Source: Paracyclopina nana (lineage: Eukaryota; Arthropoda; Copepoda; Cyclopoida; Cyclopettidae). Taken from it: a stretch of DNA of 64,000 bases. Each line of letters begins with the position of its first letter. The stretch's first letter is position 1. The notes under the pieces were generated by a model. The model did not search any database and was not told where the DNA came from. It was given only the letters and a program-made list of their open reading frames with translations. Shown one piece after another: positions 1-64,000 of this stretch. Location: contig JAGUCH010000004.1 of assembly GCA_019096065.1 (NCBI GenBank), forward strand, positions 9,176,001-9,240,000, read 5' to 3'. The translations under genes were made by a program, and so were the position numbers.

Positions 1-1
1 T

Positions 2-916
2 GCCTTCTCTGTAGGACAGAGAGTGTGGCTGTTCACTCCAAAGGTCCAAACCTTTTGGACTGGACCTTGGACCATAGTAAAGCAAGTCAACGAGCTCACT
101 TACGAGATCGCCCCCCCCGATCCATCATGGACTCGCACACAAAACCAAGTCGTCTCGGTGGATCCCCTTAAGCTGTACGTCACGTATGAGCAAAATGAGG
201 ACAACCTGCCTACAGCACCACCGGCGGAAGACTTGGACCTGTCAATGCTGGGCGACGAGTCCGCCGAATTCCTCACAGACCCGCCAGACGACCCCGCAAC
301 AAAATCAACCAGCGACCTCTCCACGCCTTACGAGTACGCGGTGGCTCCGACGGACCGAGGGTATGGGTTTCCGGAAGCTAATAATGACCCTATTCCGGTT
401 TTCAATGATGACCCGACTATACCTGAATATGACTGCACTCGATACGAACCCGATCCGGACGACCGGTCATCCACCCCAGAAAATGAGCCTGAGACCGGAA
501 ACACGCCTATGCAAAATACACCACAGCTGCAGAAATCTCCTACCCGCGCGGATAGTCCCCAGCGCACCAGCACTGTAGCTAAGCGAAAACGCCGGTCAAA
601 CGCAGAAATGCTCCAAGCCGACACGGAGCGAATCTTAGGTGGGCCAGACGTATTCTCGAAACGATCACGATCAAATACCCGTAGTGGCGACAGGCAGAAT
701 AAACAAGATGATGACACGTTACCGCTGCAACACTTGCAGCCTGCTCCACCACCTATGCATCAATCGGCAAGGTATCTATTGCCACCACTAGAACCTCGAC
801 CACTACCTCTTCGGCCATCAATCCCATCACCTATCAGAGAAGTGTCGCATTCAACATCCTCGTCGGCGCCATCAGCAACTACAGCAGAAACGCACGATGA
901 TGTTTTCCAAGACTGA
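2..916 (+). CDS. integrase C-terminal domain plus long tail (partial pol, element A)
   Basis: The frame is open from base 2 to a TGA at 914-916, so the true start lies outside the window. The first residues contain the motif TFWTGPWTIVKQVNELTYEI, the GPY/F module found at the C-terminus of Ty3/Gypsy and retroviral integrases, which helps integrase multimerise and choose targets. About 250 residues rich in Pro, Ser, Thr and Asp follow; this is a low-complexity tail without a fold I recognise. Compared with element B, the segment between the VWL(F/Y)TP and TFW motifs is about 9 residues shorter, probably a small deletion. The tail shares a spaced DLSM.GDE.AE motif with element B, which shows common ancestry beyond the integrase fold. 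Confidence 0.75.
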   Translation, partial: AFSVGQRVWLFTPKVQTFWTGPWTIVKQVNELTYEIAPPDPSWTRTQNQVVSVDPLKLYVTYEQNEDNLPTAPPAEDLDLSMLGDESAEFLTDPPDDPATKSTSDLSTPYEYAVAPTDRGYGFPEANNDPIPVFNDDPTIPEYDCTRYEPDPDDRSSTPENEPETGNTPMQNTPQLQKSPTRADSPQRTSTVAKRKRRSNAEMLQADTERILGGPDVFSKRSRSNTRSGDRQNKQDDDTLPLQHLQPAPPPMHQSARYLLPPLEPRPLPLRPSIPSPIREVSHSTSSSAPSATTAETHDDVFQD

Positions 917-1229
917 AAATAACTGCAATGTACAAAGACTCTCAAATCTGCCAATATTTTGCTCCCTCACGACAAAGTTTGGGGGGGTGCGCTCACATAG
1001 TGCACATATATTTCATATTTCACACATGTATCATAACTGCATAATTCACATCTGCTCATGTTTATAAACCATGACATTCGGCTGCAAGCAAACGCTCAAG
1101 ACACACAATAATTGTTCTCTTTTTCTCTTGCAGTCTGAGTTACCAACTGACTACCTCTTAAAAGAAATCTATTCTTAGCACGCTACCTCAACCATACATC
1201 CGGGCCATTGCTTGTGCAACCCAACACTG
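917..1229 (+). other. non-coding spacer with G-run and splice-acceptor-like site
   Basis: This stretch lies between the pol stop and the envelope-like ATG. A run of seven G at about 978-984 preceded by AAAGTTT looks like a polypurine tract, which in LTR elements lies directly before the 3' LTR. At about 1117-1132 there is a pyrimidine-rich tract ending in TTGCAG, a good 3' splice site about 100 bases before the envelope start. Envelope genes of errantiviruses and retroviruses are expressed from spliced mRNA, so the acceptor fits. The G-run before the gene fits less well with an envelope belonging to this same element. Confidence 0.4.
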
Positions 1230-2560
1230 ATGCTCCTGGCATTCTTCATCTACAGCTATTGGATCCTCTTAAATGAGGTGGCTCAAGCAGCAGCCTTTCC
1301 AGGGCAATCGCCTTGCCCAGCAGACCTGAACACCCCAGACGCCAAGGTGACCTCGTTCACCACTTATGACTGCGCGCATCCAGACGCCATGCACGAGGCC
1401 ATCGACTTGAGCCAGCCTGAACTCTGCGAAGACATCCGCAGCTCTTACCAATCACCAGTTAACATCACGATCCAGGTGTTACAGACGGCTTCAACCCTTT
1501 CCGTTAAAGCCTACCGATGCCGGGTGCACATATCGCGAGAAGTTACCCGCTGTGGATACGACAGCATCAGCTATGGAACCCAGATGACCGACGTAAACCG
1601 ATCATATCTGGTGACGCCTCAAGCATGCCGAGATGCTGCTGAAAACGCTTCCTCCTGGTAGAAAACAAGAAGAAGGTCCAGGTTACGCTCAACAACCCCG
1701 TGTCCTTGTCATACTTCTCCAAGGGCGGGCTCAACAAGGATCACAAATGCACAACGACTACATTCACCAGTGGCAGGATCACCTTCTCCCGCTCGTATGA
1801 AACCACCACCATCCACGCCCTGGTGGAGCCTATCTACGGCAAGCTCAACACCGCGAACGGCCGAGTGGTTTTCTCCACTGATTGTGCAGGACGACGCTGA
1901 AGGCACCATTGTGTGGCCTAAACGCAAGGCCCCTCGCTGCGAGGACGAGCTAAGCGAGGTATACAAAGGGCCGGCCGTGCTGTACCCTCATCGCAACTCA
2001 TCCAGCCTCAGCGGTAACACTGGCCATCTAGGAGATCTACTCCTCCTCGCCCACAAAGAGGAGTCACGGTTCGCAGGGTTTGTCTTGAAAGGTGTACAAT
2101 CAATGTGTCAGCGACGGCTCTTCACCACGCAGCTCCGCGACTTCGCGGTCTTGATTGTTGGACCAGGGGACGGACCTCTCCAGGCCAAGTACCTTCACCC
2201 CAAGGACATGGACGGCGCGAACATCCAGACCCAGCTGGCGTTCGTGCACTCGCAGCACGCACTACATATCCAGGACCAGCACTCCAAACTCCAGAGCATG
2301 GCTTCCGGCTCTTCGTCATAGGCCACCCTCGACAGCCACGGGCCAGGCCATCTGGTCACCCGCGCCGGGGCCGTGGCCTAAGTCACGTCCTGCCACCTGG
2401 TACAAGCCGTCACGCGGTCTATTGCCAACTGCACCAGGAAATCCCTGTGCTGGTGAACAACAAAACACGGTTCGCCGACCCCCTCTCCTTCGTGTTGACT
2501 GTCCGGCCCAGTGTGGTTCCGTGCGACTCGATCACCCCGAGGAAGTGCGACGTCCTCAGC
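1230..2560 (+). pseudogene. envelope-like glycoprotein gene, frameshifted
   Basis: The ATG at 1230 opens a classic signal peptide (MLLAFFIYSY core, then a small-residue cleavage region near EVAQAAA), followed by a Cys-rich ectodomain with a conserved-looking RCGYDSISYG block. The frame ends at a TAG at 1659-1661. Recognisable coding continues in another frame from about 1655, switches again near 1880, degenerates around 2320-2400 (in-frame stop near 2380), and changes once more near 2450. The gene is therefore broken at least four times and cannot make a full protein. No C-terminal membrane anchor is seen before the junction with element B. The pattern recalls glycoproteins captured by LTR elements from negative-strand (chuvirus-like) viruses. 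That match is from memory and should be tested by profile search. Confidence 0.6.
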
Positions 2561-3937
2561 GAATTCGTCGCCCCGCATGGACAGATCTGCGTTGGCCGGC
2601 GGCGGGTTGCCATGGGTGCCATCATTGGCATCTTCGGCCGCTGCCCGGTATAGTTTCAGCCAATCATTGGATACCACTTCGGATTTCTTTCGAACCCATG
2701 AAGGATCGGGCTAGATTTCGAATGTCACATCGTTGACCTTCCTGAGGATGGTCCAGGGGCCCGACCAGAAGGTCTGGAGCTTCTTGGAGATGTGCTGGGC
2801 GACGGTGGGCGTGTACAGCCACACCTGTTGCCCGGGGACGTAGGTTGTCTGGTCCTTGTGGTAGGCCATTCTTTGCCGGTTGATCGAGGTGGCCATGTTC
2901 TTCCTGGCCCACTCGTGGGCTGCCTGGATCCTGGCTTTGAGGGCTTGGGCAACTTGCCTGGCCTCGGAGGCCTCTCTTAGCAGCGGCTGTGGGTCCCCAA
3001 ACAGCAGGTCCAGTTGCGAGGTGGCGGATCGTCCAAAGAGCAATTCGTAAGGGGCATAGCCAGTCATGCGGCATTTGGTGGTGCGCATGATGAACAGGGC
3101 CACCGGTAGTACTTCCTTCCAGCGGGACGGCCGCCCGCAAACGAGCTTGGCCAGAAGGCCATTGAGGTCCCGATGAGCTCGTTCGACCCAGTTGGATTTG
3201 GGGTTGTAGGCCGGCGTGGTAGAGTGCCGGACGCCCAGTGCCTTGGCCACTTGTTGAAACAGGGCCGCAGTGAAGTGGGTGCCCCAATCAGAGTGAAGGT
3301 TTTCCATCAGTCCATAGCGCAGGATGATCTCTGAGGTCAGGAACCTCACGGCCGTGTCGGCATTGGCTGAAGCACACGGGAATGCTTCTACCCATCGACT
3401 GAAGAGGTCGCGTACGGTAAACAGGTACTGATGGCCGTCGACCGGCGGCTTGAGTGGTCCCACGTAGTCAATGGCGACCCGCTGCCAGGGGTAACCTGCC
3501 CAGTGGGAATGCAAAGAGTGCCACTGGTCATCGCCCTCGGGCTGGTGCTTCTGGCAGGTGCGGCAGGTCGCTACGACCTCAGCAGCCACCCGGGTGGCGT
3601 TAGGCATGTAGAATCGGCGAGAGACCCGGTCAACAGTGGTGTCTCTGCCCTGGTGCCCCATGGTTTCATGGACGTGCCTCACCAAGCCTTCTTCAGATGA
3701 TCGGGGGACCATAACCAGGTGGCGGGTCTCGCGGCCTTGCCCTTCCTCCTTTTTGTACTTGAGCAGGCCTTGGTCGTCCAGGTAGAGGCTGTCAAAAAGG
3801 CCTAACAGGATCTTGCCCCGGTGGGAGGCCGCCTCCTTGTGCTCCGGGCCCGGTCGGCTTTGCTGACTAATCAGCTGTCGGATGAGCTGCAGGTCTTCGT
3901 CCTCCGTCTGGCCTTGGACCCGAGTTGCCGACGTCAA
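2552..3937 (-). pseudogene. integrase (element B), frameshifted and with an internal stop
   Basis: The reading opens near 3937 in a frame different from the RNase H part. The HHCC zinc-binding module is seen (HVHETMGH then CRTCQKH), followed by the catalytic core with D in VAIDYVGPL, a second D in SDWGTHFT and E in WVERAHRDL, i.e. the DDE triad, and then the GPY/F module ending VNDVTFEI. The next codon is TAG (2709-2711). Homology to element A continues beyond it in the same frame (PDPSW, KLY, DLSM.GDE) to about 2552, so the stop is a nonsense mutation, not the natural end. The minus-strand frame stays open after the stop to about 2378 but no longer resembles the relative. Confidence 0.8.
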
Positions 3938-6395
3938 GGGCGGCCTCGGTGGAGGCTACCACGGCTTGGACGCCTGCACAGCTCTCATTAGACACATCAG
4001 TCCCTTCGGTGTCGGTGACGTGCTCGGCCCGGCTGAGGGCGTCGGCCTTGGCATGCTTGGTCCCGGCTCGGTGGACAACCTTAAAGTCGAACTGGCTTAT
4101 GGTTTCCAGCCATCGGGCGAGCATGCTGCAGGGCTCCTCCATGGTGCGGATCCACTGCAGGGCAGCGTGGTCTGTGAGGAGTATGAAGGGCCGGTACTGG
4201 AGGTAGTATCGCCACTTGCGTAGCCAGATGATAACGGCGGCGAGTTCCCCTTGAGTGGCGGAGTAGTTGGCCTGACTTCGGGTCAGCTTCTTGGCCCCGA
4301 AGAGGATAACCCGCTCCTTCCCCCCTTGCACTTGGGACAGGACGGCCCCCACACATTGATTGTCGCCGCTCCAGTCGGTATCCAGGATGAACGGCTGAGG
4401 GCTCTCGAAGTCGGGGAAGGCCAGGATGGGTGCCGTGCAGAGTCGCTTCTTGAGCTCCTCGAAGGCAGCGACATATTCCAAGGGTGGTTCGAACTCGGCC
4501 GTGTCGGGGACGTCCTCGTCCTTGCTGAGTTTGTCAGTGAGGGCTTTGGCAACTTTCTGGTAGTCCTTGATGAAGGATCGGTAGAAGCCGCATTTCCCGA
4601 GGAAGATGCGCAGCTGCCGCCGAGTGCGCGGTAGGGGCCATTTCTTGACCACGTTGATGTACTCGGGGACCACGGAAAGGCCCTTGGGGGTGATGACGTG
4701 CCCCAGGTATGTGATGCGGCGGCGGAACAGGTGGCACTTGGATGGCTGTAATTTGAGGCCAGCCCGCTGGTGGGCGTCCAGTACCCGCCGTAGGTGGTTA
4801 AAATGGGACTCCACGTCGCGGCTGTGGATCAAGACGTCGTCGAGGTATGGCAGGGCGATGTCGTAAGGAATCCCTTCCAAGACCCGCTGGATGAGCCGGG
4901 CATACGTTCGGGGTGCGTTGGTGAGCCCGAACGGCATGTACGCGAACGAATAGGTGGAGTTGTTGGCGGCGAAGGCCGTTTTGGGCACATCCTCAGCCCG
5001 CACGGGGATGTGGTGGAACGCCCCCGTGGTATCCAAGGTGGAGAATACCTGCGAGTGGGCCAACCGGTTGAGGTTGTCCCGGATGTTGCCGATGGGATGC
5101 GTGTCGACAATGGTCACCTTGTTGAGGGCGCGATAGTCGACGCACCATCTTGTCTTCCCGTTCTTCTTAGTGACCGGGACCAGGGGTGCGCACCAAGGTG
5201 ATTTTATAGGGACAATGATACCTTCCTTGAGCCACTTCTGGACTTGCTCTTCTAGTGACGTCTGCAGATGCGGGTTGACAGGCCTCCGCCGGATGTTGAT
5301 GGGCTGGGTACCCGGGACAACATCGATGCGGTGCTCGGCCAGGTCAGTCTGGCCCGAGGACCCGTCGAGGCTGAAGGTGTCCTGATATTGCAGTAGCAGT
5401 GCCAGGGTACGGGCTTTCAGTTGAGGGGTGTTCAGAAGGGCATTGTCCTCTAGCTCGAACTCTTGAATGAAGGTTTGAGCCATTTCCGCTGTGTACGGGC
5501 TCTGGGCCTTAGTTTGGGCCCCCTCGAGCTTGGCCACGTAGCTGCCGGCCGCCAGTTTGGCCACGGTTGGTACCCGTCTCAAACTCTCCACCTGTCTGTA
5601 CCTGGTGTTGTGACGGATGATGAGGGGCTCAGCATTGGTGTTGATGACCCCAACGAAGCAATTGCCTTTCTCGTCCGGCCGGATGAGGGCCCGCTGCCAT
5701 GGGTGGAGCTCTGTGGCTTCCATAAAGTCCCCTGATCCCTCGATGATTCCATCTACGTGTGGCGATCGGTGCCAAGTAGGGATCTTCGCAGGGATGGCGC
5801 AACAGGACATTGGGGCTACCGTTGCTTCGCCCTGCACGTAGACTGCATGGACATCGATTGCGCGATTATCGTTTTTGTCGAGTGTCCCCCCTGCCAACTT
5901 TATCATTCGTCCTCGAATGTGCAAGGAGTTGGCACTATGGAGCTGATCTATATCATGAGCCTTCATGAAGGGCCCCGACAGGTTGATGTCCATGGTCAAA
6001 TTGGCTATAACGGCGGGCCGGAACTTGAAAGGTTGCGGGTACGTACCAATGTGGAGCATAAGAGTTTTGGATACTTCGCCCAATATCTCCAGCGATTGGT
6101 TCTGGCCGGCCGTGTTGACGGTTTCCCCGGCCAAAGGCGAAAGTTGGGTGTTGGAGAACCCCAGCTTCGCAGCGAGTGTGGAGGAGATGACAGACCTCCA
6201 CGTGTTCCCACTATCAATGAGGGCTCTTGCCTTTACGTTGTTAATTCGGATTGGAACTTCGGATACATAAGATTTGTTTATTTTGGAAATATGGGCGAGG
6301 AATGATTTGGCTTTGGCAGCCGTGAAGGTGTTTGGCGAGGTGATGGAGGGTTCAGTTGACGGCCGGTCCCTTAGGACTGGCTGGCTCCGTTTTTT
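3867..6395 (-). CDS. pol: aspartic protease, reverse transcriptase, RNase H (element B)
   Basis: This frame is entered from gag at the heptamer 6389-6395 and runs to a stop near 3867. In order: retropepsin active site ALIDSGNTW at about 6190-6220; reverse transcriptase with the RWCVDYRALN block, FSTLD, the PFGLTNAP block and the catalytic YLDD; then RNase H with FILDTDWSGDN, the acidic QGELAA block and LLTDHAALQW. The DALSR motif marks the end of RNase H, as in other Ty3/Gypsy elements. There is no ATG, consistent with Gag-Pol production by frameshifting. The frame breaks near 3925, before integrase, so the copy could not make a complete Pol even though the RT itself is uninterrupted. Confidence 0.9.
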   Translation of the reverse strand, partial: KKRSQPVLRDRPSTEPSITSPNTFTAAKAKSFLAHISKINKSYVSEVPIRINNVKARALIDSGNTWRSVISSTLAAKLGFSNTQLSPLAGETVNTAGQNQSLEILGEVSKTLMLHIGTYPQPFKFRPAVIANLTMDINLSGPFMKAHDIDQLHSANSLHIRGRMIKLAGGTLDKNDNRAIDVHAVYVQGEATVAPMSCCAIPAKIPTWHRSPHVDGIIEGSGDFMEATELHPWQRALIRPDEKGNCFVGVINTNAEPLIIRHNTRYRQVESLRRVPTVAKLAAGSYVAKLEGAQTKAQSPYTAEMAQTFIQEFELEDNALLNTPQLKARTLALLLQYQDTFSLDGSSGQTDLAEHRIDVVPGTQPINIRRRPVNPHLQTSLEEQVQKWLKEGIIVPIKSPWCAPLVPVTKKNGKTRWCVDYRALNKVTIVDTHPIGNIRDNLNRLAHSQVFSTLDTTGAFHHIPVRAEDVPKTAFAANNSTYSFAYMPFGLTNAPRTYARLIQRVLEGIPYDIALPYLDDVLIHSRDVESHFNHLRRVLDAHQRAGLKLQPSKCHLFRRRITYLGHVITPKGLSVVPEYINVVKKWPLPRTRRQLRIFLGKCGFYRSFIKDYQKVAKALTDKLSKDEDVPDTAEFEPPLEYVAAFEELKKRLCTAPILAFPDFESPQPFILDTDWSGDNQCVGAVLSQVQGGKERVILFGAKKLTRSQANYSATQGELAAVIIWLRKWRYYLQYRPFILLTDHAALQWIRTMEEPCSMLARWLETISQFDFKVVHRAGTKHAKADALSRAEHVTDTEGTDVSNESCAGVQAVVASTEAALDVGNSGPRPDGGRRPAAHPTAD

Positions 6396-6733
6396 GGCGC
6401 CTCCCAGGTGTAGGCGTCCACAGAGGTGTTGGCCACGTGCGCGATGGCCGCGTTGCGGTATTTGTTATACTCCTGAGGCAAAACGGGCGGTGCTGCTGAG
6501 TATGGCCCGCCGCTGCCTCGGCCGCGGCCTCCACGTCCTCGGCCCCGGAAGCCCCCTCGACCTTGTTGAGCGGGTTGACGGTTGTTGGTGCATTGCGCCT
6601 TGAGATGGCCGTAGCCACCACAGCCATAACATCTCATATTGGCTCGGTCGCCCAGGGCCGCGATGATTTTGGCCACGTCAGGTTGATCTTGAGGGGCGTC
6701 CTGGGTCATCTGCATGATGCCCGCTTGTCCCAA
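6371..6733 (-). CDS. gag, nucleocapsid part with CCHC zinc knuckle (element B)
   Basis: The frame contains one zinc knuckle, CYGCGGYGHLKAQC (C-X2-C-X4-H-X4-C), followed by a Gly/Arg-rich stretch that would bind nucleic acid, and ends in TAA at 6371. It is in a different frame from the upstream gag part; the two overlap at 6706-6733. No in-register slippery site is seen there, so I read the break as a one-base indel that disables this copy. The protein would package the element RNA into particles. Confidence 0.8.
   Translation of the reverse strand: MGQAGIMQMTQDAPQDQPDVAKIIAALGDRANMRCYGCGGYGHLKAQCTNNRQPAQQGRGGFRGRGRGGRGRGSGGPYSAAPPVLPQEYNKYRNAAIAHVANTSVDAYTWEAPKNGASQS
6389..6395 (-). other. 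-1 ribosomal frameshift heptamer A AAA AAC at the gag-pol junction
   Basis: On the minus strand the gag frame reads GCG CCA AAA AAC GGA and stops at a TAA 16 bases further on (6371-6373). The bases A AAA AAC fit the X XXY YYZ rule exactly in register with the gag codons. Slipping back one base moves the ribosome into the frame that contains protease and RT. A short GTCC/GGAC hairpin with a TAAG loop lies about 11 bases downstream. The heptamer is the type used by several retroviruses. Whether the downstream structure is stable enough was not computed. Confidence 0.75.
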
Positions 6734-7242
6734 GGGTTGGCTTTACCACCGGCCAACCCGACCAGACATTCCTTAGAGGACGCATTAGCGGCGGCCTCTG
6801 CCAGGGTGTTGTACTTGCTGGCAATCACCAGCCAACGCGTCTGGGGGTCCCGCAGATGGATGGTGAACTTCCGTATGATCTCGGGGTCCCGTTCAACTTG
6901 GGCGCATCGCGCCGCATCGTTGGCGAAAGCCCTCAGGTAGAGTGATTTGAGGCGGGCCGCCCATGTCATGACAGATTCGTGCAGGTCCTGGGCAGCGGTA
7001 TCGTAAGCTACCCTGGCAGCCTCTTGGGCTGACTCGTCCACGAAGGCCCGCTGATAGCTATTCCCCACCAGCGTGGCTTTATATATCCGCCACCGCGCTC
7101 GCAGGATCTGCTGCAAAGGGGTGGCGTGACATTGATTAATATTATTTGCTGACCACCAAAATGCCATGCCGGTGTCACATTTCTCGTCGATCTGTTTATT
7201 TGAACAATGATTGTCACATGGTGACCGCTCATAACAGCTCAC
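6706..7242 (-). pseudogene. gag, capsid-like part, broken from its zinc-knuckle part (element B)
   Basis: About 178 codons are open. The C-terminal two thirds (WRIYKATLVG, then helices rich in Ala, Arg and Leu, ending near LAEAAANASSKECL) look like the helical capsid of Ty3/Gypsy Gag. The first 30 residues are Cys-rich and less convincing, so the real start is uncertain. The frame closes at a TGA at 6706-6708, a few codons after the sequence that should continue into the zinc-knuckle frame. One lost or gained base near 6720 explains it. Confidence 0.65.
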
Positions 7243-7756
7243 AGCTGTTGACCAGATCGCCGGGTCATTTGGTCACCACGTGATCAGCTTACTCTTTCTG
7301 CTCAACCCCTTTTATTTGCACATTTTTGTGGGGTGGCCGGCTCCAGCATTCACTGGAATCAAAATAGCTTGCAACTGGTGTTAGCAGTCCCGGCCATTTG
7401 ACCATTGTCCCCCCACATTAATTGCTTTCTGATTGTTATTTAATCACCTGCAGCTGCAACCTTTGCAGAGTGATTTCTGTCCCCTTTAGTTGCTCTGGTC
7501 TGAGCTTTTATTACTTTCTTGCCATCAGCACCGTTTATAGTCAACTGCCTTTTTATGCTTTAGCATTACAATCTCTTTTGATCTCCATATCGTGGCTTGC
7601 ACGTAGGTTCATATGTGGCAGTTGACTTTCGAGCATTGAGCAGCACATTATTTAATTTTTCCCTTTTTATTGTACTGTATACTTAGCACTTAGTTTCCGG
7701 CAGGATGTACTTAGTAGTGGTGTGATGAAATCACAGGTCCAACGACCCGTGCCATC
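7243..7756 (-). promoter_or_regulatory. 5' leader of element B with candidate primer-binding site
   Basis: No coding is seen between gag and the LTR. Directly inside the LTR end the minus strand reads GA then TGGCACGGGTCGTTGGA (about 7738-7754). A TGG two bases inside the LTR is the expected start of a primer-binding site, since it pairs with the CCA end of a tRNA. I could not assign the tRNA. The remainder is about 480 bases of untranslated leader. Confidence 0.5.
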
Positions 7757-8001
7757 TGTAGTAGGTTGAGATATACAACTGTGACTTATCAAGCCACTAC
7801 TCGGATCTAGGCTACGTCTAGCGGGGACGGGCCTGGAAGGCTAGCAGAGGTCAATCTTGGGCCGTAGACAACGCGTGTCGATACGGTGAATTTATTTCCT
7901 TTACTGATGATCACACTATACTACTTGTTATACTACCGCGCGCCCGAGGCGAGCACGCGCAGCGAGCGGTCGACCCGTAGGCCGACACGCTCCCTGCTAC
8001 A
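7757..8001 (-). mobile_element. 5' LTR of element B
   Basis: The 245-base segment starts TGTAGTAGG and ends CCCTGCTACA on the plus strand, giving the TG..CA ends and TGTAG/CTACA inverted tips of an LTR. It matches the solo LTRs at 21715 and 48802 over most of its length (shared blocks such as GTGACTTATCAAGCCACTAC), which confirms the boundaries. The flanking bases (CATC left, CTGT right) do not form a target duplication, as expected when one side is the element interior. Confidence 0.8.
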
Positions 8002-8364
8002 CTGTGGCCTCTGTGACCTCGACTCCCTTGAAGTCGCCAATGGAAGGAGGAGCCACTGCGGGTCCACCTATCTCCCCAGTACCTCCGGCCACGGGATCCC
8101 CCAGGCATCGGGTACCCGTACTGCGTCGTGAGGACACGACCACACTTCACTAGGGGGAAATTGTAGCAGGATCCCGAGCCTGCGTGCCTGCGCTCTCGCC
8201 TCCCTCCCGGGGCGATACTACTATGATTGTATATGGGCAGTAAATACACGACCATGCTCGAGCGAACAGCTCAACGATATATTCCCTAATACGCAGTAAG
8301 GTCTACAAGTTAATATGGCATAGCGTGTTGGTCTCAAGAGTGTTCGAACCCCTACATTAAGCAG
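8002..8364. other. GC-rich remnant between LTR and DEG/ENaC gene
   Basis: No gene is seen. The first part is GC-rich like the retroelement, not like the host. A segment at about 8160-8310 begins TGTAGCAGG and ends GTCTACA, reminiscent of the LTR tips read in reverse, but it lacks a target duplication and other LTR matches. At about 8320-8355 there is a GTTCGAACCCC box like a tRNA B box. The stretch ends in TTAAGCAG, the acceptor of the first recognisable exon of the next gene. Confidence 0.4.
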
Positions 8365-11349
8365 GATTCATTATGTAGGGTTTTGTGGGTGCTCTCAATA
8401 TTTTGCTTCTTGATCTTTGGTGCATATGTCATGAAGCCAATCTATGACAAGTGGCAATTTGTCCCAACAATCACATCAGTGGAAACCACCAATTATCCGA
8501 TATGGCAGGTCTACTTTCCTGCTGTCACCATTTGCTCAAACAACAAAATTGAGATGTCCCAGATTGATGAGCTCCTTAAAAAGGAACCATGGCTCAGCTT
8601 GAAAGATAATTACACAAAAAAGGAACCATGGCTCAGCTTGAAAGATAATGACACAGACTTTGAAGAAAATCTGAAATTGGCTCTGGTCTCAACTTTATCA
8701 TTTCACACAAACCATGACATATACGATGAAAGCAAAACTGAACTCAATATCGCAAGGCAGATGATTCATGACTTCAAGGATAATCTTACATTTCTGGCTC
8801 AAAAGGTAAACATTTGATTTGATGAAAAAGCCAAGAAATTTGTGCATGCTATAATATAGGGAACTCCACCCTGTCATGACATGATACTCTACTGTGAATG
8901 GCAAAGAGAAGTTGTCAAGTGTGGCGACTTCTTTGGTGTCAGAAAAACTGAAAATGGCTTTTGTTGTTCTTTCAACACACTTAAACTCACTGAACAATTG
9001 TAAGATGATTGCTTAACTAAATAGAACACTCTTGAAAGTTCTTTTCAGCTACTCTAATGAAAACATTGTAACGACCAGTGATGTAGATTATTATGATGAA
9101 GAGTACACCGAATGTGAGGCTTTTACTTTCTTTTTGTATTTTTGTTTATAATTCATGGTTTCTTGCTAGGGTATACAAGTTTTTTCTCCACAACAACCAC
9201 AGGTAGTTTTTCACATTTTATATAGATACATTTAGTATACATTTTTGTCAGGGTGCACTATTCCTAATTGGATTGGTGATAACTGGTGTGATATTATCAA
9301 CAATTAAGTTTATTGTTAATTTGATAGTAGAGCTTGATGTAATACAACATCATTTGGGTATAAAGAGAAATATTACATACAATATAATGCATCTCTTACA
9401 ACAGGTGATATGATTAATGAAAAAACCAAAGTCCATGCTCAAGATGCTTTTCTTTTAGATTATTGCATATTTTCAAATGCTGTGGGCAATGGCATCTGTG
9501 ATTTTATTCACAACTATAACCCAATATGCTCATATGATGGTGGTGATTGCGATGGTCATCAATTCTTCACAAACGGAGAATGGGCTCTGAGTAATCCTCA
9601 CTAGGATTGCAAGGATATTTTTAGAGTATGAACCTCCATCTTTTTAGAATGTCCACTTGGTTATTTAATTAACAATGGTGATTGTGATGACATTGCAAAT
9701 AATGTTTTTTGTAACTTTGATGGTGGGGATTGTTGCGCACCTTTAAATGAAACTTATGGTTGGTGCAATGATTGTCAATGTTTGAATGGATCAAATGATG
9801 ACACAACTGATGAAGGTGTTACCATAAAAAATTTCTGCATTCATTAGATGGGGTTTCTAAGCTGTATTTTTGTAATTTTAGGTTGTCCTTACCCAGGTGC
9901 TTATGCTATTGGTGATGGTATTTGTGATGATATCAATAATAATCCTTCCTGCAAGTATGATGGTGGTGACTGTTGTGACCCAAGTGCTAATCATGATAGT
10001 TGCATACTTTGTGGTTGCTTGGATCCAACAACTGGGCCTAAACAAGGTACTTGGTTCAACCTAGTTGAGAGATTGCTTTAATCAACCAATTCATTTGTAA
10101 TAGAATGCTATAGGCCCCTGTGGGTTGGCGATGGCTTTTGTGATGATTACACTAACCATGCAGGTTGTAATTTTGATGGGGGTGACTGTTGCATGGCAAA
10201 TCCCAATAAGACATATTGCCATAAATGTCAGTGTATTACTGAAAAGCCAATTGAAAATGCCACCATTGTGACACAAGAGCCAACCAAGCTCAAGCGAACT
10301 AATGTTGCTAATTCTAACCTGGGGCTGACAATTCTACTTTATCCCAATTCTAAGGAATATCATAGCTCATCTGATAACAACTTTGTGGGATTCAAGGTTT
10401 TGGTCCACAGCCCGTATGATTTTCCTGAAGTTGCTGGCAAAGGATTTGTTGTTGGCGAAGGAGCAGAAGCTTTTATTGCAGTAGGTGCTCAATACACAAC
10501 CACCGCTGATGAAGTTTTAAGTTTGCCCCTTGAGAAAAGAAAATGTTTGAGCCATGGCGAAGATTTGACAAGGTACCCTAAAGTGAAGCTTGAGGCATTC
10601 CAAAACTACAGCAGAAAAGCTTGCTTGCTGGAGTGCCAAGCCAGAGATTTGCAGAGTGAATGTGGGTGCTTGCCATATTTCTTTCCTGATTTTGGTAACA
10701 TTTGGAAAACCAAAACTGCATGTGACCTGAAAGGACTTCAATGCCTAGCAAACACTACTGGTTAACTAAATAAAGCGTCCACTACAACATTTTTAATTTT
10801 ATTTTACTTTTTTGATTCAGATCAAAAAAAGGCCTTACAACCGGAGGGCCAATCTGATACTGAAGGCTACATACAAAGTGCACCCATCTGTGAATGCCCT
10901 AATGATTGTGAGGAGACAACCTATACTCAAGAAATGTCCTTTTTTGCCATCAAACAAGGATCTGAATTTTTTGAACAACTCAAAAAAGAGCCAAATATTT
11001 TATACAAAAAACAAAAACTTGCTGGCACAATAAGAGAATCTTTCAAGCAAAAGATCCTAGATGAGATTCAAGCAATTATTGATACCAGCTCTATTGTGCA
11101 CATTTATTTTAAGGAGATTGGCATAGTGAAATATTCTCGTGATCAAGTATACACAGTTATGGATGTCATTGGTAACACTCGTACTGGTTACCTGGCACTA
11201 TTTAAAATTAGCACTTATTTTGCTTCTCAGCTGCATTTGGAGGTATCATTGGTTTATGCTGTGGTTTCAGCATGATTTCAATTGTGGAGATTCTTTACTG
11301 GTTCACATTACGTCTTTACACTGACCATTTTGCAAAGTCCAGCAAATAA
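8365..11349 (+). CDS. degenerin/ENaC-type sodium channel subunit with four Notch-type LNR repeats
   Basis: Nine exons can be joined in phase: 8365-8805, 8860-8999, 9049-9113, 9405-9590, 9648-9815, 9882-10046, 10104-10760, 10821-11171, 11231-11349 (764 codons with stop). Exon 1 has TM1 (LWVLSIFCFLIFGAYVM) and the family block FPAVTICSNN. Exon 2 has the Cys-rich DMILYCEW and FCCSFN blocks. Exons 4-7 each bring an LNR (GNGICD..YDGGDC, NNGDCDD..FDGGDC, GDGICDD..YDGGDC, GDGFCDD..FDGGDC). Exon 7 continues with the thumb Cys clusters (LLECQ, CGCLPYF) and exon 8 has CECPNDC. The last exon holds TM2 with the selectivity motif GFSMIS. DEG/ENaC trimers are amiloride-sensitive cation channels, and an LNR insertion in the ectodomain is unusual. 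The N-terminal cytoplasmic exon with the His-Gly gating motif is not seen; the retroelement lies where it could have been. Confidence 0.88.
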
Positions 11350-11459
11350 TTAAAATTGTTCTATAATATATTCATTCTAAATGTTTGTCTGTTTATTCCT
11401 TCTATCTTCTTATGAAAATATTTTAATGCACATCTGTTGCTTAATTCAAGAGTGCTCGC

Positions 11460-11465
11460 AATAAA
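11460..11465 (+). terminator. polyadenylation signal after the DEG/ENaC gene
   Basis: AATAAA followed by a second one (AATAAAA) a few bases on, 110 bases after the stop at 11347-11349. They are the first such signals downstream and fit the end of this transcript. Confidence 0.5.
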
Positions 11466-11509
11466 GTAATAAAATATCAGAGTACTGATTTCTTCGTCAA
11501 AAAGAAAAA

Positions 11510-12340
11510 ACTAGGTAAAGGCGTCCATAAATGGACAGTGGAGGGCGGGCCTACGGAAATATTTGAAAGCAGCCGTTTATTTTAATAAAAAATGGAAAGC
11601 ATGCTTCATATCACAAAGCTTTTTCATTCAGAAACCTTCTCATTGAATTGGAGCTGAGTCACAATATGTGTAGTTGCTAGTTCAACTTAATTGTAAGAGA
11701 GAACGGCAATCATCCAACGTACATTGCTGAGCAGATTGCAAAGGTCAAAACTGGTTGAAGTCATAGGTGGCGCAATTTTTAGGAAATCTGTCACTCCACC
11801 TCGCCAAGTAAATAAGTTCAACCTTTGCAAATTTTGGAGGGCTCATGTAGATCTCAGCTAGCCAAGATTGCCACTCTCTCTGATATTCAGTTGAACTAGT
11901 AGTTGCACTCAGGTTCAAATATGCTAATATTAAGAAGACCGGTGATCTATGCATGGATCAACTGAGACAAACTCAGAGAAGGTCCAGCTGTTTGCTAGAA
12001 CCAGGACCAACTGTCAGGCGGCCATACTTGGATCAACTAGGGCATACTGTCATTGGATAGACTGCAACGGATCACCCTTGGATAGACAGTCATAACTTAT
12101 AGTCCCTTGATCAACTTAGAAGATAAACAGTCCTTGAATCAATGAAACGGATAGTCCTTGGATCGACTCCTATGACTTGGCAGGACCTTGGTCAACTAGA
12201 ATGAACTGTGACTAGATTGACTGACATAACTGACTGTCCCTGCATCGAAAAACGGATTGGACTGAAGGCTGAGTCTCAAGTCTTTTGAGTCTCAAGTCTT
12301 TTATCGCCGAGTCTCAAGTCTGGATTCTTGTGAGTCTCAA
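11510..12340. mobile_element. truncated third member of the 4.2-kb composite family
   Basis: The left tip (ACTAGGTAAAGGCG, the GTCCAT/ATGGAC hairpin, then GCGGGCCTACGG) equals the left tip of the elements at 21253 and 48340 with few changes. The interior at about 12000-12190 (repeated CTTGGAT(A/C)GACTG and CCTTGGATAGACAG phrases) is a diverged match to 22700-22912. The solo LTR, the MITE and the 15-base repeats of the other copies are absent. The right end cannot be placed. Near 12260-12330 the phrase GAGTCTCAAGTC is repeated. Confidence 0.55.
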
Positions 12341-12575
12341 TTGGGCCTGGAATTATTTGAACCTGGCTAGGGTAATTTCAGTCAAACTTAGTGACTTGAT
12401 CTACTCTAAAATCTTCTTGACATAAAATCCACCACTAATTCTCATGAATGAACTTCTGAACATTCAGGTTCGAAATCTGAATATAAGTTTTAAGACAAAA
12501 TAGGTAAAGATTCAAAAGGTGTCAAGAAGAAAATGTCCACGCCATATCCATTGATTTTTCCCAAAATTAAATAAA

Positions 12576-12741
12576 TAAACTAATTGTTTTAAAACTATCA
12601 TGAAAAATATGATGCGTTATTTTAGCGAATTTTTTGCTATTTGTTATGTTTAGAAAAATAAACTATTTGTTTTAAAACTATCATGAAAAATATGATGCGT
12701 TATTTTAGCGAATTTTTTGCTTTTTGTTATGTTAAGAAAAA
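12576..12741. repeat. two-copy direct tandem duplication, 83-base unit
   Basis: The phrase starting TAAACTA(A/T)TTGTTTTAAAAC is repeated 83 bases later with only a few substitutions. It lies in the AT-rich intergenic DNA between the DEG/ENaC and Rab33 genes, where I see no gene. Confidence 0.8.
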
Positions 12742-13181
12742 CGAGCGGATTTTTCTAAGGCTATGCCAAACCCAAAAAAGTCTAAACAACCTCAAAACAC
12801 TGAAAACTCAGCTTAAATTAGAAAACATTCAAATCATGCCTTTAAAATAGTAATTACTTATTTGCAATTAATATTCAAGTTTATTGGCAAAAATGAGACA
12901 TTTGCTGTTCGTTTTTTAGCTTGACTTGTTTCCGCTCCGATCTTCTGCCAAATCACCGTTGTTTTGCTCGAAAAGTCGTCAAATCGTCATAGACGTCAAA
13001 CTCTCTCTAAAAGGTAAACAAGTGGGCAAAAATCGTCAAAACTCAAGAGAAATCATCAAAAATCAACACAATGCCGCATGGTTGAAAGTGATCCGAGTCA
13101 TTTCCCGACTTTTTCCAACCTGACAGCTGCGAAACGTGGCACAAGTGTCAATTTTTCAATAATAACACGTAGGAGACAAAG

Positions 13182-14609
13182 ATGGCCGCAGAACAACAAA
13201 CTGACAACAATGTCGCCAAATCGGAGGAGGATGAGGAGAGGCCAAAAAGGCCGCCGACTTCTTCAGTGAAGAGCCCGAAGAAGAAGAGGACGTTCAAAAT
13301 CATTGTCATTGGCGATTCCGGAGTGGGCAAAACGTGCTTGACTTATCGATTTTGCAGTGGGAAATTTCCAAGCACTCCAACTGATGCCACCATTGGAGTT
13401 GATTTCAGGGAGAAGATGATCTCCCTCGAAAACAGCGAACAGGTACTTATTAATCTTATTTCAGTATCTTGTAGATTGTTTTTAAGTTTATGACCTGAAA
13501 TTATTGTAATGTGACATTTTTAAGATTTCTGAGGCTACATGACCTTTTAAGACTTTTTGCTTAATCAAGTTTTAAGGCTTGAAGAGTTAAGATTTCAAGA
13601 CTTAATAAGAGTTAAGATTTCAAGACTTAATAAGAGTCAAGATTTCAAGACTTAATAAGAGTTAAGATTTCAAGACTTAATAAGAGTTAAGATTTCAAGA
13701 CTTAATAAGAGTTAAGATTTCAAGACTTAATAAGAGTTTGAAGACTTTTAGAGTTTTAAGAGTCTTAGTACTTTTAGAGTTTTGAGACTTAAGATAGAAA
13801 GGCTTGAGGAAAAAATCTTTTTTTAAGACTTAAGCTTCTTGAGACTTCTGGCTAAAGACTGTGAGATTCTCCAGATTGCAGTAATCTGCTATAACTTAAA
13901 TTCATTTTTCAGGTCAGATTGCAGTTATGGGACACAGCTGGTCAGGAGAGATTCCGTCGAAGCATGGTGGCTCATTACTACAGAAATGTGGCTGCTGTGG
14001 TGCTTGTCTATGATGTCACTCGAAAGCAGACATTCGAAGGCCTCAGTCATTGGATCGAAGTACGTATGAAATCCTTCTAGTTTGCCTTTGAAGGATTTGA
14101 CTCACATTCTCTCACACTTGGTACTTGAAAGTTTGCTCTTTACAACAACAAGTCAATTGATTTGTCCCTTCGCATGTGAATCAAAATTGCGTAATTTTAT
14201 TGAACTTTTTAGGAGTGTTCGAGCCATAACTTGCAATCAGCCAATGTGCCAATGTTGATAGTTGGCAACAAATGTGATGGAGACAGCAAAGAACCTATCG
14301 CTGTGCCTATCGAAGAAGCGCAAAAGTATGCATGGCATTAAAGGCAATCATGATTTATTACAAACTAAGTGACTTTTCAGGTTTGCGGATAGCCACAATA
14401 TGCCCTTATTTGAGACTTCTGCCAAAGATGATGAAAAGTGTGATCATGTGGAAGCAATTTTCCTGACGTTGGCTCATAAGATCAATGCGAACAAGCTGCT
14501 GTTTCAAGGCAATGCCAAAGATGAACCTGACATGGGCCAATCAGATGCCACAGTTCAAGTTGGCACTTCTGAAATTGAAGAGGACGAAGAAGGTTCCTGC
14601 TGCTTTTAG
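13182..14609 (+). CDS. Rab33-like small GTPase
   Basis: Four exons: 13182-13442, 13913-14059, 14213-14325, 14381-14609; phases close to 249 residues. G motifs: GDSGVGKT (P-loop), ATIGVDFRE (switch I), [13 protein letters not shown] (switch II), GNKCD and ETSAK. The phrases [28 protein letters not shown] and DHVEAIF.TLAHK are those of Rab33, a Golgi Rab that acts in retrograde transport and, through Atg16L, in autophagosome formation. The N-terminal extension is long (about 45 residues) and charged. The C-terminus ends SCCF, with one residue after the Cys pair, an unusual prenylation end for a Rab. The ATG follows AAG and is the first in frame. Confidence 0.9.
13560..13740 (+). repeat. 25-base minisatellite in Rab33 intron 1
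   Basis: About six tandem copies of AAGATTTCAAGACTTAATAAG plus AGTT, nearly identical, inside the first Rab33 intron. Degenerate versions (GACTTTTAGAGTTTTAAGAG) extend to about 13850. Confidence 0.9.
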
Positions 14610-14975
14610 GTTGTTTTTTAAGTATTTTTCATTATTACATAAATCATTATGTGAGCTTTTTTGCAATAACAATCAGAGTTGAACTTTGACCCCTGCATAA
14701 AAGGTATTCCCCAAGATTAAGTAAGGTTGCCAACGCCCACTTGAGTCAACAACATCAATATTTAATAGTATGAGTCGATGTCCAAGTCATCGAGTAGTTG
14801 AGTCCAATTAGCAGCCACGCTTGCACATTTCTAAGCTAAGCCTCATTTAAGGCCATCATTGGTGCGCGCGCGCACACCAAGTCTCACTTAGTTAGAAAGC
14901 AACCGAGCTTTCTCTTTCATCACACACGTACTCTCCTGACTTGTTTGACGTAGTTGACCAACACAAGGCGAGAAA

Positions 14976-15488
14976 ATGGTCTCATCCTCGGGACTTGAGG
15001 CCTTTGAGGCCAAAACCCCTGCAATCCTTGACCTGCATTGGCCAATGATCAAGTCGCCAGCATCTGGAGCGTCCAAGCGCAAGATGACAATTCCTATGCG
15101 AATGAGCGAGGACAAACCAATGGACTTGTCGAAGAAGAAGATAATCTTGTCAGTACCAAGTGTTGGGCACTTGCAGCCAATTCCTGCAAAGGCTCATGAC
15201 AGGGATTTGTTCAAGGCCAAGAAGGCAAATCATCGCTGCGGATTCTCCGGATGTGGCAAAGTTTATACGAAGAGCTCACACCTGAAGGCCCACTTGAGGA
15301 CACACACTGGGGAGAAGCCCTACGAATGCCCCTGGGCAGGATGTGCCTGGAAGTTTGCCAGGTCTGATGAACTGACCAGACACATTCGCAAGCACACAGG
15401 CCACAAACCGTTCAAGTGTCACCTTTGTGACCGTTCCTTTTCGAGGAGTGACCACTTGTCACTGCACACCAAGCGACATTCTGAATAG
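14976..15488 (+). CDS. Kruppel-like transcription factor (KLF), short, single exon
   Basis: 170 residues in one exon. The C-terminus has three C2H2 fingers with the KLF layout: [15 protein letters not shown], the TGEKPYE linker, [28 protein letters not shown], then [21 protein letters not shown]. Specificity residues match KLF/Sp factors that bind GC or CACCC boxes. The N-terminal half is short and contains PMDLS (residues 48-52), a PxDLS motif that recruits the CtBP co-repressor, as in the KLF3/8/12 group. This suggests a repressor. It is much shorter than vertebrate KLFs and ends only five residues after the last finger's final His. It lies 366 bases after Rab33 and 214 before CUB1, all on the same strand. 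Confidence 0.9.
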
Positions 15489-15618
15489 GATGTCAGCCAT
15501 GGACTTTCAACCACTTTAGAGCACCTTTTTACCAGCATACCCAAGTTAATTATTAAGCCCATTTATAGGAGAATTACTACTACCACTACTAGAGACTGCA
15601 TTTTGAAAAAGTGATAAC

Positions 15619-15702
15619 AATAAAGATTTCATGACTGTGCACTTTTCACTCTGCAGAGGCCATAAACTATCTCTTCAGTGAATCTTTGCATCTGGAGCTG
15701 AG
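15619..15702 (+). promoter_or_regulatory. KLF poly(A) signal followed at once by acceptor-like sites before CUB1
   Basis: AATAAA at 15619-15624 serves KLF. Thirty bases on, the pyrimidine tract ACTTTTCACTCTGCAG ends in an AG at 15655-15656, and a second (CTCTTCAG) ends at 15678; the CUB1 ATG is at 15703. CUB1 needs no 5' exon for its signal peptide, so these acceptors would be used by a spliced leader or a distant 5' UTR exon. The layout is that of an operon junction. Confidence 0.45.
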
Positions 15703-16254
15703 ATGAAGGTTCTCATTTTGGTGCTTCTGCTACTCCTGGCTGGAAATGCCAAAGGAACTTGTCGATCCATCCAAGTGCTGCCATTTGGGGACGCTTTTGT
15801 GCCAGATCCAATTGTATTCGAAGCATCGAATGGAGAAATCACATCTTCCAATTTTCCTGAAAATTACAATACCAATGAGCAATGCGGATTCATCATCAAA
15901 GGCCCTCCAGGTTCAAGAATACGCTTGGAGTTCACTGACTACAGAGTGAATGTGCAAGCCAATTTTTTGGTTCTCGATGGCAACAGCTCACCTTTTGGTG
16001 GGATCGTCCATGAATTTCCTACCAACACTCAATCCATTCCTCCACCATTCGAGAGCAACTCCAATGTGATTGGCATCAGTTTCACCACTGGAGTCGACAA
16101 TGCGAATACAGGATGGAAGTTGATGTACTCAATCATTGCATCGCCATTGAAATCAATCAATGAGCCTCTCATGTTTATTGACTCATCAATGAGCACAATT
16201 TTGCTGGCCATTGGATTCATGTTGAGCCTTTTGATTTCAGGCTTTGCGCCTTGA
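15703..16254 (+). CDS. secreted or membrane-anchored CUB-domain protein 1
   Basis: 183 residues, no intron. A signal peptide (MKVLILVLLLLLAGNAKG) precedes one CUB-like domain: Cys in TCRSI, then GEITSSNFPENY, NEQCGFIIKG, a hydrophobic RLEFTDY strand, FLVLDG, and ISFTTG near the end. Only the first CUB Cys pair is present; the second is missing. The last 20 residues are hydrophobic (STILLAIGFMLSLLISG) and end two residues later, typical of a GPI-anchor signal or a short tail anchor. It is a tandem duplicate of the next gene, with over half of the residues shared. Poly(A) signals lie within 50 bases of the stop. Confidence 0.8.
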   Translation: MKVLILVLLLLLAGNAKGTCRSIQVLPFGDAFVPDPIVFEASNGEITSSNFPENYNTNEQCGFIIKGPPGSRIRLEFTDYRVNVQANFLVLDGNSSPFGGIVHEFPTNTQSIPPPFESNSNVIGISFTTGVDNANTGWKLMYSIIASPLKSINEPLMFIDSSMSTILLAIGFMLSLLISGFAP

Positions 16255-16432
16255 AAAATGTTCTCATGAAAGATAAATAAAATCTTCGCTATGCAAAGCA
16301 ATAAAATTGGGTTTCTCAAAGCATGACTTGGCAAAATTGGTATGCATTGTTTTTCATCGAAGCCATCATGGAATGGTCATCATGGAATGGTCATCATTCC
16401 AAGCTCAGTTTCAGTCAAGACTCGAAACAACA

Positions 16433-16996
16433 ATGACATTTAAACGAATTCTTCCATGCCTTGTTGCATCTGTATTTGTTATGGAAATCAATGCCAATTG
16501 TCGATCCATTGCCAATCTCCCTTTTGACCAATTACCCCTTGAAAACCTGTTTGTGCCCAATCCAATCATATTAACTGACCTCAGTGGAGAAATCACCTCT
16601 TCAAATTTTCCTGAAAATTATAATACCAATGAGCAATGCGGATACATCATCAAAGGCCCCCAAGGTTCAAGAGTACGCTTGGAGTTCACTGACTACAGTC
16701 TCAATACAGAAGCCAATTTTGGGGTGTTTGATGGCAGTAGCTCACCGTTTGGTGGGGTTTTCACTGCTTTTCCTGCCAATACAGCCAATACACCATCCGC
16801 TTACGACAGCTTGTCAAATGTAATCGGTATCAACTTTTCAACAGGGCAAAATACCGATTCCGGATGGAGATTGATCTACACTGTCATATTGAAACCTGAA
16901 GAGCAGCCTTTGGTGTATATTGACTCAACTGTTAGTACAATTATGCTGGCTGTTGTGTTCATGTTGAGCCTCTTTATTTCAGGCATTACGCCTTGA
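16433..16996 (+). CDS. secreted or membrane-anchored CUB-domain protein 2 (paralogue)
   Basis: 187 residues from the ATG at 16433, chosen because it gives a signal peptide (MTFKRILPCLVASVFVMEINA) just before NCRSI; the frame is open further upstream but that part looks non-coding. The layout matches CUB1: GEITSSNFPENYNTNEQCGY, RLEFTDY, GVFDGSSSPFGG, a single Cys pair and a C-terminal hydrophobic tail (IMLAVVFMLSLFISG). The stop at 16994-16996 is only 16 bases from the stop of the caspase gene on the other strand. Its AATAAA (17048-17053) lies within the caspase coding sequence. Confidence 0.8.
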   Translation: MTFKRILPCLVASVFVMEINANCRSIANLPFDQLPLENLFVPNPIILTDLSGEITSSNFPENYNTNEQCGYIIKGPQGSRVRLEFTDYSLNTEANFGVFDGSSSPFGGVFTAFPANTANTPSAYDSLSNVIGINFSTGQNTDSGWRLIYTVILKPEEQPLVYIDSTVSTIMLAVVFMLSLFISGITP

Positions 16997-17012
16997 TTGT
17001 ATTTCGCTGTAT

Positions 17013-18661
17013 TCAATCATCCCAATACAATTTCATGCTAAGGGTTGAATAAAAGAATGGAGTCTGCTTTTTTTGGCTGTATTCCTTGCGACTGGACATG
17101 GATTGATACTCTTTGGACACTTTGCTGTTGACCAAGGTGAGGATTGACACCAAATCTCGATCCTTCTTTTCTTTTTCCAAAAGATAAACAAGACTCTGGA
17201 TGAACCAGCTGCCATTGGCTGTGTTCCTCCATGAAAAGTAGCCATTGATGGTGCTGTGGCAGATCAGAAAGTCAGAGTGAATCGGGACTTTGTAGGAAGC
17301 AAAAGCAGCTGAGTCTGTCTCAGTCACCATCGACACTCCTTCATCCATTTGACTGCCTTGACAAGCCTGTAAGCAGAACAATAATAAAATGCTTTCGATA
17401 CATGAATCTGATTTGACAAAGTTTCGAACAATAAGGTTGGCAATTCAACAAACTGAAACCAAAGTAAATGGGTTTTTGTGGCAAGCCAATTGACTGTTAA
17501 ACTCTTAAAGGTGATGCCAACTTTTAGCTTGAAAATCATTGTGCTATTTGTTTTTAATGTCATCAATATCCAGTCTTTTTGTTAGATGGCACTTTTTTTG
17601 GATTCAGTATCAAAAAGCTTTTAAAGATTTAGTCAATTATGGTTTTATGGCATGAAAGGGTGCCATAATGTATGTAGATCATTTGGTATTAATTAAGTTT
17701 ATGCCTCAAGCTCTCTTTAAAAATGATCATTTATGAAGTGCAGCCATGTCAAATGGCGTTGCTCAAAAAGCGCCACCTAACAAAAAAATTTGTCCCTCCG
17801 CTGGGTTATTGATGACATTAAGAATAAGTTACATCCTGATTTTCAAGCCTAACATTGGCATCACATTCATGAGTTTGACAGCCAATTGGCGCGCCAAAAA
17901 ATGCCATTTACTTTTGGTTTGATTTGTCGACTAACCAATCTGGTTGATTTTTTTGATCTTAAAGCGACTTTACGCCCTTATCAACAATAAATGTTTATTT
18001 ACCTGTAAGAAGAACAGCTTGGGTTTTCCAGCCAGAGATGGCGCTTTGTCAGCAGTGAAAGGCTCCCACAATTTCTGGGCAGGATAAGGCGCATCATAGG
18101 CATACACAGTGCCCAAATTGCCATGACTCAGCAGAAAGATGACCAAAGAGTCCAACTTGGAGTGGTCAATTCCAGCAGCTGTTTCATGCAAGACATTGCT
18201 CACATCAGCATAGTTCAAATTCTTGTGAATTTGCACCTCAAAGCCCAAAGCAGTGAAACAGCTTGACACTGACTTCAAATCCACCTCAGATCCAGCCCTG
18301 CCACTGAAAAAAAGCAAAAAATTCAGGGCTGATTGCACAAAATGCCATTCAGTTTTTGAAAAAAGCAAAATTAGGTTTTTTACCTCAGGTCAAGTCTTGG
18401 TGAGAAAATGTCATGCTCAAAAATCAGGCATAATCCTCTGGTAGCTCTGCTGGAAGCATAACACACCTCTTCTAGTGGCAAAGTGACTCTTTTCACCACT
18501 TTTTGGGGCCAAACCTTGAAATCTGGCAGCTCCCTGGCTTTTGGCTCATTTTGAGCCTTTTTGTCTCTATTTGCTCCAATTGAGATGAAAGGGTTGATCC
18601 TCAATGCATCAGCCAAATCTTCTTCAGTTTGAACTGCAATTTCAGCTGTTGATGCTGACAT
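17013..18661 (-). CDS. effector-type caspase
   Basis: Three coding exons: 18661-18384, 18303-18003, 17366-17013. A prodomain of about 60 residues has no CARD or DED. The large subunit has GLCLIFEHDIF, the catalytic His in FLLSHG and KPKLFFLQ, and the catalytic Cys follows in ACQG; an intron splits this pentapeptide between Q and A. A likely inter-subunit site is ETD before SAAF. The small subunit has FSWRNTANGSWFIQSL, the substrate-binding block, and ends with the KKQTPFF and TLSMKLYW strands. The short prodomain and this block fit caspase-3/7-like executioners of apoptosis. The ATG lies nine bases after an acceptor-like TTTAG. An AATAAA on this strand at 16973-16978 lies inside CUB2. Confidence 0.92.
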
Positions 18662-18790
18662 TTTGCCCTTCTAAACAGGAATAAATGACAGAATGTGAAA
18701 ATGGACTGATAAGATAAAAAATGTTGGGCAATAATTCCATATGATGAAATGCTTTTTTTTATTGCTCATTTTCAGAGTTGCAATTTTATT
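18662..18790 (-). promoter_or_regulatory. 129-base TRPV-caspase junction with poly(A) signals and acceptor
   Basis: On the minus strand the TRPV stop TAA is followed at once by AATAAA (18790-18785), then a second AATAAA (18763-18758). About 90 bases further comes ATTCCTGTTTAG (AG at 18672-18671), and the caspase ATG follows nine bases later. There is no room for a normal promoter plus 5' exon. This is the usual picture of an operon junction where the downstream mRNA receives a spliced leader, though a 5' exon further upstream inside TRPV cannot be excluded. Confidence 0.45.
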
Positions 18791-18993
18791 TTACTCTTCC
18801 TCCTCTTTTTCTTCCTCTTCTTCTTCTTCTTCTTTTCCTTCCTCGGTTTCACCTTCCTCTTTTTCCTTCTCCTTTTTCTTCTTTTTCTTCTTCTTTTTCT
18901 TCTTCTTTTCCTCTTCTTCCTCCTCTTCCTCATCTTCAATGAGCTTTGCATGCCCATTTGCACCTGTGAGGTCATCAGCAATTTCCTCATCCT
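18791..18993 (-). CDS. last TRPV exon with Glu/Lys run
   Basis: The exon starts after TTTCAG (acceptor AG at 18995-18994) and codes [20 protein letters not shown], then about 50 residues of only Glu and Lys with a few Gly and Thr (poly-Glu, poly-Lys, mixed, poly-Glu). The DNA is a pure purine tract on the coding strand, with GAA/GAG/AAG codons, and is liable to length change. A tail of this kind is not part of the conserved TRPV fold. Confidence 0.75.
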
Positions 18994-21900
18994 CTGAAAC
19001 AACAATCAAAACAAACGCATTTCAAAATACTAAGAAACCATGGCAAGAAATGTGCTGAGAAGCTCCATCAAAGTACTTATAAACTAGTGCCAAAATCTAG
19101 GATCTCAAAAGGAGGACTGTAATTCCATATATTAAAATATTATAAAATAATGAGAACCTTTGTTCAAATTATGAGAAGAGAAAAAAATGCTGAGAAGATT
19201 AGATGAAGCTTTGCCACAAAACTGAGAGGCTCTCTAAAAATGCTGAGATGGTGCTATAAAACTAAAAAGAAGGTGTACACAAGTACTGAGAAGCTGTATG
19301 CAAGTACTGAGAAGCTGTACGGAAGTACTGAGAAGTTGTACGCAAGTATTGAGAATCTATACTGAGAAGGTACATAAAAATACTGAGAAGCTTGATTTAA
19401 ACACTCAGAAGGTAAATGAAAATACTGAGAAGGTAAATAAAAATACTGAGAAGGTAAATAAAAATACTGAGAAGCTTGATTTCAATACTGAGAAGCTTGA
19501 TTTCAATACTGAGAAGCTTGATTTCAATACTGAGAAGCTTGATTTCAATACTGAGAAGGTAAATAAAAATACTGAGAAGCTTGATTTCAATACTGAGAAG
19601 GTAAATAAAAATACTGAGAAGCTTGATTTCAATACTGAGAATGTAAATTAAAATACTGATAATCTAAATAAAAATACTGAGGAGGTACATTAAAATACTT
19701 AGAATCTAAATTAAAATACTGAGAAGGTACATTATAATAGACTCCTCATTCATAACAATAACAATCAACTAGCGAGGCAGCTATCGGACGTTAGTCATCA
19801 AAATAGTAGGTGAAAATCTTGTCATTGAGGGATCGAGATACTACTACTTTTTAATTTTGCCTTAAAAAAGGTACATCGCCTTTATTCAATTTTCGCCTAC
19901 GTTACGACCCGAATTTTTCCGCTAGGCGTCGCTCGAATGTTTTGAATGAGGAGTCAATACAGAGAAGGTAAATTAAAATACTGAGAAGCTTGATTTAAAT
20001 ACGGAGAAGGTAAATTAAAATATTGAGAAGCTTGATTTAAATAAAAATACTGAGAAAGAAAATTAAAATACTGAGAAAGAAAATTGAAATACTGAGAAGC
20101 TTATCAAAATTCTGAAATGTTATTTTAAAAATGCATTTTATGATATAGTGAGAATCTATTTTAAAAGTACTAAAAAGCTCAATACATATGCTAAAAAGCT
20201 TAACAAAAAATACTGAGAAAGCATTATAATTATGTTGAGAAACGCAACAAATTATTCTAAAAATACTGAGAAGCTCAATGGCATTACTGAGAAGCTCAAT
20301 GACATTACTGAGAAGCTCAATGACATTACTGGGAAGCTCAATGACATTACTGAGAAGCTCAATGACATTACTAAGAAAGTGTCACAATAATAATAAGAAG
20401 CACAAAAACAATGTTGAGAAACTATTATAAATACTGAAATCCTATGAAAAAATGTCAATAAACTATTATAAAAATAATGAATAGGCAAGTTTCAATGCTG
20501 AGAAGCTCAACAAAAATACTGGAAAGCTCAATTAAAATACTGAGATGCTAAATTAAAAATACTGAGAAGGTAAATCAAAATACTGAGAGGCTCAATAAAA
20601 ATGCTAAAAAGCTCAATAGAAATACTGTGAAGCTCAATCCAAATGCTGAAAAGTTCCCTTAAAATACTGAGAAGGTTTCATAAAAGTGCTGATTATTTTC
20701 TGTAAAAGTACTGAGAATCTCAATAAAAACAGATAAAAGGTTAATATTAAGTTCAATGAAAATACTGAGAAGCTATACCTAATACAGATAAACTCTATCA
20801 AAATACTGAGTAACTGATTTGATAATTAGCCCAAATACATTGAAGACTGTATTATCTACCTTTGTCAAAATCTCTTTTCTTTTTCTTCTTTTTGATCCTC
20901 TCAGCTGTGGTCTCATCCACAACTGAGTATCCATGATCTCCAACAAAACCTCCATTTGGAATTCCTCCATCTAGAAAAAGCAAGTTAAAAAAGAAAAGGG
21001 AAGATGAAGAAAATTGCAATTACTTCTAAGATGCTTAGCTCTGTCCTTTGAGCTTGGCACCAGATAAGTCTCATCTCCAGAGCTACCAGACTCAGACTCA
21101 ATGGTGCCCAAATTGAAGTCAAAATCCAGAGGATTGAACTTTGGTCCACCGCTGAGAATGTTTTTCTTGCTTCTTTTCCTCAAAAAGAGCTCATGGTGCA
21201 TTTCCTCTCTAGTTTTCCTTGGAGGTCTCTCTAAAAAGGGGAAAAAAGAGAAACTAGGTAAAGGCGTCCATAAATGGACAGCGGGGGGCGGGCCTACGGT
21301 TTTGAGCAAAAGTTTGTACTAATTTTGTACCATCATAATTATTTTTCTCTACCAGTAACCAAAAATCCCTGATAAGGTTTCAATTTCTAGATAGTTCTTA
21401 GTTTATTTCTCTTCCAAGGCTAGCACATAATAGGGAAAAACGAAATGAAAACAAAAATATTGGGAAAAAAATTTGACCAGGGGAATCTTCTCATCTTCTT
21501 TTGAAGTTGATATTGGGCTACTTTTTTAGTCTGAATAGCCCTTGCAGTCTTAAGCAGCCTCAATTGACAGTCTTAAGCAGCCTCAATTGACAGTCTAGAG
21601 CAGCCTCAAATTATCAGTCTTGAGTGGCCCAAGATTATGATATGCTCATGCTAGATGCTAAATGTATAAGGTGAGCTCCATGCGCTAGCACGTCATCGGA
21701 CTATACTATTGTAGTGTAGTAGGTCGAGATATACTGCTGTGACTTATCAAGCCACTACTCGGATCTAGGCTACGTCTGACGGGGACGGGCCTGTAAGGCT
21801 AGCAGAGGTCAATACTGGGCCGCAGACAACATGTGTCCATGTGGTTTATTCCTTTTACTGATGATACTACTACACTACTCAATATACTACGGCGCGCAGC

Positions 21901-24900
21901 GAGCGGTCGACCTGTAGGCCGACCGGCTCCCTGCTACAGTAGGGTGCAGGACGAAATTTTTATTTAAATCTGTGGATTTTTCTTTGTGTTAGAATATATG
22001 GATTCAAAATTATCCCCAAGAACCCATAAAAACAGCCACAATCTATTTTATGAAGAGCTAAAGTTTGAAAAAGGCTGGTAACGCTTTCAGGCATGTGATG
22101 CAAGCGAGCGTGAACGCTCACTCTCAAACTGGTTTATCCAGTTCTTGTATTTGAATTTCGCGATATTTTTATGTACTAGCGCCACTGAAGCGCTCCCTAG
22201 GGGAGGACAAAATAACTATCATAGTTTTGTGATTCAAAAGTAGAATGGTTCCATCAGGATTGCTCGTTAGAGATGCCCCTGGAGTGGCCTTAATTTTTAG
22301 TCTTGAGTGGCCTTAATTTGTAGTCTTGAGCAGCCGCAATTTACATCTTGAACAGCCTCAAATTACTGTCTTGAGCTGCCTCACTTTGTGGACTTGGGTG
22401 GCCTCAATTTTTACTTGGGTGGCGTCAATTTGTAGTCTTGAGCAGCCACAATTTGCGCCATGAAAAGTCCAAATTCTAGCAATTTGTGGTCTTGAACAGC
22501 CTCACTTTGTTGTCTTGAGCAGCCACAACTCATAGTTTTGAGCAGCCCTGTAAGAAGTCTAGAACAGCTTCAAGTTACAGTTTTAGTTTTATATCATTGG
22601 TTAAAAATGTGCGATGCAAAATTGCAATCGCCACATGGCGTCAATCGGCAGTGGTTCAAGTTCAAACTCAGTCTTGGTATTGAGCTAGAAGTAGAAGTGG
22701 GCGGCTGTACTTGGATCGACTTGGACGTACTTTCCTTGGATAGACTGCAACTGATCGCCCTTGGATAGACTGCAACTGATCGCCCTTGGATAGACAGACA
22801 GAACTCATAGTCCCTTGATTGACAAGACGGATCATCCTTGGATCGACTATGAAGACAAACAGTCCTTAGATCAATGAAACGAATAGTCTTTGGATTGACT
22901 ACTATGACTTGGTGACAAGGTGAAACAAAGGCCAAATAAGCGCCTAGTCAAAAATCGCAATTCTGCTCAAGCAATTATTCACATTTCTCGATCTGATTTT
23001 TTGACCAGAAGGTAGCAAGACTTGTCGATGCAAATACAGTATGTTTTCCCAATATGACCAAGGCTGATTTGTCCCGTTGATGCAAGTGCTACCCATCTTT
23101 TGTCTATCCAAGATAGTCCTCTAAATTGTCACAAATTAGGATGTTCCATAATACCGTCTGACTGTTCAAAATTGGACAGTGTGGGAATCAAAAGTTTGTG
23201 TTATGAATTCATGAATTTTGTGGATTAATGGGCATCAATGGAAAGCTAGAACCTTTGGACATCTTTTTTGTGTTATGACAAAAAAAAGTATTATTATAAA
23301 TTCCGCGTGACATCAAAAAATAAATGATGCATCAGTTTTTTCGTGACAATTTTCTGGGTTGTCTTGGGAAAATTGAATTTTCCCGGCTTTTTCCTCTTTC
23401 GATTGATTTTTTCTACTTTTACAAAAATGAAGGAAAAAGGCTCAATCTTTCCAATGATATCATTTAAAAGTCCTGTATTTCTTGAATATCTGACAAAAGT
23501 TAAGATTCCCGTACCGTCCAATTTTGAACGGACAGACTGTATATGGCCGCATGAATAATTATAAAGTAACATTCTGTGCTACATCAGGCTACATGGGCCC
23601 ACACATAATGTCACATAGCATTATGTCCCATAGCATTTTGTCTCATAGCATTATGTCCCATAACAAATTGTCACAAAGCAAATTGTCGCATAGCATATTG
23701 TCACATAGGCATTTGTCACATAACATATTGTCTCATGGCATATTGTCACATAGCATAATGTACCATAGCATGTTGGCTCATAGCAAATTGTCACATAGGC
23801 TTTTGTCTCGTAGCATATTGTTTTATAGGATATAGTCCCATAGCATAATGTCTCATAGCATAATGTCTCATAGCATAATGTCTCATAGCATAATGTCACA
23901 AAGCATAATGTCTCATACCATATTGTCACATAGCAAATTGTTACACACATAGCATTTTGGCTCATAGCATAATGTCTCAAAGTGTATTGGCACACAGCCA
24001 ATTCTCACATAGCATAATGTCTCATAGCATATTGTCACATAGCAAATTATAAAATAGCCAATTTAACTAAACATGCTAATAGGCATATTGTCTCATATCA
24101 AATTGTCACATAGCATTATATCCTATGAGACAATTTTCAAGGTGACAAATGCCTATGAGACAATTTGCTATGTGACAAATGCCTATGAGACAATTTGCTA
24201 TGAGCCAATATGCAATGGACATTGTGCTATGTGACAATATGCTATGAGACAATATGCTACGAGACAATATGCTATAAATTGACAAAACAGAACTGTCCTT
24301 GGATCGACTGCTCTGATGTAGAAGAGTTCTTGGATTTGCATTTAAAACATAGTCTATGGATGGGCTAGAAGGATGGACATGATTTGCCACCCGTAAAGAT
24401 ACTATGTTATTCTAGTCTATCCAAGGATGATAGTGAACAGTATCATTACAAAAACATGCCATCAGCCTACAATTTAGTAGAATCACTTAAGGGCAAAAAT
24501 GATACTTATAAAAGTTATGGGGAATGCAAAATTAGGGCTCCACGCAAAAATTCACTTCATTTGGCCAAGGCCTGCTGGAGATATTGGAGATATACTAAAA
24601 ATGCTTATAAAAAAGTAAACCTTGGGGGTCCGAATCAGAAAAAAGTCATTAATTCAAATTGTAGCCCTGACAAATGGGAGCTGTACACAAAATTTCAACT
24701 CATTTTGTTTCATGAGAGCAGAGAAAAATAGAAGTCTGTCATTTGGTGGAAAAAAATGGCCCAAATAAAGATCCATTCCACCCACTCCGTAATTACTATG
24801 TAATGACAAGCCTACGGCCTGCTCTAAAGTGTTCAATTAAGTAGCAGATAATTTGATTCCGCTAAATGTGGAGGGTGGGCCTTCGGCCCACTCCCTAATT

Positions 24901-27900
24901 ACTATGTAATGGCAAGCCTAAGGCCTGCCCTAAAGTGTTTTATTAAGTAGCAGATAATTTGATTCCGCTAAATGTGGAGGGTGGGCCTTCAGCCCACTCC
25001 ACAATAACTATGAAATGGCAAACCTTTGGCATACCATTGAAGCATCATGTTAATTGGCAGGCCTAAGGCCTGCCATAAAGTGTTCAATTAAGTAGCAGAT
25101 AATTTGATTCCGCTAAATGTGGAGGGTGGGCCTTCAGCCCACTCTACAATTACTATGTAATGGCAAACCTATGGCATACCATTGAAGCTTCATGTTAATT
25201 GGCAGGCCTATGGCCTGCCCTTAAGTGTTCAATTAAGTAAGTAGCAGATAAAATTGATGATTAAGTATGTGTCTCAGGTGGCTCACTGGTAGAGTGTCCG
25301 GCTGCAGAACAGACTGTACCTGGTTCAAATCCCGCTAGGGTCAGAGAAATTTTTCCATTTTTCTGGATCACAATTTACTTCCTGGTCGATATCCTGGTAC
25401 AGTTTCCTGTCTGGAAATTGGATCCTGACGTAGGTCACAGCGAAATGTGGGGGGCGGGCCTTCGGCCCGCCCCCCAAAAATGCTTAAAATTGAGTAAAAA
25501 AGGGAAAATATTTACCTTTTCCCATCATGTGTGGATCACCTCCAATGAAAGCTGGCTGATCTTGCCCTGCCAATTGAGTGGTTGGCACTGGCCTGGAAAA
25601 CAGGAGAAATGTGAGGAAAGTGGCATTTTCACAAAGGTTTTGGCTAGAATACGTGCTATAAGTCTGTAGACTGCACAACTGACATAATGAGTTGCTTCTT
25701 TCACTTTACAAGCTAGATGTATGATAATGTTTAGTTTTATGTACAATTGGTATATAGCATATATATGTAATATAGGTAGTTGAAGCCCTATAAACTGTGC
25801 ACTCGCTACATTGTAAAATAAGGCTGGAAAGCTGGCTTTCCACTTGGCTTTCCATTTCCAAAATGAAATGAATATTTTCGGCTTTGGATATATGCTTTCC
25901 TTTGTGGATTATTATCACACATTTTAAGGCTTTCCAATTTTTAGGCTTTCCATTTATACAGCTTTCCAGCCCCGCAAGCTATGGTAAAGTGCTCGGATAA
26001 AAAGGAGAACATGAATAGCCCATCTTTTTTTGCATTTTTTTCACTCACTGAGAGGCTAGCAATTGTTGCTCCAACATCCTGAAATGAAAACCTCAGAGTC
26101 TCATTTGTTTGTTTTTGATGTGGTGAAAGAGTATTTTGCTGCATGTAGAAGAGGGCAGAACGGAAACTGAAGTTATGTTTGAGTCTCTAGAGTCCTATGG
26201 CTTTCCAGTTGTTCCGAGGGCTTTCCAGTAAGTCACATTTCTTTCCAATCAAAACTTTGACTTTCCAGTCATTCTTAGTGCTTTCCAGTTGGTCCAGTGT
26301 CTTTCAAGTCAGTCTTGGTTCTTTCTAGTCAATACTGTGGCTTTCCTATCATTCTTAGGGCCTTCCAGTTAGTTCAATGTCTGTCAAGTCAGTCCTTTCC
26401 AGTCGATACTGACGATTTCCAGTCATTGCGACTTTTATTTAAACCCTAAGGCTTTCCAACCATTCCTACAAGTCACGGGGCTTTCCGCTCTTATAAATGT
26501 CCTGTATGTCCTAGGGCTAGATTTCCAGTCTCCTTAAATACTTTCAAGCTATTCCATGGGCCTTTCAATAACTGCTTTCCAATTATTGCTCTCGAAAAAA
26601 TGCTTTCCAGTAATCCTAGGGGCTTTTTAAACTCTTATGAAGCTTTCCAGCCCTAGTCATTCCTTTGGGCTTAACTTACGTAGATAGGGCTTTCCAGTCT
26701 CTTAAGTACTTTCAAGTTATTTCATGGGCTTTTCAATAACTGCTTTCCAGTAATCCTAAGGGGCTTTTTAGACTCTAATGAAGCTTTCCAGCTCTAGTCA
26801 TTCCTTTGGGCTTACCTTAGGTAGATAGGGCTTTCCAGTCGCTTTATTCTATACAACCCTATGTTTTCTCATTGTAGTGATTCCTAAGGCTTTCTAAAAT
26901 TGGAACTTTTTATGCATTCCTTAGGCTTTAGGGGTTTCTAGCAAGTAATTGGACAAATTTCACTTTCCAGCTTTAGAACTTTCCACTCCTAAGACTTTCC
27001 AGAATGTATGTCCTTGGGCTTTCTAGCACAACCTGGTTTCTGGGCTATTCCCAAAAGGGCTATGACGCAGGTCCTAGTTACTTCAGTCATAATAAGTCGA
27101 GTAATACAGTCATTGGACTTTCCAATCATTGGCTTTCCAATGGAACCCTGCGCCGTCCAATCCTGGCTTTCCTTATTTTTGGTGAATAGAGTTTTTTTGA
27201 TGAAGGACAGAACAGTTTTTGGGAAGTTTGAGTCACTTTTTCACTTTTTTGCTGTGAGAATATATGTACATTTTTGGGTGATTTTTTTTTTTTGGTTTTT
27301 TATGCTTGTTGTTGTAGGTACAGAGTTGCCAGATAAGACACCACAAAAGTGGCACTTACTCATTCTTTGAAGGGGAATCTAGACCTTCTCTTTTCTTTTC
27401 GCCTGTTATCGTGCTGAAAAGGGCTTTGAATCGTTATCATAAAGAGCAATTTAGCATCAAGTTTCAACAAGAAACGTGATTCCCCTCTAAGTAGAAAAAT
27501 AGGAAAAAAGGAAAAGAAAAAACTTACGAGACATCATAGCCTTTCGCCTTCTTTTTCCTTCCAGCTTTTGGAGTGGCAGCCTCGTCATGAACCCACATTT
27601 CTCTTCGCAAATCATCACCAGTGATTTTCCTCTTTTTCAAATACCTAATGACTGTTTTGCCAGTTTTCTGAAAAGAAAGAAGAAGAAAAATTCAAGATAA
27701 AGGCATGAAAGAAAAAACAAGTAAAATCGGAAAAAGATATAAGAGAAAATGAGAAATAAGGAGGAACAAGAGTAAGTGGGAGGAGAGGGAAAAGAAAAAA
27801 GGAAAGAAAGAAGTAGAAAAACAGTAGGAACAAAGAGGAAAACAGAGGTAAATAGGAAAATGGCAATAAAGAAAAAAGAGTGAAAAGAGGAAAATTGCAA

Positions 27901-30900
27901 GAAAGAGGAAAAGAGCGAGAAAGAGGAAAAGAGCGAGAAAGAGGAAAAGAGTTAGAAAGAGGAAAAGAGCAAGAAAGAGGAAAAGAGTCAGAAAAAGGAC
28001 AAGAGAGAGAAAGAGGAAAAAAGAGATAGAAAAAGGAAAATTGCAAGAAAGAGGAAAAGAGAGAGACAAAGAAAGTGAGAAAGAGGAAAAGAGAGAGAAA
28101 GAGGAAAAGGTAGAGAAATAAGAGATAAAACAGAAAAGAGAGACAAATAGGAAGATAAAAAGAAAGAGGAAAAGAGCGATAAAAAGAAAAAGAGCACGAA
28201 GAAAGAAAATTTAAAGATAAAAAGAGAGAAAAAGAGGAAAAGGTTGAGAAATAGGAAAACGAGATAAAGAGGAAAGAAAGATTAATAGGAAAAGAAAAGA
28301 AAGAGGAAAAAAGCAAAGAAGTTGGAAAAGAAACCAAGGAATGAGGAAAAGAGAATTAGAATGTAGAACTACATTGAGAAAGACTGAGGAAAAGACTTCA
28401 TGAAAAAGGAAAAGGACTCTAACCTTCCAGTTGGATAAAGCACCTTTCCTTTGGGAAGCTCTTGTTTTATCTTTGCTCTTGATGACCATGACACCTCTCT
28501 CAGTTTTCCCTAGACGAATGCTGTACTTCTCCAGGTACTCCTTGGCTGTTCCAGGTGGGACACTTCTCTCCATGCTCATAATGATTTTAGCCCACTGAAA
28601 AAAAATCATAATAGTAATATTACAAATACAGATCCTGAAGAGAGATGCAAACCATTTTCAAGAACTCCTTTTCACTCTTCTCATTGACAGCTGCATAAGT
28701 GTTGCCCATCATGGCAATCAACATGTTGAACAGCAGGATTGGAATGAGGATTTGGAAGAGGACAAAAATCCCCTTGGCCATGTCAGGGTAGGGAGAATCG
28801 TTGAACTTGTCATACTCATATTCACCCAAGGTCATGTGGAACAGGCCAACCCAAGTTGTGTGGTAGCCTTTGTACAGTCCAGGATCATCCACACCCTTCA
28901 TGACAAAGTAGAAGGCTTGGGTGAAGCCAAACAGGAAAATGATGTAAATGATGCTGAAGGTGAACATGTCTCCCACAATCATGGCATAGATCATGGTCAC
29001 AAATGGACCTGTCAGCTTAATTGCCCTGAAAAGCAACAAATTGTTTCATTATTTTGATAAAAGGACATAAGAAAAATGTGGAACACATAAGAATTTGGGC
29101 TCATTGAAGCTACAGAACATTAGGGACCTTGGGACTTATAGATCTTAATACCAATGGATCTTACAGCCTTAAGACCTATTGACCAAATCCACTTTTGATC
29201 TAAGAGCCTCAGAGGTTATATAAGAACCTTTAAGAGCATGGTGCTTTAGGTCCAAGAAGCTTTTTGCTTTTTAAAGACCTTTGATACTAGTGATTTGGGC
29301 TAATGGACCTTACAGCGCCTCATGAATTACAGCCTAAGGATTTAAGAGCCTATGACATCAGCACCCAAAGTAGACCTAAGTGCCTTTATACCTTAGCAAC
29401 TGAAAACCTTAGTAACTAAGTACCTAAGTACCTTATGTCCTTAGTAACTAAGTACCTAACCACCTAATGTCCTTAGCAACTAAGTACCTAATCATGTAAT
29501 GTCCTTAGCAACTAAGTACCTAAGCACCTAATGTCCTTAGCAACTAAGTACCTAACCACCTAGTGTCCTTAGCACCTATGGACCTTAGCGATTGAGGATC
29601 TTAAAGCCCTAGAACTTTGGAGCATAGATCTTAGAGCCTAAGAATCTTGGAGCCAAAGGATTTAAGAGCTGAAGGAACTTAAAGCCTAAGGATCTTAGAA
29701 CCTGAGGATCTAAGAGCCTTAGTATCTTAGAGCCTTGGTATCTAAGAGCTTTGGTATCTAAAAGCCTTGGTATCTAAGAGCCTTGGTATAATGACCCAAC
29801 AGCCTAATGTCCTAAAAGCTCTCAATCCTTTTACTAGTGGTACCAATCATCAAATAAACTAGAACCTAATGAGAAATGACCAATTACCTTCAATCCTAGA
29901 AACTAGAGGCCAATAAATTAGTATCAAGAAATTAAGAACCAAGACTCAAGTACCAAGAACAAAATGCCCTATAACCTAATGCCCAAATATCCTTAGGACC
30001 AAGAATCTAGAGATACATAACCTTAAGATCAAATAATTTAGGAATAAGAATTAAATTTGCAAGAGCCTTGGCAGGTTCTGTGCTGCAGTAAGTTTCATGA
30101 AATGTCTTACCCGCAAAAGAAAATGAGGTAAAACCAGGAGCCAGGCACAGCAAAGACCAAAAAGGCCTCTTCCACAATTCTGTACTTGGCCTCATTGGCT
30201 GGGTCAAACATCATCAATCTGGCAGGAACACAAAACAAGAACAGGAAATTGCAAACCACAAATATCAACTTGGGTGGAGTGCCTTTCTGAAAGTAATACC
30301 AAATTGTTGACAAGGTTTTAAGCAATTTTTACAGCTAGCTCTTATCATTACCAGATTCCTGTAAAAACTGTTGATTCCTGAGTTCTTAATTTCTTCGCCT
30401 TGTTGAATGATCAAGTAAGCCAAGCAACCTAAGACAAAAGCAAATTCAAGCTATTTTCTAGGCATTTTTCCCATCTCACATGTCTACAATTGGCTTGTAA
30501 TAAGTTCTTTAGTTCAAAATCTACTCATACATATAAATATTTTTTTTGAGAAAAATATTTCAAGCTTGAATACCTTTTCAAAAGCTTTTTGATATAGTTG
30601 ATACCTTCCTAAAAAGAAATATCCTTAAAAGTTGACTAAGGCTTATTTTAGGGCCATAATTTTTGAATAAACTGGTTAAGTCTAAGCTAGAATTAGCCTT
30701 TTTTGGCATAATATCGTGTTAAAATATCATCAAATTGAAGTGTGTCTTTACACATATTGAGGCAGATATTTTGGCAAAATATCGATATTTCTATGTAAGA
30801 TTAACTTTTACTAAATGCTCAAGCCAATTTTGGACAGTTGAAGTGAAAAAAATCATTGTGAATTGGCTTGAAGTTGCTGTTTTCGCGTAATATTTGCTCA

Positions 30901-33900
30901 TAATATCGCTTAGGATATTACCTAAAATGGTGGCGATTTCAAAGCAGTATCTTGTAATGTCAGTCCCAGTAATATCATCGGTGTCTTCCCTGATTCCGGA
31001 TAAAAGGCTGTTTTCCCTATCTGGCCTTGAATAGATGGCCACACTGATGCAAATCAGGTGAAACAAACAAATCACCAGCCTTTTGATGAAGAACATTTGT
31101 GCAAAGGTTGTCCACTTTTCCTCCAGCAATTTGGCAATAATTCCACCCTCAAGCATGTTCAAGTGCTCCTCCTTTTTCCCTAGATTTAAAAAATGTAAGC
31201 AAAAAATATTTTATGACCATTTTACGAAAAATTAGAGGGATGTAAACTACTTTATAGCCCTAGATTATTTTTACCATTTTTGAAAAATTAGAGGGATGTA
31301 AACTACTTTACAACCCTTGAGTTTATGCCTGAATTTCAAAAATGTCAACAAATCAAGGGATGTAAATTACTTTACAATCCCAGGTTTTTCCAAAGGACAT
31401 AAAGTAACTTAACATTTTCTATTTTACACCATGCACAGAAGAATAAACTAAGACATTTTTCAAACATCTATCTATCTATTATCAGATAATTTTGACAGCA
31501 AGTGGCCAAAAAGGTAACAATAAGTGCCAAAATATGACTTCTTATTTTTCCAATTTCCAAGGCAACTTGATACATTAATTGTCTGTCAATGGCCAAAAAA
31601 TATCTAAAAGAGCCAATAAAATTCTCAAAAAAGCCAAATAATGCCCAGGAGAGCCTAAATGAGGCTATTTTGTTACCTGCCAAGATGATCATCATTGCTG
31701 ATCCCCAATTGGTTTCTCCATCTGGTTGGATGGAATCCAGAGCTCCCAATGGATAAGCTGAGCAACAAATGTTGGAATACCGCCAAAACTCTTTGCAACT
31801 CAGCTCCAACATTTCGCGGAACAAATCGTCCCTGCCCAGCTTGCAGGACAAGGTTAGACAGGTTAACTGAGCGTTGTTCCTTATGTACTGATTGCAGGAG
31901 TGAATTGGATGCCTGAAAAATGTGAAATGCAACTCAAGGTCTGCAGGATAAACCCTGATCAGGTTCCATGTTGCCAGCAAGGTTTTTCAAAGGTTTTTTG
32001 CTGTTTTTACCACAAACCTTGCTCCTTTTTATACTCAAACTTTGACATAACTATGTTTATACAGCAATAAACCTGGCTCTGGCTATTTCATGAAAGAACC
32101 TTGCTATTTCATGAAAGAACCTTGCTATTTCACGAAAGAACCTTGCTAGTTTTTATGAAAAAACCTTGCTATTTCATGAAAAATCTTACAATTTCATGAA
32201 AACCTTGCTATTTTATGAAAAAACATGCTATTTCATCAAAAAACCTAGAAAGCACAAGCCTTACCGATTCAAACCTCAAAACCCCATCATTGAATTTTCT
32301 TTACAAACCTCTTCGACTTGAAGCAAAACCCCACATCAAATCTTCTTGGTATTTCACTCAGGAACCTTGTCATAGTACCTTGCTGGTAGTAATCAATTTA
32401 TCAACAGATGATTCCTGAGGGCACATCCAAACCATTTGGTTTGCCACCACCATCATGTGGAGGACATTGATGCCAAAGCAGTCTTGAGCATCCAGAATAG
32501 ATCTAATCTGGATGCTGTAAACCTTGCTATTTCGCAAACAAACCTTGCTATTTCAAAACTAGCAATGTCTCACAAAAACCTTTGTTGTGTCAATGTTTCA
32601 AACTTTGAAAACCCATCAAACTAGACTTGAATTTTCTTTGCTAACCTCATAAACTTGAATCGAAAGGCCCTCAAACCTTGTTATTTCACGCAGGAACCTT
32701 GTCATACCTTACTGGTAAGTAATCAGTATGATCATACCTTAGTGCATAACCAAACATGCCCATTTGGTTGGCCACCACCACCATGTGGAGAACCGTGTTG
32801 CCAAAGCAGTCTTCAGCATCCGGATTAGATCTAATCTGGATGCTGTAAACCTTGCTATTTTGCAAACAAACCTTGCTATTTCAAAACTAGCAATGTCTCA
32901 CAAAAACCTTTGTTGTGTCAATGTTTCAAACTTTGAAAACCCATCAAACTAGACTTGAATTTTCTTTACTAACCTCATCAACTGGAATCAAAAGGCCCTA
33001 AAACCTTGTTACTTCTCTCTGGAACCTTGTCATACCTTACTAGTAATTAATCAGTATGATCATACCTTAGTGCATAACCAAACTTGCCCATTTGGTTGGC
33101 AAACACCACCATGTGGAGGACCGTGTTGACTAAGCAGTCTTGACCATCCAGAATAGATCTAATCTGGATGCTGGAAACCTTGCTACTTCGCAAACAAACC
33201 TTGCTATTTCAAAACTAGCAATGTCTCACAAAAACCTTTGTTGTGTCAATGTTTCAAACTTTGAAAACCCATCAAACTAGACTTGAATTTTCTTGTCAAA
33301 TCTCATAAACTTGAAGCGAAAAGCCCTCAAACCTTGCTACTTCTCTGAGGAACCTTGTCATACCTTACTGGTGAGTAATCAGTATGATCATACCTTAGTG
33401 CATAACCAAACATGCCCATTTGGTTGGCCACCACCACCATGTGGAGGACAGTGTTGCCAAAGCAGTCTTGAGCATCCGGATAAGATCTAATCTGGATGCT
33501 ATAAACCTTGCTATTTCACAAACAAACCTTGCTATTTCAAAACTAGCAATGTCTCACAAAAACCTTTGTTGTGTCAATGTTTCAAACTTTGAAAACCCAT
33601 CAAACTAGACTTGAATTTTCTTTGCGAACCTCATAAACTTGAATCGAAAGGCCCTCAAACCTTGTTATTTCACTCAGGAACCTTGTCATACCTTACTGGT
33701 AATTAATCAGTGTGATCATACCTTAGTGCATAACCAAACATGCCCATTTGGTTGGCCACCACCACCATGTGGAGGACCGTGTTGCCAAAGCAGTCTTGAG
33801 CATCCGGATTAGATCTAATCTGGATGCTGTAAACCTTGCTATTTTGCAAACAAACCTTGCTATTTCAAAACTAGCAATGTCTCACAAAAACCTTTGTTGT

Positions 33901-36900
33901 GTCAATGTTTCAAACTTTGAAAACCCATCAAACTAGACTTGAATTTTCTTTGCCAACCTAATAAACTTGAATCGAAAGGCCCTCAAACCTTGTTATTTCA
34001 CTCAGGAACCTTGTCATACCTTACTGGTAAGTAATCAGTATGATCATACCTTAGTGCATAACCAAACATGCCCATTTGGTTGGCCACCACCACCATGTGG
34101 AGGACCGTGTTGCCAAAGCAGTCTTGAGCATCCGGATTGGCTCCCCTCTGGAGGAGGGCGTTGTACACGCCCTCGTTGGAGCTGCAGGCCGCCCAGCTCA
34201 GCGCGTACTCGCCCAGGTAGGCGAGGCCCTCGTAGTTGGTCTCCTTTTTGGGCTTGTCATGCTGCTGATCGGTGGGCAGGAAAAAGGTGCCCCTTGCCCT
34301 GATGTTGATGTTGACACCGCAGTCAATGATGGCCTGGGCCAACTCATCGTTGCCATAGGCGATGGCCAGGTGAAGACCTGTGGCACCAAGGTACTCCTCA
34401 CCCTCGATCATGTCGATGGCGGCCCGCGGGTAAACCTTGAGCAGGATCCGGGCAATCTTGGTGTGCACCATTGTGTCACAAATGATGAGGATGTGCAACA
34501 GGCTCTCCCCTAGCGGAGGTTTTTGGCATTACAGAGTACATTTTTACTGTTGCTGCTACAGTTCCTACTTTCTTGTCGAGATAAAGTTTGTTTCCTTTTT
34601 ATTTGAGAGTTTGTATTGGCTTTGAGGAATTAAGTTTGTTTAGATTATGTGGAAAGTCTGTTTACTTTTTGTTGAAAGTTTGTTTACTTTTTGTCGAAAG
34701 TTTGTTTACTTTTTGTTGAAAGTTTGTTTACTTTTTCTTGAAAGTTTGTTTACTTTTTCTTGAAAGTTTGTTTACTTTTTGTTGAAAGTTTGTTTACTTT
34801 TTGTTGAAAGTTTGTTTACTTTTTGTTGAAAGTTTGTTTACTTTTTGTTGAAAGTTTGTTTACTTTTTGTTGAAAGTTTGGTTACTTTTTGTGGAAAGTT
34901 TGTCAACTTTTTGTTGAAAGTTTGGTTACTCTTTGTGGAAAGTTTGTCAACTTTTTGTGGGAAATTTGTTTACTGTTTTTGGAAAGTTTGTTTATTTTTT
35001 AAAAAAAGATTGTTTACTTTTTGTGGAAAGTTTGTATACTTTTTGTAGGAACCTTAGGAACTTGTAGGAAACATTGTTTACTTTTTTCTCAGAAAAGTTT
35101 GTTTACATTTTTTGGAAATTTTGTTTCCTTTTGTTGGAAAGTACTATGTTTACATTTTGCGGAAAGCTGGTTCAGTTTTAAAAGCGGAAACTATGTTTAC
35201 TTTTTTTGGAAAGTTTTTCTTTTTTTTTGTGGAAATTTTACTTTTTGTGGAATAAAGTTATGTTTCATATTGTGGAAAGTTTGTTTTCACTATTTCGAAA
35301 GTTTGCATATTTTTGTGGAAAGCTTGTTTACTTTTTGTGTAAAGTTAGTTTAGTTTTCGATAAAAATCCATTATTTTGTAATTAAAGCATCTTTTCTTCT
35401 TCAAAAAGAGTTTCTTAACTTTGTTTTTGATGTAAAAAGTGTCCCTTATTTTTCTGTCAAAGAAATGTCAATTTTTACAAAAGTTTGTTCATTTAAAAAA
35501 AAGTTTGGTTACTAGCAAAATTTAAGTTTGTTTACATTTTTAAAAAGATGGTCTAAGTTGATTTTCAGCGCAACATATAGAAGACTTTGTTTACAAACAA
35601 TAAAATGCGCGCGCAATTGAGATGAGTGAGCGCGCTCGCGACAGCTGACATCTTTGTTTACTCACCTAAAGATCCTCTGTATTGCATTCTCCAGCAAGCT
35701 TCGTGGTCCTCCCAAGAATAAAGTGGGTCATATTTGGACATTTTGTCATTGCTTCCAATTTCAATCTGGCAAAAATAATCCATTAAAAAATATCATTTAA
35801 AAATTCAGCAAAAACAACATTGAAATATTTGTCTTGAATAGCTTTTTTTCCACTGTAAATCATGCAATTGCAATTGTCTTCTGTTTTTGGGGTCACATTA
35901 TGAAATTAAGGCAGTTGATGAAAAGAAGCACTGGCAAATCTCAGTTTCAGTGCTACTTTCACTCATCTTCTGCTCTCAAAAATTGTTTTGCTGTCATTTC
36001 CCAACTTTTTTATTCTATGTCTTCTTACCCTTTGATCCTGAGCAAAAGTGTAATACATAATATTATGAGGTTTATACAGACAAAGGGCCTGTTCACCTGC
36101 TTATTATAGCCGTTATTTTGGCAAAATATTGGAGAGGAATACTGAGAAACTGAGAATTTTATTTTTGGTGTAGGATGGCTTTTGGTACCAATATATCGAT
36201 TCCGAAGTCAAAATCTGAAAAATGATCTTACTAATACCGGATTTTTGCAAATATCAGCATAATATCGCGCGTTATTTTGCTGATAATATTGCAGGTGAAC
36301 AGGGCCAAAGTCTACTTTGTTTACTTTCTTTAAGGTCAAATTCAACATTAAAAAATATATTTGCTACTGTTTCATTGTATTTACTTACTTTTTGGTTATT
36401 CCTGAATTTCCACCTGAGATATTCAGTTTTTGTGATGAATTCACCCTTGCCATGGTTGTACATCATAAATCCAATTTTGGACTTGAAAAAGTTCTCAACC
36501 TTGAAATGGCAAAAATTTCACTTGATTATTCCCAGACATCAATTTCATTAAAAAGTAATTTTTTAAAAAAGCTTATTTTTCTTTTCAAAAAATAAAAGAA
36601 AGACCCTTCAAAAATTAGGTTTCAATTTTGGTTTGCTTCGCTCTATCTATAAGCATATAGACGTCCATAGTCAACTTTTAATTTCATCTGCTCGATTAAT
36701 CCAAGGCAAATAACAAAATTAGCTTGTAAATACGTGATATAAGGACATTTTTTAGCATTAAAATGAACTACTTATCAGAAAATAGACGTCCAAAGTCAAC
36801 TTTTCATTCTGTCTACTCGACTAATCCAAGGCTAATAACAACATTAGCTTGTAAATAGGTGATTTATCGACATTTTTCAAAATTAAAATCAACTACTTTT

Positions 36901-37248
36901 AAGCAAATAGGCGTCCAAAGTCAGATCTTAATTCGAGCCACTCGACTAATCCAAGGCAATTAACAAAATTAGCTTGCAAATTGATGGTACATGGACATTT
37001 TTCAAAATTAAAATTAACTACATATAGGCAATTAGAGGTCCAAAGTCAACTTTTAATTCTAGACACTCGATTAATCCAAGGCATCTTACCCCTTTGGAGC
37101 CTCCTTTATTGAACTGATCCACCAATTGGCCACCCTTTTTGAAGTTGGCCAAATTGTAGAGGATACAGGCTGGTTCAGCATTTGCCACCACCCTGTCCAA
37201 AACTGCCCCAGGGTTGAAGGGCTCGCCCCTTCTGCAGCAATTGCCCAT
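18791..37248 (-). CDS. TRPV channel (Nanchung/Inactive/OSM-9 class)
   Basis: Fourteen exons, 915 residues, phases closing exactly: 37248-37090, 35765-35666, 34509-34050, 31912-31677, 31179-30922, 30428-30352, 30286-30111, 29025-28653, 28594-28424, 27667-27528, 25592-25516, 21230-21024, 20970-20860, 18993-18791. The N-terminus MGNCC could be acylated. Exons 2-4 code ankyrin repeats ([68 protein letters not shown]). Exons 5-8 code S1-S6 with [14 protein letters not shown], pore TLGEYEYD and S6 [15 protein letters not shown]. Exon 9 has [10 protein letters not shown]. Exons 10-14 form a basic tail that ends in a Glu/Lys-only run. The class forms mechanosensory and chemosensory cation channels in cilia. 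Most long introns hold a private tandem repeat. Confidence 0.92.
19060..20790. repeat. TACTGAGAAG minisatellite in TRPV intron 13
   Basis: Imperfect tandem units around AAAATACTGAGAAGCTCAAT and AATACTGAGAAGGTAAAT, period near 20-21 bases, fill almost the whole 1.9-kb intron. It is interrupted at about 19735-19955 by a 220-base non-repetitive piece. Long open frames here on both strands are products of the repeat and not genes. Confidence 0.9.
21711..21942. mobile_element. solo LTR of the element-B family inside composite copy 1
   Basis: The LTR occupies 21715-21938 (224 bases), TGTAGTAGG to CCCTGCTACA, flanked by a 4-base duplication GTAG (21711-21714 and 21939-21942). It matches the LTR at 7757-8001 over most of its length. 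No internal retroelement sequence remains, so it arose by recombination between two LTRs. Confidence 0.85.
22260..22570. repeat. TCTTGAGCAGCC-type degenerate tandem repeat in composite copy 1
   Basis: Units such as AGTCTTGAGCAGCCACAATT, 20-24 bases, repeat about 12 times with variation; a shorter block with the same phrase lies at 21545-21630, on the other side of the solo LTR. The same blocks are in copy 2 at 48635-48720 and 49350-49660. Confidence 0.75.
23154..23539. mobile_element. mariner-type MITE nested in composite copy 1
   Basis: A 386-base unit with imperfect terminal inverted repeats of about 36 bases (sharing GTTCAAAATTGGAC and GGGAATC), flanked by TA at 23152-23153 and 23540-23541. 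Read from the right the tip is CAGTCTGTCCG, the CAGT start seen in many Tc1/mariner elements. No transposase is coded. The same insertion is at 50241-50626. Confidence 0.7.
23590..24275. repeat. 15-base CATAGCATAATGTCT repeats, with inverted block
   Basis: About 35 units of the type CATAGCAAATTGTCA run to about 24115; from about 24120 to 24270 the same phrase appears on the opposite strand (TATGAGACAATTTGCTATG). The two blocks can pair as a large hairpin. Copy 2 of the composite has one more 15-base unit than copy 1. Cys/Tyr-rich open frames here come from the repeat alone. Confidence 0.9.
24770..25255. repeat. iterated hairpin units at the right end of composite copy 1
   Basis: The phrase GCTAAATGTGGAGGGTGGGCC, then TTC(G/A)GCCCACTCC, occurs at about 24860, 24970 and 25115, each a palindrome of about 10 bp per arm, separated by AATTACTATGTAATGGCA and GGCCT(A/T)AGGCCTGCC palindromes. 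They look like older versions of the terminal GC hairpin at 25449-25475, as if end modules had been added stepwise. Confidence 0.75.
25271..25347 (+). repeat. tRNA-derived (SINE-like) unit in composite copy 1
   Basis: An A-box-like TGGCTCACTGGTAGAG at 25279-25294 and a B-box GGTTCAAATCC at 25322-25332, about 30 bases apart as in tRNA genes, with TGCAG in the middle where a GCA anticodon would sit. Acceptor and anticodon stems do not pair well, so it is not a working tRNA but could be an RNA polymerase III promoter. Copy 2 has lost two bases in the A box. Confidence 0.5.
25700..27185. repeat. GGCTTTCCAGT degenerate repeat in TRPV intron 10
   Basis: The phrase GGCTTTCCAGTCATTCCTA and variants, about 20-30 bases each, recurs through roughly 1.4 kb, with a larger duplication of about 170 bases (26520-26660 and 26680-26835 share GCTTTCCAGTAATCCTAAGGG). 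No coding is seen. Confidence 0.8.
27675..28400. repeat. polypurine GAAAGAGGAAAAGAG tract in TRPV intron 9
   Basis: About 700 bases with almost only A and G on the plus strand, in units such as GAAAGAGGAAAAGAGC (about 16 bases). Since the gene runs on the minus strand, the transcript here is pyrimidine-rich. Open frames on the minus strand (Phe/Leu/Ser) are by-products. Such tracts can form triplex (H-) DNA. Confidence 0.9.
29095..30000. repeat. CCTTAGCAACTAAGTACCTAA repeat in TRPV intron 7
   Basis: A regular core at about 29390-29570 with a unit near 33 bases (ACTAAGTACCTAACCACCTAATGTCCTTAGCA), grading into looser CCTTAGAGCC-type phrases on both sides. It fills almost the whole intron. Confidence 0.85.
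31220..31390. repeat. GGGATGTAAACTACTTTACA repeat in TRPV intron 4
   Basis: Three imperfect units of about 55-65 bases sharing AGGGATGTAAACTACTTTA, close to the acceptor of exon 5. Confidence 0.7.
32060..32245. repeat. ACCTTGCTATTTCATGAAAGA repeat in TRPV intron 3
   Basis: About seven units near 21-23 bases. The same phrase ACCTTGCTATTTC also occurs twice in the intron part of each 328-base unit further right, so it is the left edge of that array. Confidence 0.8.
32410..32502 (-). pseudogene. decayed cassette exon, copy e
   Basis: The acceptor side and [12 protein letters not shown] coding are kept, but bases are missing near the 3' end and the GTATGATCA donor is gone, so this copy cannot be used as the others could. 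Confidence 0.6.
32738..32830 (-). CDS. candidate cassette exon, copy d
   Basis: Frame and splice sites intact; DAQD has become DAED and one change is silent. Confidence 0.5.
33066..33158 (-). CDS. candidate cassette exon, copy c (most changed intact copy)
   Basis: The frame and splice sites are kept, but several residues differ, e.g. [12 protein letters not shown] at the start, VVFANQ and MGKFG, so the protein would differ from exon 3 at about seven positions. Confidence 0.45.
33394..33486 (-). CDS. candidate cassette exon, copy b
   Basis: Same length and phases as copy a. One replacement (N to Y before PDAQ) and one silent change in NTV. Splice sites intact. Confidence 0.5.
33722..33814 (-). 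CDS. candidate cassette exon, copy a (nearest to TRPV exon 3)
   Basis: It codes (R)[17 protein letters not shown], continuing [13 protein letters not shown](R), identical to exon 3 from NPDAQ onward. Acceptor AG at 33816-33815, donor GT at 33721-33720. Whether it is spliced in is unknown. Confidence 0.5.
34640..35350. repeat. GAAAGTTTGTTTACTTTTTGTT minisatellite in TRPV intron 2
   Basis: About 10 almost perfect copies of a 22-base unit at 34655-34880, then looser copies (with GGAAAGTTTG) to about 35350. Confidence 0.95.
36655..37080. repeat. about 120-base repeat in TRPV intron 1
   Basis: Four units starting near 36660, 36782, 36905 and 37027 share GTC(C)A(A/T)AGTCAACTTTTAATT, ACTCGATTAATCCAAGGC and AACAAAATTAGCTTG. 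The last unit runs into the donor of exon 1. Confidence 0.85.
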
Positions 37249-37979
37249 TTTTCAGCACCTTTTGCCCATCTTATTTTTTCCCATTCAAAATGGCTGCTAT
37301 GCTGTCCTTTCTTCTGACTTGACTTGCTAGAAACGGCCTTGTGCTGGTAAAGTCACCATAGAAACAGAGCCAAGATGTTGTTGGTTCAATAAAAATGAGG
37401 ACAGCACAGCTTTTGTTGTTGATTTTCTACAGGGTGGATCCTTTTTCTTGACAGGGTGGCTCAAAATTCATTATTAATGATTTATGAGGTTTTAAAAACT
37501 TATAGACTTACTTATTTTTATCATTTTTCAAAGCTTAGTTTCTTTGCAAGATGGAACTCTTAATGTTTTAGCAAGACATATTGATTATTTTTAATAGAGT
37601 TTTTTTACTGATGATTTTCTTTTTTATGATTTTTTTTTGGGAAAAAGGTAATATAAAAACTATGACATATTGTGTTTCAAAGAAAATGTTTTGTTCAGAG
37701 AGAAAACCCATAACTAATGAGTCTATACAAAATGCAAGTTATTGCCCAATTTCCACATATTGATTGCATAGTGTGAATTGAATTTAGTCCAACTTCAAAA
37801 TTCAACAAAACATGGTCAACTTTTCATATTTAGTTTTAATTTTCATGGTAATTGCTTTTTTTATTGTAGATCTTAAAAGAAATAGAGCAAAGTTTTTTTT
37901 AGGTCATTCTGCCAAATTACAAACATTTGAGTGCCCAGGGTAAGAAAGACAGAGATAAAGAAATATTTGGTATACAATT
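37249..37979. promoter_or_regulatory. intergenic region between divergent TRPV and the 38-kb gene
   Basis: About 730 AT-rich bases without coding between two genes that point away from each other; any promoters of both must lie here or, for TRPV, be replaced by trans-splicing. I see no clear TATA box or other site to call. Confidence 0.3.
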
Positions 37980-39356
37980 ATGTGTATTATTCTAGTTTGC
38001 ATTAGAAGGACTTGCAACCAGATCATCACAGGGAGAAAATTAAAGTACAGCAAAGCTTTGCAAATTATCCAGAGTGAGGCCTATTTGGATGCAGCTGATT
38101 TGAGCTTTATTCGAAGAAGAAAACGTTATCGAAGAGCTTCAAATAGTTATGCTGGTTACCTTGACATTGACGACTCATCCTCAGCTGTGACAACTCAAGC
38201 TGAATTATGTGCAGCTGATGCAACCAGTGTGCTGTCAGCTGTAGATAGTGCATGCTCAGACTTTGCCAGTGCATGCTTATCATCCTCTGGAGACTGCAAG
38301 TGGCCAAATGTCATCAGTGGTGCATCTTACACACTCCCAAGTGGAAGTTATGGAGGGGCTCTAGGAGATTGCATTCAATATTCGATTGAGCAGTACAATA
38401 CCTACTGCCCTACTTTGAGTGTCCAGAATGAATTGGTGACTTCATCCGGAAATGTGCTTACCACTCGATTCGACTCAGCTGATGTTTGGATTGACAGTGC
38501 AAGACTGGTGGGGCTTAGTGGAGCTGCTTACATCGGTGCAGTACTGACCGTGAACCCCCAATACCCTCTGGTGAATACACTAGCAGTCCCCCCGGGGAAT
38601 CCATTACCTGGCACCCAACGTGGTGGAGGATTGCCAACTGGACCAGCATTAGCACTTGTTCCTGCAGGTCTTGTTGCAGTGGCCACTTTCCCACCTTATG
38701 CCTCACCAAGGACCTTTCCAGCAGACTCTGTGATTTTCTCAGAAGAACCCCAGATCCTGACCACAAGAGGCATAGGCAAGCGTTCCCTGGCTTCTCATCA
38801 CTCTTGGCTGACATCTCTCCTCCAATGGTTCGGCTCAATTGCCAACAACAACAGGAGAAGATATGAGAGTAATCACAAGAATGTTGTGGAAAATTTCATC
38901 AGTCTATTGAAGAAAGTACAAGTCACAGTGAAGAGGCTCAGTCACAACATGAAATGCTTGAGGACTCGATTGTATGCCAAGACTCATACAAAAGAAGTCA
39001 ACATGCTGAAAGCAATATCTCAGCAAGATCTTGATGCTGAAGAGATGGTATTGACAAATGATGAGGACAGAGCTGATGACGAAGTTAATAGTATTGATGA
39101 CTGCATTGAGGGCATTGTGGAACCACTTTATGGGTTTAGAACTAATGTGACGCTCATAGAAGACCAAATGTGCTTTGTTGGGAAGACTTGTAGCAACTTC
39201 ACCAACTTTCCTGGCAATGGTATATATTTCTTGATTTTATTCACAGCCTATGATCTTAACAATTTTAGTTCTTGAATTCCAGAATTTTCTTCAAAACAAA
39301 CTGGTGAAGAATTTATATCTGATGCACCTCCAGATTGCCGGATCAGACTTTGCTAG
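37980..39356 (+). CDS. unrecognised protein, probably processed and secreted
   Basis: Main exon up to 39219 (donor GGTATAT), last exon 39283-39356 (acceptor TTCCAG), joined in phase, ending DAPPDCRIRLC. The N-terminus is uncertain: the frame opens at 37980, but an acceptor-like ATCACAG lies at 38026-38032 and an upstream exon is likely, since no signal peptide is seen. A furin-type cluster RRRKRYRR sits about 45 residues in. The next 90 residues are Cys- and Ser-rich (CSDFASACLSSSGDCKW, GDCIQYSIEQYNTYC). A Gly/Pro/Ala-rich middle follows, then an amphipathic C-terminal half with a dibasic KRS. I recognise no family. An extracellular or precursor protein is my inference from the Cys content and the basic cleavage sites. 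Confidence 0.6.
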
Positions 39357-39822
39357 TTTCATCTCACATGATGAGTGAATTGGATTGAAAGGGAAATACA
39401 TGATTTTACAAAGTACAATTCAGGGAAAGGTTGAGAGATTCAATTGAAAGAAATTGCTTTTTTCCTGCATAACTGTTACTTTTGAAAATGTATCTAGATA
39501 TTGGTTGCATAACTATGAGTTAAATGGAGTAGTAAATCCACTTAACATTCAATATTCATCCAGATTATCATTATTGCCATCATTTTTTCCAGCAGAATAT
39601 TGGATAGGCATACATGTCTTACTTTTGCATATGAAAGAGCATGAGCTTTGTTTAATTAATACAGTATAGGACGAATAAGAAAGGTATGTCATTGATGGCA
39701 CATTGGTATGCAGTATGCCAAGCAGCTTCAGATGAAATGAGACACCTTGGAAGGTATCTATGCAAAGGAGAAATAGAGTCAATGCACAACTTTGTCTTGG
39801 GCATATTGAGTTGTATCTATTT

Positions 39823-40012
39823 ATATATGTAAACAATTTATAAAACAAGCTAATAAAGTAGCTGAGCAAATTTTGTATAGTAAAAATCGAGTGGCATTTT
39901 TGCGGGTTCGAGCTTGCGAGAGCCAAGTAATGCTACGAGATTTTTACTTTGCAAAATGAGCTCAGATATTTTGTAAGCCTGTTTTATAATTAGTTTACAT
40001 ATATATACGATT
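39823..40012. mobile_element. short palindromic (foldback) element
   Basis: The left part (ATATATGTAAACAATTTATAAAACAAGCT and AAATTTTGTATAGTAAAAATCG in pieces) is mirrored on the right (CGAGATTTTTACTTTGCAAAAT and AGCCTGTTTTATAATTAGTTTACATATATAT in pieces). Arms of about 75 bases surround a 40-base centre containing GGGTTCGAGC. No coding; a small MITE is the simplest reading. Confidence 0.55.
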
Positions 40013-40315
40013 TTATATGATGGAAAGTAATTTTCAAATGTTAATGAAGTTACCAGACCATGCAATCTTGACTTAGCATCTGATCCATTACTTTGAAGGC
40101 TTGGGTTGAGAGGCCCTCAGTAGGGCAAGAGTAGTTGAAAGCGTTAATCAATCAATAAAAAATTGTGCATTTTGAATTTGGCACTTTTTGGAGCTTAAAG
40201 ATCTGTTAGATAAGGTTCTGTCTGGTATCTCTGATAGAGACTCTACTCTTCTACTAAGCTTAGCTCAGCTAAGAAGAAGAATAAAAAGGAATTCTAACAG
40301 CAATTTTTCTATCTG

Positions 40316-40390
40316 TAAAGGTAGCTCAGTCAGTAGAGCGCCGGATTCCTAATCCTGGGGTACAGGGTTCAATCCCAATGCAAGGCATTT
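40316..40390 (+). tRNA. tRNA-like sequence, probably a tRNA pseudogene or SINE head
   Basis: GGTAGCTCAGTCAGTAGAGCG is a good A box/D arm, TTCCTAA fits an anticodon loop reading CCT (Arg), and GGGTTCAATCC is a B box. A T-run follows at 40388-40393, as a pol III terminator would. The acceptor ends do not pair and the T stem is poor, so it is unlikely to be a working tRNA. Confidence 0.35.
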
Positions 40391-40399
40391 TTTCTCCTT

Positions 40400-41826
40400 T
40401 TTTCTGCAATGGTATTTACTTCTTAGACAATATCATTGTAACAGAGGAGCAACACACCTTATAAAATACTTTATATAGTGTGTCACTTGATAAAGTTAAA
40501 CGTCAGAGCTTTTATATATGTGTAGTAATATGAACTGAGACGAATTGGTAAACTGAATTATACATGCGAAAATTGCTTTCCATCATATAAAATAAGGAAC
40601 CTTTGCACAACTCAATCCTTGGTGTTGCAAAGAAAGATCCAATGCACAACATTATGTATGGTGTTGAAGAAAAGTATGATTTGTTAATGAAAAGAGGGTG
40701 ACCAGGCCTTATTTCCCACTTTTGGCCCCAGGAGATTTAATCTGGCCTTGATGGGTGGTGAGAGAGTAATGTGAATACATTGCTGTTGCTCCAACCATTT
40801 ATCAGTAAATGTCCAGACGCATATTGCATAAGCTCAAAAAAGGAAGGCATATCCAAGATCTTTTCAGCCTTTTCCTTGTGGTAATAGTACAATATTCTAA
40901 GAAAAACCACATCACATCAGATTAATGGCTTTTGTGAGCTTCCCATTAATGCTATTCCAAGCATGTTGTGTAGTGCCATTAGAGCGTTATCCCATTAATG
41001 CAATCGATACATCTGGAATACATGGAAGGCTAAAAACTTACAAGCTTTTATGTGTTTAGCTTTGCTGCCGCAATATTTGCCCTCATTTACCCAATCATTT
41101 CTTGATTAGTTTTCCAATCACTTAATAAGCATCAACAGGCACATGTTGAATGTATTCATAGATTTTGGTTGGCTAACACAGATAATGATGCATGAAATAA
41201 TGGTACTGAAGAGAGCATGGTAATGCCATTGTGAGGAAAATCCATTTTTGTGTATGGTACACAAGCACAATGGCCATCATTATGCCCTAATTTCCCCCTT
41301 TTATTAGATCCCTTCATTACAGAAAGCACTCAAGTGCATTACACACAATAGGCTATAAATTGACGTACTTTCCAAAAGATTTTCTATGTCTGAATTCCTA
41401 ATGCCATAGTTTTTTAATTTGTTCTCAAAAGAAAACCCAGTTGATGTCTTGTTTGGTATAAGTATGTATATTCAATGTAAAGTTCTTGCATGTCATGACA
41501 GTGTATAACATTTCAGTACATGTGATTTCCATTGAGTCCTGTATATGGCAAAGTATAACATATCACACCATGTACCAACCCAAACAAGTGGGGTATAGTA
41601 AAAGCCAGCTTTCTCATAGGGTATAGTATTATAAGTATTAGAACTGTAGAGCTACTGCATCTTAAAAAGGAAAGGAAAATACGACAGCTGACATTGGCAG
41701 AGCAGCTACAAGCAGAACGAAGAAGAGAGCTGTGGTGTTCAATTGTGTTTGCACTTTGATACAACTCACACTGTACATAGTCAAAGGGGGAAAAGACAAG
41801 GAGTCAAAATGTGACATTTGGCAGCC
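40400..41826. other. intergenic DNA, no gene seen
   Basis: AT-rich DNA before the ASB gene. I see no open frame with coding character and no clear repeat array. A tract at about 41640-41715 (AAAAAGGAAAGG, AGAACGAAGAAGAGAG) is purine-rich and may belong to the 5' region of the ASB gene. Confidence 0.4.
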
Positions 41827-44800
41827 ATGGCAAATATGGGAGAAGTGGTGCCCTCTTGGTTTTCATCAGCCAATGAATTTTTTGCCAAATTCTGTAAGTT
41901 CTCATTACATAATTGTATTTCTTTATGTAACACACCATTGCCATTGTCAACCTTGCCATGTTTCTAATTATTCCTTTTGGCCTTGATTGATTTGACAAAA
42001 AGTATTAGATCATCCATGTACACTGATAATAGATCATCCATGTAAATGCAAAGGAGTTACCTTGACACACTTTTGCGCTTATTACTTTCTGCTTAAGATG
42101 CTATATAATTCTACTTGTTACATGTGTGCCTCATTTGCCTTAGGTATCACTGACAACATTGCTGAAAATGGCCTTTCTTTTTGCAGTGACCAATTTGGCT
42201 CAAGCCACAATTTGTTGGCGATATCATGAAGACTATGATGAAGTTGCATGTTTGAGTGCACATCAGCGAAACATGTGCTTGGAAAATCGAGACAGCATGG
42301 GCCTTTTGGCTGCCATTTTTACTGGCAGAGAGGTGAAAGCTCGAGAATTGATGGCGCTTCCATGGACTAATATCAATGCACAATATGCTAATGGCAATAC
42401 TCCCCTTATACTTGCTGTGCAAGGTAAAAAGAAGCGTTAATCAATGTAAGCTTACAAACAACCTGGTTGAATGCTCAACAAAGCAACACAAAAGTTGCTG
42501 GCCTTTTATGACTCAACAATCGGCTGTGAATCACTTGTCTGCTGTTCCAACTTTTGGCAGAAAAATCAGAAAGACTTTAATAGCTGCTTCTCATATTTTT
42601 ATAGCAAGGCTCCAATGATGTTAAGCAAGGCACTGCTTACTTCAAAGAGTGCTTAACTGATTAGAAAATGGGCAACTCTGTAGTGATCACACAAAAGTAG
42701 CTTAGCTCAATGTACTTCACCTAAAAACCAATATACAATGATGGGAGTGTCTTGCTTGTAATAGTAAAGTGACCTCCCCTCCAATCTTCTTGCTGTGCTG
42801 AGGTAGGTAACTTTTACAACTCAATTTAGGCTCAGGCTTTTTGCATCATTCCCCCTCAACACAAGCAGAGGCCCTAAGAATGTGTATACTTTTAAGTGCT
42901 TTTTCCATCTCCCCAGAATGCCCTAAGAACCCAAGTCCCGATGTAAAATATGTATAAAAAAAGAGCGCAATGAAGCAAAACAACCAGGTTGTTTTTCAAG
43001 CAAAGCAACACAAGAGTGGATGGCTTTTTTTGACCCCACTGTTGGCTGTAAATTGTTTGTTAGTGATGCCAAGTTTGAGCAGAAAAATCAGACTGAATAC
43101 AACTTTCTTCTTTGCTTACTCACAGTGTATGTCGATGACATTTGCACTTCTTTTCAGGAAACAATGACCGTCTTGTCAGCCTTTTGTTGGATCATCCCCA
43201 ACTTAGTGTCAATCTTCGAGGTCTGGATGGGTACACAGCCCTGATAAGAGCAGCTGGTGACCGGGCTGATTATGTGGCCATGCTTCTCTCCCATCCTGAT
43301 ATTGATCCCAACTTGGTCACTTATTTTGGCACCACAGCCCTCACATATGCTATCAGGTCAGCTTGATTTATGAGAGAGCCAAAATTTAGCTCTTGTTTAC
43401 TTGTGTGTGAAGAATACAATGTGTGCACTGTTGCTGAAAGGGATCACCAAAATTACTACCATAAAAGAAAGATAGGAGTGCAGTGGAGTTAACTTAGGAA
43501 CATTTGATCAACCATGAGAGATAATCTCATAAAAAATTGGCTGGTATCCTGCTCAATAGCCCAGAAAGAAAAGGCTTTTTACCTTTCTCAAAAATGCTAT
43601 CAATTTAAACTATTGCAGATTTTTGATGTGAGGTTTTTCAACTTTATGATATGGGTCTGTCAGTTCCTCAAATGTTTACACTTCCTAAGCAATTTTTCAG
43701 TTACATTGTCTTACTGGTTAGACAGCAGTTCAACTAACTGGTTGAAGCTCTCTTCTTTAAATCAGCTTGTTTTTGCTGTATTGCAGTTCAACTCTTTTAC
43801 TTCACCACTCACTGGTGAACCGGTTAGTCTCTGGTGAACCAGTTGTGATGGATCAAACAGTAGTCACTGTGCACTGGTTTGTCAAGGATCAACTGGTTGT
43901 CAAAGATCAACTGGTTTGGTAATTGTTAACTGGTTATCACTGGTCAACCAGTTGTCACAGCTGATTGTCACAGTATAACCTGTTTTCATAGTTCAACCGG
44001 TTGAAACATTTCAATTGCAACAACTTTCTTGCAGTCTCATAGTATCATCGATTGATTTCTATTTGACAGGTCTGGTAATGAAGAGGCTGTTCGATTACTT
44101 TTGGCCAGGCCAGAGATTGAGGTCAACTTTCAGAGCAGACATGGCGAGAATGCCCTGATTGAGGCTGTCACTTATAGGCGCTATGAAATTGCCAAAACGT
44201 TGGCAGCTCGTGGTGATGTTGTCCTGGACATTGTAGATGAACGGGACAGAACTCCCCTCATCATGGCTGCACAATATGGGTAAGCATTTTTTTCTCCTTA
44301 CATCCACTCAGCAATAAATCAGCTATTGTTGTCATCACAAAATATCATGCAAATTTCTGATGAATTATCATGATGGAAAATGCCTTTTACATTTTATGAT
44401 ATCTTCTGTAGGGAACATCAAAAATGAGAAAGAGCATAATAGTAAGTGACAAGGAAAAAATCAAAATTACAACTTTCTTTAAAGGCAGAAGCAGTTGTTA
44501 ATGAATCAAAGCTAAATCACACAATTGAGAGTATAATCAAGCTGTATTGTATTTCACATATGTATGGTTACACTGTATTTTACCTTTGTATCTCCTATAC
44601 ATCTATACATCAAGTTTATTTTTAGTTTAGAATATGAGAAATTCAATTTTTATGCACATAGTGTTATAGCTAATATTTTCCGAAATTATTTACTTAAGCT
44701 ACCATCTTAATGTAAACCATTGGAAGACTTAGGGTACCTATAATCACTCAAAATTAAGAAACTAGAAATTGTATATTATGGTTAATGATAGGAAAAAATG

Positions 44801-45302
44801 TCAATGATAAATGATAATCAAAAGAGTTTGTTGATGTGATTGAAGCATCACTTGGTGTGCTGAAAAGCCAATTTTGGCCAAACAAGTTGGAACAAATGAT
44901 GAGAAAAAGGCTTGAAAAAGCTTTTGCAGCATTACATTTGGCTTAAATACTGCAATGACAAATGAGACATAGATATAATTAACATGTTTACCTAACTTTT
45001 TAAGGTACTCTCCACTGGTTCGTATTCTGCTGTATTATGGATGTGATCCATCAGCTGAAGATGACACTGGCCACAATGCACTGCATTATGCACTCAAACG
45101 AGGAAGTCGAGAAATGGTCGAGGACATAATTGATGCATTGTCTTCCGAACCCTTGAGGTTATCCTTCATTTGTCGCACTGTCGTGCGAAGACACTTGAGG
45201 AACAACTGGGGGTATGGGGAAAAGCTCAAGCCAATCATCGACAAGTTCCCAAGGGATGAGCTTCCAAAAACCCTCAAAAAGTTCCTCGCTTATGACCCTT
45301 GA
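41827..45302 (+). CDS. ankyrin repeat and SOCS box (ASB) protein
   Basis: Five exons: 41827-41893, 42187-42423, 43158-43356, 44070-44279, 45005-45302; phases close to 336 residues. The N-terminus MANMGEVVPSWFSS has no signal peptide. Exons 2-5 give about six ankyrin repeats (GNTPLILAVQ, GYTALIRAAGDR, GTTALTYAIRSGNEE, GENALIEAVTYRR, RTPLIMAAQYG, GHNALHYALKRGS). The C-terminal 60 residues are a SOCS box: PLRLSFICRTVVRRHL is the BC box that binds Elongin B/C, and the LPKTLKKFLAYDP end is typical. ASB proteins are substrate receptors of Cullin-5 ubiquitin ligases, with the ankyrin part choosing the target. The target is unknown here. Confidence 0.92.
43500..44030. repeat. AACTGGTT degenerate repeat in ASB intron 3
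   Basis: From about 43720 to 44020 the phrase (TC)AACTGGTT or its complement AACCAGTT recurs with irregular 15-25-base spacing. Both orientations are present, so short hairpins can form. Confidence 0.6.
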
Positions 45303-48300
45303 GTCAAAGTTCATCTGCATATGCTATTATGGTTGAAGTTTTGGACAAATATCCGTGAGAACAGCATATTGAAGAAGCTTGAAAGTGTGACTAAATCATC
45401 TCTTGGTGTGCCAAGAAGCCAATGTGGGACAAAAGCATTGAGAACAAATCACTAAGAATAGGCTTGAAGTTGCTGTTCAAGCATAACATTTGTCCAAAAT
45501 ACTCTCCATAGCAGACAAAGCGAACATTGCTTTAAAGGAAGACGACAAATCATATCTAGAGGAGTGATGCATTGAATTCACACACTATTAACAAAAACCA
45601 CCTTTGTACCTGTATGTCATCCATATACTTACATTTAAGATGCTTGTCTTTAGAAAAACAACAACTGTGCAAAGACCACATCCACTTAGTAGACATTCTA
45701 ATCATTTTCTTACACAGCAAGTCTTGATGTCAAATAAAGTAATGCAAGTGATACAAACTCTTCAGCAATCAGTTGAGTTCTTAGGCCTGTAAGCAAGATG
45801 TGTAGCATTCGAAGTCATGTTATTCCAACATTCGAATGGAGGTTTGGGTCAAATTTAAATTCACCCAGGAAAAATCAAACCGGTGAAACATTCACCAATA
45901 TCAAATATTAAGGAAAAATTGAACCTACAAAGGGTTGCATGAATGTAATCGAAACTTTTAAACATCTGCTTACATCATTATAACAATATAAGTTTATTAT
46001 TCATCAGTGAAGAAATGCCTGAACCAATGACTAACATTGGAATGGAACCAAGTATGGATGGGCAAAGTGTCATGATTTAAGGTGCATTGAACATCGATGC
46101 CAGCAAAAGATCAGACTTCTTCCAACTCACTTTTCGAATGGAATACATACTGATGATGCAACATTTGTTATTCAACTCACTCAACCTTTCTAGAGTTTGA
46201 TGGTTGCTTTTCCCACTCTCTGTTGCTCTCCCACTTCTCTGGTTCTTCTGCTCTAAAGTGAGCCCTCCTTTTTTTGGCTAGCAAAAACTTGTTTTTTCTC
46301 CTCAATATTTTTTGATCAAGCTTGCTGGTGCTAGCTGTGACAAATGAAGGCTGTCTAGGTGACAAAGTAAGCCAGATGATGGTGACTTCAAAAGAACCTG
46401 CAACACTGCTTCTTCATTACTTGTAAAATTGCAATATTCCAGCCCAGAAGTGTGCTACAATAATGGAGCAAGGTTGTCAACTTTTATTTTCCCATTTGGG
46501 AAAGGAAATGGGACAACAAGGTAGATATAATGATTGCCTCCATTTGTCTTGAGGTAATGTCCCACAGCTTTGTTGCTGTCTGCTTTTGGCCAGAAATCTG
46601 GCAAAATTCAATTCATTCAGGAGGAAACTCAGGCTTAGCAAAACAAGCAATAAAGCCTCTAAGAATTCTTTATTCAGGTAATCATAGGTATAAAAGTAAT
46701 CATAAGTCAAAAATAGTCTTAAGAAAAAAAATAATCAAAAATTATATAAAGACTAAAAGAAATAATAAGTCTTAAAGCAATTTTAAGTCTAAAAGTAATC
46801 TTAAGCACTAAAGTAAAACTATACATTATCAAAGTAATCTTAAGTCTTAAAGTACGTATGTATTCTAAAGAATGCAAGTTATCTAAAGAATCCAAAGGAT
46901 CTCAAGTCTTTCAAAAAGTAATCTGAAACCTTTAAAGTAATCTTAAGTCCTTTAGTAATCTTAAGTCCTTCAGTAATCTGCAGTCTTTCAGTACTCTTAA
47001 GTCCTTCAGTACTCTTAAGTCCTTCAGTAATCTTAAGTCCTTCAGTTAACTTAAGTCCATCAGAAAATCTTGAGTCTCAATGGAACTTAAAGTGGTCTCA
47101 ATTCTTAAAGTAATCTCAAGTCTTTCTGTAAAATTGAGTCATAAAGATATCTTAAGTCTTACAAAAAGTCTTTAAATAGTATTCTAGTCTCCAAGTAATC
47201 TCAAGTCTCAATGCAGTACTTAAGAGCTCAAAACATTTAAAATACTTAAGTTTACTTTTTTCCTTTCGTGTTTTAAAAAAGACAGTAGTGGACTTTTTCC
47301 CATGGAATAGTTTAATTTCTGAGCCATTTAATGAGCTACAACAACTGGCTTTGGCTCTTTTTAGTCGAGTGGGAAAGGCCATTTCTGGCATTCAATTTCA
47401 AGGCCTAGAAGAGGGACATAAAGTGTTCTTTATGGCCGCATTATTTATAAAGTGTACTGCTACACTGTGTATATCTTTTAACATGAAGGAGGAGGAGAAA
47501 AAAACAAATGGGCAGGATTTGTGGCCTCAATTTCCGTCCTTTTCCTCTTATTTCACTTCTTCCCTCAAGTGTAAAAAAACTGCCCTAATGAAGGAAACCA
47601 AACTCATTTCAGCTGCATTCAAAATCATCTGATAACTTTTGACTCATTTCTTGTGGGGAAGAAATGGCAAAAATTTTTTTTTTAGCTTTTTACCACTTAG
47701 CTAAGTCTTGTTTTGGTTTGGCTTTTTCAGTAACTTTTTGGCTTGAAAGTTAATAAGTTTTGATTATAAAATAATTTTTCAGTATTTAATCTTTATTTTT
47801 GGCTACTACTTGACTTTTTTTAATTATTAAGCTAATTTAAGGCTTTTTCAACAGTTTTTTTTCAGATTTTTCCTTTTTAGAGCTATTTTAGCCTTTTCTA
47901 ATTAATTGACATTTTCAGACAAGTTGAGCTTTTTCAACTGTTTTTCAGGTATTTCTGACTTAGTTAGCCATTTAGCCAATTTATGTAATTTTCTTTGGCT
48001 TTTTTAAAAATATATATTTTTAGAATTTTTGTTTTTGTTTATTAAAGTACTTTGAAAAGTGCTGAGAAAAGTCCAATTCACATACTTTTGTTAATTTTGT
48101 ATTTGTTAGCTACTTTTATTATGATGAGAAAAGTCTTGTTTTTTTGTCTGCCAACTCAGCAGTTGCTCATTTTGGCCAACAGCTTTTTGTGTCAATGTTT
48201 TGGCAATTGCAATTAATTGTAAGCTTGCCAATAAGTTACATTGCGTGTTGTTGTTGATCCCTGATTAGCTGACTTTTTGCCAGTCTGGCTTTTTTTCAAT

Positions 48301-48339
48301 ATCAGAAATTGATGGAATCACAGAAAGCCACAGCAAAAA
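45303..48339. other. intergenic DNA with a minisatellite at 46650-47215
   Basis: No supported gene. At about 46650-47215 the phrase AAAGTAATCTTAAGTC(T/C)TTCAGT recurs about 20 times (unit 18-24 bases). The stretch 47640-48340 is T-rich, with frequent TTTTAGCC/TTTTGGC words, and ends at the left tip of composite copy 2. Confidence 0.6.
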
Positions 48340-48797
48340 ACTAGGTAAAGGCGTCCATAAATGGACAGCGGGGGGCGGGCCTACGGTTTTGAGCAAAAGT
48401 TTGTACTAATTTTGTACCATCATAATTATTTTTCTCTACCGGTAACCAAAAATCCCTGATAAGGTTTCAATTTCTAGATAGTTCTTAGTTTATTTCTCTT
48501 CCAAGGCTAGCACATAATAGGGAAAAACGAAATGAAAACAAAAATATTGGGAAAAAAATTTGACCAGGGGAATCTTCTCATCTTCTTTTGAAGTTGATAT
48601 TGGGCTACTTTTTTAGTCTGAATAGCCCTTGCAGTCTTAAGCAGCCTCAATTGACAGTCTTAAGCAGCCTCAATTGACAGTCTAGAGCAGCCTCAAATTA
48701 TCAGTCTTGAGTGGCCCAAGATTATGATATGCTCATGCTAGATGCTAAATGTATAAGGTGAGCTCCATGCGCTAGCACGTCATCGGACTATACTATT

Positions 48798-49029
48798 GTA
48801 GTGTAGTAGGTCGAGATATACTGCTGTGACTTATCAAGCCACTACTCGGATCTAGGCTACGTCTGACGGGGACGGGCCTGTAAGGCTAGCAGAGGTCAAT
48901 ACTGGGCCGCAGACAACATGTGTCCATGTGGTTTATTCCTTTTACTGATGATACTACTACACTACTCAATATACTACGGCGCGCAGCGAGCGGTCAACCT
49001 GTAGGCCGACCGGCTCCCTGCTACAGTAG
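48798..49029. mobile_element. solo LTR inside composite copy 2
   Basis: LTR at 48802-49025 with the GTAG duplication at 48798-48801 and 49026-49029. Position, length and duplication are those of the solo LTR in copy 1, so the insertion is older than the spread of the composite. Confidence 0.85.
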
Positions 49030-50240
49030 GGTGCAGGACGAAATTTTTATTTAAATCTGTGGATTTTTCTTTGTGTTAGAATATATGGATTCAAAATTAT
49101 CCCCAAGAACCCATAAAAACAGCCACAATCTATTTTATGAAGAGCTGAAGTTTGAAAAAGGCTGGTAACGCTTTCAGGCATGTGATGCAAGCGAGCGTGA
49201 ACGCTCACTCTCAAACTGGTTTATCCAGTTCTTGTATTTGAATTTCGCGATATTTTTATGTACTAGCGCCACTGAAGCGCTCCCTAGGGGAGGACAAAAT
49301 AACTATCATAGTTTTGTGATTCAAAAGTAGAATGGTTCCATCAGGATTGCTCGTTAGAGATGCCCCTGGAGTGGCCTTAATTTTTAGTCTTGAGTGGCCT
49401 TAATTTGTAGTCTTGAGCAGCCGCAATTTACATCTTGAACAGCCTCAAATTACTGTCTTGAGCTGCCTCACTTTGTGGACTTGGGTGGCCTCAATTTTTA
49501 CTTGGGTGGCGTCAATTTGTAGTCTTGAGCAGCCACAATTTGCGCCATGAAAAGTCCAAATTCTAGCAATTTGTGGTCTTGAACAGCCTCACTTTGTTGT
49601 CTTGAGCAGCCACAACTCATAGTTTTGAGCAGCCCTGTATGAAGTCTAGAACAGCTTCAAGTTACAGTTTTAGTTTTATATCATTGGTTAAAAATGTGCG
49701 ATGCAAAATTGCAATCGCCACATGGCGTCAATCGGCAGTGGTTCAAGTTCAAACTCAGTCTTGGTATTGAGCTAGAAGTAGAAGCGGGCGGCTGTACTTG
49801 GATCGACTTGGACGTACTTTCCTTGGATAGACTGCAACTGATCGCCCTTGGATAGACTGCAACTGATCGCCCTTGGATAGACAGACAGAACTCATAGTCC
49901 CTTGATTGACAAGACGGATCATCCTTGGATCGACTATGAAGACAAACAGTCCTTAGATCAATGAAACGAATAGTCTTTGGATTGACTACTATGACTTGGT
50001 GACAAGGTGAAACAAAGGCCAAATAAGCGCCTAGTCAAAAATCGCAATTCTGCTCAAGCAATTATTCACATTTCTCGATCTGATTTTTTGACCAGAAGGT
50101 AGCAAGACTTGTCGATGCAAATACAGTATGTTTACCCAATATGACCAAGGCTGATTTGTCCCGTTGATGCAAGTGCTACCCATCTTTTGTCTATCCAAGA
50201 TAGTCCTCTAAATTGTCACAAATTAGGATGTTCCATAATA

Positions 50241-50626
50241 CCGTCTGACTGTTCAAAATTGGACAGTGCGGGAATCAAAAGTTTGTGTTATGAATTCATG
50301 AATTTTGTGGATTAATGGGCATCAATGGAAAGCTAGAACCTTTGGACATCTTTTTTGTGTTATGACAAAAAAAAGTATTATTATAAATTCCGCGTGACAT
50401 CAAAAAATAAATGATGTATCAGTTTTTTCGAGACAATTTCATGGGTGGCCTTGGGAAAATAGAATTTTCCCGGCTTTTTCCTCTTTCGATTGATTTTTTC
50501 TACTTTTACAAAAAAGATGGAAAAAGGCTCAATCTTTCCAATGATATCATTTAAAAGTCCTGTATTTCTTGAATATCTGACAAAAGTTAAGATTCCCGTA
50601 CCGTCCAATTTTGAACGGACAGACTG
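50241..50626. mobile_element. mariner-type MITE nested in composite copy 2
   Basis: Same 386-base unit and TA flanks (50239-50240, 50627-50628) as in copy 1, with a few substitutions in its middle. Confidence 0.7.
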
Positions 50627-50679
50627 TATATGGCCGCATGAATAATTATAAAGTAACATTCTGTGCTACATCAGGCTAC

Positions 50680-51378
50680 ATGGGCCCACATATAATGTCA
50701 CATAGCATTATGTCCCATAGCATTTTGTCTCATAGCATTATGTCCCATAACAAATTGTCACAAAGCAAATTGTCGCATAGCATATTGTCACATAGGCATT
50801 TGTCACATAACACATTGTCTCATGGCATATTGTCACATAGCATAATGTACCATAGCATGTTGGCTCATAGCAAATTGTCACATAGGCTTTTGTCTCATAG
50901 CATATTGTCTTATAGGATATAGTCCCATAGCATAATGTCTCATAGCATAATGTCTCATAGCATAATGTCTCATAGCATAATGTCTCATAGCATAATGTCA
51001 CAAAGCATAATGTCTCATACCATATTGTCACATAGCAAATTGTTACACACATAGCATTTTGGCTCATAGCATAATGTCTCAAAGTGTATTGGCACACAGC
51101 CAATTCTCACATAGCATAATGTCTCATATCATATTGTCACATAGCAAATTATAAAATAGCCAATTTAACTAAACATATCTAATATGCATATTGTCTCATA
51201 TCAAATTGTCACATAGCATTATATCCTATGAGACAATTTTCAAGGTGACAAATGCCTATGAGACAATTTGCTATGTGACAAATGCCTATGAGACAATTTG
51301 CTATGAGCCAATATGCAATGGACATTGTGCTATGTGACAATATGCTATGAGACAATATGCTACGAGACAATATGCTAT
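50680..51378. repeat. 15-base repeats with inverted block, composite copy 2
   Basis: Counterpart of 23590-24275 with one additional CATAGCATAATGTCT unit near 50940-51000. Confidence 0.9.
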
Positions 51379-52374
51379 AAATTGACAAAACAGAACTGTC
51401 CTTGGATCGACTGCTCTGATGTAGAAGAGTTCTTGGATTTGCATTTAAAACATAGTCTATGGATGGGCTAGAAGGATGGACATGATTTGCCACCCGTAAA
51501 GATACTATGTTATTCTAGTCTATCCAAGGATGATAGTGAACAGTATCATTACAAAAACATGCCATCAGCCTACAATTTAGTAGAATCACTTAAGGGCAAA
51601 AATGATACTTATAAAAGTTATGGGGAATGCAAAATTAGGGCTCCATGCAAAAATTCACTTCATTTGGCCAAGGCCTGCTGGATATATTGGAGATATACTA
51701 AAAATGCTTATAAAAAAGTAAACCTTGGGGGTCCGAATCAGAAAAAAGTCATTAATTCAAATTGTAGCCCTGACAAATGGGAGCTGTACACAAAATTTCA
51801 ACTCATTTTGTTTCATGAGAGCAGAGAAAAATAGAAGTCTGTCATTTGGTGGAAAAAAAATGGCCCAAATAAAGATCCATTCCACCCACTCCGTAATTAC
51901 TATGTAATGACAAGCCTACGGCCTGCTCTAAAGTGTTCAATTAAGTAGCAGATAATTTGATTCCGCTAAATGTGGAGGGTGGGCCTTCGGCCCACTCCCT
52001 AATTACTATGTAATGGCAAGCCTAAGGCCTGCCCTAAAGTGTTTTATTAAGTAGCAGATAATTTGATTCCGCTAAATGTGGAGGGTGGGCCTTCAGCCCA
52101 CTCCACAATAACTATGTAATGGCAAACCTTTGGCATACCATTGAAGCATCATGTTAATTGGCAGGCCTAAGGCCTGCCATAAAGTGTTCAATTAAGTAGC
52201 AGATAATTTGATTCCGCTAAATGTGGAGGGTGGGCCTTCAGCCCACTCTACAATTACTATGTAATGGCAAACCTATGGCATACCATTGAAGCTTCATGTT
52301 AATTGGCAGGCCTATGGCCTGCCCTTAAGTGTTCAATTAAGTAAGTAGCAGATAAAATTGATGATTAAGTATGT

Positions 52375-52448
52375 GTCTCAGGTGGCTCACTGGTAGTGTC
52401 CGGCTGCAGAACAGACTGTACCTGGTTCAAATCCCGCTAGGGTCAGAG
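52375..52448 (+). repeat. tRNA-derived unit in composite copy 2, A box damaged
   Basis: Same as 25271-25347 but with two bases lost from the A box (CTGGTAGTGTCC instead of CTGGTAGAGTGTCC). The B box GGTTCAAATCC is intact. Confidence 0.5.
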
Positions 52449-52577
52449 AAATTTTTCCATTTTTCTGGATCACAATTTACTTCCTGGTCGATATCCTGGT
52501 ACAGTTTCCTGTCTGGAAATTGGATCCTGACGTAGGTCACAGCGAAATGTGGGGGGCGGGCCTTCGGCCCGCCCCCC

Positions 52578-55239
52578 AATAACTATTTCTGTGAGTGGAC
52601 TTTTCCTTCATTTTTTTATTTTATAAATATAAACAATCTAGTAACACTTCAATTTTTTTACCCTAGTTTTTATGAAGTTAATACTATATTTTGGCTGTTT
52701 TGCAAGGTATTTGGCTAGTTTATGAAGTAATAATCTGGTAACTCTTAAAACTGGAAAATTAGATTTGCTAACTCATAAAGTTATGTCAAGGACAAATCTG
52801 GTAACACTTCTTGTCAAATTATTAGTTATCACTAATTTTGGCCATTTTGACAATTTAATTCCAGCCTTTGAAAACTACCAATCTGGTAGTGCTGGTAGTA
52901 TCTCAAAGTGTAATTATGTGCATCTGAGAAGGGCCTTAAAAATTGGCTGATTTCACGGTTTTTTGGTCTATTTCATGGATGTTAATGCGACACAATATGT
53001 AGGAGGAGTTTGTCGGTCTGATGAAAAAGACCGAGCAATTTTGGTAGGAAAGGCCTTAAAAAAGTTTCCTAAGCCTTGGACATGCCACATATAGCCTTGT
53101 CAAGGCCGACTTTTTTGCTCCTCACTTCTCATTTAGAAAAATCTACTACTATGGCACACATTTCAGGCAAACAAAGATGAGCCAATCTGGCAACACTTTT
53201 TGCCCTTAGGCCTTACCCCAAAAGAGATGCCATGATTTACTTCACTCTCTTTTCAAGTAGAGTCCACCTTTGCATTTTTACCCATTTTTTCCCCTCTGTG
53301 CACCAGCTATTTTACATGCCAAGTCTTCTTGGAGGGTTTTGCAAAAATGCCTTCCTTTCCTGAATACTAACTAGATTGTATTGTTGCGATTTCTGACGAC
53401 ATACTCTCATACTTTTGCACACACATTTTGCCATCTTTTTTCCCATTGGCAAATCTTTTGCAATACACATAAGCAACCTGAAAAAATACCAATGTATTGT
53501 GGCACATTTCATCTAGAAGTTAAAGCATGTCACATAAAGCATTTACATTGAAAGTGGCCAAATATTGCCAGTAAATGCCAAAATACAATTTCTAGCAGAA
53601 GGAAGAGGCTTTTACTGTTAAATAACCGGAAAAGGGCCTAAAAGGGCCAAATGCACTTGTATCTTGTTTTGGCACTTTTTATAAGGGCTTGGCTACATTC
53701 TCAAAGCTGTAGTCAAGTGCTACTTCGATGGCATTTTAATGGCCCATTATGGAAGGTAATTAAGCATCTTAATTACACACCAAAATAATGGCACTTTCTG
53801 GGGCACAACTTTGGGCTCTTATCTCAACATCTCATCTGTGTATTCCGTTTTGGTCCACCATGGACAACAAAAAGTGCTAATTATTCTTTTCTGGCATAAA
53901 ACTCGTAAATCTTGGCCATAAAGAAGGACATTATGAAATGCTGCCACATTTGCATTTCTGGCACTTTTACGAGCTTTTTGGCCACAAATGAAAATGGCTG
54001 GCTTGACTGGCTTAACTGAATTAACACCCTAAAACAAATACTAATGACCTTGACAGTAAATGTTTCAAAAGATAGAAAGTACTATTATTTGCTAGGTGTA
54101 GTGAAACTATTAACTTACTATTAAAGTACTTACTCTCTTGAATGTATTCTTTCTTTGATAATGAGTTGCTATTGTTAGAATGTGTTTTATAGTAAGAATG
54201 TATTCTTATTGTAAGAATGTATTCTTATTGTAAGAATGTATTCTTATTGTAAGAATGAATTCTTATGGTAAGAATGTATTCTTATGGTAAGAATGTATTC
54301 TTATGGTAAGAATGTATTCTTATTGCAAGAATATATTCTTATTGCAAGAATGTATTCTTATGTCAAGAATGTATTCGTATTGTAAGAATGTATATTTAGT
54401 TATCGTGTTTGCCTTTTAGAACGTTTTCTTTTGCTAAGCACATTTTCTTAATTACAATACAATTAATGTTTCCAAGAATGTATTTAACTCTTTTAGTAGT
54501 ACATTAAGTGAAGTAACTTTTTCTAGTATAGTAGCTTCTTGTATTTCTTTTGTCTCTCAAATCCTGGCAGATATAGGATGCGTTATTCGAGGTTTTTTTC
54601 TGCCATTTGTCAAACAAAATAAGGACAAAATTTGAATACATTTTAGGGTGGTGCTGGTGCTCAATGTATTAAGAGTTGATGGCTTACTGAGGCTTCAACA
54701 GCAGCCAAAAGGATCCCTTTTTGCCCCTCCAAATTCCACAATGGGAGAAAGAGCTGGATATTCTCTCACACCGATTGTGACTAAAACTAAAAGAGGCCCA
54801 TGTGTTGTCTGTTTTGCCAAGTTTTTGCCAATCTGTAGAATGTCAACTTGAGTTATGTTTTTTCTGCACCAGGCCTAACTTTTCCCACTGTGCATTTTCA
54901 CCCACCTAGGGGACTTTTTAGCTTTTAAAAATGGGACCCAAACAACCCCACCACGTGCTTTTGTTTACCATCCAAAAGTAAACAAAGATTGGCGAAATAT
55001 GTTCAAAGAACGACTTTCCTATGCTAAAAATTGACTATTAACTGAATACATAAGATTTTGTTTGCATTTAGCGACAAATATTTTTTTAAAATGAATACAT
55101 GTATTTTAGCTATAAATAGCTCCTTTTGAGTTTAAAAGATATGTAGGAATGGGAGGCTTCAAAGGGCTTTTAAAAGGAATAAGTCACTAGTGGGAAATAC
55201 TCCTAGTTTGTGAAGAAGCAAACCAATTCCAACAACAGA
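52578..55239. other. intergenic DNA, no gene seen
   Basis: AT-rich DNA with frequent TTTTGGCC/GGCCATAA words. No open frame has coding character. It contains the 19-base minisatellite listed next. Confidence 0.5.
54185..54395. repeat. 19-base GTAAGAATGTATTCTTATT minisatellite
   Basis: About 11 tandem copies with few changes. The unit is itself nearly palindromic (AAGAAT..ATTCTT), so each copy can form a small hairpin. Confidence 0.95.
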
Positions 55240-56870
55240 CTTAAGGGCCACTGACTGGCTCCCTTGAAGAATCCATTCAGTAGACCCGAGAGCTTTCCGA
55301 AAATGTTATGGGCCATTTGGAAGGTCTACCCCTAGGTAGTAACTGTACCAAAGGGTTTTGCCCTCGGGCCCCTGGGAGGGGAGATATGGGCCCTCAAAGT
55401 TTGGGGAAATTCTTATGTAGTAAAACTTTGGACCCCTCTCACTGCCATATGAATCAACTTTTATCTACCCATTTTTTGTGCATTGTTAGGCCCCCTATGG
55501 GTGTCTCAGAGAATGGACTAAAAGTTGTTGTCCTTCATGCCCACTGTGCTCTAGCGGCTGAAATGTGTTTTTTAGGGGGTAACTTTGGAGCAAAATTGAG
55601 CAACCTTCCCCCGGTGGAATTTTTTTCTTTTTTTGCACAGAGTCAGCCAAAGATAAGTACTTTCAAATAAAAAAATAAAAAAAATACACTTTTTTGTTTG
55701 AGGACAGATATTGTCTGTCAAAGTTAGCCCATTTTGGCCCTAATAACTTTGTTAAACAGACTTTGAATATAAGAGCTAAAAATGAAATTTTATTATAATT
55801 ATAGGGACAAATGAACAATATTTATTTCTGTCATTTTTTATTTTGGCGGCGTTTTGGGGCACTTCCTTAATAAATAATTTTTAGTTTTTTGAAAATATTG
55901 AGTAAATAGTCATTAAGTTTTGATTTCATTAAATGAACATGCAAAAAATGAACTGAAATTGAAATTTTATTATAAATATGGTATGTGATGAGCAACTTTT
56001 ATTTTTGTCATTATATTATTGAACCAATTGTTAGGGTAGTTTTACAGTAAATGCATCATAGTTTGCTTAATTTGTACGATTTAAGTTGATCACATCAAAT
56101 TATGGCATAAGCAAAAGTTGTTCATCATACCCCATATTTATAATAAAATTTAATTTTCAGCTCAGGTATTTGCACTGTATCCCTAAAAAATAAGGTTTTA
56201 CAATTTGCTCAATATTTTCAAAAAACTGAAAATTGTTTATTAAGAAAGTGCCCCAAAACGCCGCCAAAATAAAAAATGACAGAAATAAATATTGTTCATT
56301 TGTCCCTATAATTATAATAAAATTTCATTTTTAGCTCTTATATTCAAAGTCTGTTTAACAAAGTTATTAGGGCCAAAATGGGCTAACTTTGACAGACAAT
56401 ATCTGTCCTCAAACAAAAAAGTGTATTTTTTTTATTTTTTTATTTGAAAGTACTTATCTTTGGCTGACTCTGTGCAAAAAAAGAAAAAAATTCCACCGGG
56501 GGAAGGTTGCTCAATTTTGCTCCAAAGTTACCCCCTAAAAAACACATTTCAGCCGCTAGAGCACAGTGGGCATGAAGGACAACAACTTTTAGTCCATTCT
56601 CTGAGACACCCATAGGGGGCCTAACAATGCACAAAAAATGGGTAGATAAAAGTTGATTCATATGGCAGTGAGAGGGGTCCAAAGTTTTACTACATAAGAA
56701 TTTCCCCAAACTTTGAGGGCCCATATCTCCCCTCCCAGGGGCCCGAGGGCAAAACCCTTTGGTACAGTTACTACCTAGGGGTAGACCTTCCAAATGGCCC
56801 ATAACATTTTCGGAAAGCTCTCGGGTCTACTGAATGGATTCTTCAAGGGAGCCAGTCAGTGGCCCTTAAG
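55240..56870. mobile_element. 1.63-kb inverted-repeat (foldback) element with TTAA ends
   Basis: The left arm, 55240 to about 55902, is repeated in reverse at about 56206-56870. The outer 600 bases look identical; inner parts diverge, and even the 300-base centre keeps weak mirror symmetry. The tips read C-TTAA-GGGCCACTGACTGG and its complement. TTAA at both ends would fit a TTAA target duplication, although the tip GGG is opposite to the usual piggyBac CCC. Each arm holds the same 120-codon open frame (starting MGHLEGLPLGSN), which is not a known protein. A transcript through it would be one long hairpin RNA. Confidence 0.8.
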
Positions 56871-56999
56871 AGTTGCATTACTGCAGCCAAAGTGCATTTT
56901 CTTCACCAGAAAGGCTCAATTTGGCATTTCCAAGAATGAAACACTTTAGCAGAACCTTTTCAGCAAAGATTAAGATTAAAGAGTATCCATTTTGACGGG

Positions 57000-57645
57000 A
57001 CGCTCACTTTGCCAAATGTATTCCTTCACTTCGAAATGTATCAATTTGCTAAAATATGAACCTTACATATCAAAATGTATTGTTACATTCAACAATAAAC
57101 CATACATTTCAAAATGTATCCTGATAATTCAAAAATCCTTACTTTCCCAAATGTACATATCCTTTTATTTCAAAATGTATCCTGGAATTTCAAAATGTAT
57201 CCTGGCATTTCAAGATTTATCCTTATATTTCAAAATGCATCCTTATATTTCAAAATGTATCCTTATATTTCAAAATGTATCGTTATATTTCAAAATGTAT
57301 CCTTATATTTCAAAATGTATCCTTCCATTTCAAAATGTATCCTGGCATTTCAAGATTTATACTTATATTTCAAAATGTATCCTTCCATTTCAAAATGTAA
57401 CCTTCCATTTCAAAATGTATCCTTACATTTCAAAATGTATCCTTCCATTTCAAAATGTATCCTGGCATTTCAAGATTTATACTTATATTTCAAAATGTAT
57501 CCTTCCATTTCAAAATGTAACCTTCCATTTCAAAATGTATCCTTACATTTCAAAATGTATCCTTCCATTTCAAAATGTATCCTTACATTTCAAGATGTAT
57601 CCTTTTAGATCAAAATGTACCCTTTAAATTAAAATGTATTTCAAC
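57000..57645. repeat. 20-base ATTTCAAAATGTATCCTTAC minisatellite
   Basis: About 28 tandem copies with a higher-order unit (the 120-base block 57321-57440 recurs at 57441-57560 unchanged). Frames stay open because three 20-base units make 20 codons without a stop; the Phe/Tyr/Ser-rich translations are not evidence of a gene. Confidence 0.95.
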
Positions 57646-58324
57646 ATGTTATGTGATGCGTATTCACTGATAATAACATTGAAATGATAATTTGGCTAGG
57701 GCGCAAGTATTGATCTATATAACTAAATTACCCTAATCACTCTGAACAGAATCAATTTGAACCCCTCCATTATTGCCATTATTTTCATGGCAGTGCAGCA
57801 ATGAAGTAGACACCCTTCTGAGTCATTGATATGCTTTTGATAGAGCTGACTTCCCTTTTTCCAGACATATTAATGAATCCTTTATTAACAATCACCACTG
57901 CACAACACAAAACAATAATACATGTATGTATTAAACATTCAGTGGCAGAGAATGTATTTTGTATTGCTTATGTATTTAGTGGGCTGTCTGGGTGATTTTG
58001 GACAGGGGTTTTTGGGGCACAGCATGCCCCACTGTGATGCATGAAAGAAGACATGCCGACAGATGTGACAAATGTATGTACAACTCAGCTTTTGTCTTCT
58101 AGCTTCTCAGTTGGGGTTCAAAATTGGAAAAGTCTTTCTTTCCACTCCTAGAAAGTTTGAGCTCATTTTGCAGCAAAGAAACTCTTTTTTTAGGACAAAT
58201 ACAATGAGGTGTCCATGTAAATCTTAAAACAGTTGACACTTTTTGGCACCTGAAGTAAATTTTCTGGGGCTCATTTTTTTTACAAAGGTGCATTTTTTTA
58301 AACAATGATGTAAGATCCAGTTCA

Positions 58325-58600
58325 GTGAAGTTACTTTCAGTTTTGTGAAATATTACAAAAACAATCTGAGAACTGATTTCAATTTCAACTTTGTGAACTG
58401 AATTTCAATTTCAACTTTGTAAACTGAATTTGATTTTCAACTTTGTAAACTGAATTTGAGTTTCAACTTTGTGAACTGAATCACAGTTAGTTTTAATTTT
58501 GTGAACTGCATTCAGTTTCATCTTTGTGAACTGAATTTAGGTTTCAATTGTTTTTTAAACTAAATATGAGTTTCTAACTTATGAGCAAAATTTCAGAGCA
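58325..58600. repeat. TTTGTGAACTGAATTTCAATTTCAAC repeat
   Basis: About nine imperfect units of 25-30 bases, on AT-rich DNA with no gene nearby. Confidence 0.85.
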
Positions 58601-58725
58601 TCAATTTTCTGAATTGAATTCCAGGCAAGTATCTAAATAATACAGCATATGAGTGTAAAAAATAAGCCTATTCATTTCCCTCAGCATCAGCAGCTGCTCA
58701 TTTTTCCAAAGGTGATAAAAAATAC

Positions 58726-58830
58726 CTCCATAGTTGAGCTCATGGGTGTTCCATTTCCTGCTTTTGCAACAACTCTCCTGGGTGCAAGTGCACTGGGCAG
58801 GCTCACGTACAACTCGAGCAAATTGGCTTT
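58726..58830 (-). CDS. possible isolated exon, unassigned
   Basis: A 105-base stretch of higher GC content lies between an acceptor (ATTATTTAG) and a donor (GGAG, GTATTTTT) on the minus strand. Two frames are open: one reads ANLLELYVSLPSALAPRR, the other has four Cys (QCTCTQESCC). No partner exon or family is recognised, so this is only a candidate. Confidence 0.2.
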
Positions 58831-58930
58831 CTAAATAATTCCATTGAAGCCCCAACAACACCCCACATGTCTTGCTACAAGACATCCAGGCCCAATCCAT
58901 GAAGATTGCATTACAAGTGTTCTTGTGCAA

Positions 58931-61900
58931 GATTTTGACAAGCTGACTTGAGTCTGTATTGTCTAAGCAGGCTTTTGCAACCGGTTAGTTTTTTTTCAGC
59001 TGATGTCTAGCCATGCTTTGTTTTCAACATTCGTTCATTTAAAACTAAGTACGTTAAGTCATGTACAAAACCTAACTGAGTGAAATATATATGTTAAGAA
59101 ATATGAAATACGTCAATTGAAGAGCGAAGATGTATTCCTACGATACTAGGTCAAAGTTGACGCAAAGCTGAGAAAGGAATAATATGATTAGCTGGTATTT
59201 GTTGTACTTGAAAACAGCAGAGTTCATAGAAAGAAGAGAAGCAAAGATTTCATTCAAACCAAACATGAATACGCTTGCTTGGCTTCACGATACAAATTGG
59301 ATACAACATGATGCTCTGTATCCCTTTTAGTGGCATTTTCCATTATGATATCATAAATCTGTCTGGATGTGCTAATGATAATACTTGCTCCACTTCTTCT
59401 CTCCAAGTGGTCTTGTTTTCCATGCATCACCCTTTGTTTGTTTACCCCCTCTGAAAAAATTACCCAAGCATGAACTCAGTACAAATACAGCTGAATGTGT
59501 AATGATAAATTCATCCAAAATGGCTGGTGCACTAAGCATGATGTTCCATTAGTCCAGATTGGTCAGAATTCATACTTATGCTTATGCACTTTTTTTCTGG
59601 CACATGGGGACACCCAAAAGCCGCAACCAATTAACCCATTTTTTCCCCATATCTATTTTTTCCCCAGGGAACCATAATTTCCCCTAGCAGCTTTTTGAGA
59701 AGGCACAAAATTGGTCAAAATCCCAATTTTGAAGAACACATCTGCAACATTGTCAGCTAAGTGCAAATCACCCTATTGCTTACTTGGAGACATAAAAGGA
59801 TTTGGCTTAATTAATCTCATTAATTGCATAATTACAATAAGTGGTTAATCTCATTGTAAAAGTTCTTCCTTCTTTTGGCTTTTATCTGGAATGGCAAAAA
59901 TTCCCCTAGAAACCAAAACCACAATTAAAGAACCTGCCAATTTGCATACAAATTGGTAAAACTACTACTACAAAGGACATTACCTAAGGAAAACCACAAA
60001 TACAGCAAGGACAAAAGAATACAGGAATGTTGTACCAAATGCAAGTACTTTTTACATAGTGATGCACACACTGAATGTATCTTACACTTTGGTATGTAAA
60101 AGTCTGCAAGTGTTTGATTACAAAAAGCATACAGAGGTGGAACCCTACTTTGATTTGCATACAAATTGGGAAACCATAGCTCACTTAGTATGTGTAAGCG
60201 TATTCGCTTAATATGCATTGAAGCGAAAGCATTTAAGGTCATGTTTGATTAAAGTGAAATCTTTGCTGAGCTGGCTTGCATGCACAGCTATGTTATTATA
60301 CAAAACAAATTCTTTTAAATCATATTCTCCACCTAACATCATTGCTCAAATTGAAACCTAGTTATGATCGACTCACTATAACACTCCATTACTGAAAACG
60401 TTACACAAAAGTTATAACATATAATAGTATGAAAATGTCGTCAAAAACAAAAGTTTTCAGCTTTTAACTTTCAACGACAAAAATACACTTTAAACCGTAT
60501 TTAACCTTTTTGCCAGCTGATCAACATGCAAGCTAGTTTTTTCATGCACTATCGGCTATGCATGTCTGCTTTTGATTGAACACTAGACATGACTAGACAT
60601 TACATGAAATGCAAATTTGTTGGAAAAGCCTACAATGTCCATTCTCTCACAAGTCACCATACTGCAACAAACATTGAAACTCCCAGTGAGAGAGAAACAG
60701 TAGCTGTTCCCTTTGCCAAATTTTAAGCTTATCCTTAAAAGCTGCCTTTGCACCATTTTCTATTAAAAGGGATTATTTGGTCTCCAGCTCTCCTTGCAAA
60801 AATAGCCAGGAAAGAAGAAAGGCGAATGCAGAAAAGGCAAATGGAGATGGTAATCAACATCTTCATCATCATAGGTCTGAATGGAAGACGTTCTCATTAG
60901 GAGAAATAGACTCTTTTCCTGCCCCTTTACAATATGTAAAACTTTACTCTGCACTTTTGAATTAGGACGTCTTCGCATAAAAGTTCAGGTAGCTCTGTTT
61001 TCCCTAAAGCGGTATCCCAAAAGAGATCCTGTCAAATTAGGTGTTCTATTTTGAGTTAGTGCCCCAGGGAGACTGAACATGATTAGAAGGAGGTTGTTTT
61101 TCACTTAATGGGGCAAACTTTGTCAATGTCCAGCAGTCAACATCAACTGAGACCAACAAGACAAAGGCTGAGAAAAGTTTGCTGAGCAATAGTAGGTTAA
61201 GTGACTTAGCTTAGGGTTGATCCCACTCTATGATATTGTCTAGGAAAAGGGTGCAAACCAGTGAGCTTTTGGCCTGTGAAGGGGGAGAGTTCCTAACCAG
61301 ATATTGACAGCCTGATGTATTTATCCCCTTTAAAAAACTTGCCAAAAGTAAGTGTCTTGAGTGAACTTTGCTATCCTGCAGGGAAACAGCTCCAAATTCC
61401 TATGTAAGCAATTTCAAGCTCAATTAAGCCTCCAACTCATTTGCTCAATCAAAAAGATAATTGGCTGCATTTCTAAGGAACTATTTTTTTAATATACCAA
61501 GGATGGGGCAAATAGATAATGAAGAATGTCGATATGCACTCAACAGCATGTTGATGTTGAAACTTGAGCCATTGTCCCAAGTTAGACAAAACAACTCACT
61601 CTCCTCATCATCTCATTCCCTATTGTTTAGCAGATAGCCATTGAGGCTTTCCTCATCTTTTATGGGAGGAAATGGGAGTCCAAATATGATGTGTGTGCCC
61701 TGCGAAAGTTGAGCCAATAGCTGTTTTGTTCAATGAGTGAGTTTGAAGGCTTTCATAACATATTTTTATTCCATGTAATGTCAAAGCATGTCCAAAGTTC
61801 AAATCTGTTCAGACATGAAAGCCGGTAGTTAAATGATGAAACTAGTTGAACGATTAACTTACTTATCTTAAAACTTTAAAAAATGGTATGTTTATAGCAA

Positions 61901-63489
61901 ATCAAACATAAAATAATAAATTCTATAATGCAAGACCAAGCTTAGTAAAATTATACATTTTCTTACTTAATTGACGGCATTTTACCAATGAAAGCGTTAA
62001 ACTAGGCTTCAATTGAATGACGTATGTGAGTCAGAGAACATGATTAACTAAGATTTATTCTGGCATGTTACATAGCAAAACATAGAAACATGATTGCCAA
62101 AGATTTCACAGCTTTTGTGCATGAAGCATCGCTTAGCTCACAACTCTTCTTTTGCTTTAGGTCTTGCTTCGCTGCCCTCAAATTATGGATGGCTCAGCTT
62201 GGTTTAGTGTTCTATTTTTGGACAGTTCTTCCTTTTTGCCTTTCCCCTTCAGAATATAGTAGCAAAGAGGAAGTCATGACAACATGGTCCACATTTCAGG
62301 CCTTTAATTGAGTTGTCAACCTGGGTTGACCATTTGTGACAGGGCAGACAATCCATTGCTCATTGATTTTGCAAAATAGTGTTTTAAAAAGCTTTCCAGA
62401 CCTTTTTCCCAAGGGAATTTCTAGCTATTATGAAAGGGGGCTTCATTTATCAATTTAGCTAGAGTAGGAGTTATGACCCCTTGTTTTCATTAGCCTGAAA
62501 CTGCTTTTAGGCAGATGCTTTCTAAAATGGGGCATCAAATATTTAGCAAAAGCATGAAGGAGAGGGGAGCAAAGTCAATTTCAGCCAATATTTCACTTAA
62601 GCTCCTTTTCTAGTGCCCAAACTCTCCTCCCCTTTTACATGATTGATGCAATGCAACTCTCTCAATCCCATCACTACTTTGGCACCAAAAATGAGGCTAT
62701 TGGCCCAATTTTGCCATAAGAGGGCTCAAACCCTGCAGCTTTGTGCTGTCAAACATTTTTGCTTCAGAGCTAAACTCAAAAAATAAATTACATTTGATGA
62801 GAAAATGGTGAGAATAGCAATTAGGAGTGATGTCTGAACCATGATTACATGGGGATGCCTTAGCTCAAAAAATGAAGTGCAAAAGCAAGGCTTCTCTTTT
62901 GGGGTTATGCTTAAGGCAAAAAAGTGCTACCAGATGTCTAAAACTATAGCAAAATAAAAAGAGCTTATAAAAAGTGCTACCAGGAAACCAAGAATCCTAA
63001 AGAAAATAAAAGGCTTATTTTGAGGTGCACAAAAAGTGCTACCAGATGTTCAACATTGTATACTATTTTTTTTTTGATAACCCTGCATGCAAAAGCACTC
63101 ACTCATAGTGGATGATGCATCAATTTTTGTCCCACAACAATGCAATGGGGAAACCTAATATGGCTGATTTTCACAATGTTACAGCATACATTGTGTAGTA
63201 TGCAAACTATGCTGTGTAGTAGAAGTAGTGATAATAAAATGATGTTATAACCAACATGGGCTGCTCAAAATTGCTTTCCCCCACAAATTGCTCGTAAAGT
63301 CTATTGGAGCAAATTAGTTACTGAGCAACATGGTTTTTCCCTGCATCCATTTTAAATACAGAATGCAAATCCTGCTCCTTTTTGGCCCTCTTTCCCTTCT
63401 TGGTTGTGCAAGGAATGACAAAACAGGGCCATCATTCCAACTGAGCATCAATCATTGTCTACCCTCTTGCAAAAAGTACTGAGGGGCAC
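58931..63489. other. intergenic or intronic DNA, no gene seen
   Basis: About 4.5 kb of AT-rich DNA with short open frames of no coding character. Words such as AAAAAGTGCTACCAG recur at 62925-63055. Nothing else can be supported. Confidence 0.4.
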
Positions 63490-63524
63490 ACTAAGCCAAA
63501 AGAGATGTTCTAAAATTCAAGGCT

Positions 63525-63970
63525 TCCTTTTTGAGCTAACGCATTTGACAAAACAGAGCTACCAGAAAACCATAACAAGTGCTTGCCTTTATGGGGATGC
63601 AAATAAGAGTGGGAGAGTGGGGCTTAGCTCAAAAGAGATGTAATAAAGTTGAAGGGTTCCTTTTTGAGCTAACGCATTTGACAAAACAGAGCTACCAAAA
63701 AACCATAACAAGTGCTTGCCTTTAAGCTGATGCAAATAAGAGTGGGGCCTAGCTCAAAAGAGATGTAATAAAGTTGAAGGGTTCCTTTTTGAGCTAACGC
63801 ATTTGATAAAACAGAGCTACCAGAAAACCATAGCAAGTGTTTGCCTTTATACAGATGCAAATAAGAGTGGGGCTTAGCTCAAAAGAGATGTACTATAATG
63901 TAAGGGTTCCTTTTTGAGCTAACGCATTTGACAAAACAGAGCTACCAGAAAACCATAACATGTTCTTGAT
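63525..63970. repeat. about 124-132-base tandem repeat
   Basis: TGAGCTAACGCATTTGACAA starts units near 63533, 63665, 63789 and 63915; each continues with ACAGAGCTACCA, AACCATAACAAGTGCTTGCC and GCTTAGCTCAAAAGAGATG. Four units, the last running towards the window edge. Confidence 0.9.
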
Positions 63971-64000
63971 TAAGTGAATAGAAAACCAAATCATAACAAT

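Follow-up and report, generated by a model that had tools for sequence, protein, structure and literature searches.

A 328-nt segment spanning the end of an ankyrin exon and the start of its intron has been multiplied in tandem within a TRPV channel gene of Paracyclopina nana. The product is probably a neutral, concertedly evolving intragenic array that is mostly removed with the intron. The array was examined in a window of 64,000 nt (the whole stretch of DNA analysed), in which it lies on the minus strand with an exact period: each unit consists of the last 89 nt of the parent exon, E3 (34138-34050), and the 239 nt that follow. It is made up of the exon's own unit (unit 0), four detached units and a damaged partial fifth. 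The four detached units each hold a 93-nt cassette with AG before it, GT after it, an open frame and phase 2 at both entry and exit. These cassettes would be readable mainly through youth and homogenisation, and not through use.

Gene identity and array structure

The closest structure to the modelled channel is Inactive (PDB 9nvn_B, E=1.2e-67), with weaker matches to Nanchung (3e-32) and TRPV6 (7.3e-19); sequence match identifies this TRPV channel gene as Inactive (Iav). The model shares 80-82% identity with its nearest proteins in the database, the channel domain PF00520 falls on an exon downstream of the ankyrin exons, and a PADLOC scan returned an ankyrin match alone. A preliminary description had placed the repeats in the ankyrin domain of a TRPV gene, which the 9nvn_B match bears out, the domain being that of Iav. 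Its junction coordinates also agree with the exon and cassette model. The features are listed in Table 1.

Table 1. Coordinates of the modelled gene, the array and its elements
Feature	Position	Strand	Basis or remark
Modelled inner part of Iav gene	28424..36499	-	654 codons in 9 exons; model excludes the first and last exons
E3, parent exon (ankyrin repeats)	34050..34509	-	9nvn_B match; exon model continuous in frame
E4, expected splice partner of E3	31677..31912	-	Exon model
Copied E3 tail, 89 nt, array start	34050..34138	-	TRF and unit alignment
Unit 0 (E3 tail and next 239 nt)	33811..34138	-	Unit alignment
Cassette copy 1, 93 nt	33722..33814	-	89 exon-derived nt identical to E3 tail (0/89 differ)
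Cassette copy 2, 93 nt	33394..33486	-	N to Y and one silent change
Cassette copy 3, 93 nt	33066..33158	-	8 changes that replace 7 residues
Cassette copy 4, 93 nt	32738..32830	-	Q to E and one silent change
Terminal diverged copy	32268..32502	-	5-nt deletion, donor GT to GA; 74% DNA match over 32268-32512
30-nt near-palindrome over copy 1 acceptor	33799..33828	-	Inverted repeats; predicted RNA folds
Near-palindrome equivalents	33471-33500, about 33143-33172, 32815-32844, 32487-32516	-	Inverted repeats
104-nt intron block without differences among five units	33847..33950	-	Unit alignment
104-nt block, other units	33519-33622, 33191-33294, 32863-32966, 32535-32638	-	Unit alignment

TRF reports the array at 32432-34138 with a period of 328, 5.2 copies, 93% matches and a score of 3050, and a repeat search finds five 300-nt copies spaced exactly 328 nt apart, four of them at 92-96% to the reference copy. 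The strict periodicity that had been proposed for the end of E3 is confirmed by both, and the exon-model check upholds the claim of four copies that keep acceptor, donor, open frame, matching phase and length. Replacements named beforehand were recovered as well (N/Y in copy 2, Q/E in copy 4 and M/K in copy 3). A genome search that skipped very common words found no further copies of the unit outside the array, all of its matches being at this locus. Use of a paralogue exon as an outgroup was rejected, as the three matches beyond the array, at 35-46% identity, are too distant.

Tandem arrays occupy much of the Iav gene region: TRF arrays make up 36% of 20900-37300 (present array included) versus 5.1% elsewhere in the genome, as sampled in 18 stretches (180 kb) taken from nine contigs at the set positions 1.0 and 4.0 Mb. 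The present array differs from the other Iav intronic arrays of this region in starting inside an exon, so that each unit brings along a coding segment and a donor.

Splice sites and predicted RNA folding

All nine modelled Iav acceptors have an AG-free stretch of 18-72 nt upstream. In the array the corresponding stretch measures 3 nt at the 93-nt site and 6 nt at the 105-nt site, and this holds for all five copies, including the terminal one. In human exons, very short AG-free zones are associated with more cassette splicing, as far as the account in PMC1431707 goes. When the 170 AGs of the scanned stretch were ranked, the acceptor of E4 came 2nd and the four 93-nt acceptors 68th-115th. With a small matrix built on eight or nine sites, the cassettes score -4.0 to -1.0 (93 nt) and -3.4 to +2.3 (105 nt); weak acceptors do not exclude use, since E3's own working acceptor scores no better (-2.9). 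The donor sequence is the same in the cassettes as in E3. A length of 93 nt is one of four, because upstream AGs in unit 1 give 105, 117 and 138 nt that are likewise in frame and open.

The AG dinucleotides ahead of each cassette are provided by the near-palindrome, which is a short inverted near-copy of the cassette's own start placed before it. Inverted repeats provide complementary arms between units, and in RNA fold predictions every unit also forms a local structure across its acceptor.

No exit GT is present in E3 just before the duplicated tail, between 34160 and 34121, and a mutually exclusive choice between parent and copy was rejected on this ground. The preliminary description had allowed an ankyrin repeat to be lengthened or swapped: lengthening is possible, but a clean swap is not. 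E3 would be spliced straight to E4 (34050/31912) in most or all transcripts, and the array would leave with the intron.

Variation among units

Twelve of 89 columns vary across the five units in the exon part and 26 of 239 in the intron part (Fisher p=0.56). Eight of the 12 exon changes are in copy 3 and none is in copy 1. Replacements account for 9-10 of the 12, with 74-79% expected without selection. Purifying selection on the exon copies was not found, either in the column comparison or in this replacement share, which is as expected under neutrality; both involve small numbers. When copies 1, 2 and 4 are set against E3, changes are fewer in the exon (4/267 versus 26/717, p=0.097), in a test that omits copy 3 by our choice. 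Lack of stops in the cassettes is expected, because just 5 of 261 possible single changes create one; twelve changes would leave the frame without a stop with a probability of about 0.79. Indels are also absent from the intron part of all five units, so that exact length is preserved there too.

Unequal exchange and gene conversion have probably multiplied and homogenised the units. Copy 4, the farthest full unit, differs from the E3 unit at 6 positions and the adjacent copy 1 at 7. Four columns in total support conflicting groupings (copy 1 with copy 3, copy 2 with copy 3, and E3 with copy 3), which recurrent mutation could also yield.

Relatives

The relatives examined were 240 listed matches, comprising 120 of 335 full-length and 120 of 186 short ones. 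None of the 240 has two helix-A motifs 70 residues or less apart, and 194 read through the E3/E4 junction, which is contiguous in 120/120 of the full-length relatives listed. Among the 120 short matches listed, 74 are contiguous, 15 end or continue past ALR, 17 stop before ALR and 8 are without helix A. In six of these 120, ALR and HP are separated by 19-31 residues that are not ankyrin, probably translated from an in-frame unspliced intron. An apparent pair of modules in five short relatives was dismissed: on visual inspection, one is an ankyrin repeat lying earlier in the protein and the other the E3-tail repeat. The nearest fragment, P0159 (115/121 identical), terminates at the E3 boundary. 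In a flea protein (P0001) the helix-A motif occurs twice, 353 residues apart, within a repeated N-terminal half, with a normal junction each time.

Alternative explanations

The preliminary description had offered two readings, a variable ankyrin module and a neutral in-frame expansion; the latter fits better. Functional cassette exons, with at least one copy included to give longer Iav isoforms with a 31- or 35-residue ankyrin unit, are unlikely, and an insertion site between E3's last helix pair and the following loop is similarly doubtful. Frame, phase and an E3-type donor are preserved in four copies, and an inserted cassette would duplicate one ankyrin helix pair: in a profile scan covering copies 1 and 3, the Pfam Ank_2 score was 42.7 bits with copy 1 in place, up from 30.3. 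Copy 3, however, contributes little (Ank_2 28.2 and Ank 32.0, versus 30.3 and 30.8 without it). Inter-unit complementary arms could serve as docking and selector sequences, a pairing proposed as a route for duplicated exons in what PMC6071210 sets out. Against this, the exon part is no more constrained than the intron, the acceptors are poor and lie inside a predicted hairpin, and adjacent double units are absent from the relatives listed (0/240). The variable module is unsupported on these same grounds. A more elaborate version, a young, still changing ankyrin cassette array in a mechanosensory channel, with acceptors gated by a palindromic hairpin born at the breakpoint and unit number varying between transcripts or individuals, is quite improbable.

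We consider it very unlikely that the array acts through splicing noise or poison exons, with AGs of the 33870 and 33932 types sometimes used, so that 149 or 211 nt containing stops would enter the transcript and Iav output would fall. Those AGs outscore the in-frame ones (scores of 5.0 and of 4.6-5.6 among listed units) and the unit 1 frames that they open contain stops, but the matrix comes from just eight or nine sites and the AG-free stretches are short there too (8 and 3 nt). The chance is slighter still that the array is regulatory DNA or RNA, in which the 104-nt block would be the repeated element, carrying the exon copies along as passengers. Its 104 consecutive unchanged columns, versus 38 variable elsewhere, were matched by 0 of 200,000 random placements; conversion would homogenise the block as well, however, and by eye the terminal copy does not keep it. 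The block is also confined to the array in a genome search skipping very common words. Near-identical tandem units are a known assembly risk, but an artefact that invented or misordered units is highly improbable here, where 38 of the 328 columns vary between units and the array sits in a 9.7-Mb contig.

Comparison with known systems and significance

As in tandemly duplicated exons, to the extent that PMC9013439 describes them, exon sequence has been copied in tandem within the gene that bears it, and the copies have frame and splice dinucleotides; unlike those, the Iav array copies the exon tail alone, its acceptor AGs come from an inverted snippet at the breakpoint, and its exon copies are no better conserved than the introns. 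Dscam-type mutually exclusive arrays, as outlined in PMC6071210, resemble it in having tandem copies with competing complementary arms. They differ in that every Iav unit also has predicted local pairing across its acceptor, and that the Iav parent tail is not cleanly skippable and therefore permits no exclusive choice. Splicing alters the N-terminal region in the TRPV4 variants covered by PMC7830798, as hypothesised for Iav, but those variants delete residues (group II impairing oligomerisation), whereas the Iav case concerns hypothetical insertions. Our literature search found no work uniting TRPV Inactive, ankyrin repeats and exon duplication.

The array would be relevant to channel biology solely if RNA shows inclusion. 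It offers a snapshot of how several proto-exons, each in frame and with a donor, can arise in an intron when a tandem duplication begins inside the preceding exon; the new acceptor AGs come from a short inverted piece at the duplication breakpoint.

Gene identity and relatives

The window corresponds to C4:9176001-9240000 of a 92 Mb genome in 10 contigs. Sequence similarity identifies the gene on its minus strand as Inactive (Iav), which encodes a subunit of a TRPV channel: the best PDB match to the frame of the ankyrin exon E3 is 9nvn chain B (Inactive; E=1.2e-67), followed by Nanchung (3e-32) and TRPV6 (7.3e-19). The two database proteins nearest to the Iav model are both unnamed (80% and 82% identity); named matches include those of the copepods Eurytemora (70%) and Lepeophtheirus (68%), which makes a copepod the probable source of the sequence. 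The top-scoring match is a flea protein with only 57% identity, whose high score arises because its N-terminal half occurs twice. A 4.2-kb segment is present twice in the window, 98.9% identical, in the same orientation and 27 kb apart; one of the two falls within Iav, adjoining the apparent C-terminal exon.

Positions of the Iav gene, its exon array and other features in the window
Feature	Position	Strand	Details
Iav model	36499 to 28424	-	Nine exons; 654 codons, stop-free; first and last exons left out
E3, parent exon	34509-34050	-	
Copy 1	33814-33722	-	
Copy 2	33486-33394	-	
Copy 3	33158-33066	-	
Copy 4	32830-32738	-	
Terminal copy	32502-32268	-	5 nt deleted; donor GT changed to GA
E4, expected splice partner	31912-31677	-	
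Intron block, 104 nt	33847-33950		Four more at 328-nt steps
Array between Iav exons	36648-37083		125-nt units
Array between Iav exons	34632-35357		22-nt units
Array between Iav exons	29389-29789		16/32-nt units
Apparent C-terminal Iav exon	about 20971-21230		Judged by eye
4.2-kb segment	21251-25477		
4.2-kb segment	48338-52579		
Tandem duplication, 39 nt	8578-8655		In open frame with ASC (DEG/ENaC) channel match; +13 residues
Retrotransposon-like frame	3867-6464		Reverse transcriptase, RNase H, aspartyl protease (Pfam)
GC-rich region	1-8000		52-60% GC; holds the retrotransposon-like frame; rest of window AT-rich

Structure of the exon array

The final 89 nt of E3 (34138-34050) and the following 239 nt are repeated with an exact period of 328 nt. 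The preliminary description was correct in its coordinates: four detached copies, each of 93 nt, are preceded by AG, followed by GT, open in frame and matching in phase. The three replacements that it named (N/Y, Q/E and M/K) are likewise present in the translations. The terminal copy has diverged.

Splice sites

The donors of the cassettes are identical to the E3 donor. The nine modelled Iav acceptors are preceded by 18-72 nt free of AG, versus 3 nt and 6 nt at the copies for the AGs that yield cassettes of 93 and 105 nt, respectively. When a small weight matrix was built from the Iav acceptors (leaving out the judged site, or E4), the E4 acceptor ranked 2nd among the 170 AGs in the scanned stretch. 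Ranks at the copies were 68th to 115th for the four AGs giving 93 nt, 22nd to 106th for the four giving 105 nt, and 92nd to 134th for those giving 117 and 138 nt; the top-scoring AG is at 32244, where no exon starts in the model. AGs of the 33870 and 33932 type outscore the in-frame ones within the units, and the resulting 149- and 211-nt exons would hold stops. Predicted acceptor strength argues against cassette use without being decisive, since the E3 acceptor itself scores just -2.9 and, according to PMC1431707, cassette splicing is more frequent among human exons whose AG-free zones are very short.

An inverted near-copy of the first 12 nt, around AGATCT, precedes every detached copy, the terminal one included, and may have been templated at the original duplication breakpoint. 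In the predicted hairpin, the 93-nt AG would lie close to the tip and the 105-nt AG at the foot, so that both would tend to be hidden. Folds of 81-nt RNA at the five copies have energies of -22.2 to -27.9 kcal/mol (z -1.9 to -3.9); the control at the start of the E3 tail is lower still in energy (-28.2, z -1.3), and the E4 acceptor stretch gives -11.9 (z -0.01).

Constraint and turnover

Exon and intron are similarly variable across the five in-register units (12/89 versus 26/239 variable columns, p=0.56). Copies 1 to 4 differ from E3 at 0, 2, 8 and 2 exon nucleotides, replacing 0, 1, 7 and 1 residues. Counted by hand, 9 or 10 of these 12 changes are replacements (two share one codon), compared with 74-79% of possible changes; binomial tests using 10/12 gave p = 1.0 and 0.74. 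With copy 3 set aside, exon parts change less often than intron parts (4/267 versus 26/717 changes, p=0.097). This hints at constraint or at conversion from E3, two causes that the counts do not separate; copy 3 alone runs in the opposite direction (8/89 versus 12/239, p=0.20). The open frames and equal lengths say little. Only 5 of 261 possible single changes create stops, so all frames would stay open after 12 changes with a probability of about 0.79, and the five units are free of indels in their intron parts as well. Copies 1-4 most likely descend from one event, which makes their phase match a single coincidence, and a cheap one, because four AGs in unit 1 (yielding 93, 105, 117 and 138 nt) all give open in-frame cassettes.

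Four informative columns support incompatible groupings of the units, (c1,c3), (c2,c3) twice and (E3,c3), as expected under exchange or conversion; recurrent mutation could also yield this pattern. There are 6 differences between E3 and copy 4, and 7 between E3 and copy 1. Pairs among the five units show as many as 29 differences in 328 nt, yet all five are identical throughout the 104-nt intron block, a run matched in 0 of 200,000 trials that placed the 38 variable columns at random. A sequence search found no match to this block outside the array. Our first guess is conversion, and a functional element the second. Tandem arrays occupy 36% of 20900-37300 and make up 17.6% of the window versus 5.1% of 180 kb sampled elsewhere in the genome; in a gene so rich in arrays, one starting inside an exon could arise by chance.

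Possible protein consequences

Of the two readings in the preliminary description, a variable ankyrin module is not supported, and a neutral in-frame tandem expansion fits better. An insert of 31 residues would duplicate a single ankyrin helix pair, and, of the two copies scored, copy 1 lifts Ank_2 to 42.7 bits (30.3 without it) and Ank to 38.6 (30.8 without it), but copy 3 gains next to nothing (28.2 and 32.0). Against the module also stand the exon copies, no less variable than the introns, and the relatives: two helix-A motifs within 70 residues occur in 0 of the 240 listed (120 full-length and 120 shorter). The junction from helix B to HP, residues at the E3/E4 boundary, is contiguous in 120/120 full-length relatives among the matches listed. 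Among the 120 shorter matches listed from a search with an isoform that includes copy 1, the junction is contiguous in 74, 6 carry a non-ankyrin stretch there and 40 do not reach across.

Fragments running past the junction residues ALR suggest that an intron at the E3/E4 point is common to other arthropods. The nearest fragment, database match P0159 (115/121 residues identical), stops at the E3 boundary and is therefore uninformative on the array. In P0179, P0190, P0202, P0205 and P0209 the frame departs from the conserved sequence once past NQM, eight codons ahead of ALR, which suggests that the intron position differs in those relatives.

The array is thus real and neatly built, and it is most likely neutral and spliced out, as we hold with fair confidence. 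It represents a tandem exon duplication, a kind already known (PMC9013439).
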